Virus record (IMG/VR): IMGVR_UViG_3300031957_002716 | Span: 1 to 23,319 of that record | Strand: one strand, 5' to 3' | DNA from: a virus | DNA length: 23,319 nt | Shown here: positions 1 through 23,319 of the stretch, piece after piece | Numbering within the stretch: the first letter of the stretch is position 1 | Layout: each line of letters opens with the position of its first letter | Position numbers and translations under genes: made by a program | The notes under the pieces: generated by a model | What the model was told of the DNA's origin: nothing | Database searches by the model: none | The model's input: only the letters and a program-made list of their open reading frames with translations

Positions 1-270
1 TCAGCAGTGGCCAGTTGTCAGTGTCGCTAATTGATCGCTCAAATGGTTTTCGTTCCACCAGAATGCAAACTCGGTCGAGTCCTTGAATATCAACTGCGTC
101 TCGTGCAGCTCCGTCGAGATATTGCCTGCATCGGTCAGCCACTTGTCTCGCCAGATGCTAACCCATACCTCTCCGTCTTCCTGAATCTCCACCTGGATCT
201 CAAGAATATCAGACGGCCTTACGAGTTTTGTTTCCAGCGATACTGGGTCTTCAAATCGAATCAGTTTCAT
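1..270 (-). CDS. Hypothetical small acidic protein
   Basis: An 89-aa protein that I do not recognise. It is acidic and rich in Trp (EVWVSIWRDKW, FAFWWNENH), with no signal peptide, membrane segment or metal motif. The stop codon is the first three bases of the window on the minus strand, so the gene is complete. Its ATG overlaps the stop of the upstream gene in an ATGA arrangement (267-270), which fixes the start and implies translational coupling. It is the most distal visible gene of the leftward early block. Function unknown. Confidence 0.7.
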   Translation of the reverse strand: MKLIRFEDPVSLETKLVRPSDILEIQVEIQEDGEVWVSIWRDKWLTDAGNISTELHETQLIFKDSTEFAFWWNENHLSDQLATLTTGHC

Positions 271-536
271 TTCGTTTCCTCCTTCGGATAGTTGGCTTCC
301 AGCCAGTCGATGGCCGCTTGTTCGTCTGTGGTTGACACAAGATAATCATCCTCTTTCGGGAAGGTTCCGATGTATGCCTTCGGTAACTCTTTCCAGACGC
401 GAGAGATCACCACGAATTTCCTGAGTGATGACGATGAGAACCTAATCGCATCGTTGTATCGCGAGGTGACAACATCGTCGAAGTCGCCCCGCTCCCGCAG
501 GTATTGCCGCAGTCGCGGCATGGTTTCGTTACTCAT
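267..536 (-). CDS. Hypothetical protein with YIGTFP motif
   Basis: An 89-aa protein without a recognisable family. It opens with a basic, Arg-rich helix (MPRLRQYLRERG), has a central Ser-rich segment, and then KAYIGTFPKEDD, followed by a helix ending EANYPKEETK. A similar YLGTFP turn appears in the unknown protein at 1600-1893, so the two may share a small fold, although overall similarity is weak. ATGA overlaps at both ends (267-270 and 533-536) support the frame and start. It belongs to the leftward early operon. Function unknown. Confidence 0.7.
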   Translation of the reverse strand: MSNETMPRLRQYLRERGDFDDVVTSRYNDAIRFSSSSLRKFVVISRVWKELPKAYIGTFPKEDDYLVSTTDEQAAIDWLEANYPKEETK

Positions 537-739
537 ACTCTCTCTTGTTCTTGTTGTAGGTTTGTGAGTTTCTTTCTCAGGCCGTTGAGCAACTTCTGCT
601 GCTCGGCCTCACTCAGTTCAGTCAAAGTTTCAACGCGGCCCTTGCTTACATGCTTGGCAAGCTCACGCTCGTAACCGGGCCTTGCGTGACCGCGTGCAAG
701 CTCTGCTGCGGCGATCAGAAAACGGATCTCTTTAATCAT
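533..739 (-). CDS. Hypothetical helical protein
   Basis: A 68-aa, almost wholly helical, charged protein starting MIKEIRFLIAAAELARG. The C-terminal half (SEAEQQKLLNGLRKKLTNLQ) is amphipathic and could form a coiled coil. A longer reading with upstream starts as far as 922 would run deep into the neighbouring gene. The ATG at 739 instead makes an ATGA overlap with that gene's stop (736-738), so I chose 739. It is small, coupled and phage-like. A DNA- or protein-binding accessory role is only a guess. Confidence 0.65.
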   Translation of the reverse strand: MIKEIRFLIAAAELARGHARPGYERELAKHVSKGRVETLTELSEAEQQKLLNGLRKKLTNLQQEQERV

Positions 740-1254
740 AGCGGTAGTTTGGCCTTTCCGTGTTGGTGGACTCTGTCGGCGTATTGCGGCAGGAACTCTG
801 CGAGCAACCGTCGCTCCGTAGCCCAGTGACTTTCCTTGTAGGTTACCTGGCTCAAGCCTTCGCCCTCGTGGTCCACTCCGAAAAGGTGCACCGGCGCGCC
901 AGGGAACGTCACAAGCGCCCACTCAAGCACAAGCGGCAGAGTAAGGAGCGGGTTCTTATACACGCGCCCATTCTTGCGTTGCTCCTTCATGAAGTTGCGC
1001 CAGAACTGCGGGCCGAGATCGACACCCCTTTTGTTGTAATGGGTCAGCCCGTAGTTATGGGCCGTTTCTTCTCGGAAGCAGTCGTCGTAGTGACACCAAG
1101 CGTCCGTGTTATGCTTGAGGCCAGCGACATTCACGCCAAGGATCGCTGTATACCTGCTCTGAAGCACTGCATCAGCGAATGCCTTGTGATCCAAGTAAGG
1201 CCCGTCAGCAAGGATGATGATCTGCTGGGGACGGAAGATGAATGGGTTACTCAC
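736..1254 (-). CDS. Hypothetical protein, possible DUF115/glycosyltransferase-like fold
   Basis: A 172-aa protein with a GTG start (1252-1254) that overlaps the stop of the small upstream ORF as GTGA. The N-terminus has a strand then a Gly turn (IIILADGPYLDHKAF), a second strand (ILGVNVAGLKHNTDAWCHYD) with an aspartate in a likely active-site position, and late on LVTFPGAPVHLFGVDHEGEG. That layout of alternating strands and a G-x-D turn resembles DUF115/MAF-type nucleotide-sugar-handling proteins and similar phage-encoded ones. This is a fold-level impression, not a confident assignment. It is coupled to its neighbours by overlapping start and stop codons on both sides. Confidence 0.65.
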   Translation of the reverse strand: MSNPFIFRPQQIIILADGPYLDHKAFADAVLQSRYTAILGVNVAGLKHNTDAWCHYDDCFREETAHNYGLTHYNKRGVDLGPQFWRNFMKEQRKNGRVYKNPLLTLPLVLEWALVTFPGAPVHLFGVDHEGEGLSQVTYKESHWATERRLLAEFLPQYADRVHQHGKAKLPL

Positions 1255-1364
1255 GATAAGCCAAGGATAAAGGTAGAGCCTCCAGAGGTGACGTATTGGA
1301 ACGCCTTCTTTCTTGAGGCGATGAAGTGTGCTGTAAGCGGATTGCGTTTGTAGGTGGCTTTCAT
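1251..1364 (-). CDS. 37-aa micro-protein, translationally coupled
   Basis: A 37-aa ORF starting MKATYKRNPLTAHFIASR and ending ILGLS. It is basic at the N-terminus and contains GGS. The case for a real gene is positional. Its ATG overlaps the stop of the upstream 77-aa gene (ATGA, 1361-1364), and its own stop overlaps the GTG of the next gene (GTGA, 1251-1254). The interval is otherwise unexplained, and every neighbour in this operon is linked the same way. No homologue is recognised. It may exist partly to carry ribosomes across the junction. Confidence 0.6.
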   Translation of the reverse strand: MKATYKRNPLTAHFIASRKKAFQYVTSGGSTFILGLS

Positions 1365-1594
1365 GCTTCTTCCTGTGCTGGGAACTCGCTGTTTAGCGCC
1401 CTCTCGATAGTTTCAGCGACATGCTCCAAGTCTTCCGGGTCAAAGCCGTGAGGGACCTGAATAGAAATCGCAACATCGTTTACCATTACCTCCTTACCTT
1501 TGCGCCAACCGCCGTGCTTTAAGCAGTAGACAAGGCTGTTGTCGGTAGTTCTTTGGAATGGCGTTTCAGGTGTGAAGTTTTTGTTGTTACTCAT
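1361..1594 (-). CDS. Hypothetical protein
   Basis: A 77-aa acidic protein that I do not recognise. The visible outline is an N-terminal polar segment, a Cys-containing central hairpin (LVYCLKHGGWRKGKEVMV), then a C-terminal acidic helix (PEDLEHVAETIERALNSEF). There is no signal peptide or membrane segment. The stop overlaps the ATG of the 37-aa ORF below it. Upstream, five bases separate it from the stop of the next gene. Member of the leftward early operon; function unknown. Confidence 0.65.
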   Translation of the reverse strand: MSNNKNFTPETPFQRTTDNSLVYCLKHGGWRKGKEVMVNDVAISIQVPHGFDPEDLEHVAETIERALNSEFPAQEEA

Positions 1595-1599
1595 GATGT

Positions 1600-1893
1600 T
1601 TAAGCGGCCAGCTTTTCAAATTTCGGCCATTGGATTTGGTTAACGTAAGTCCACGCCCTGCGCTCCAGTTCTGGAAGGATCGAATCAATATCGATAGGCC
1701 GTGGAAAGGTTCCGAGATAGCAGACGATTTCCTGGCCTTCGTATAGATATGCGTGGCCGGACTCGTTGATATATGCGTGGAAGCCCTCTAGATCGCTCCA
1801 GAATGCGCGAGAACGGGCCTTAACCGCGTTTCCGCACTTCCTTATGTTCCGGTACACTTCGACGCCTTCTCGGCTAATTCTGCGCGTTTTCAT
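1600..1893 (-). CDS. Hypothetical basic protein with YLGTFP motif
   Basis: A 97-aa protein starting MKTRRISREGVEVYRNIRK. The reading frame is open back to 1986, but that extension lies inside the upstream gene and is low-complexity (KKPTTTKTTR), so I prefer the ATG at 1893, which overlaps the upstream stop (1874) by 20 bases. The N-terminal third is basic and could contact nucleic acid. The middle (HAYLYEGQEIVCYLGTFPRP) forms likely strands, and the C-terminus is helical with several Trp. It shares the YLGTFP turn with the protein at 267-536. Function unknown. Confidence 0.6.
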   Translation of the reverse strand: MKTRRISREGVEVYRNIRKCGNAVKARSRAFWSDLEGFHAYINESGHAYLYEGQEIVCYLGTFPRPIDIDSILPELERRAWTYVNQIQWPKFEKLAA

Positions 1894-2146
1894 ATTGTGC
1901 TCGCTGTGCTTCAACAAAAAGTTCCCTGATTCTGGCGATCGCGTGGTCTTCGTCGTAGTAGGTTTCTTGCGCTCCGATTTTACCATCGTTAAACGGCATA
2001 ACCGTTGCCGTCATCGGCGTGACAATCACAACGGCAACCCGGATATCTATGCCGAAGAATAGAATATAACGCGGTGGGCTTCCCGGATTCCTGTGGCCAA
2101 CATTATCCAAGTAGGCCTCTAGCAGCTTTGTTCCTCCCCATTTCAT
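1874..2146 (-). CDS. Hypothetical protein
   Basis: A 90-aa protein starting MKWGGTKLLEAYLDNVGHRN. A hydrophobic strand-rich stretch (YILFFGIDIRVAVVIVTP) is followed by an acidic helix ending REELF-like (ARIRELFVEAQRAQYE). The hydrophobic part reads as beta strands of a small soluble domain rather than a clear membrane helix, but a membrane role is not excluded. Upstream in-frame starts up to 2302 are rejected because they overlap the next gene, whereas the ATG at 2146 makes a precise ATGA overlap with it. Function unknown. Confidence 0.6.
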   Translation of the reverse strand: MKWGGTKLLEAYLDNVGHRNPGSPPRYILFFGIDIRVAVVIVTPMTATVMPFNDGKIGAQETYYDEDHAIARIRELFVEAQRAQYENAQN

Positions 2147-2376
2147 GCTCTGATCCTTTCTCTTATCCACAAGACGCCGTATTCCATAGCCGCTTCGCTG
2201 GATACAAACTCGCTCGTATGTCGCAATGTTTCTCCGCGAAGCGTGGTTGCTATGTGGTAAGTGTTCTCCGGGTCGGTTAGCCGTCTGACAAACAGGGAGC
2301 ATTGCGCCTCCGACCAGTCGAGTCTGCGACTCTTGCCTGGCTTGATCGGTTCATGCGGCTTGTGGAAGTCGATCAT
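2143..2376 (-). CDS. Hypothetical protein
   Basis: A 77-aa protein starting MIDFHKPHEPIKPGKSRRLD. The centre (AQCSLFVRRLTDPENTYHI) and the C-terminus (SSEAAMEYGVLWIRERIRA) are predicted helical. An upstream in-frame ATG at 2391 (MGLTS) exists, but the ATG at 2376 overlaps the upstream gene's TGA as ATGA, the junction used across this operon, so I chose it. The C-terminal helix with an A-A-x-x-W pattern is common in small phage early proteins. Family unknown. Confidence 0.6.
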   Translation of the reverse strand: MIDFHKPHEPIKPGKSRRLDWSEAQCSLFVRRLTDPENTYHIATTLRGETLRHTSEFVSSEAAMEYGVLWIRERIRA

Positions 2377-2621
2377 GCTCGTGAGTCCCACCCGTTATGC
2401 TGGAAGACAAGCTGAGTGAACTGGTTTAGCTGCTCCGCCGTAACCCATGTCTTTTCCGCAAGTTGATTCATCCACTTGAGGTATGCCGGGAGGGTGGCGA
2501 CGCGTCGCCATTCGATGTCATAGGTGTAGCCCCCGTCTCGAATGACGAGGGAAACACCCCATTCGTCTTGCGTTACGCGAGGCGGCGGAATGATCTGGCG
2601 ATGTGATTTGTTGTCTCTCAT
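2373..2621 (-). CDS. Hypothetical protein
   Basis: An 82-aa protein directly downstream of the helicase gene (six-base gap), starting MRDNKSHRQIIPPPRV. It contains a predicted two-strand element (WGVSLVIRDGGYTYDIEW) followed by helices rich in Trp and Gln (LNQFTQLVFQHNGW). No motif is recognised. Its position immediately after the helicase gene suggests an early replication-associated or host-takeover accessory. That is inference from position only. Confidence 0.6.
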   Translation of the reverse strand: MRDNKSHRQIIPPPRVTQDEWGVSLVIRDGGYTYDIEWRRVATLPAYLKWMNQLAEKTWVTAEQLNQFTQLVFQHNGWDSRA

Positions 2622-2627
2622 GGTTCG

Positions 2628-3965
2628 TTAGTCTTGGAATTGCATTGCACGGCGAAGGAATGAGCACGGCACCTCGCCAGTTGCTCCGTTGCGATCCTTG
2701 CCGACGATCAGGATTCGTGACGCCATCGGCTCGCTTGGGTCGTCCACGCCATCAGGGTCTTTCGAAAGGAGAATGATGCGGTCGGCGTCTTGCTCGATGC
2801 TGCCGGACTCGCGCAGGTCAGCAACCTTCGGCTTGCGATTTTGCGTCTCTGACTCTCGGTTGAGCTGGCAAAGGACGATCACCGGAATCTTGAGTTCCTT
2901 GGCCATGTTCTTGACGCTGGTGGACATGTAAGCAACCTCCTGCTCACGGGAATAGAACTTAGTGGAGCACCGCAGCAGTTGCAGGTAGTCGATCACCACA
3001 AGCTCAACGTCCTTCCGGCGCTTCATCCGCCGAGCGTGGGCAATGATGTGCTCGAACGGCGTTGAGCTATCCTCAATCCACACCGGAGCAGGCATTAGCG
3101 CCTTGGCCGTTGCAAAGAACCCGTCCAGGTGATGCTGGGAATACGCGCCCTGCCGTAGGCGGTTCATGCTGATGCGATTGCGACCGCAGTAGATCCGGTC
3201 AACCAGAGATCCGGCTGGCATCTCCTTCGAGAACACAAGCACGCGGCGCGGATTCTCGCCCACAGCAAGGCGTTCCACGATGTTCATGGCGAAAGCGGTC
3301 TTGCCCATCGACGGACGCGCGGCAATCACTGTCATCTCGCCGGGGTGCATTCCTCCGGTGAGATCATCAAGGCCCTTGAGGCCGAATGACAAACCGCCGC
3401 CGCTCGTGTCGCCCTTCCGATAACGCTCGTGCGCTTCCTCCTGGCGCTTTATCGCGTCGTTGACGAGTTCGCGCATGATCGGGATATCCTCCAGCGAGTG
3501 GCCAGCCTTCTCCCGAACCTCAAGCGCCATCGTCTCGAACTGATTCAAGCAAGACTCGGCATCTTCGGCGTTCATCACCATGCGGCGGGCTTGCTCGGCA
3601 GCGTAAAGGATTCCGCGCAGCAATGCCTTCTCGCGGACAATGCCGACGTAGTGGTCCACATACGCCGCCGATGGGGCGAACGACAGGATCAGGGCAATCT
3701 CTCCAGGGCCACCCACATAGTCCAACTTGTTGCGGTCGATCAACAGGGTGTTCAGCATGATGAGGTCAATAGGTTTGCCCTCGTCATGAAGCTCGATGAT
3801 GGTTTCAAACAAGAGCCGACGACCAGCGCTGTAGAAGGCACTTGGGGCTAGTTGCAATCTCACCTCGTCGATCACTTCGCCAGGGGCCTGCATCATGGAA
3901 CTCAATACTCCCCGTTCGCCGTCTGGACTGTGGGGGATTTGTAATACGTCTGGTGTTGCTGTCAT
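2628..3965 (-). CDS. dnaB: Replicative DNA helicase, DnaB family
   Basis: A 445-aa replicative helicase of the hexameric DnaB/gp4 RecA-fold class, expected to unwind DNA at the phage fork. Residues 10-130 form the DnaB N-terminal helical domain (hinge with primase or loader). The ATPase core has Walker A ARPSMGKT (216-223), the catalytic Glu in FSKEMP (about 248), Walker B VVIDYLQL (323-330), the Gln sensor CQLNRESE (from 366) and the arginine-finger region GKDRNGATGEV (422-432). Length matches bacterial DnaB (about 450-470 aa). FSKEMP replaces the commoner FSLEMS. Its ATG overlaps the stop of the upstream primosomal gene by four bases, so the two are co-translated. No separate primase is visible in the window. 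Confidence 0.95.
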   Translation of the reverse strand: MTATPDVLQIPHSPDGERGVLSSMMQAPGEVIDEVRLQLAPSAFYSAGRRLLFETIIELHDEGKPIDLIMLNTLLIDRNKLDYVGGPGEIALILSFAPSAAYVDHYVGIVREKALLRGILYAAEQARRMVMNAEDAESCLNQFETMALEVREKAGHSLEDIPIMRELVNDAIKRQEEAHERYRKGDTSGGGLSFGLKGLDDLTGGMHPGEMTVIAARPSMGKTAFAMNIVERLAVGENPRRVLVFSKEMPAGSLVDRIYCGRNRISMNRLRQGAYSQHHLDGFFATAKALMPAPVWIEDSSTPFEHIIAHARRMKRRKDVELVVIDYLQLLRCSTKFYSREQEVAYMSTSVKNMAKELKIPVIVLCQLNRESETQNRKPKVADLRESGSIEQDADRIILLSKDPDGVDDPSEPMASRILIVGKDRNGATGEVPCSFLRRAMQFQD

Positions 3966-4816
3966 GCTCTTGATGTTCTGCGGTAGTAAATGTTTCGAAA
4001 CTCAACGCTGTTCTCTAGGAGGGCGTCGCGTGTTTCCTTGTCGAGTTGTGCCGGTGGAGTGGTGTTGAAGTATTTGCGCCAGAGGTCTTGCCATACATCC
4101 TTCGGAACTGTTCCGCGCTTAGGCTTCTCTGGCTCGGCCGGAGTCGCCCCGTTTCCTTGTCTTGCTGCTATCTCGCCGTGTGAAAGAGAGAAGCTTTTCA
4201 GGTCGCTTCTCCAGTTGCGAATTGGGTTCCCTCTTGTATCCAGCCAGCCTCGTGCGTCTCGGTGATACCACCATGCCTCGGCTACATCCGGATTAACTCC
4301 GACTTGGGGTGAAGATGATCTCGCTTGGTCTAAGCTGATAAGCGGCTCGCCGTGCGCGGGCTCACACACTTGATTTACTTCTTTTACTTGTTTACTTGAT
4401 TCTACTTTGGTTCCTTCGCGGTTCTTTTGTGGTTCCTTCGCGGTTCCTTGGTGGTTCTTTTGTGGTTCCTTACTTTGCGGATTAGCGTTATATTCCCCGT
4501 ATTTTGTGAGTGAAATGGTGATTCCTTCGCGGTTCCTTTTCACGACCACCATTGATTCCTTTTCGAGCAGCACGAGGAACGCGCGAACTTTCTTCGTGGA
4601 CCATCCCCACCGTTCAGCAAGAAACCTCTGGCTGGCATAGAGACTGCCCCGCTCAAGCCTGATACTCTTGTTGCCGATGATGCGTTTCGTGTCCTTCCAT
4701 GCGGCCATGCGTATAAGGTCGAGCCATGCGCATGCCTTGGAGTATTCTCTCTGCTCGGCCCAAAAGTCGTGCTCGAAGAATCCCCGGCTAAGGGTGATGA
4801 AGCCTTTGTTTTCCAT
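3962..4816 (-). CDS. Primosomal / replication initiator protein, DnaD-like
   Basis: A 284-aa protein placed directly upstream of the helicase gene with an ATGA overlap. Residues 1-100 (MENKGFITLSRGFFEHDFW, then SQRFLAERWGWSTKKVRAFL) look like the winged-helix N-terminal domain of phage replisome organisers (DnaD/lambda O class): a recognition helix in WGWSTKKVRAFL, then a wing before KYGEYN. The middle (about 113-140) is low-complexity and contains a duplicated KEPQKN-x-x-GT unit. The C-terminal part (DVAEAWWYHRDARGW to RSDLKSF) resembles the short C-terminal segments of such proteins that contact ssDNA or the helicase. It probably recognises the origin and loads the helicase. No origin was positively located inside the gene. 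Confidence 0.75.
   Translation of the reverse strand: MENKGFITLSRGFFEHDFWAEQREYSKACAWLDLIRMAAWKDTKRIIGNKSIRLERGSLYASQRFLAERWGWSTKKVRAFLVLLEKESMVVVKRNREGITISLTKYGEYNANPQSKEPQKNHQGTAKEPQKNREGTKVESSKQVKEVNQVCEPAHGEPLISLDQARSSSPQVGVNPDVAEAWWYHRDARGWLDTRGNPIRNWRSDLKSFSLSHGEIAARQGNGATPAEPEKPKRGTVPKDVWQDLWRKYFNTTPPAQLDKETRDALLENSVEFRNIYYRRTSRA
4409..4474. repeat. Short imperfect tandem repeats in the replication initiator gene
   Basis: On the plus strand, units of the form GGTTCCTT and GGTTCTTTTG recur about every 15-18 bases. On the minus strand they encode two copies of KEPQKN-(H/R)-(Q/E)-GT. A related NREGIT unit with CGCGGTTCC recurs at about 4531. Lambda O carries its iterons inside the O gene, so an internal iteron-like origin is possible. 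Coding expansion of a flexible linker explains it equally well. Confidence 0.5.
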
Positions 4817-4820
4817 CCCC

Positions 4821-4994
4821 TCATTGCCCTTCCTCGATCTTCTTGATATCAGCCAGGCGATAGCGCAGAAGCCTAGGGCCTACGCGAACGGCGGTCAGTG
4901 TTCCTTTCTTGGTCCAGCGGCGCACGGTTAGCGTGCAGACGCCGAGCCTTTCAGAAACCTCTTTGGTGCTTAGTAGTCTGTTCTCTGTTTTCAT
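4821..4994 (-). CDS. AlpA/excisionase-type HTH DNA-binding protein
   Basis: A 57-aa protein starting MKTENRLLSTKEVSERLGV and ending KKIEEGQ. The order LLSTKEVSERLGV, then TVRRWTKKGTLTAVRVG, then RYRLADIKKIEE is the classic MerR-like winged HTH of the excisionase/AlpA family (HTH_17): HTH at 8-27, wing at 28-45. Such proteins act as transcription activators or recombination directionality factors. With no integrase in view, a regulatory or origin-binding role is more likely than excision. It is the first gene of the replication operon, four bases upstream of the initiator gene, and follows the ACCGTGTTGCG promoter. Confidence 0.8.
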   Translation of the reverse strand: MKTENRLLSTKEVSERLGVCTLTVRRWTKKGTLTAVRVGPRLLRYRLADIKKIEEGQ

Positions 4995-5001
4995 TGATAG
5001 G

Positions 5002-5018
5002 CTCTATAGTTATTAGAG
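5002..5018. promoter_or_regulatory. Inverted repeat at the predicted start of the replication operon
   Basis: CTCTATAGTTATTAGAG has 5-base arms (CTCTA/TAGAG) around a 7-base centre. It lies 8-24 bases downstream of the predicted -10 TACACT, over the expected transcription start, and upstream of the small HTH gene. That is a typical place for an autoregulatory operator. The arms are short, so confidence is modest. Confidence 0.35.
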
Positions 5019-5025
5019 TAACAGG

Positions 5026-5060
5026 AGTGTAATTTAGGGTTCTAGGTGGCGCAACACGGT
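5026..5060 (-). promoter_or_regulatory. Leftward promoter with ACCGTGTTGCG element
   Basis: Read on the minus strand, the 11-mer ACCGTGTTGCG (5060-5050) supplies a TTGCGC -35 (5054-5049). A 17-base spacer leads to TACACT (5031-5026) as the -10. The element starts six bases after the stop of the upstream gene and drives the HTH, initiator and helicase genes. The same 11-mer heads three rightward units. Unlike those, this one leaves a leader of about 25 bases before the ATG at 4994. Confidence 0.6.
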
Positions 5061-5066
5061 TGCTAT

Positions 5067-5414
5067 CTACGCCGCTTCCTCGTCTTCAAGAAGCCCTGCC
5101 ATTTGCTCAAGCAGTGAGTCCACTTCCGCCAGCGGCGCCTCGGCTTCTTCCGGCGTCTCGGCCATCTCAACTTGGCGGTATAGCTCGTAAGAGATCTGGA
5201 ACGCATCCATCAGGATTCCGCCCTCGCTATGCTCGATCTCCAGCGTTCCCGGCTCCATCTCCATCATGACGAAAGCGATGGCCATCTGAGCATTGTTAGC
5301 GCACATCGTAGCGCGGTAAGCATTGCACGTGATCGGGTCGATGAACTGAATGCGCCAATAGCGCATGCACTCCGGCCCCATGTCTCTAAGCAGGTTGTGA
5401 AAGTGGGTTTCCAT
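5067..5414 (-). CDS. Hypothetical acidic protein
   Basis: A 115-aa protein starting METHFHNLLRDMGPECMRYW. It contains a Met-rich helical centre (AQMAIAFVMMEMEPG) and a very acidic C-terminal tail (ETPEEAEAPLAEVDSLLEQ... ending LLEDEEAA). The frame is open to an ATG at 5444 (MTRTCNQSK), which would overlap the upstream gene by 59 bases; starting at 5414 the overlap is 29. The true start is uncertain. The acidic tail could mimic DNA or bind a basic partner, but no family is recognised. The replication-block promoter lies just after its stop. Confidence 0.6.
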   Translation of the reverse strand: METHFHNLLRDMGPECMRYWRIQFIDPITCNAYRATMCANNAQMAIAFVMMEMEPGTLEIEHSEGGILMDAFQISYELYRQVEMAETPEEAEAPLAEVDSLLEQMAGLLEDEEAA

Positions 5415-5694
5415 TATCTTCGATTGGTTGCAGGTTCGGGTCATGGTTCAGGTTCTTGAGCAGGCGTGTCTTGAAACGCCCTTCTCCGAGCTTCACGTTG
5501 GCGATTGGCTCGCCGGTGACTGAGGCGGGTTCCAGGGAGTGAATGAAGCCGTGATACTCTCCGGTTTCGTCTGTCCACCAGACCGGGTCGCCTGGCTTAA
5601 GGCTTGCGTGTGTCGGCGCGCAAGTGATCGGCCCTGGTCGCGCATCCGGTTCTTCTTCCCGGCCTTCGGGCAGGATGATTCGCGGTGTGCTCAT
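5386..5694 (-). CDS. Hypothetical SH3/KOW-like small protein
   Basis: A 102-aa protein starting MSTPRIILPEGREEEPDARP. The centre (LKPGDPVWWTDETGEYHGFIHSL, then ANVKLGEGRFKTRLLKNL) reads as a five-strand barrel with a G-D-P-V-x-W opening, reminiscent of KOW/SH3-like or Tudor-like domains found in many small phage proteins. The flanks are polar and probably disordered. It sits between two unknowns in the leftward operon, one base from the stop of the upstream gene. No biochemical role can be assigned. Confidence 0.6.
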   Translation of the reverse strand: MSTPRIILPEGREEEPDARPGPITCAPTHASLKPGDPVWWTDETGEYHGFIHSLEPASVTGEPIANVKLGEGRFKTRLLKNLNHDPNLQPIEDNGNPLSQPA

Positions 5695-5695
5695 G

Positions 5696-6043
5696 CTATG
5701 CTCTCGCCTCCTTCACGGTCATAGGTGAATCGCTGCGTCTCTGTGCCTGGATCCGCGCCTTGGTATCTTCTCCGCTAAACGGGTCCATGCCGTGTGAATC
5801 GCGCCAGAGATAGACGCTGGAGAGATCGCCAACGAGCGTATAGAGAATGCCGCCGCGTTCCATGTCTCGAATCACATTGCCGAGCCACTTGATCTGCCCT
5901 GGCTGCGTGATGTTCTCGCCCTTCTTCTCATCGAACTTGATAAGCTCGTAAGGCCCTGCCAACGGTCGGAAGTCGTTGAACATGTTCTCTCTCGTCTTCT
6001 TCGAAACGAGCCGATCTTTGATATATTGGATGCTGTGTTGCAT
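5696..6043 (-). CDS. Hypothetical protein
   Basis: A 115-aa protein starting MQHSIQYIKDRLVSKKTREN. It contains a basic first helix, a central Gly- and Lys-rich region (IKFDEKKGENITQPGQIKWL) and a mixed C-terminus (LVGDLSSVYLWRDSHGMD). There is no signal peptide or TM segment. It lies directly downstream of the recombination exonuclease gene (5-base gap), so it may act with the recombination or replication genes. That is positional inference only. Confidence 0.6.
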   Translation of the reverse strand: MQHSIQYIKDRLVSKKTRENMFNDFRPLAGPYELIKFDEKKGENITQPGQIKWLGNVIRDMERGGILYTLVGDLSSVYLWRDSHGMDPFSGEDTKARIQAQRRSDSPMTVKEARA

Positions 6044-6048
6044 GAGGT

Positions 6049-6924
6049 TTAGAAAGGGCTGCCGATTGCAATCTTCTCTTCTTGGAAGGCCAACCAGTGA
6101 TTGCTCTTAGCGGCTTCGCAGAAGGCTTTCAGTCGGCGGTCGTATTCCGGTTGAGCTGTCAATAGAGACGGCGTGGAATCCGGCTCGCGATCCAGTGCGG
6201 TGAGGCGCGCGATAAACGGTGCGCTCGTTGCGCTGGCGCTTGCTGCCCACGGCCCATTGATCCAGCAGAAAACGAACGTCGGAATCAGTTTGCCGGTAAT
6301 CATCCGGTGGACCTCGGCGTAGTGCCGTGCGCCAATGTCATAGCCAAGGTTTCGAATCTGGCGCTTGAGTCTGTATTCATCGGAAACCGGCGTGCTGGTC
6401 GTCTTCACGTCCAGCAACCAGTCGCCAGAGTCAGGCAACCAATCGACGCGAGACTTGCACCAGACGCCGTTGACTTCATCCCAGGCCAGTCCTGAGACTT
6501 CGGCCCGCCCTGGCTTCTGTAGGATGCGTGAGGCTTGCTTGTGCTCATGCACGGCGTCACGGGCAAACGCGGCCTTGTCGAGAATCGCTTGAGTCACAAC
6601 CGCCATTTCGGGGTGCGCCTCCTTGATCTTCTCGGCACCCTTGCCAAGCGTTGCCGTGGTCACCTTGATTGCCCATGAGTCGAGATCGGCGAACGCTTTC
6701 GGTTCCAGCACCGCCTTGTGTAAAGCCGTGCCTTGCTCGAAGCAGTGTTTCACGCCCTTGTATTCGCTGCGCAACTCGTGGAGCATTTGCAGCGGAGTCG
6801 GTTGCTTGAGCGTGCTGGCGTTAATGGCCGGGACCTGCCGGTATGCAGACTCACAGAACGAATGGTAACCGGTGCCGTAGGTGGCCAGCTCCTTGTCTGG
6901 AGCAAAGTATGGCTCAAAGGTCAT
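6049..6924 (-). CDS. PD-(D/E)XK exonuclease, RecE/DUF3799-like
   Basis: A 291-aa nuclease resembling the RecE-type PD-(D/E)XK exonucleases that chew 5' ends to give 3' ssDNA for annealing. Visible hallmarks are GTALHKAVLEP (65-75, with His69), AEVSG (Glu142), CKSRVDW (Asp161), LLDVKTT (Asp172, Lys174) and QIRNLGYDIGARHY (189-202), in the order expected for E-D-(D-x-K)-(Q/Y). I chose the ATG at 6924, which overlaps the ERF gene's stop as ATGA, rather than the longer reading from 6954. The gene is co-translated with the ERF annealing protein, matching the usual exonuclease/annealase pairs of phages. The catalytic residues appear intact. Confidence 0.85.
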   Translation of the reverse strand: MTFEPYFAPDKELATYGTGYHSFCESAYRQVPAINASTLKQPTPLQMLHELRSEYKGVKHCFEQGTALHKAVLEPKAFADLDSWAIKVTTATLGKGAEKIKEAHPEMAVVTQAILDKAAFARDAVHEHKQASRILQKPGRAEVSGLAWDEVNGVWCKSRVDWLPDSGDWLLDVKTTSTPVSDEYRLKRQIRNLGYDIGARHYAEVHRMITGKLIPTFVFCWINGPWAASASATSAPFIARLTALDREPDSTPSLLTAQPEYDRRLKAFCEAAKSNHWLAFQEEKIAIGSPF

Positions 6925-7640
6925 GCTTCCTCCTTTCCGAACAGCTTGGCCCATCCCTCTTGGCTCGCGGCATAGCGCAGGACCTTCTTAGGCATCGTGC
7001 GCCAGAAGTCCGGCTGGCCCTTCAAGACGGCTTCGATCAGTGCACCGGATAACTCTTCATCCTGCACGCCGCTCGTCCGGCAAAGCGCTTCCAGCTCCAA
7101 TTGAATGGCGGAAAGCTCTGCATCACCGTCAGTGTCATCCGTGGTCGGCAAGCCAAGCACATCGAGAAGCGTATAGCGCTGCGCATAGGACCGCGCCGAG
7201 CCTCGTGCCTGAATCGCGTTCTTCTTTCCAGAGTCGTCAGGCGGTGCTGAAAAGCTGGAGGTTTCAGAGTGGCCGGAAACATGGCTCAGGATGCAGGTGA
7301 CGTGCATGTAGCCTTCCGCCTCCGGCTCCGTGCGGAAGCGATAGGAGAAGCCGTGCGTTTCCAGCAGGCGTTTAACGTGCCGGTCCACCTGATCCAGCGG
7401 AGCATACTTGCCGTTGTGACCGTCCTTGGTTCTTGGCACCGGCGTGATTTCAGCCTGGAAAGCCGCAAGCGCACTGTCGAAAGCGGCCTTAGATTGCATC
7501 TTCATGATGCGCTCCTGCATATCGAGAAGCTTTTCCATCTTCTCAATGTCTACAGTCTCGTCTCGTGCGGCTCGGTCGATCACCATAAGGATCGAATTGC
7601 CACCGACGTCTTCGTGTGTTGCTAACTGGGCTTCACTCAT
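6921..7640 (-). CDS. erf: ERF-family single-strand annealing protein
   Basis: A 239-aa protein of the P22 Erf superfamily of phage recombinases that anneal complementary ssDNA. The N-terminal helix FDSALAAFQAEITPVPRTKD, then GKYAPLDQVDRHVKRLLETHG, then SYRFRTE, followed by strand pairs around the GHSETSSFSAPPDDSG stretch, is the recognised Erf core (about 53-170). AIQARGSARSYAQRYTLLDVLG is the conserved terminal part of the domain. The C-terminal third is helical and may bind partners. Length is usual for the family. ATGA overlaps on both sides join it to the exonuclease gene and to a small exported protein gene. Confidence 0.85.
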   Translation of the reverse strand: MSEAQLATHEDVGGNSILMVIDRAARDETVDIEKMEKLLDMQERIMKMQSKAAFDSALAAFQAEITPVPRTKDGHNGKYAPLDQVDRHVKRLLETHGFSYRFRTEPEAEGYMHVTCILSHVSGHSETSSFSAPPDDSGKKNAIQARGSARSYAQRYTLLDVLGLPTTDDTDGDAELSAIQLELEALCRTSGVQDEELSGALIEAVLKGQPDFWRTMPKKVLRYAASQEGWAKLFGKEEA

Positions 7641-7939
7641 GCTCTTGATGCTTTAGATTGGTAGTGGTGGCGAGTATTGATGTGGCGACAGACCGTTAGG
7701 CGCTTGCCGTCATCGTCCCGGCGATAACCGATTGTGACGCAATAGCTTTGGGCCATCCCTGACCGCCGACGCCATGCAGGATTTGCGCAAGGCGGGATAC
7801 CGCAGGCTGGACTGCTGTAAGGTGACCACGGGCGGACGTTCCGGGGCGTTGCGTCAAACTTATAGGTGCCCGTATCTGCGCTCGTTCCTCCGGCAAGAGC
7901 CATCGCTAACGCGGCAAGTGTGATTCGGTTCTTGCTCAT
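7637..7939 (-). CDS. Small exported protein with Sec-type signal peptide
   Basis: A 100-aa protein starting with a basic then hydrophobic stretch (MSKNRITLAALAMALAGGTSA), a typical signal peptide with a likely cleavage after TSA, before DTGTYKF. The mature part is about 79 aa, basic, rich in Pro, Tyr and Arg, with four Cys (ACGIPPCANP, SYCVTIG, TVCRHI) that could form disulfides outside the cytoplasm. ATGA overlaps tie it to both neighbours. It may act on the host envelope, for example in superinfection exclusion, but no family is recognised. Confidence 0.6.
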   Translation of the reverse strand: MSKNRITLAALAMALAGGTSADTGTYKFDATPRNVRPWSPYSSPACGIPPCANPAWRRRSGMAQSYCVTIGYRRDDDGKRLTVCRHINTRHHYQSKASRA

Positions 7940-8169
7940 GCTCGCAAAAGGTTCACGGGTTGCTGTGGTTCCTGGCCGGTCATCTTGCCGTTATCCAGGT
8001 GCTTGTTGTGGTCGCCAGTGAAAACGCCGTGAGTCAGCATGATCGAGGCAGCACGACCAGAAAGGCCGCCGTTGTAGATGTAGGATTCCAGCACGTCTAC
8101 AGCGTAGCCGCTCAGCTTGTGCTCGTGTTCCGCGAGAAAGGCTCGCGCTTGTTCTTGGGTAACTGTCAT
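7936..8169 (-). CDS. Hypothetical protein
   Basis: A 77-aa soluble protein starting MTVTQEQARAFLAEHEHKLS. Residues 1-50 form two or three predicted helices (AVDVLESYIYNGGLSGRAASIML), and the tail is polar (QEPQQPVNLL). The pattern of Tyr/Gly between helices is seen in many small phage proteins without known role. It lies between the homing endonuclease gene and the exported protein gene and overlaps the latter as ATGA. Function unknown. Confidence 0.6.
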   Translation of the reverse strand: MTVTQEQARAFLAEHEHKLSGYAVDVLESYIYNGGLSGRAASIMLTHGVFTGDHNKHLDNGKMTGQEPQQPVNLLRA

Positions 8170-8173
8170 TGGT

Positions 8174-8716
8174 TTAATTGAAGTTCAGTGTTGCAAATTC
8201 GCCGTGGAGTTCCCTGGCGGCTCTGTCATAGGCTCTGCCAGCAGCATTCCGGCATTCAAAGCCACCCAGATAGGTGCGGCGACCGTTGCTCGCTATATAG
8301 GCATGGTATCTCCCTGTCTTGGCATTGAAATACACCCCTCGGACTCCGGTCTTGTTGGCGCACTTTCGATTTGTCATGTTTTGCGGTCTGCTACATAGGC
8401 GCAGGTTCGAGAGAGCATTGTTAGCCCTATTCCCATCAATGTGATCTACCTCGAAATCTCCTTCTGCTCCAAGGAACGCCATCGCCATTAATCTGTGGGT
8501 AAGAACGTGCCGTGGGGCTACGCCGGTAAACGTGTAGCCGAGGCGGTGCGCATACTGACTAATGATCTTGCCCTTGCGTCGTTGGATATGGCCCCGGCAC
8601 GTCACTACCACTCGAGGCAACGCATACACTATGCCGCCTTTTGTGATAGCGTAGTTTGGGTAACCGTGGATCTTGTAGAAGACCTCTGAGCCTTCGATGA
8701 GTTCCGGCTTGTTCAT
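8174..8716 (-). CDS. HNH homing endonuclease (NUMOD4-HNH-AP2)
   Basis: A 180-aa selfish endonuclease of the phage HNH_3 class that cuts DNA lacking its gene to spread by repair. Residues 10-36 match NUMOD4 (YKIHGYPNYAITKGG), 73-114 the HNH core (LTHRLMAMAFLG, then VDHIDGNRANNALSNLRL with Asp91, His92 and the terminal Asn/Leu/Arg), and 121-180 an AP2-type DNA-binding domain (TGVRGVYFNAKTGRYHAY, GGFECRNAAGRAYDRAA). All parts look intact, so it is probably active. The ATG at 8716 overlaps the upstream stop as ATGA, so the longer reading to 8779 is rejected. It stands free between genes rather than in an intron. Confidence 0.9.
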   Translation of the reverse strand: MNKPELIEGSEVFYKIHGYPNYAITKGGIVYALPRVVVTCRGHIQRRKGKIISQYAHRLGYTFTGVAPRHVLTHRLMAMAFLGAEGDFEVDHIDGNRANNALSNLRLCSRPQNMTNRKCANKTGVRGVYFNAKTGRYHAYIASNGRRTYLGGFECRNAAGRAYDRAARELHGEFATLNFN

Positions 8717-8868
8717 GGCTTCGTGATTCGATAAGTGTAGATTCCGTGGAGAAGTCCGAGGCACGCAGCCACAGCGCATGTGATGTAAGCTCCGTTGTGC
8801 AATGCCCCGAACTCAAAGGTCATGTAACTTGACGTGACTCCGGCAGCGAAGAAGATGCGTCTAAGCAT
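8713..8868 (-). CDS. Small membrane protein
   Basis: A 51-aa protein starting MLRRIFFAAGVTSSYMTF with a C-terminal hydrophobic stretch (YITCAVAACLGLLHGIYTY, about 28-46) that can span the inner membrane. A weaker hydrophobic segment sits at 5-17. The start at 8868 overlaps the upstream gene's stop by eight bases; in-frame starts further up lie deep in that gene. One of several small envelope-directed products clustered here. Family unknown. Confidence 0.5.
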   Translation of the reverse strand: MLRRIFFAAGVTSSYMTFEFGALHNGAYITCAVAACLGLLHGIYTYRITKP

Positions 8869-9169
8869 TATCAGGAAGCTCAGCGCGGATTTCGGCCAGG
8901 AACTGTAAGAGTGCATCCATCGAGCGCTTGTCCTTGAACCATAGAGTCACTTCTCCCGGCTCCCCGTAGCTACTGTAGCCAACCGCGCGGAATCCCGGGT
9001 GATCCTCTGGAACGTCCTGGCCGATCAAGTCTGGGCGAGGCGTCGCAGTGGGCCTTATGCCCAACCCGATGCCTTCCCATCCCTCCTCGTCTACGGTGCA
9101 GGATTGAAGGATGATAGAGCCTTCTCCGAAGCGATAATACAGGCCCTGATGTTTTTGTTCGTTTTCCAT
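8861..9169 (-). CDS. Hypothetical protein
   Basis: A 102-aa acidic, soluble protein starting MENEQKHQGLYYRFGEGSII. A strand-rich first half (LYYRFGEGSIILQSCTVDEEG) leads to VTLWFKDKRSMDALLQF and a terminal helix (LAEIRAELPDNA). No catalytic motif is visible. It lies between the lipoprotein gene (six-base gap) and the small membrane protein gene. Function unknown. Confidence 0.6.
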   Translation of the reverse strand: MENEQKHQGLYYRFGEGSIILQSCTVDEEGWEGIGLGIRPTATPRPDLIGQDVPEDHPGFRAVGYSSYGEPGEVTLWFKDKRSMDALLQFLAEIRAELPDNA

Positions 9170-9175
9170 TGTCGT

Positions 9176-9388
9176 TTATCGGTAGTCGGCCAGCGCATAA
9201 GGCACCGGCTCAAGGATTTGGTATTGCTGTTGATTGATGTCTTTCCCATCTTCACCGCCCAAGTAGGCGCAGGAGTCGAAAGGCTGAAGCTCGATAACAG
9301 TCTCCGGCACGTGGTAGTAATGGTGAGTTGTGGTTTTGCAGGACGCCATAAGAGCGGCTGCAAGGATAAGGGTCAGTTTGGTTTTCAT
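9176..9388 (-). CDS. Small predicted lipoprotein
   Basis: A 70-aa protein starting MKTKLTLILAAALMASCKTT. The short basic n-region, hydrophobic core and LMASC lipobox are a standard lipoprotein signal, predicting lipid attachment at Cys17 and a mature chain of about 54 aa (KTTTHHYYHVPETVIELQPF and on). The frame is open to 9487, but that extension overlaps the next gene out of frame, and the signal peptide fixes the start at 9388. Phage lipoproteins of this size include superinfection-exclusion factors (T5 Llp) and o-spanins. The position far from the lysis genes favours the former, as inference. Confidence 0.65.
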   Translation of the reverse strand: MKTKLTLILAAALMASCKTTTHHYYHVPETVIELQPFDSCAYLGGEDGKDINQQQYQILEPVPYALADYR

Positions 9389-9407
9389 GGTTCTAGGTAG
9401 GTTCAGG

Positions 9408-9611
9408 TTATCGATGTTGGATTGGTTGAGGGCGAAGCGTTGGGCGCTTAATACCCGGTTGCGCTTTGAGTTGATGACGTCGCGCATGGCTGAATCGTCT
9501 TGCTCGGCTCATGGTTGCGCGTGAAATGAACTCGTAGCCCAAGAGTTCTGACTCCAGAGAGTTTAACTCTGTAAGATTTGCGGCATGGCGGATTCGGTCG
9601 CAGATACTCAT
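9408..9611 (-). CDS. Hypothetical basic small protein
   Basis: A 67-aa protein starting MSICDRIRHAANLTELNSLE. Its N-terminus is helical and its C-terminus very basic (RARRFSHARRHQLKAQPG), suggesting nucleic-acid contact. The same frame is open to 9962 on top of the well-supported membrane protein gene, so only the part from the ATG at 9611 is accepted. It starts four bases after that gene's stop and ends 19 bases before the lipoprotein ATG. Moderate confidence that it is a gene. Confidence 0.5.
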   Translation of the reverse strand: MSICDRIRHAANLTELNSLESELLGYEFISRATMSRARRFSHARRHQLKAQPGIKRPTLRPQPIQHR

Positions 9612-9615
9612 TGTC

Positions 9616-9984
9616 TTAGTTGGAGAAGTTGCTCTCAAGGCCAGCAATCCGAACTTCGGACAGGTAAGCATGGCGAAGAGAATTGCTGTGGAGATCGAGG
9701 TAAACGATGTAACTGCCAGCATCCTCAATGATGCGGACGGCCCGGTATGCTGGGAAGAAATCCGCACCAGAGTCCTGCAAGCGGTAGACATCCTTGGAAT
9801 AGGACGAGGTGACCGGCTCAGGATTGAAGCCCGCGACCGGTGAAGGGCTGGGCAGGATGGCGAAGAGTCCCGTGGTGAAGACTGCGACACCGGCGCAAGC
9901 AAGGCCGATCTTCTGGCGAACGGTAGGCCGAAACTTCGGCTTGATCTCCGTAATGGGTTCAATAATGGCGAGTTCGTTTTTCAT
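9616..9984 (-). CDS. Single-pass membrane protein
   Basis: A 122-aa protein with a cytoplasmic N-terminus (MKNELAIIEPITEIKPKF), one transmembrane helix at about 26-44 (IGLACAGVAVFTTGLFAIL) and an extracytoplasmic domain of about 75 aa with strands (YRAVRIIEDAGSYIVYLDL). It is not recognised. Its size and topology match inner-membrane-anchored periplasmic proteins. It belongs to the group of envelope-targeted early products at 7,637-9,984. Confidence 0.6.
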   Translation of the reverse strand: MKNELAIIEPITEIKPKFRPTVRQKIGLACAGVAVFTTGLFAILPSPSPVAGFNPEPVTSSYSKDVYRLQDSGADFFPAYRAVRIIEDAGSYIVYLDLHSNSLRHAYLSEVRIAGLESNFSN

Positions 9985-10005
9985 GGTTCAGGAACGGTAT
10001 TTAGG

Positions 10006-10308
10006 TTAGTTGGCAAAAATCGCCTCTGCGATCTCGTTACCGAATCCGGTAAGGCGGATCATCTTGACTCGGCGATCACCCTCAAGGTTTCCACGGCGCA
10101 CAAGCTTCTTGCGCTCCAAGGTGTCCACGAGGCCAGTAACCGCCGCCGTGCTGACACCCACTTGCTTAGCAAGCTCGGAAGTCCGAACGGAAGGAGTTGA
10201 CCGGAGAATGCCGACGATTCGAAGCGCCGAGATAGAGGTGATACTGGCTGGAACTGCGCCAAGATTGACGCGGTCGGCCCCGACTGGTTGTTGTTCAATT
10301 GCTGTCAT
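10006..10308 (-). CDS. MarR-like winged-helix transcriptional regulator
   Basis: A 100-aa protein with a winged helix: ALRIVGILRSTPSVRTSELAKQVGVSTAAVTGLVDTLE (28-65) gives the HTH, and KKLVRRGNLEGDRRVKMIRLT (67-87) the wing with the diagnostic DRR of MarR proteins. It is shorter than MarR (about 140 aa) because the dimerising flanking helices are reduced to one short N-terminal and one C-terminal segment. It probably binds a promoter in the phage or host. It is the third gene of the leftward accessory operon. Confidence 0.8.
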   Translation of the reverse strand: MTAIEQQPVGADRVNLGAVPASITSISALRIVGILRSTPSVRTSELAKQVGVSTAAVTGLVDTLERKKLVRRGNLEGDRRVKMIRLTGFGNEIAEAIFAN

Positions 10309-10323
10309 GGCTTTTGAAAGTGG

Positions 10324-10698
10324 TTATTCTGCGTATATCATGAGATCCGGATGCTCGGTCTCGGCCCATGCGGCGATCCAGCCAGATACGTCCGCGCCGC
10401 GCTCTTGTTTGTTAGCCAGGAAGAGCGTTAGTAAATCATGAACCTCGGCTTCTGCGATGGCTTGACCTAGGTCGCCGAACGCATAGCAGTGGCAATCAAG
10501 CTGGGAGAGCTCGAGCGAAAGGTGGTAGCACTCCATGCACCACTTGTATTCATGCCACCCATCCCAGTAACCCTTATGGATGACGTATTTCTCCCCCGGC
10601 TCGATGCGGCCACCGCACTCATAGCAACAGTGCCGTTTTACGGCCTTGCGGAAGTAGTAGTCGTAAACCTCTGGTGGATCGAAGTCGCAGTAACACAT
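10324..10698 (-). CDS. Cysteine-rich putative zinc-binding phage protein
   Basis: A 124-aa protein with a zinc-ribbon-like first half: MCYCDFDPPEVY, then HCCYECGGRIEPGEKYVI, then WCMECYHLS, giving CxC, CCxxC and CxxC pairs around Cys2-4, 24-28 and 54-57, with a further CHC at 69-71. This MCYCD...PPE...CCECG...GEKY layout is common in small proteins of diverse phages and probably binds one zinc. The biochemical role is unknown. Its upstream intergenic gap holds a strong GC-rich hairpin (10720-10747). Confidence 0.75.
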   Translation of the reverse strand: MCYCDFDPPEVYDYYFRKAVKRHCCYECGGRIEPGEKYVIHKGYWDGWHEYKWCMECYHLSLELSQLDCHCYAFGDLGQAIAEAEVHDLLTLFLANKQERGADVSGWIAAWAETEHPDLMIYAE

Positions 10699-10719
10699 GA
10701 TCGTAGTCTTTTGAGAATT

Positions 10720-10747
10720 GCCGGGGCGGCTCTCACCCCGCCCCGGC
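10720..10747. terminator. Perfect 10-bp GC-rich hairpin between two leftward genes
   Basis: GCCGGGGCGG and CCGCCCCGGC form a perfect 10-bp stem with an 8-base loop. It lies in the 71-base gap downstream of the first gene of the leftward accessory block. No T-run follows on the minus strand (it continues AATTCTCAAAAG) or on the plus strand, so it is not a canonical intrinsic terminator. It may attenuate transcription, protect mRNA ends or mark a processing site. Confidence 0.5.
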
Positions 10748-10769
10748 TTCCATGTTCACTCCTCAACAA

Positions 10770-11123
10770 CTACGCTCGCTCTTGCGTAGAAAGGTTCTTG
10801 CAGGCCTCGATCAGGCTGCGTTCAAAGTGTCCACTGAGATCGACAGGAAGCAGGTCAAGCTCCAGCGCGATAAGCTCCAGTGCGTGGAGTGCTGCAAGCT
10901 CAGGCAGCGTGAAAGGTGTTCCTCCGTCGCGACCTTCCACAACGATCTCTCCGGCGAATGGGTAGATGTCCACAGAGGGAATCCATTCACCCCCGGCTTC
11001 ATCCCACATGGTAGCGGAAACAAGGCTCTCGGAGCAGTCCACTTGGACACCAAAGGAGTAATCGCCGCAGCGGTAGCTCTTCCAATCGAATTCGTTTTCA
11101 GTAGGCAGTAAATCGGTTTTCAT
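10770..11123 (-). CDS. Hypothetical acidic protein, first gene of leftward accessory operon
   Basis: A 117-aa acidic protein starting MKTDLLPTENEFDWKSYRCG. The first two thirds are strand-rich (YSFGVQVDCSESLVSATMWD, IPSVDIYPFAGEIVVEGRDG) and end in a Leu-rich helix (LPELAALHALELIALELDLL). It is the first gene after the central control region, so it should be among the earliest leftward products, and acidic early proteins often inhibit or mimic. No family is recognised. A predicted promoter and operator-like palindrome lie at 11145-11175. Confidence 0.65.
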   Translation of the reverse strand: MKTDLLPTENEFDWKSYRCGDYSFGVQVDCSESLVSATMWDEAGGEWIPSVDIYPFAGEIVVEGRDGGTPFTLPELAALHALELIALELDLLPVDLSGHFERSLIEACKNLSTQERA

Positions 11124-11144
11124 TGTCGTCTTTTGGAAACTTAA

Positions 11145-11175
11145 GAAACATAGATGCTATAGTTTCCATGTTCAA
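11145..11175 (-). promoter_or_regulatory. Leftward accessory-operon promoter with overlapping palindrome
   Basis: Read leftward, TTGAAC (11175-11170), a 17-base spacer and TATGTT (11152-11147) form a sigma-70-like promoter about 24 bases before the ATG at 11123. The -10 is covered by a near-palindrome, GAAACATAG-atg-CTATAGTTTC (11145-11166), an apt operator. It lies close to the divergent ribbon-helix-helix genes, whose products are the natural candidates to bind it. Confidence 0.45.
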
Positions 11176-11233
11176 ACAAAAAAGTAGACCTTCTTGTAAT
11201 TTTTGTAATCGAAAAGACCTTGAAAACTGCTAG

Positions 11234-11242
11234 TATTCCGTC
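11234..11242 (+). repeat. TATTCCGTC repeat upstream of first RHH gene
   Basis: The 9-mer TATTCCGTC occurs here and again at 11509-11517, upstream of each of two paralogous ribbon-helix-helix genes. It overlaps a -10-like TAGTAT (11231-11236). Shared upstream boxes of two related regulators could be an autoregulatory operator half-site, or relics of the gene duplication. Confidence 0.35.
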
Positions 11243-11260
11243 CAGTTGACCGCCCTAACA

Positions 11261-11482
11261 ATGCCAAATCAAAAACGCCACGCTGTTACCGTAAAACTGG
11301 ACCAAGCTCAGTATAATGCGCTTAGGAGGATCGCTGCCCGTAGAGGCTCGCTCGTCAGTGCTCTCGCCAGGGAATTCGTTAATGAGAGCCTCTATAACTA
11401 TGACCCGCAGTATAAAGAATACGTCGAAGATCTGATACAGAATGATGGGGCAGATTCTCTAGGGGAAAATACGGATCAGTAG
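11261..11482 (+). CDS. Ribbon-helix-helix (CopG/Arc-like) regulator 1
   Basis: A 73-aa protein starting MPNQKRHAVTVKLDQAQY. The beta strand HAVTVKLD, then helix QAQYNALRRIAARRG, then helix SLVSALAREFVNESLY is the CopG/Arc ribbon-helix-helix pattern; it would dimerise and insert the strand in the DNA major groove. The acidic tail (QNDGADSLGENTD) is not part of the fold. I chose the ATG at 11261; an in-frame TTG at 11246 would add five residues. First rightward gene next to the leftward promoter, so a likely early-switch regulator. It is paralogous to the next gene (see 11570-11782). Confidence 0.7.
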   Translation: MPNQKRHAVTVKLDQAQYNALRRIAARRGSLVSALAREFVNESLYNYDPQYKEYVEDLIQNDGADSLGENTDQ

Positions 11483-11501
11483 GGCTCCGAATTAATTACA
11501 C

Positions 11502-11529
11502 TTGCAACTATTCCGTCACTCGGCATACT
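11502..11529 (+). promoter_or_regulatory. Possible promoter of second RHH gene
   Basis: TTGCAA (11502-11507), a 16-base spacer containing the second TATTCCGTC box, and CATACT (11524-11529) make a plausible sigma-70-type promoter, leaving a leader of about 33 bases before the ATG at 11570. The box sits between the -35 and -10, where a repressor would block polymerase. Confidence 0.3.
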
Positions 11530-11569
11530 CCTTAGCCAATTGTTAGGCAACCCCTGACCTACTTTGGCT

Positions 11570-11782
11570 ATGCACATCAAGCAAACTCTCGGAATCCACC
11601 TCCACATGTGGGCAGCTCTGCGACGATCAGCCCTGCTACGCGGCAGAAAACCGGAGGAAGTAGCACTGGAAATCCTCCATTCTGAACTCTACAAGGCCGA
11701 TCCCGAGTTTCGGAAGTGGGCGAATAGCCAGGATTGGGTGTCAGAAGAGTCTAAAGATTACAATGGTTCCCACCGGGTATAG
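11570..11782 (+). CDS. Ribbon-helix-helix-like protein 2 (paralogue)
   Basis: A 70-aa protein starting MHIKQTLGIHLHMWAALRRS. It aligns with the preceding gene without gaps through the core: ALRR, a shared RG, an acidic position in the second helix, then SELYKADPEFRKW against ESLYNYDPQYKEY. The N-terminal strand (IKQTLGIHL) is less clean than in its neighbour, so DNA binding may be altered or it may form heterodimers. A TTG two codons upstream is also open. Function inferred only from the fold and location. Confidence 0.6.
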   Translation: MHIKQTLGIHLHMWAALRRSALLRGRKPEEVALEILHSELYKADPEFRKWANSQDWVSEESKDYNGSHRV

Positions 11783-11845
11783 AAACCCCGGAATCAAATA
11801 TTTACTTAAGAATTGCAGACCTTTCGCGCTCGCGGATCGTCTAGG

Positions 11846-11950
11846 ATGAACAAAATCATGTGCGTTGCGGCCATCCTTCTAAGCGTAGCAATTGCTGCTC
11901 TCAGCGCCGTAACCGTAGCAAATCAGCTTGCTTTGATCTCGGTCAAGTAG
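11846..11950 (+). CDS. 34-aa hydrophobic micro-protein
   Basis: An ORF starting MNKIMCVAAILLSVAIAALS and ending NQLALISVK: one hydrophobic helix (4-24), like a membrane micro-protein or bare signal peptide. Its last 28 bases overlap the 3' end of the convergent DUF2637-like gene. The ribosome site is poor (AGG directly before the ATG). It fills most of the 140-base gap after the second RHH gene; the rest of that gap (11783-11845) shows no clear terminator. A tentative gene. Confidence 0.35.
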   Translation: MNKIMCVAAILLSVAIAALSAVTVANQLALISVK

Positions 11951-12507
11951 CGCCGGACGGTCTTTTCGTTGCGCCGGACAATCTGCGCAATCTCGGTCAC
12001 GGTCTTGCCCATCTTGTGCAGCTCCGCGACCTTGTCGAGAATCGCCTTCTTGGTTTTCTCAGCGCTGGACATCTTGCGTGTTGCTGCGGCCACCTTCTTG
12101 TCCGTCATCAGGTGCCATATGTTCACCATGTGCATGAGGATCTTGAGCGCGATTGCCAAGGACGATGGCGGCACCGCATGGACAAGGACGCCGAGCCAGG
12201 TTGAGGACATCGCAGCTTCATGTCCGTTCGCGACGTTCAGGACAATGGACAGCGCCGTGAACAGGACAATCAGCGCGACATAGGGCCAGACGTGCGCCTT
12301 GGCGCGCATGGAACAGTAGGCCCCAATCATGGACATCACAATCACGCCGTCGATGGATAACGGGAACGACCATGCCGGGGACAAATGGTAAGCCTCGCCC
12401 AGTTCCGCAAGGACACGGAACGACTGCGCAAAGGAACAGACAGCAATCAGGATAGCGACCGAAATAAGTCCGGCACCTGCGACGATTAGAGAACGGTCAG
12501 ACTTCAT
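11923..12507 (-). CDS. DUF2637-like four-TM protein with C-terminal HTH
   Basis: A 194-aa integral membrane protein. Four TM helices lie at about 7-28, 46-65, 73-95 and 104-124. The second begins AWSFPLSIDGVIVMSMIG and the third ends SIVLNVANGHE, the W-x-x-P-L-x-x-D-G and N-V-A signatures of DUF2637, a family known mainly from actinobacterial mobile elements (SpdB-type transfer or spread proteins). Residues 148-190 add a soluble helix and an HTH (MGKTVTEIAQIVRRNEKTV, then RRYL) that can bind DNA. It is divergent from terS, with the TGTCC repeat array between. A membrane-tethered DNA-binding protein is the direct reading; its job is unknown. Confidence 0.7.
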   Translation of the reverse strand: MKSDRSLIVAGAGLISVAILIAVCSFAQSFRVLAELGEAYHLSPAWSFPLSIDGVIVMSMIGAYCSMRAKAHVWPYVALIVLFTALSIVLNVANGHEAAMSSTWLGVLVHAVPPSSLAIALKILMHMVNIWHLMTDKKVAAATRKMSSAEKTKKAILDKVAELHKMGKTVTEIAQIVRRNEKTVRRYLTEIKAS

Positions 12508-12534
12508 GGTATTAGCCTAAGGTTGCCCCTAAAA

Positions 12535-12672
12535 TGTCCGGGCACAACAAGGACAGGGGACAAGAAGAATGTCCGGCACGATGTCCGGTAGCGTGTCCCT
12601 AAAATGTCCGGAACCATGTCCGGGTGAATGTCCACCTTGTTGTCCGTATCGATGTCCGGTTATATAGTCCGG
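12535..12672 (+). repeat. TGTCC(GG) repeat array with 12-base period
   Basis: TGTCC starts at 12535, 12570, 12582, 12594, 12605, 12617, 12629, 12641 and 12653; the last eight are spaced 12,12,11,12,12,12,12. Most read ATGTCCGG. A degenerate AGTCCGG follows at 12666, and two inverted copies (GGACA) lie at 12551 and 12558. The intervening bases are not conserved, so this is an array of binding sites, not a tandem duplication. It fills the gap between the DUF2637-like gene and terS and contains the terS promoter. Candidates are a packaging (pac/cos-binding) site for the terminase small subunit, iterons, or operator sites for the adjacent HTH protein. Confidence 0.85.
12640..12668 (+). promoter_or_regulatory. 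terS promoter inside the repeat array
   Basis: TTGTCC (12640-12645), a 17-base spacer and TATAGT (12663-12668, one mismatch from TATAAT) form a good sigma-70-type promoter. Its -35 is itself one of the TGTCC repeats, and two more repeat units fall in the spacer and -10. The ATG (12677) is eight bases after the -10, so the start of transcription should be at or next to the A of ATG: a leaderless message. Confidence 0.55.
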
Positions 12673-12676
12673 AACA

Positions 12677-13126
12677 ATGGCGAAAGATTCTGACGATTTA
12701 CCCGATGATTTGCGGGAATTGTTCCTGTCCCTGAAGATGCAGCACCAGGAATTTGCGCTGCATATTCTCGATGGAAAAACGCAGGTTGACGCTTATATGC
12801 TCGCGTATCCAAGCGCGTCCAAAGATACCGCAATGCGACAGTCCTCGCGTCTCATGATTAAGCATGAGGGCGTTGTCTCTTTCATCCGGGCATACCAGGA
12901 CAAAGTGTTCCGGACAAGGCACGCGTCCTTTGATAAGAAGCGTTCCAAGTTGAATGACATCATGGATGATCCTGCGTCGGACTATGCTGCGGTCATTGCG
13001 GCGATTCGTGAGGACAACAGAATGACCGGCGACGAGAAGCCCGTGAAGATAGAACTGTCCGTTGAAGACAGGCTCTATGAAGCGATCACGAACGGTTGCG
13101 CTCCTGGGCTTCCGCTATCACAATAG
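12677..13126 (+). CDS. terS: Terminase small subunit
   Basis: A 149-aa protein that should recognise phage DNA and start packaging. The N-terminus (KMQHQEFALHILDGKTQVDAY, then MLAYPSASKDTAMRQSSRLM, then VVSFIRAYQDKV) matches the HTH domain of terminase small subunits, where GKTQVDAYMLAYP...TAMRQSSRLM replaces the usual N-A-T-Q-A-A-x-x-A-G-Y form (about 21-73). The rest is a helical oligomerisation region and an acidic C-terminal stretch typical of the part that contacts the large subunit. It is separated from terL by about 5 kb. The TGTCC array directly upstream is a natural DNA-binding target for it. Confidence 0.8.
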   Translation: MAKDSDDLPDDLRELFLSLKMQHQEFALHILDGKTQVDAYMLAYPSASKDTAMRQSSRLMIKHEGVVSFIRAYQDKVFRTRHASFDKKRSKLNDIMDDPASDYAAVIAAIREDNRMTGDEKPVKIELSVEDRLYEAITNGCAPGLPLSQ

Positions 13127-13130
13127 GCAC

Positions 13131-13391
13131 ATGACAAGCAAAGAGAAGGCTGCCGTAATCCTTGATCGCATCAATGACCTTATTAAGGATCATGTATCTC
13201 AACCCGCCACGCTTTCATGGGTCAGTTACCCGGAAACCCTTGTGATTCATGTTTGCCCGAAGGGGTGCAGAGACCTGGAATACCGCTATGCGTCTCTAGA
13301 CGTGGTGGATAGCGTAGAGGATGCAATCCAGGTGGGGTCCAACTTCGCAAACCTCGCACTGAGGGCGATATCGAAGCTGTCCAACGCGTGA
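13131..13391 (+). CDS. Hypothetical protein
   Basis: An 86-aa protein starting MTSKEKAAVILDRINDLIKD. A helix is followed by strands (TLSWVSYPETLVIHVCP), a short Cys-containing loop (CPKGCRDLEYRY) and a C-terminal helix (AIQVGSNFANLALRAI). The frame is open upstream into terS, but the ATG at 13131, four bases after the terS stop, is preferred. The last base of its TGA is the first base of the ACCGTGTTGCG element. Function unknown; probably co-expressed with terS. Confidence 0.6.
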   Translation: MTSKEKAAVILDRINDLIKDHVSQPATLSWVSYPETLVIHVCPKGCRDLEYRYASLDVVDSVEDAIQVGSNFANLALRAISKLSNA

Positions 13392-13424
13392 CCGTGTTGC
13401 GCTAGGTCGTCGCGAGGATACTAT
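13391..13424 (+). promoter_or_regulatory. Rightward ACCGTGTTGCG promoter of the tail-fibre unit
   Basis: ACCGTGTTGCG (13391-13401) supplies TTGCGC (13397-13402); a 16-base spacer leads to TACTAT (13419-13424). Only five bases separate the -10 from the ATG at 13430, so there is no room for a Shine-Dalgarno and the transcript should be leaderless or start almost at the A. Confidence 0.6.
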
Positions 13425-13429
13425 CTTGC

Positions 13430-14593
13430 ATGGCCGTTTCCAGCGACACCAACCAAACCTCCGGCGTTCTCACAACGAAGCCGCAGGTTTTCGCGATCAA
13501 CTTTCAGTTCTATGTCTCCAGTGACTTGGTTGTGGTCGTGACTGACCAGAACACGCTGATTGACACCACGCTGACGATCTCCACGCACTACACGGTTTCG
13601 GGCGGCTCAGGCTCAACCGGGACTGTCACAATCCTGGATACAAGCGCTGTTGCGACAGGGGATACGATCACGATCTATCGCAGCATCCCTTACACGCAGG
13701 AACTGGAGCTAGAGGAAGGCGGGCCGCTTTCAGCTGCTGCACTGGAGGAACGCTTGGACAGAGGATTGATTCAGTTGCTCCAGGTGAAGTCGCAACTCGA
13801 CCGCTGCCTACGACTCGGCGAAACCTCACAGCAACCGGCAGCAGGGGATATCAAGGATCTTACGAGTAAGTTCCTGGCCTTTAACGAGCTCGATCAGCTC
13901 ACCGGTTACACTGCCGCGCAGATGGCCGCAGCGCTTAACCTGGCTCTGGCTGCTGATGTGTTCGCCTCGCACACGTTCGCTGATGACGCTGCGCGCGCGG
14001 CTGACACGCCGGATCGCATTGGGCAACTCGGCTGGCAACTGGATACGCTAACGCTCTATCACGCCACGGGAACGAACGTGGGGAACTGGTCTGTGGTTCA
14101 GGTGGACACAGCAAGCATTGTAGATCTCGCCATCGAAACCGCCAAGATTGCTGCGCTCGCAGTCACCACGGCCAAGATCGCCGCGAACGCCGTCACGCTA
14201 GGCAAGCTCGAGTCAGACCTTCAGACGTTCGAGGTGCAAATCAACATCGGCGCGAACGACGTGAATCTCGAGACTGGCAACGGCCAAGCCTACTGGTATC
14301 CGAACTTCGACGGCATCATCACTGGCGTTCGCGCACGGTTCCCAGAGCAGGGGCCGACCGGGCAGGCCGCAAGCTTCCAGATGAACGTGGACGGCAACGA
14401 CGCGCTCTCAACCGCCTTGACCGTGGATGCAGGCGAGGATGATTCAGATGACGCAGCAACGCCCGCAGTGATCGACACCGATTACGATGATCTCGTGGGC
14501 GGCACGTCTGTTGTTCGTATTGACGTGGATCAAGTCGGTAGCACGCTCTCCGGCGAACTGGTCTGCATCACCATCTCAGGAGTTCTTGTCTGA
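13430..14593 (+). CDS. Tail fibre protein with T7 gp17-like N-terminus
   Basis: A 387-aa virion protein. Residues 1-130 (TTKPQVFAINFQFYVSSDLV, then TLTISTHYTVSGGSGSTGTV, then YRSIPYTQELELEEGGPLSA, then ALEERLDRGLIQLLQ) match the T7 gp17 N-terminal domain that anchors fibres to podoviral tails. A shaft follows, including the degenerate repeat TAKIAALAVTTAKIAANAV (about 239-257), typical of trimeric phage fibres. The C-terminal about 120 aa are strand-rich and acidic (ALTVDAGEDDSDDAATPA) and probably form a small tip or jelly-roll domain. There is no lyase or esterase motif. It overlaps the LamG-like protein gene by one base, so the receptor-binding role may be shared. Confidence 0.85.
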   Translation: MAVSSDTNQTSGVLTTKPQVFAINFQFYVSSDLVVVVTDQNTLIDTTLTISTHYTVSGGSGSTGTVTILDTSAVATGDTITIYRSIPYTQELELEEGGPLSAAALEERLDRGLIQLLQVKSQLDRCLRLGETSQQPAAGDIKDLTSKFLAFNELDQLTGYTAAQMAAALNLALAADVFASHTFADDAARAADTPDRIGQLGWQLDTLTLYHATGTNVGNWSVVQVDTASIVDLAIETAKIAALAVTTAKIAANAVTLGKLESDLQTFEVQINIGANDVNLETGNGQAYWYPNFDGIITGVRARFPEQGPTGQAASFQMNVDGNDALSTALTVDAGEDDSDDAATPAVIDTDYDDLVGGTSVVRIDVDQVGSTLSGELVCITISGVLV

Positions 14594-15288
14594 TGAGCAG
14601 AGGCCCGAAGAAGATCGAGTATATCAACTCGCCAGTCCCGTTCAGCCCATTACACCTTCCGGGCTTCGATTTCTGGCTGGACTCATTCGATGCCAACAAC
14701 ATCCTTGAAGGCACCGGCCCTGATGATCCGGCAGAGAACGGTGACGCGGTAATCCTGTGGCGTGATCGCGGGCCGAACGCTCGGGAGTTCACGTTCAGCA
14801 ACGCGACCTACGACACAAGCGGCGCAATACCGCACCTGGATCTTGCTAGCGCAATTCCGCACAGCACAATCACGAATCCGCTCGGGGCCACGGCATCGAT
14901 CTTTCTGGTCTACCAGTCCAACGATGGCGAATACACGGCAGGGGTGGGCGATGCGGTCGGCGAAGTGATCGGATGGTCGAGCAATACTGCGCCTGGCTCC
15001 GGATCGGCGGTTGGCTGCGGGTCGCCAACAGTGTTCTGGAATTCAACCTCAGTGCCGACTCGGGGTGAACTCCGCACGGCCTCCAATGGGAACTTCGGCG
15101 TGCTCTCGATCATTGGCGCTGATTTCTCTTCGTGGTCTGCTCTCCGACTCTGGTCACGTGACGTAGGGGCAGCGCATGCCAGCATGCAGTTCGACGGACC
15201 TGCCTACGCGGCTATCGGCTGCAATTCAGCAATCAGCGCCGCACAAAGAGCGCAACTCGTGGCCTATTTGCTTGATCGCTATTCGTGA
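14593..15288 (+). CDS. LamG/concanavalin-like receptor-binding protein
   Basis: A 231-aa protein with a single LamG-type jelly-roll domain. The signatures are PGFDFWLDSFDANNILEG (about 23-40), AVILWRDRGPNAREFTFSN (a W-x-D-x-G turn) and the C-terminal AISAAQRAQLVAYLLDRY, the usual end of phage LamG proteins. Such domains bind glycans. Its ATG overlaps the tail-fibre stop (TGATG at 14591-14595), so the two proteins are made together, suggesting a two-part adhesin that attaches to the fibre tip. A carbohydrate receptor is inferred from the fold only. Confidence 0.7.
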   Translation: MSRGPKKIEYINSPVPFSPLHLPGFDFWLDSFDANNILEGTGPDDPAENGDAVILWRDRGPNAREFTFSNATYDTSGAIPHLDLASAIPHSTITNPLGATASIFLVYQSNDGEYTAGVGDAVGEVIGWSSNTAPGSGSAVGCGSPTVFWNSTSVPTRGELRTASNGNFGVLSIIGADFSSWSALRLWSRDVGAAHASMQFDGPAYAAIGCNSAISAAQRAQLVAYLLDRYS

Positions 15289-15304
15289 TGTGGCACGGTC
15301 AGGC

Positions 15305-15448
15305 ATGACCATTGAGATCGGCAGTCACACGACCACGTTCTACGCTGGCGACATGCTCTTGCTTGGCCTGCTATGGCTTCTGCTGATGATCCTGTTTGTT
15401 GGGATCGTTCGAGCGATTCGCGCTGAGCACGCCAAGAAGCCTCGCTAG
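15305..15448 (+). CDS. Small single-TM protein, possible holin
   Basis: A 47-aa protein: a short N-terminal segment (MTIEIGSHTTTFYAGD), one TM helix (MLLLGLLWLLLMILFVGIV, 17-35) and a basic C-terminus (RAIRAEHAKKPR). The topology fits a T7 gp17.5-like type II holin, or an accessory lysis membrane protein. A longer frame from 15176 overlaps the LamG gene, so the ATG at 15305 is used. Its TAG overlaps the stop of the convergent gene at 15445. Lysis function is inferred. Confidence 0.55.
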   Translation: MTIEIGSHTTTFYAGDMLLLGLLWLLLMILFVGIVRAIRAEHAKKPR

Positions 15449-15822
15449 TTCGTCAAGAACAGGTCGTCCTTGCGCTCAAGCGCCTTGAAGTGCTTTCGCG
15501 GGTGCTGCCCGAACTCGCTTTCAAGAAGGAGCATGTTGGCAGCATCCAGTAGGTGCTCCGTGTTTCCGGTCGCCTTGTATTTGTCGATCTCTCCGGCCAG
15601 TCGGCCAAGATAATCGTAAGCGGCCATTGTGTTGCGCTCTCGACCATATCGAAGCGCACCCATCACAAGGCGATTCACCATGCCCTCAACGAAGCGCTTA
15701 CCCGGAAGTTCGCGTTCGATCTTGCGCAGAATTGCTTGCGCATCCCCCTTGAACCTGGATTCAGGCCAGCCAATGCCAGCACGGAGTTCCAGCCGTTGTC
15801 TCATCCATTCTGTGTTTGTCAT
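15445..15822 (-). CDS. Hypothetical phage protein in reversed cassette
   Basis: A 125-aa helical protein starting MTNTEWMRQRLELRAGIGWP. The final part EIDKYKATGNTEHLLDAANMLLLESEFGQHPRKHF (about 77-112) carries the Y-x-x-T-G-N-x-E-H-L-x-D-A-A-N motif of a widespread phage protein family of unknown function, often annotated near MazG-like nucleotide hydrolases. Its His/Glu/Asp pattern hints at metal binding but that is not shown. ATGA overlap with the phosphoesterase gene; its stop abuts the convergent plus-strand gene. Confidence 0.65.
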   Translation of the reverse strand: MTNTEWMRQRLELRAGIGWPESRFKGDAQAILRKIERELPGKRFVEGMVNRLVMGALRYGRERNTMAAYDYLGRLAGEIDKYKATGNTEHLLDAANMLLLESEFGQHPRKHFKALERKDDLFLTN

Positions 15823-16838
15823 GAGTAGATTCCGCCAGTCTTGGAGATCTCGAGGTTATCCACCTTGAAAGCCCCAGTCTCGGGGCATGTGATCTCGACC
15901 ACGGCAAACCCGTGGTTCCATTCGTTGTAGATCCGGTAATCAGGCGTCAGGTTGCAGAGACAGCCCGTTGTCCATGCCCGTGACACGTTGCCAAGCAAGT
16001 CTTTCACTGGCGGCGTTGCGCTGGCCTTGTGATGATGCGAGCCGAGAACGGTGGTTCGCGCCTTGAGTTGCAGGCCGCGAGCGGGGGAGACGGCGGAGCT
16101 TGTTTGGATCTCGTGACCGTGGATGATGGAGAGTTGACCGAACTGCACGCGCTGTGCGTCGCCAATCTCTGTGATGCCGAGTTTATCCAGGCCAAGGACA
16201 TTGCCAAGGCTGAGGCATTCAAGGTCGAGCAGTTCCGGCGCTTTGAGCTTCAGGTATCGTTCGTATCGGTCCTCGTGATTGCCTGACTTGAAATAGATTC
16301 GAGCACCAGGAAGGAATCGCTGCATGACCTCCAGCACGGTGCGGATTTGCTCAAGTTCATACTTGAAGGCGCGTTGTCTTGGGTCGCGTTCCCATCGGCT
16401 GATGTTGTAGAAGTCGCAGAGGTCGCCGTTGAGCAGCACCGCGTCAACTCCGGCGTCGGTGCCGTATTCGATAGCTGCCGCCAGCGCCCTCTTATCATGG
16501 AAGGGACCATGGATGTCTCCGAGCACAAGCAAGCGTTCAGCGCTGATGCGATAAGGCCGCGAATCCTTCAGGTCTTGCCACGGTTCCGGCAGGGCGTCGA
16601 ACACCTTTCCAGGCATGACGTTCGGTCGGAAGTGCTCTTGCGTTGCTGCATCCTTACGGTGCAACTCTCCGTTGTTTCCTCGATAGCGGCGCACCATGCT
16701 TCGGCACGCTTCATATCTTGGCCAGAGTTCGGGCGACTTCGTGTAGAGCTTCTTCGCGAGTGTCGCCGTGGGTGTGTTTGGAAAGCGCTTCAATTCGCGC
16801 TTCACTGCTTCCGCCGCAGGGGAGATGGTTCGAGCCAT
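15819..16838 (-). CDS. Metallophosphoesterase with N-terminal helical domain
   Basis: A 339-aa calcineurin-like phosphoesterase. The dinuclear metal site is complete: GDIH (107-110), NGDL (137-140, Asp139), GNHED (186-190), HGHE (240-243) and GSHHH (266-270). The N-terminal about 60 aa (MARTISPAAEAVKRELKRFP, TLAKKLYTKSPELWPRYEAC, ending VRRYRGNNG) form a helical domain seen before such phosphatases in other phages. The substrate is unknown: nucleic acid, nucleotide or signalling molecule are all possible. A minus-strand gene inside the late rightward operon, it may be expressed on its own schedule; TACTAT at 16857-16862 (minus) is a possible -10. The longer TTG start is rejected. Confidence 0.85.
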   Translation of the reverse strand: MARTISPAAEAVKRELKRFPNTPTATLAKKLYTKSPELWPRYEACRSMVRRYRGNNGELHRKDAATQEHFRPNVMPGKVFDALPEPWQDLKDSRPYRISAERLLVLGDIHGPFHDKRALAAAIEYGTDAGVDAVLLNGDLCDFYNISRWERDPRQRAFKYELEQIRTVLEVMQRFLPGARIYFKSGNHEDRYERYLKLKAPELLDLECLSLGNVLGLDKLGITEIGDAQRVQFGQLSIIHGHEIQTSSAVSPARGLQLKARTTVLGSHHHKASATPPVKDLLGNVSRAWTTGCLCNLTPDYRIYNEWNHGFAVVEITCPETGAFKVDNLEISKTGGIYS

Positions 16839-16870
16839 GCTTGAGGGTAAGGGCAAATAGTACTAGGGCA

Positions 16871-16904
16871 ACCGTGTTGCGTCACAGCATCCTGTAGGGA
16901 ATCT
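16871..16904 (+). promoter_or_regulatory. Rightward ACCGTGTTGCG promoter of the Tad2-like gene
   Basis: ACCGTGTTGCG (16871-16881) gives TTGCGT (16877-16882), a 16-base spacer and GAATCT (16899-16904). The ATG at 16912 is seven bases after the -10. It lies between the divergent phosphoesterase and Tad2-like genes, with a leftward -10 candidate (TACTAT, 16862-16857) nearby, so the region may drive both. Confidence 0.55.
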
Positions 16905-16911
16905 TTGCAGG

Positions 16912-17232
16912 ATGGAGATTGATCAAACTAATCAAACATTCGGAGCAGCCCTTGAGGCGCTTAAGGCAGGGAAGAAGATTGCACGCGATGGCTGGAACGG
17001 GAAAGGCATGTTTCTGTTCCTGCTCCCGGCTGGCCAAGTGCCTAAATCCGCCATTCATGACCCAGGCTTGCGGGCCGTTATAGACAGTGAGGTGGAAGGG
17101 GATACTTTTGAGGCTCTTGGAACTATCCGTATGTGGACAACAAACAGCTCTGGTCGGCGAGCAGTGTTAACTGGATGGCTTGCATCGCAGACTGATATGC
17201 TGAGCGAGGACTGGGTTATCTACAAAGACTGA
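16912..17232 (+). CDS. tad2: DUF2829 / Tad2-like anti-Thoeris protein
   Basis: A 106-aa protein of the DUF2829 family, shown in phages to be Tad2, which captures the cyclic ADP-ribose signal made by the bacterial Thoeris defence and so blocks abortive infection. The signatures are present in order: TFGAALEALKAGKKIARDGW (9-28) with W-N-G-K-G-M-F-L-F-L, a central loop, then GWLASQTDMLSEDWVIY (88-104). The W-x-A-S-Q-T-D-x-L-x-E-D-W ending is strongly conserved in the family. Function here is by homology; ligand binding is not shown. It has its own promoter, as expected for a counter-defence gene, and is followed by the lysis-like membrane genes. Confidence 0.8.
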   Translation: MEIDQTNQTFGAALEALKAGKKIARDGWNGKGMFLFLLPAGQVPKSAIHDPGLRAVIDSEVEGDTFEALGTIRMWTTNSSGRRAVLTGWLASQTDMLSEDWVIYKD

Positions 17233-17266
17233 CCGTGTTGCGCTTGCGATCTCTTGCCCTGAATAT
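17232..17266 (+). promoter_or_regulatory. Rightward ACCGTGTTGCG promoter of the membrane/terL unit
   Basis: ACCGTGTTGCG (17232-17242) gives TTGCGC (17238-17243); a 17-base spacer leads to GAATAT (17261-17266). The ATG at 17272 is five bases further on, again with no room for a ribosome site. The element begins on the last base of the preceding gene's TGA, as at 13391. Confidence 0.6.
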
Positions 17267-17271
17267 GGGTC

Positions 17272-17535
17272 ATGAGAAAGCTTATCAATGAACTCGGTGG
17301 CCGGAAGTTTCTTGCTGGCGTCCTTGCTGGCCTTGGCGGAACTGCCGCTGTTGCTATTGAGCAGTTCGCTAGCGGCGCTGTTTCCACAGGCAGCATCAAG
17401 GGCGGCATTGCTGCTCTGATCGTCTTCATTATCATGGAAGGCGCTGCGGACATTAAGAGTCGTGCAAAGAACAGCGATTCCGACATCGCCAAGCAGGTGA
17501 TCGACGAACTGGAGAAGCGCGCCGAGGGCAAGTAA
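17272..17535 (+). CDS. Two-TM membrane protein, candidate holin
   Basis: An 87-aa protein with two hydrophobic helices: KFLAGVLAGLGGTAAVAIEQ (12-31, Gly/Ala-rich) and GGIAALIVFIIMEGAADI (44-61), and a charged C-terminal tail (KQVIDELEKRAEGK). Length and topology match phage holins and related small lysis membrane proteins. It is directly followed (TAA-ATG, no gap) by a coiled-coil membrane protein gene, as in lysis cassettes, but no endolysin is in the window. Holin identity is inferred. Confidence 0.6.
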   Translation: MRKLINELGGRKFLAGVLAGLGGTAAVAIEQFASGAVSTGSIKGGIAALIVFIIMEGAADIKSRAKNSDSDIAKQVIDELEKRAEGK

Positions 17536-17922
17536 ATGTCGGGTTCTCAATCCTCATCTAAGCGCACACCAGCCAGCAATGCCAATGCTCGGCTCGACGT
17601 GTTGGAGAAGTCCGTTGAGCGACTGTCTGATGACTTCGACGCGTTCAAGTCCGGCATGTTCGGGCGCTTAGATGAACTGACACGGGCGGTAACAGGGATC
17701 ACGGCAGGGGCGGGCCGAGTAGCTTGGAAGGAAGTAGCCACACTGGTTTCCATTCTCGTGATCGGCGCAGGCTGCATTGGCGTCTATGTCGAGCTGAAGC
17801 TTGAGGTAATGCGCGTTCAGATGGAAAACCGGGACGACCGCATAACCGACCTCGAAGCCCGCGTTGAAGAGATTGACAATTACGGTTCACGTCGTTGGAC
17901 CACTCAACCTGCAAACAAATGA
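17536..17922 (+). CDS. Coiled-coil single-TM protein, possible spanin or lysis accessory
   Basis: A 128-aa protein with a Ser-rich N-terminus, a coiled coil (ARLDVLEKSVERLSDDFDAF, about 18-52), one TM helix (VATLVSILVIGAGCIGVYVE, 67-86) and a second coiled coil (LKLEVMRVQMENRDDRITDL, 87-106, continuing to about 114). The TM-plus-coiled-coil layout recalls i-spanins (Rz) and phage DUF1640-like membrane proteins, but the long coiled coil before the TM is unusual for Rz. The next gene overlaps its TGA by four bases. Confidence 0.55.
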   Translation: MSGSQSSSKRTPASNANARLDVLEKSVERLSDDFDAFKSGMFGRLDELTRAVTGITAGAGRVAWKEVATLVSILVIGAGCIGVYVELKLEVMRVQMENRDDRITDLEARVEEIDNYGSRRWTTQPANK

Positions 17923-18101
17923 CAGCGATCGCACTAGCCAGACTGCCCGAGAAACGCATAAGCGCTGCACGAATGGTTGGCGGTAGCGCGTGCCGTAGTT
18001 GGTCCAACGGAAAGCCTTGGGTCACCTACAACTTCATCCAAGCCACTGACTCTGGCTTCTATCATTACCCGGTGTCATACCGGCCCAGTCGCCACGATTG
18101 A
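17919..18101 (+). CDS. Hypothetical protein upstream of terL
   Basis: A 60-aa basic protein starting MTAIALARLPEKRISAARMV. The second half (SWSNGKPWVTYNFIQATDSG, ending FYHYPVSYRPSRHD) is aromatic-rich and strand-like. The start overlaps the previous TGA (ATGA, 17919-17922), and its TGA overlaps the terL ATG (TGATG, 18099-18103), so it is coupled to both. No known family. Its position suggests a virion or packaging role, without proof. Confidence 0.6.
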   Translation: MTAIALARLPEKRISAARMVGGSACRSWSNGKPWVTYNFIQATDSGFYHYPVSYRPSRHD

Positions 18102-19648
18102 TGAGTAAGCTTGCCGAGCTTCTACGCGATGAGAAGTGGAGGCTGTGGAACCTCTACCAAGTCAAGCCCAAGATCGGGCAACCCGTGCATTTCGTTCCGA
18201 ACGTGATGCAAGAGAAGTTCCTCTATGACATCCACTGGAAGAACATCATCGTTAAGTCTCGCCAGATCGGGTTCTCTACGCTTACGGCGGTCCTGTTCCT
18301 TGATCGCATGTTGTTCGTTCCGCACACCAAGGCGGGTATCATCGACTTCTCTCTGCCGGACGCAGCTGAGAAGCTGAACAAGATCAAGTTCGCTTACGAG
18401 TCCATTGGTAAATCACTTGGCGGGCAAGCAGGGGAAGAGATGAACGCGCTTATCCATCGCATGGTTCCGCTGACCAAGTGCAATGAGAAAACGATGGAGT
18501 GGGCGAACGGTTCTCGAATCCGCGTAGGAACTACGCTTCGAGGTGACACACTCCAGCTTCTTCACGTGTCCGAGTTCGGAAAGATCGCCAACGAGCCAGG
18601 CGACCGGGACAGAGACATTATCGATGGCGCGTTGCCTGCTGCTGAAGAGGCGCTGGTCATCTTCGAATCAACCCACGAAGGCGGCAAGGTCGGCGAGCAT
18701 TACAAGATGGCGACCGATGCCCTTGAGAACCCAGAACCACGCCGGGAAGATTTCAAACTTCAGTTCTATGCGTGGTGGCAAGATCCGAAGTGCCGGATTG
18801 AACACAGCACGCCGCGACCGGACGACATCCAGCGCCGATATTACGCCGAGCTTGAGGAGCGGGGGATTGTGCTGGATGACGCGCAGAAAGCCTTTCACCT
18901 CGCCAAGTGGAAGCGTCACGGGTTCGCTGTGTTCAAGGAATACCCCAGCACGCTGGAGGACGCGTGGCGTGCACCGTTGAGCGGCGCTTACTACGGCGAG
19001 CAAATGGCAAGCCTTCGCGCCAAGGGCAGGATTCACGAGTTCGAGCATGAGCGCTACCCGGTGCATTGCTTCTGGGATATTGGCCAATCAGACTCAACGG
19101 CTATCTGGGCGGTTCAGTTGGTCGGCCCTGAAATCTGGTGGATCGACTGGTATGAGAACGAAGGGGAGACGCCAGCGCATTATGCTGGGGTAGTGCGGGA
19201 GTGGGCATCACGCTATCCAATCGCGACACACTTCCTGCCGCATGACGCAGGATACGCGACGTCGGTTGGCTGGTCCTATCAGAAGGCGCTGAAAGATTGC
19301 GGCGTGACGAATACTGTGGTGCTGCCACGAACAACCGACATTAGCCTTGGTATCAACGAGCTTCGCGAACTGCTCAAGCGGTCACGCTTCCACGTCCGTT
19401 GCGCAGGAACGCGCATAGTAGACGGCGAAGAGAAAGTGGGTGGCGTCGGCCACCTTGAACTGTATCGTAAGCACGAGAACAAGGCAGGCGCGACACTACG
19501 GGAAAGGCCCGTTCACGACGAGCATTCCCACTCAGCCGATGCCGCAAGATACTTCGCTGAGGCTTATGCGCTAGGCATGGTGGGTCGAGAGTTCACGGCT
19601 AAGCCAAGACGCCCCAGGAGAGGCGGCGACACCATCCTTGCGGTGTAG
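18101..19648 (+). CDS. terL: Terminase large subunit
   Basis: A 515-aa packaging motor and nuclease. The ATPase shows a Walker A variant KSRQIGFST (52-60), Walker B region LLHVSEFG (153-160, catalytic Glu158) and motif III FEST (188-191). The C-terminal RNase H-like nuclease has the three expected acidic positions: FWDIGQSDSTAIW (Asp326), PHDAG (Asp382) and HDEHSHSADAARYF (Asp480). Length is normal for phage terminases. All motifs look intact. The ATG at 18101 overlaps the upstream TGA; the TTG one codon earlier is not needed. It lies upstream of the portal and scaffold-like genes, as in many podoviruses. Confidence 0.95.
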   Translation: MSKLAELLRDEKWRLWNLYQVKPKIGQPVHFVPNVMQEKFLYDIHWKNIIVKSRQIGFSTLTAVLFLDRMLFVPHTKAGIIDFSLPDAAEKLNKIKFAYESIGKSLGGQAGEEMNALIHRMVPLTKCNEKTMEWANGSRIRVGTTLRGDTLQLLHVSEFGKIANEPGDRDRDIIDGALPAAEEALVIFESTHEGGKVGEHYKMATDALENPEPRREDFKLQFYAWWQDPKCRIEHSTPRPDDIQRRYYAELEERGIVLDDAQKAFHLAKWKRHGFAVFKEYPSTLEDAWRAPLSGAYYGEQMASLRAKGRIHEFEHERYPVHCFWDIGQSDSTAIWAVQLVGPEIWWIDWYENEGETPAHYAGVVREWASRYPIATHFLPHDAGYATSVGWSYQKALKDCGVTNTVVLPRTTDISLGINELRELLKRSRFHVRCAGTRIVDGEEKVGGVGHLELYRKHENKAGATLRERPVHDEHSHSADAARYFAEAYALGMVGREFTAKPRRPRRGGDTILAV

Positions 19649-19663
19649 CGAATTTGCAGTTGG

Positions 19664-19691
19664 TTGCGCGTGTTTGCGCTTCCTGCATAGT
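19664..19691 (+). promoter_or_regulatory. TTGCGC-type promoter after terL
   Basis: TTGCGC (19664-19669), a 16-base spacer and CATAGT (19686-19691), with the ATG six bases later at 19698, repeat the geometry of the ACCGTGTTGCG promoters, although the ACCGTG part is not kept (it reads AGTTGG). This is the only appreciable gap in the packaging/head operon, which supports a promoter. Confidence 0.4.
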
Positions 19692-19697
19692 AGACCC

Positions 19698-20018
19698 ATG
19701 CGGACGAAAGGCACACGAGAGAAACCTGCTATCCAGCAAGCAGAGCAATCTATCCAACAAGCGCAATCGGTCGCTAGCGTTGCGCCACCCGTTATCAACA
19801 ACGTGGTGCAGCAACCCAAGATGCCGAACTTCAACATTCCGTCTATCCCGCGTGCGCCGCAAGCACCGGAACCGGCTGAGCCTGCCACGCAATATATCGA
19901 CGAGACGGATCAAGAGGGCAGCGTGAATGGTCGTCGTCGCCGTCGTCGCACTGGCATGGCTCGCACTGTTCAAGCTGGCGAGACTGGCGGTTACAAGAAG
20001 TCTGACACCTTGGGTTAA
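19698..20018 (+). CDS. Pro/Gln-rich protein between terL and portal
   Basis: A 106-aa probably disordered protein: a Gln/Ala-rich helix (QQAEQSIQQAQSVASVAPP), a Pro-rich centre (FNIPSIPRAPQAPEPAEP) and a C-terminal six-Arg tract (NGRRRRRRTGMARTVQAGET) coded by repeated CGTCGTCGC units. Small proteins with a Pro-rich body and a terminal R/G segment are often found beside the portal in podoviruses and are virion-associated in some. Its own role is unknown. A longer frame from 19638 is rejected since it lacks a start near the promoter. Confidence 0.6.
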   Translation: MRTKGTREKPAIQQAEQSIQQAQSVASVAPPVINNVVQQPKMPNFNIPSIPRAPQAPEPAEPATQYIDETDQEGSVNGRRRRRRTGMARTVQAGETGGYKKSDTLG

Positions 20019-20284
20019 TGAGCAAGCTATCGGTAGAACGAAAGGCCACGGTCACGATCAAGATCAAAGGCCAGGAAATCGAATTGTCCGAACAGGAAGC
20101 TAAGGAGTTGCGTGACTCGCTGAGCGCAGCCCTGGCCGACTCCGGCCTATGGGATTTTATGCGCTTACAGAGGGCGTTGAAGGAAGCGCAACCGGCTGAG
20201 CGATTCATTCCGCTCCCATACCCCGTTAACCCGCCTCCTTACCCGCAGCCCTGGTGGTCGCAGGAGGTAATCGTTACGTGCTAA
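20018..20284 (+). CDS. Hypothetical protein upstream of portal
   Basis: An 88-aa protein starting MSKLSVERKATVTIKIKGQE. A strand-strand-helix core (IKIKGQEIELSEQEAKELRD, then SLSAALAD) resembles small phage proteins with an IELTxxEAxxLxxxL motif. The C-terminus is Pro/Tyr-rich (FIPLPYPVNPPPYPQPWW). It begins in a TAATG overlap (20016-20020), and its 3' end holds the AGGAGG site for the portal gene. Function unknown. Confidence 0.65.
   Translation: MSKLSVERKATVTIKIKGQEIELSEQEAKELRDSLSAALADSGLWDFMRLQRALKEAQPAERFIPLPYPVNPPPYPQPWWSQEVIVTC
20262..20267 (+). promoter_or_regulatory. Strong ribosome binding site of the portal gene
   Basis: AGGAGG lies inside the 3' end of the preceding gene, ten bases before the GTG at 20278 and 16 before the ATG at 20284. 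It is the cleanest Shine-Dalgarno in the window and decides for the GTG start. It also shows that the host uses Shine-Dalgarno initiation, which makes its absence at the leaderless promoters meaningful. Confidence 0.7.
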
Positions 20285-21918
20285 TGAAGACCGGCAAGGA
20301 AATACTCGACCACTACGACAAGCTCAAGACCGCCCGTGATCCGTGGATCAACGATTGGCGCGAGCTTGCCGAGTATATCCAGCCTGCTAAGGCGCAGAAG
20401 ATCCAAGACCGCGCCACCTCTGGAGAAACGCCAGATAACACGCCTTTCCGCCGTCTCTATGATACGACCGGCGTCATGGCCAACATGACCCTTGCTCGTG
20501 GTCAGCTTGCATGGATGACGCCACGGGAAACGCCGTGGTTTGAACTTGCTCCCGGCCCGGAAGTTCCGATGGCCGAGAATGATGAAGGGGCTAAGGACTG
20601 GTGCGCTGATTCATCCGACAAGATGCGGATTGCTCTGGCCAAGTCGAACTTCTACAACGAGATCCACGAGGTTTACCTGGATCGCGGGTGCTTCGGCACG
20701 GCCTGCTTGTTCATCGACTGGGACGACAAGCGCCAGCAGTTGTTCTTCAAGGCTTACCAAGTCGGCACGTTCGTTTGTTCCGAAGACTCTCAGGGCTACA
20801 TCGACACGGTGGGATGCGAGCACATCTGGAGTCACCGGCAAGCGTATCAGGAATTCGGCGAGGAACTGCCGGAGAAGATTCTCAAGTGCGCCAAAGACCC
20901 GAAGAAGTGGAACGAGACTGCTCGGTATATCCACATGGTTTACCCTCGCGAAGACGGCGAGAGGGCAGGCATGAAGTCCAAGTTCACCATGCCTTACGCT
21001 TCGGTATGGGTGGAATGCGAAAGCGGCAAGGTGCTCGATGAAGGCGGCTTTGAGGAAATGCCGTATCTGGTGACGCGCTTTGGTCGCTGGAGCCGCTACG
21101 GCGACAGTGAAAGCCCTTACGGCTACTCGCCCGCAATGTTGGCCTTGCCGGATATCAAGCAGACGAATCGCCTGGAAGGTCAACTGGACGCGGTGGTGGC
21201 CCTCAAGGTGAATCCTCGTTACCTGGTGACAGACGCCATGGACGGGCAAGTTGACTGGCGCGAAGGCGGTCGCACGATCTGGAATCCCGAGCTTGGCGAC
21301 ATGCATGAGCCGAAGACCTGGGGAGACCCCGGTGACGTTCGCCAGGGCCTTGAGCGTGCGCAGCAGAAGCGCGAGCGCATCAACGACTGTTTCATGGTTG
21401 GCCTGTTCCAGATGTTCGCGCAGATGGATGACCGGCAACGCACGGCGATGGAGATTCGTGCGCGGCTTGACGAGAAGATTGACCAGTTCTCACCGACCTT
21501 TGACCTGTTGCAAGAAGACCTGCTTGAGCCAGGCGTTTCTCGCATCTTCCGCCTACTGCTTCGCCACGGTCAGTTTGATCCGATTCCGGAAGTGATGACG
21601 GTCAACAACATGCTGTCGGAGCCGAAGGTTGAGTTCAACTCACGGATTGCTCTGGCGATCAAAGCCACGAAGGACAGCGGTGCACTGATGACCTTCGAGC
21701 AAATCGCGCAGCTTACGCAGATGGCTCCCGATGTATTCCTTCCGGTGTTCGACAACTTCAAGCCGGACGTAGCAGCACGAACCCTTTTCCGGCACTCAAG
21801 CGGAGATCACGAGTGGATGCGTGAACAAGGGCAGGAAGATGACCGGACAGTTGAGGAAGTGCGAGCCGAGCGTGCACAACAGCAGATGCTTGCGGCTCAA
21901 GCGCAGATGATGCAATGA
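20278..21918 (+). CDS. Portal / head-tail connector protein (T7 gp8-like)
   Basis: A 546-aa protein of the podoviral head-tail connector family, the dodecameric ring through which DNA is packaged and ejected. Recognisable segments are TARDPWINDWRELAEYIQPA near the N-terminus, RLYDTTGVMANMTLARGQLA, YLDRGCFGTACLFIDWDD, and the C-terminal MEIRARLDEKIDQFSPTFDL, matching T7 gp8-type portals (about 530-550 aa). I chose the GTG at 20278, ten bases after AGGAGG (20262-20267); the ATG at 20284, which forms a TAATG overlap with the previous stop, is the alternative but is 16 bases from the site. The 3' end overlaps the next gene as ATGA. Confidence 0.95.
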   Translation: MLMKTGKEILDHYDKLKTARDPWINDWRELAEYIQPAKAQKIQDRATSGETPDNTPFRRLYDTTGVMANMTLARGQLAWMTPRETPWFELAPGPEVPMAENDEGAKDWCADSSDKMRIALAKSNFYNEIHEVYLDRGCFGTACLFIDWDDKRQQLFFKAYQVGTFVCSEDSQGYIDTVGCEHIWSHRQAYQEFGEELPEKILKCAKDPKKWNETARYIHMVYPREDGERAGMKSKFTMPYASVWVECESGKVLDEGGFEEMPYLVTRFGRWSRYGDSESPYGYSPAMLALPDIKQTNRLEGQLDAVVALKVNPRYLVTDAMDGQVDWREGGRTIWNPELGDMHEPKTWGDPGDVRQGLERAQQKRERINDCFMVGLFQMFAQMDDRQRTAMEIRARLDEKIDQFSPTFDLLQEDLLEPGVSRIFRLLLRHGQFDPIPEVMTVNNMLSEPKVEFNSRIALAIKATKDSGALMTFEQIAQLTQMAPDVFLPVFDNFKPDVAARTLFRHSSGDHEWMREQGQEDDRTVEEVRAERAQQQMLAAQAQMMQ

Positions 21919-22271
21919 CGGACAAGGAGCGTGAGAATTTACTAGCGGTCGAGGCGTTTACCGTGCTCGCCGACGCGGAAGGGGATGACCGCCCCATTAT
22001 GAAGCTCGTGGCGACGTGGGCTTACATGGATATCAAGGACGGCGTCCCTTGTCGGCAGTGCCCTTTCAAGACGGCGCGAGTGTTAAGGGAACAGCGCAAG
22101 CCTGAACTCAGCCCGGAAGAGATCGCCGGACGCCAGCAACTTTTCTTCGTGATCTGGGAACAAATCGAAGAGGCGAAGAAGATCAAGAAAAGCAAGAACC
22201 TGAAACTCTACGAGCGGAAGACGCCACGGAAGAGGGCGGCTAAGAAAACCGCGACCACAAAATCGAAATGA
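21915..22271 (+). CDS. Hypothetical protein between portal and scaffold
   Basis: A 118-aa protein starting MTDKERENLLAVEAFTVLAD. It contains a central VPCRQCPFKTARVL Cys pair, a helical middle (GRQQLFFVIWEQIEEAKKIK) and a Lys/Arg/Thr-rich tail (KTPRKRAAKKTATTKSK) like a histone-type nucleic-acid-binding tail. It overlaps the portal stop (ATGA, 21915-21918) and the next start (22268-22271). Possibly a virion or assembly protein; no family recognised. Confidence 0.6.
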   Translation: MTDKERENLLAVEAFTVLADAEGDDRPIMKLVATWAYMDIKDGVPCRQCPFKTARVLREQRKPELSPEEIAGRQQLFFVIWEQIEEAKKIKKSKNLKLYERKTPRKRAAKKTATTKSK

Positions 22272-23149
22272 GCGACGAAACAACCACGACTACCGCCGAG
22301 ACGGCAGCTGAGCAGACTCAGGCGGCTGAGACGCAGGCCGCAACCACGACAACTGCTGAGCTTAGCGGCCTGCACAAATACATCGGCCAAGACGGCAAGT
22401 TCTCCGAGAACTTCAGCGAGTATGAGGCGCTGTCACCGTATGCGTCCACCGTGGCTCATTATGGCAGCGTTGAGAACCTGGCTAAGGGCGCGGCAGAGCT
22501 TCGGCAACGTCTGTCTCAGATGGGTAGCGACAAGCTTGTCGAGATCCCCGGCGCTGACGCAGAAGAAACCGTCGTGAAGACTTACCGCGAAAGAGTAGGC
22601 GCTCCCGACGTGGCAACCGGTTACGGTTTGTCTACGGCCCCCAAGGAATTGCCTCAAGGCATGGAGTGGGACGGCGAGCACGGCGGCAAGGTCGAAGCCA
22701 TCCTGCACAAGTATCACGTTCCGGTTGAGGCAGCTCGCGAGCTGGCTGCACTGGAGATCGAGCGCGAGCGCACCTTTGCTGAGCAAGACCAGTCCGACGC
22801 ACAAGCGGCCCAGCAAGCCTATCAGATGGAAATGCGCAACAAGTGGGGCGCTGACTATGATCTGAACATGGACAAAGTGAAGCGCGTCGCTGAGGCGTTC
22901 GAGCTGGATCCGAACAAGATCCCGAACAGCATGAAGCCCGCCATGCTTCAGTGGTTCAAGGTGCTCAACGAAGACAGCCGCGTCCGGTCGGCAATGGGCA
23001 TCGGCGAAATGAACGCCATGACCCTGAACAGCAAGTCACGGGCCGAAGCGATCATCGCGGGTCGTCCTGGCTTCGAGCGTGAGCGCAAGCGCTACGAGAC
23101 CGATCCTGAGTTTCAGAAACAAGTGATGCAATGGTTAGCCCAAGCGTAA
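22268..23149 (+). CDS. Scaffold-like capsid assembly protein
   Basis: A 293-aa acidic, strongly helical protein placed directly after the portal block, the usual position of the T7 gp9-type scaffold. The first about 32 aa are Thr/Ala/Glu-rich low complexity. The body has GSVENLAKGAAELRQRLSQM, then VGAPDVATGYGLSTAPKELP (the V-G-x-P-x-x-x-x-G-Y turn typical of phage scaffold/assembly proteins), long helices (LAALEIERERTFAEQDQ) and a short basic C-terminus (GFERERKRYETDPEFQKQV) of the kind scaffolds use to bind coat. The major capsid gene would be expected further right. Identity rests on position and composition. Confidence 0.75.
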   Translation: MSDETTTTTAETAAEQTQAAETQAATTTTAELSGLHKYIGQDGKFSENFSEYEALSPYASTVAHYGSVENLAKGAAELRQRLSQMGSDKLVEIPGADAEETVVKTYRERVGAPDVATGYGLSTAPKELPQGMEWDGEHGGKVEAILHKYHVPVEAARELAALEIERERTFAEQDQSDAQAAQQAYQMEMRNKWGADYDLNMDKVKRVAEAFELDPNKIPNSMKPAMLQWFKVLNEDSRVRSAMGIGEMNAMTLNSKSRAEAIIAGRPGFERERKRYETDPEFQKQVMQWLAQA

Positions 23150-23153
23150 GATT

Positions 23154-23319
23154 ATGGATAAACTAACAGAATACGAAATTGTGACCAAGGACTGGGAAGT
23201 GGTTTCCATCACGGCTGACACGTTCAGTGTGGATGCCGACTGGGTGAAATTCTATCACCGCGACGGAGTCTTGGGTGCAGCCTATGCTGCGCAGGGGGTC
23301 TACTGCGTCCGACCCAAAC
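23154..23319 (+). CDS. Partial CDS at right edge, hypothetical
   Basis: An ATG four bases after the scaffold-like stop opens a frame that continues to the end of the window. The visible 55 aa begin MDKLTEYEIVTKDWEVVSIT and continue as strands with aromatic turns (DWVKFYHRDGVLGAAYAAQG, then VYCVRPK). This is too short, and not coat-like enough, to identify. It may be a small gene before the major capsid gene. Confidence 0.6.
   Translation, partial: MDKLTEYEIVTKDWEVVSITADTFSVDADWVKFYHRDGVLGAAYAAQGVYCVRPK

What the first reader, a model, noticed from the sequence alone, without database searches (positions are those of the whole stretch)
12535..12672. TGTCC array with 12-base period between a membrane HTH protein and terS
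Seen: eight TGTCC units start at 12570-12653 with steps 12,12,11,12,12,12,12, plus an outlier at 12535, a degenerate AGTCCGG at 12666 and two inverted copies. Bases between the units vary, so selection is on a 5-8 base site and its phase. Known: packaging starts where terminase small subunits bind repeated sites, often in or near terS (R sites of lambda cosB, SPP1 pac), and small subunits form rings that DNA may wrap. Inference: this could be the packaging recognition site, with 12-base spacing set by a ring of TerS subunits, or a phased operator for the DUF2637-HTH protein.
Basis: partly seen in the sequence, partly recalled or inferred. Interest (0 to 1): 0.78.

Follow-up and report, generated by a model that had tools for sequence, protein, structure and literature searches.

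The report
Phased binding-site array for membrane DNA-binder
A phage carries a regularly spaced row of short DNA sites, plus many scattered copies, in and around the gene of an uncharacterised membrane-anchored DNA-binding protein; similar rows beside related membrane proteins on unrelated plasmids suggest that these proteins hold mobile DNA at the cell membrane, which can be tested directly.

Summary
The array is real: eight TGTCC units at 12570-12657 in 11-12 bp steps, best period 11.8; no 5-mer matches it in 5,000 shuffles. It is the core of a ~1.1 kb TGTCC/GGACA island (11976-13060; 28 of the window's 52 copies) that runs through the whole DUF2637-HTH gene and into terS. Sites inside the DUF2637 gene lie in different reading frames and exceed synonymous shuffles (12 observed, 4.8 expected), so selection acts on DNA.

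The packaging reading is not supported: four related terS regions show no comparable array. The same architecture recurs at 4TM-plus-HTH genes in unrelated elements without a terminase in the stretch seen: an actinobacterial conjugative-type element (TGTCC, 11.7 bp) and a Streptosporangium plasmid (GTTCCG, 11.4 bp). Other plasmid DUF2637 genes, often next to parAB or ftsK, carry islands of their own words. Chromosomal copies mostly do not, and the noncoding-only test is not significant overall.

Best explanation: the array is the cognate site of the membrane-anchored DUF2637-HTH protein, bound on one DNA face at the membrane. It probably acts as a centromere-like tether and autoregulatory operator. 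Binding and function are inferred. No paper found describes such a system.

The parts
12570..12657 (+). core array: eight TGTCC units in 11-12 bp steps (six of the eight continue with G)
12535..12539 (+). outlying TGTCC, 35 bp before the core, about three periods of 11.8
12551..12562 (-). two inverted TGTCC copies (12551, 12558)
12666..12672 (+). degenerate unit AGTCCGG, 13 bp after the last unit, ending 4 bp before the terS start codon
11923..12507 (-). gene of a 194-aa protein: N-terminal 4-TM DUF2637 domain and C-terminal helix-turn-helix; holds 12 TGTCC/GGACA sites in mixed frames
   Evidence: Pfam DUF2637 E 8e-11, HTH_23 E 2e-4; site test and hydropathy; low-confidence model of long helices
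12677..13126 (+). terminase small subunit gene; island continues into it (5 sites)
   Evidence: PHROG 51 E 3.5e-8
12640..12668 (+). promoter-like TTGTCC-17-TATAGT directly upstream of terS, its -35 being one array unit; no more such matches than shuffles give
11976..13060 (.). whole TGTCC/GGACA island (28 sites, both strands)

Best explanation
The array and the surrounding island are the cognate DNA sites of the neighbouring DUF2637-HTH protein. Proposed mechanism: the four N-terminal helices sit in the cytoplasmic membrane and the C-terminal HTH reads WTGTCC. Because many HTHs are fixed in one plane, they can only contact one face of a DNA lying along the membrane, so sites are kept about one or two helical turns apart. 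Filling the array would build a membrane-bound nucleoprotein complex, a centromere-like tether for extrachromosomal phage or plasmid DNA, and would also cover the divergent promoter region of the DUF2637 gene and terS. Shown: the array, its phase, the island, DNA-level selection inside the gene, and recurrence at 4TM-HTH genes in unrelated elements. Inferred: binding, membrane tethering, the role in maintenance or positioning, and autoregulation.
For: (1) Of about 119 viral loci with a four-unit TGTCC array, the one whose island is as dense, diverse and two-stranded as the window's is L035 (32 sites per kb). Its island lies on a gene for a 4TM protein with a C-terminal HTH, in an actinobacterial conjugative-type element; period 11.7 bp, resultant 0.94. 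(2) Its homologue L124 on a Streptosporangium plasmid, found by protein similarity only, carries all 14 AGTTCCG copies of its 16-kb locus in its own gene and the gap before ftsK, period 11.4 bp, resultant 0.93. (3) L183, a Pfam DUF2637 (E 3.5e-26) in an actinobacterial genome, has 33 of 38 TGGCA copies in its linker and downstream. (4) Excluding the window and L035, 6 of 75 DUF2637 or related genes against 7 of 488 control genes exceed a word-enrichment score of 10 (-log10 P), P 0.004. (5) On 14 Streptomyces/Kitasatospora plasmids not chosen for islands, the top word island of the locus lies at the DUF2637 gene (within 500 bp) in 10 (expected 2.5, P 1e-5); among 53 genome loci, mostly chromosomal, there is no significant excess (13 against about 11). 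(6) Plasmid copies often sit beside parA/parB (6 of 14) or ftsK/T4CP genes. (7) Mycobacterium phage Theia and Rhodococcus phage Swann DUF2637 proteins end before any HTH and have no island.
Against: No binding experiment exists. Most DUF2637 genes lack an island. In plasmids many islands lie in coding linkers, where low complexity could contribute; with coding sequence masked the excess is not significant overall (5 of 17 against 3.5, P 0.24), although the four noncoding gaps scoring above 10 are all beside the DUF2637 gene, one of them behind a 138-bp ORF. Helical phase is clear only in the window, L035 and L124. Proteins with similar HTHs elsewhere show no shared word. L035 and L124 fall outside Pfam DUF2637 (tested for L035), and their relation to it (possible permutation) is not above shuffled controls. 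The window has no recognised parA or ftsK in 23 kb. The word varies between elements, as expected for coevolution but also for unrelated arrays.
Confidence: 0.55

Rival explanations
1. Operator only: the DUF2637-HTH protein binds the array to repress its own promoter and the divergent terS promoter, with no role in DNA positioning; the membrane part would sense or sequester.
For: The array fills the divergent intergenic region and contains a promoter-like site ending 9 bp before terS. Gene orientation switches from mostly leftward to mostly rightward around here.
Against: The 28 sites spread over 1.1 kb and into both genes, far beyond a promoter. In L035, L124 and L183 the array lies inside and downstream of the gene.
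Confidence: 0.2
2. Terminase small subunit recognition (pac) site.
For: It lies directly upstream of terS and sites continue into terS. Known pac sites lie in or near terS (established knowledge).
Against: No word array at terS in Klebsiella phages ST15-VIM1phi2.1 and 2b LV-2017, Ochrobactrum phage POI1126 or Burkholderia phage BcepMigl. Sites are denser in the DUF2637 gene than in terS. Similar arrays occur at 4TM-HTH genes of plasmids.
Confidence: 0.08
3. Replication-origin iterons for a Rep protein, like the GTGGGAAC/TTCCCAC iterons of Streptomyces plasmid pWTY27 (PMC3583192).
For: Iteron arrays with about 12-bp spacing do occur in rep-like genes: GTTCCCA in the DUF927 gene of pNPL1 (L126), and a 12-bp GGTTC array in this phage's own DnaD-like gene.
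Against: The phage already has a likely origin array inside its DnaD-like helicase-loader gene at 4.2-4.6 kb. No recognised rep gene adjoins the TGTCC island or the L124 island. No GC-skew switch at 12.5 kb.
Confidence: 0.1
4. Loading site of an FtsK/TraB-type translocase (TRS repeats of a clt locus).
For: The L124 island lies next to an FtsK gene and the L035 island near a TraB/FtsK-like gene. Streptomyces TraB binds repeated 8-bp TRS motifs (PMC4170104).
Against: No FtsK-like gene was recognised in the 23-kb window. Several plasmid DUF2637 loci with islands have parA or partition genes and no ftsK in the stretch shown (L277, L283, L286).
Confidence: 0.05

Closest known systems
StbA and stbDRs of plasmid R388
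   Same: Small DNA-binding protein acting on two sets of five 9-bp direct repeats spaced by 2 nt (11-bp period) around its own promoter; needed for plasmid stability and positioning, and stability does not need its ATPase neighbour StbB (PMC3098194)
   Different: No membrane domain is described for StbA and no arrays inside its gene; no sequence relation tested
ParR/parC (type II) and TubR/tubC (type III) plasmid centromeres
   Same: Iteron arrays upstream of the operon, bound by a small protein that also represses it (PMC5016525)
   Different: Those work with ParM or TubZ filaments; no such NTPase was found in the window; sites here are shorter, in both orientations and spread through genes
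SpdB2 of Streptomyces plasmid pSVH1
   Same: Plasmid-borne integral membrane protein that binds dsDNA, oligomerises, interacts with TraB; SpdB2 of SLP2 affects stability (PMC4170104)
   Different: DNA binding reported as non-specific; homology to DUF2637 not tested here
Streptomyces ParT/parS (SCP2), ParB1/ParB2 (SCP1) and SpdA/sps (pIJ101)
   Same: Actinobacterial plasmid maintenance proteins; the parS of ParT and the sps of SpdA lie inside the protein's own gene (PMC12260392, PMC4170104)
   Different: Single or few inverted repeats rather than phased arrays (PMC13245405 for SCP1); no membrane anchor reported
Terminase pac/R-site arrays (SPP1, lambda)
   Same: Repeated sites in or near terS
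   Different: No comparable array at terS of four related phages

Membership tests
DUF2637 (Pfam PF10935) | Pfam profile match above the curated cut-off | tested here: met
   window protein 42.5 bits against cut-off 22.8; L183 also; L035 protein gives no DUF2637 match
DUF2637 (Pfam PF10935) | four membrane-spanning helices | tested here: met
   hydropathy peaks at residues 7-25, 47-65, 75-93 and 107-125; structure model is low confidence, pLDDT 64
Plasmid-type centromere (parC, tubC, stbDRs) | array of short repeats in helical phase beside the gene of a DNA-binding protein | tested here: met
   11.8-bp period, resultant 0.99; HTH gene adjacent
Plasmid-type centromere (parC, tubC, stbDRs) | specific binding of the array by the adjacent protein | not testable with these tools
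   needs EMSA, footprint or ChIP
Plasmid-type centromere (parC, tubC, stbDRs) | partner NTPase (ParA, ParM or TubZ) in the locus | tested here: not met
   no such gene among the large window genes scanned; 6 of 14 plasmid DUF2637 genes do lie next to parA/parB
Plasmid-type centromere (parC, tubC, stbDRs) | replicon is extrachromosomal and needs the site for stability | not testable with these tools
   no integrase recognised in the scanned genes, but the contig is a 23-kb fragment
Terminase pac or cos recognition site | bound by TerS; packaging starts nearby | not testable with these tools
   needs virion ends and binding assays
Terminase pac or cos recognition site | comparable array at terS of related phages | tested here: not met
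   four relatives, none
TraB/FtsK clt (TRS) site | translocase gene in the element, array next to it | tested here: not met
   no FtsK-like gene recognised in the 23-kb fragment; met in L124
Replication iterons | array in or next to a replication initiator gene | tested here: not met
   DnaD-like and DnaB genes lie at 2.6-4.8 kb with their own GGTTC array

The most novel reading that the evidence does not exclude
DUF2637-HTH proteins are a new class of DNA-segregation factor: a single membrane protein that holds plasmid or phage DNA at the membrane through a helically phased one-face centromere, with the word differing from element to element so that each replicon recognises itself.
Probability: 0.3. 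Interest if true: 0.87.

Novelty: new variant of a known kind. Interest (0 to 1): 0.7.

Why it matters
DUF2637 proteins occur in 151 of 395 actinobacterial genomes sampled and relatives of one plasmid member match 146 plasmid records, yet only one paper in the searchable library mentions the domain. Linking some of them to element-specific site arrays gives the family a concrete, cheap test. If correct it would add membrane-anchored site recognition to the known ways by which plasmids and phages position their DNA, and it would offer a reason for helical phasing (one accessible DNA face).

Tried and rejected
Close relatives of TerS, TerL and DUF2637 in viral contigs: none by pattern search. 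L052/L063 (TGTCC repeats in a TerS-like 3' end next to TerL) looked like support for packaging, but it is a DIEQ coding repeat. Most of the 119 viral hits and the hits in 40 actinobacterial genomes are coding tandem repeats; the reversed pattern also hits about 20 genomes, so four units alone are not specific. CCCCACG island in L238 is a CRISPR-like array of 61-bp period. A link between HTH sequence and word: no correlation, no shared word in HTH groups. L035/L124 as circular permutants of DUF2637: weak matches in permuted order, not above 200 shuffles. Noncoding-only position test on 17 plasmid loci: not significant overall. Several plasmid islands (L282, L286, L287) are clustered but not helically phased. 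Fold search of the window protein: no match below E 1.5. RepA of pWTY27 as a possible DUF2637 protein: record not held.

Full report
Observation. In 5,000 dinucleotide shuffles of the 169-bp intergenic region no 5-mer reached nine copies and the longest chain with 11-12 bp steps was three, against eight observed. The best period is 11.8 bp with resultant 0.99.

The island is larger than described. Among all 5-mers of the window TGTCC/GGACA is by far the most clustered: 27 of 52 copies lie in one kilobase. The sites run from 11976 to 13060, through the whole DUF2637-HTH gene and into terS. Inside the DUF2637 gene the 12 sites fall in different reading frames (codon contexts such as RVL, LSP, MSM, IVL), and exceed synonymous-codon shuffles (mean 4.8, maximum 11 in 5,000). 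terS holds 5 against a mean of 1.9, P about 0.015. Selection therefore acts on DNA words. The base before TGTCC is A or T in 22 of 28 sites, giving WTGTCC.

Neighbouring genes. The gene at 11923-12507 (minus) encodes 194 residues: Pfam DUF2637 (E 8e-11) with four hydrophobic segments, then an HTH (HTH_23, E 2e-4). The gene at 12677-13126 is a terminase small subunit (PHROG 51, E 3.5e-8). A promoter-like TTGTCC-17-TATAGT, one array unit being its -35, ends 9 bp before the terS start; such matches are no more frequent than in shuffles. The large genes of the window include DnaB, a DnaD-like helicase loader, Erf, an exonuclease, a head-tail connector and TerL, but no recognised integrase, ParA or FtsK.

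Recurrence elsewhere. A scan of viral contigs for four TGTCC units at 12-bp period returned at least 119 loci. Most are coding tandem repeats. Ranked by number of distinct site contexts per kilobase, L035 (29) and the window (26) stand at the top, followed by L066 and L105 (23 and 21), which were not studied. L035 is an actinobacterial conjugative-type element (TraB/FtsK-like protein by inspection; no Pfam hit). Its island covers a gene for a protein with four hydrophobic helices, a long linker and a C-terminal HTH, and continues downstream as an intergenic array; steps mostly 11-12 and 22-24, period 11.7. Its only plasmid homologue, on a Streptosporangium plasmid (L124), was found by protein similarity alone. 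There the word is GTTCCG: all 14 AGTTCCG copies of the 16-kb locus lie in the gene and the gap before ftsK, steps 22-23 and 13, period 11.4. In all three elements GGAnn words lie mainly to the left and nnTCC words mainly to the right on the strand shown.

Broader test. Actinobacterial genomes are rich in DUF2637 (151 of 395). Of 60 fetched loci one, L183, shows an equally strong island (TGGCA, 33 of 38 copies), covering the linker and the downstream gap. Across 75 DUF2637 or related genes and 488 control genes of the same loci, with the window and L035 left out, a word-enrichment score above 10 (-log10 P) occurs in 6 and 7 (P 0.004). On 14 Streptomyces/Kitasatospora plasmids chosen only for DUF2637 similarity, the strongest word island of the locus lies at the DUF2637 gene (within 500 bp) in 10 (P 1e-5), while 53 genome loci, mostly chromosomal, show no significant excess. 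The words differ: GGGGACC (L274), CTGCGCA (L277), CTGCT/TGCAG (L282), TGACCG (L284), TGGAA (L286, L287) and others. The genes often lie beside parA/parB or partition genes (L271, L273, L276, L277, L283, L286) or ftsK/T4CP genes (L270, L272, L274, L282).

Limits. With all annotated coding sequence masked, the excess next to DUF2637 genes is not significant overall (5 of 17, expected 3.5), although the four gaps scoring above 10 (L124, L274, L282, L284) are all beside the gene, L284 behind a small ORF. Some plasmid islands are wholly coding (L274 main word, L285). Helical phase is firm only in the window, L035 and L124, with suggestive cases in L183, L236 and L130. HTH similarity does not predict the word in this sample. 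The suggested permuted relation of L035/L124 to DUF2637 is not above shuffles. The case thus rests on a subset of the family, strongest for three elements, and two of the four strongest (window, L035) were found through the array itself.

Interpretation. The common factor of the phased arrays is a 4TM protein with a C-terminal HTH, not a terminase, a Rep protein or a translocase. The simplest account is that this protein reads the word. A membrane-fixed HTH layer can reach only one face of a DNA lying along it, which would explain spacings of one or two turns. Known systems with similar arrays are plasmid centromeres: stbDRs of R388, 9-bp repeats spaced by 2 nt and bound by StbA (PMC3098194); parC and tubC iterons (PMC5016525). 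SpdB2 is a precedent for a DNA-binding membrane protein in plasmid spread and stability (PMC4170104), and SCP2 parS (PMC12260392) and the sps site of pIJ101 (PMC4170104) are precedents for sites inside the cognate gene. I found no paper that describes such arrays for DUF2637. In the phage the complex would also cover the promoter region shared by DUF2637 and terS. Binding, tethering and regulation are inferences.

Packaging. Relatives of TerS or TerL (Klebsiella ST15-VIM1phi2.1 and 2b LV-2017, Ochrobactrum POI1126, Burkholderia BcepMigl) show no word array at terS. The idea is not excluded for this phage but has no positive support.

Noticed in passing
window 4209-4545 (strongest 4409-4470), gene 3962-4816 (-): GGTTC array in exact 12-bp steps inside a DnaD-like helicase-loader gene next to DnaB: a likely replication origin inside the initiator gene.
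   Followed up: partly
L126 (Nocardiopsis plasmid pNPL1) 4881-5213: GTTCCCA/TGGGAAC array of 12-bp steps inside a DUF927 gene; nearly the same word as the GTGGGAAC iterons of pWTY27 (PMC3583192), so probably replication iterons.
   Followed up: partly
L284 8107-8458: TGACCGAT units in 7-bp pairs, several separated by 22-23 bp, downstream of a DUF2637 gene.
   Followed up: no
L130 (Nonomuraea) 12829-12977: TGCCAC array with steps near 11-12 bp upstream of an apparent ssb gene, about 4.4 kb from a DUF2637 gene.
   Followed up: no
L236 4710-4928: GTTTCG units every 21-22 bp running from the upstream gap into a DUF2637 gene in one helical phase.
   Followed up: no
L052 1600-1800: Protein in the terS position with about 15 DIEQ repeats at its C-terminus directly upstream of TerL.
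   Followed up: no
PHROG 733 and actinophage DUF2637 proteins (L128, L129): Annotated as excisionase, but the Theia and Swann proteins are short membrane proteins without an HTH next to serine integrase genes; the name is doubtful.
   Followed up: no
L006/L108: TGTCC array at the 3' end of an AAA_25 (replicative helicase-like) gene in a phage contig.
   Followed up: no

Follow-up and report, generated by a model that had tools for sequence, protein, structure and literature searches.

The 11-mer ACCGTGTTGCG, which occurs in four exact copies in the window analyzed here (a 23,319-nucleotide stretch of an IMG/VR virus record), is probably a phage-specific regulatory site that lies within four predicted promoters of the sigma-70 type, three of them leaderless by prediction, and is bound by one putative phage regulator. 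The word, its palindrome, its spacing, and its placement were read directly from the DNA, and from them we infer promoter activity, start sites, and a binding protein together with its sign and identity. Judging from the relatives of its portal protein, the phage has a predicted host in the Verrucomicrobiota, a phylum that includes the gut bacterium Akkermansia. Gene control in the phages of this phylum has hardly been described, and nothing on point was found among the literature matches listed. If real, the element would offer a ready reporter assay, a way to find the regulator, and a clear example of leaderless promoters under regulation in a phage. The palindrome, the predicted leaderless mRNAs, a leftward -35 at site 16871, and the host phylum are new relative to the initial annotation of this DNA.

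An exact search placed the copies of ACCGTGTTGCG at 5050-5060 on the minus strand and at 13391-13401, 16871-16881, and 17232-17242 on the plus strand, confirming the coordinates and strands first reported; the sites are named below by these first positions. All four are found at gene borders and in the same orientation as the downstream gene. Their original description as always intergenic is correct at 5050 and 16871 and misses by one base at 13391 and 17232, where the word shares its first A with the end of the preceding gene's TGA stop codon. The word is the most frequent 11-mer of the whole window and was absent from each of 100 dinucleotide shuffles. Taken alone, the four-fold repeat is only moderately rare, because 9 of 300 order-2 Markov simulations, which served as a look-elsewhere control, contained some 11-mer with at least four copies. 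The strong part of the evidence, compared with the repeat count, is the noncoding placement: the noncoding share of the window is 7.0%, and at least 10 of 11 bases are noncoding in 4/4 copies (chance 0.064^4 = 1.7e-5). Allowing two mismatches gave only chance-level extra matches (10 observed versus 7.9 expected), and sequence conservation among the four copies ends at 12 bp. A search of the literature for the letters of the 11-mer gave matches in six papers, which were judged from their titles to contain unrelated primers or sequences.

We consider it very unlikely that the word is repeated by chance or by hitch-hiking, as could happen if a single promoter had been duplicated together with incoming cargo genes and were under no selection as a site for a regulator. 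Such an origin would suit the simulations that reach four copies of some 11-mer and the location of three of the four copies beside cargo-type genes (fiber, Tad2-like). It is opposed by the noncoding placement of all four copies, by the constant distance to a -10-like hexamer in all copies and to the ATG in three of them, and by the flanks beyond the word, whose dissimilarity between copies is contrary to recent copying.

At site 5050, the -35-like TTGCGC (5049..5054, minus strand) is followed at a spacer of 17 by the -10-like TACACT (5026..5031, minus strand), with the ATG at 4994 lying 31 nt further. On the plus strand, TTGCGC at 13397..13402 is paired at a spacer of 16 with TACTAT (13419..13424), which lies 5 nt before ATG 13430; TTGCGT at 16877..16882 is paired at a spacer of 16 with the weak GAATCT (16899..16904), 7 nt before ATG 16912; and TTGCGC at 17238..17243 is paired at a spacer of 17 with GAATAT (17261..17266), 5 nt before ATG 17272. 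For the rightward promoter at 16871, AATCTT at spacer 17 is an alternative -10 candidate. The gap of 16-17 bases from TTGCGy to a -10-like hexamer, noted initially, was recovered at all four sites (17, 16, 16, and 17 nt), and a -10-like hexamer 16-18 bp 3' of a -35-like hexamer, as in promoters of the sigma-70 type, was present in every case. This spacing supports the earlier reading of a promoter-associated element composed of a -35 and adjoining conserved bases. The hexamers themselves are weak, with TTGCGy matching consensus at 3/6 positions and TACACT, TACTAT, GAATCT, and GAATAT matching TATAAT at 4/6, 4/6, 2/6, and 3/6, respectively, and none of the 8 promoter-like sites returned by a plain consensus scan was any of the four. 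The pattern KANNNT occurs at spacer 16 or 17 of 6.1% of noncoding anchors, giving a chance of approximately 1.4e-5 for its presence at 4/4 sites, a figure qualified by the choice of the pattern after the sites had been seen.

It is highly improbable that the word is instead the core of a promoter for a phage-encoded single-subunit RNA polymerase. The T7-type portal and fiber N-terminus, the short invariant word 5' of genes, and the probable incompleteness of the record would be in keeping with this type of promoter, but conservation that ends at 12 bp, two palindromic copies, and the host-type -10s that follow are not. A search with PF00940 gave no match in the window and 15 related records, nor in any control genome.

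The best genome matches of the portal were Verrucomicrobiota MAGs. Portal relatives were present in 40/387 Verrucomicrobiota genomes and in 67/336 and 7/213 genomes of two orders (these samples overlap), many of them on chromosome-sized contigs, and the closest among genomes had 41% identity. An IMG/VR portal scan detected 3 loci at 28-29%, and an IMG/VR alignment scan reached at best 35% among the 80 matches listed of 558. Relatives of the metallophosphoesterase had 33-39% identity, those of the helicase 23-34%, and those of the fiber 39% over part of its length; none was found for the terminase in the search. DUF2637, a 51-bp actinophage helicase match, and the leaderless spacing had pointed to an actinobacterial host, which was dropped in favor of the Verrucomicrobiota genome matches.

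The hexamers at the three plus-strand sites end 5-7 nt before the ATG, a spacing that predicts leaderless mRNAs at 13430, 16912, and 17272, while at site 5050, which does not fit this arrangement, a leader of ~24 nt is predicted before ATG 4994. Among 779 upstream regions from Verrucomicrobiota loci with portal relatives, TANNNT was in excess at -15 to -11 (57 matches), compared with typically 3-8 per position further upstream. In regions with TANNNT at -14 to -11, TTG was found at a spacer of 16-18 in 11/47, where ~2.5 were expected from the rest. The spacing at the phage sites appears to match this signature. As TTG-16/18-TANNNT leaderless promoters already occur in Verrucomicrobiota loci, the suggestion in the initial annotation of an altered sigma factor is left without positive evidence. 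A report on Akkermansia muciniphila, a member of the predicted host's phylum, describes leaderless sigma-70 promoters that have a -35 and -10 with a start at or near the ATG, as predicted here, and gives 10% leaderless starts by Cappable-seq (PMC4782308). Those are general host promoters, whereas the palindromic word is specific to the phage record studied here.

Examination of the bases preceding the word revealed a perfect 5-3-5 palindrome, GCAAC-CGT-GTTGC, at two sites (5051-5063 on the minus strand and 16868-16880), with ACCGTGTTGCG forming its right part. The palindrome was found nowhere else in the window, even with one mismatch. The left arm is GTGAC at 13391, with 2 mismatches to GCAAC, and overlaps the upstream TGA; at 17232 it is CTGAC, with 3 mismatches, and overlaps the TGA of the Tad2-like gene. 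Dyad symmetry is perfect at only 2/4 sites, and the overlap of the left arm with the stop codon may account for an invariance limited to the right 11 bases. The full site would be a 13-bp palindrome whose right arm holds the -35 TTGCGy for host RNA polymerase of the sigma-70 type, with the -10 following after 16-17 bp and transcription starting on the ATG or a few bases 5' of it at three of the four sites. The operator center would then fall at approximately -37 (-36 to -38), overlapping the -35. What had been described as an upstream ACCGTG box does not stand as a separate box but consists of the left and central part of the palindrome, with the right arm serving as the -35.

The palindrome containing the third copy (16868..16880) lies between divergent genes encoding a calcineurin-like metallophosphoesterase (15819..16838, minus strand; ATG 16838 is in frame with the listed TTG 16856) and a Tad2-like (Thoeris anti-defense) protein (16912..17232, plus strand; PF11195, 2e-20). 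Its other arm makes a leftward -35-like TTGCCC (16866..16871, minus strand), and the -10-like TACCCT (16844..16849, minus strand) follows at a spacer of 16, 5 nt before ATG 16838. The two arms would provide the -35s of predicted back-to-back promoters, the leftward one being TTGCCC-16-TACCCT-5-ATG with a predicted leaderless start at ATG 16838; its spacing agrees with that at three of the four word sites. Operators of the lambda CI/Cro type are odd-length palindromes over the -35 that are common to several promoters, including a divergent pair, and are arranged as tandem 17-bp sites. The phage site would likewise be an odd-length palindrome over the -35 of several promoters, one pair of them divergent, but here a single 13-bp site is found per promoter, and the sites are spread over replication, fiber, and packaging units.

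Site 5050 precedes a leftward replication unit whose first gene encodes a 57-aa HTH_17/MerR-type DNA-binding protein (4821..4994, minus strand), and which includes genes for a helicase loader (3962-4816, minus strand) and DnaB helicase (2628-3965, minus strand). Site 13391 precedes the gene for a tail fiber with a T7-fiber-like N-terminus (13430..14593, plus strand; phrog_1640, 5.4e-17). Site 17232 precedes the plus-strand lysis/packaging unit (17272..23149), which opens with a small unassigned protein, holin-like by appearance only, and encodes the terminase large subunit (18098-19648), the T7-type portal (20254-21918), and a scaffold-position protein (22268-23149), after which the phage record, probably incomplete, ends. 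These positions support the previously suggested link of the leftward replication unit with the rightward fiber, Tad2-like, and lysis/packaging units. One putative dimeric regulator could jointly switch the replication, fiber, metallophosphoesterase/Tad2, and lysis/packaging units. Further candidate DNA-binding proteins are MarR-like (10006-10308), RHH-like (11246-11482, weak), and DUF2637-HTH (11923-12507). Scans of the window for tRNAs and Rfam families were empty.

For the putative regulator, a repressor blocking the -35 is slightly favored over an activator of weak promoters, and a site centered at -36 to -38 on the -35 fits a repressor at least as well as an activator. We regard as possible, if tentative, an activator site: the four promoters would be middle/late ones, weak and silent until the word brings in a phage activator, and the conserved bases beyond TTG would be those of the activator. 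The weak -35 (TTGCGy) and weak -10s point in this direction, as do the HTH_17 gene directly 3' of one site and the nature of the units under the sites (helicase, fiber, lysis, and packaging), with ACCGTGTTGCG missing where the leftward cluster seems to begin (11123). However, the center at -36 to -38 falls on the -35 itself, and a dimer so centered is in an awkward position for contacting sigma; in addition, the chromosome-sized contigs of portal relatives suit repression in a lysogen.

Repression could also act through a roadblock like the stoperators of cluster A mycobacteriophages, that is, an asymmetric repressor site in short gaps that blocks elongation as well as initiation. As described in PMC9283540, the cluster A sites (L5, TipsytheTRex) resemble the present ones in being short, repeated, located in promoter regions or short intergenic gaps, and oriented with transcription, but they are monomer-bound 13-mers in more than twenty copies, whereas here four copies occur in 23.3 kb of a possibly partial record, are partly palindromic, and are tied to a -35/-10 spacing. 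The asymmetric invariant core and the overlapped stop codons, together with the orientation and short gaps common to described stoperators, argue for a roadblock. Such a role is nonetheless unlikely, given four copies against the more than twenty of L5 (PMC9283540), two copies that are perfect palindromes, -10s at fixed spacing, and one site between divergent genes, which elongating polymerase does not reach. The Start-Associated Sequences of cluster K mycobacteriophages, as portrayed in PMC3203893, are also a short word confined to one group of phages, 5' of start codons and sometimes touching the upstream stop; their distance to the start codon is 3-7 bp, and their AGGAG pairs with 16S rRNA, whereas the present word is 28-30 nt from the ATG at three sites and 55 at the fourth and contains no AGGAG or Shine-Dalgarno sequence.

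ACCGTGTTGCG was absent from all homologous loci examined (closest portal relative at 41% identity), and the 18 loci that contain it had been fetched by the word itself. The composite of word, spacing, and hexamer was found in 5/145 genomes versus 2/145 for a reversed control and is not a host-wide word; an IMG/VR scan detected a single occurrence of the composite pattern in each of 11 contigs, all unrelated to the window. Other words are repeated at gene starts in two related lineages, GGTTTAGTCAAA in one (9 copies in G007 and 8 in G006) and TTTTGACTGATACC in the other (5 copies in G016/L105). Both were rejected as -35 elements, as the ATG often lies within 2-30 nt with no -10, and the occurrence of GGTTTAGTCAAA in both orientations is further evidence against such a role. 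With words that differ in sequence and are not -35s, the family offers no direct precedent for ACCGTGTTGCG. The word is not widespread, but its design may be, because the portal family has relatives in about a fifth of the sampled genomes (67/336) of one verrucomicrobial order. It is doubtful, though conceivable, that one regulator, through one palindromic word in the -35 of leaderless promoters, jointly switches replication, host-adhesion, anti-defense, and lysis/packaging and represents the first regulon described for a widespread Verrucomicrobiota (pro)phage family, in which private words would have co-diverged with regulators into separate immunity or activation groups. Repeated noncoding 11-mers beat all 60 controls in 5/32 related stretches (G268, G454, G495, G006, and G007), a lower bound, as G016 and the fourth copy in the window escaped detection under the mask used; those in G268, G454, and G495 resemble longer repeats of host type.

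The word ACCGTGTTGCG was the most frequent 11-mer in the 23,319-base record, which is a virus record in its own right and not a piece of a larger contig. The four exact copies reported in the initial annotation were confirmed at 5050 (minus) and at 13391, 16871 and 17232 (plus), and none arose in 100 dinucleotide shuffles. The accompanying estimate of about 0.01 expected copies overstated the rarity of the repeat, as 9 of 300 order-2 Markov simulations held some 11-mer with four copies. It is placement rather than copy number that sets the word above chance. Noncoding sequence made up 7.0% of the window, and 10 or 11 of the 11 bases of every copy were noncoding (chance ~1.7e-5). A KANNNT hexamer followed the -35 hexamer TTGCGy by 16 or 17 nt at all four sites versus 6.1% of noncoding anchors in the background, a pattern chosen post hoc. 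The word had been described as always intergenic, which holds apart from its first A at 13391 and 17232, where that base also closes the TGA that ends the upstream gene.

The copies at 5050 and 16871 were part of a perfect palindrome, GCAAC-CGT-GTTGC, that was absent from the rest of the window even when one mismatch was allowed. Because the A of ACCG belongs to the upstream TGA at 13391 and 17232, the left arm there reads GTGAC or CTGAC, and what looks like asymmetry in the word may thus reflect a compromise with coding sequence. TTGCGy sits in the right arm, GTTGC, and for the three plus copies the palindrome centre lay 36, 38 and 37 bp upstream of the ATG. Near 16871, where the flanking genes diverge, the other arm provides a leftward TTGCCC, followed by 16 nt, TACCCT, 5 nt and the ATG at 16838, so that a single palindrome stands between two back-to-back -35s. 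The gene for a Tad2-like anti-Thoeris protein (PF11195; 16912-17232) has its own copy of the element.

The best-supported reading of this arrangement is that the word would be an operator sited across the -35 in leaderless promoters of the sigma-70 type, and we infer both promoter activity and binding at these sites. For the three plus copies the -10 hexamer stopped 5, 7 and 5 nt short of the ATG, so leaderless messages are predicted from these sites. Two of the -10 hexamers were weak (GAATCT, 2/6; GAATAT, 3/6). A consensus promoter scan of positions 1-20000 listed none of the four word sites, and promoter-like sites in general were not in excess (8 versus 10.2 in shuffles). TANNNT at -14 to -11 marked 4 of 40 starts in the window (0.9 to 1.8 expected), two of them (13430 and 16838) next to the word and the other two (12507 and 12677) next to another repeat array. 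That array, at 12535-12675, consists of TGTCC(GG) units, many spaced 12 bp, between the divergent genes 11923-12507 (DUF2637 plus HTH) and 12677-13126 (terminase-small-like). Since TANNNT hexamers occur at -12 and -14 of the flanking ATGs, it may represent another set of operators adjoining leaderless promoters.

The tail fibre, portal and terminase identify the phage as podovirus-like. The best genome relatives of the portal were Verrucomicrobiota MAGs, the top one at 38% identity, and the closest named phage for the metallophosphoesterase was Verrucomicrobia phage P8625 (39%). Verrucomicrobiota commonly carried this T7-type portal family, with relatives in 40 of 387 genomes sampled across the phylum, in 67 of 336 genomes of one order (some with several) and in 7 of 213 of another, the three samples overlapping. 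Several of the relatives lay on contigs millions of bases long and are therefore probably prophages. Across 779 upstream regions of Verrucomicrobiota portal-relative loci, TANNNT peaked at -15 to -11, as it did in an earlier, overlapping set of 522, and TTG lay 16-18 bp ahead of TANNNT (-14 to -11) in 11 of 47 regions, with ~2.5 expected from the remaining regions. A Cappable-seq study reported that 10% of Akkermansia muciniphila starts were leaderless (PMC4782308). The putative word-site promoters thus look like a type used in the host phylum, making the altered sigma factor proposed initially needless.

As for the sign of regulation, we infer that a repressor is favoured, because a dimer at about -37 would shut sigma out from the -35. 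We leave room for the activator that had also been suggested, which would suit promoters this weak and a set of genes that includes both middle and late ones. The window's candidate DNA-binding proteins, none of them tied to a word site, comprise an HTH_17 protein of 57 aa whose gene lies immediately downstream of the 5050 site, one MarR-like and one weakly RHH-like protein, and the DUF2637-HTH protein (11923-12507). Overlap of phage operators with -35 elements is textbook knowledge, and the element would be a further case of this known type. The nearest repeated intergenic words are the stoperators of cluster A (PMC9283540) and the Start-Associated Sequences of cluster K (PMC3203893), which differ from it in copy number, position and sequence features.

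No relative exceeded 41% identity (portal) among matches listed in IMG/VR, GTDB genomes and a phage collection, and ACCGTGTTGCG was absent from every homologous locus examined. Scanning IMG/VR for word, spacing, hexamer and ATG returned 11 contigs, each with a single match and without homology to the window; in Verrucomicrobiota genomes the composite pattern was not clearly enriched (5/145 versus 2/145 for a reversed control). Two related lineages bear different repeated words near gene starts, GGTTTAGTCAAA and TTTTGACTGATACC, a hint that start-associated words of a private kind are a recurring feature of this family. Neither behaved as a -35, and another role is possible. In phage record G007 (loci L099/L100, joined coordinates 2043 to 37419) the 12-mer GGTTTAGTCAAA had 9 copies in 39.7 kb, and record G006 held 8 in 31.0 kb; it also occurred in loci L022, L023, L024, L028 and L101/L102. 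It was found in both orientations, several copies lying within 30 nt of start codons. The five copies of TTTTGACTGATACC in L105, a Verrucomicrobia MAG phage region (4243, 5939, 7637, 9603 and 13122), were mostly at gene borders, one adjoining a tRNA-Met gene (13035-13105).

In the window's leftward region (1-11123, minus), most genes were without a Shine-Dalgarno sequence ahead of their apparent start codons. The helicase and Erf-like genes (3965 and 7640, minus) shared an upstream stretch, CATCAAGAGC, immediately 5' of the ATG, and the 14-mer CATCAAGAGCATGA had two copies. Another 14-mer, GAACCGCGAAGGAA, occurred three times within the DnaD-like loader gene (4411-4535, minus), the protein sequence there being KEPQKNHQGTAKEPQKNREGT.
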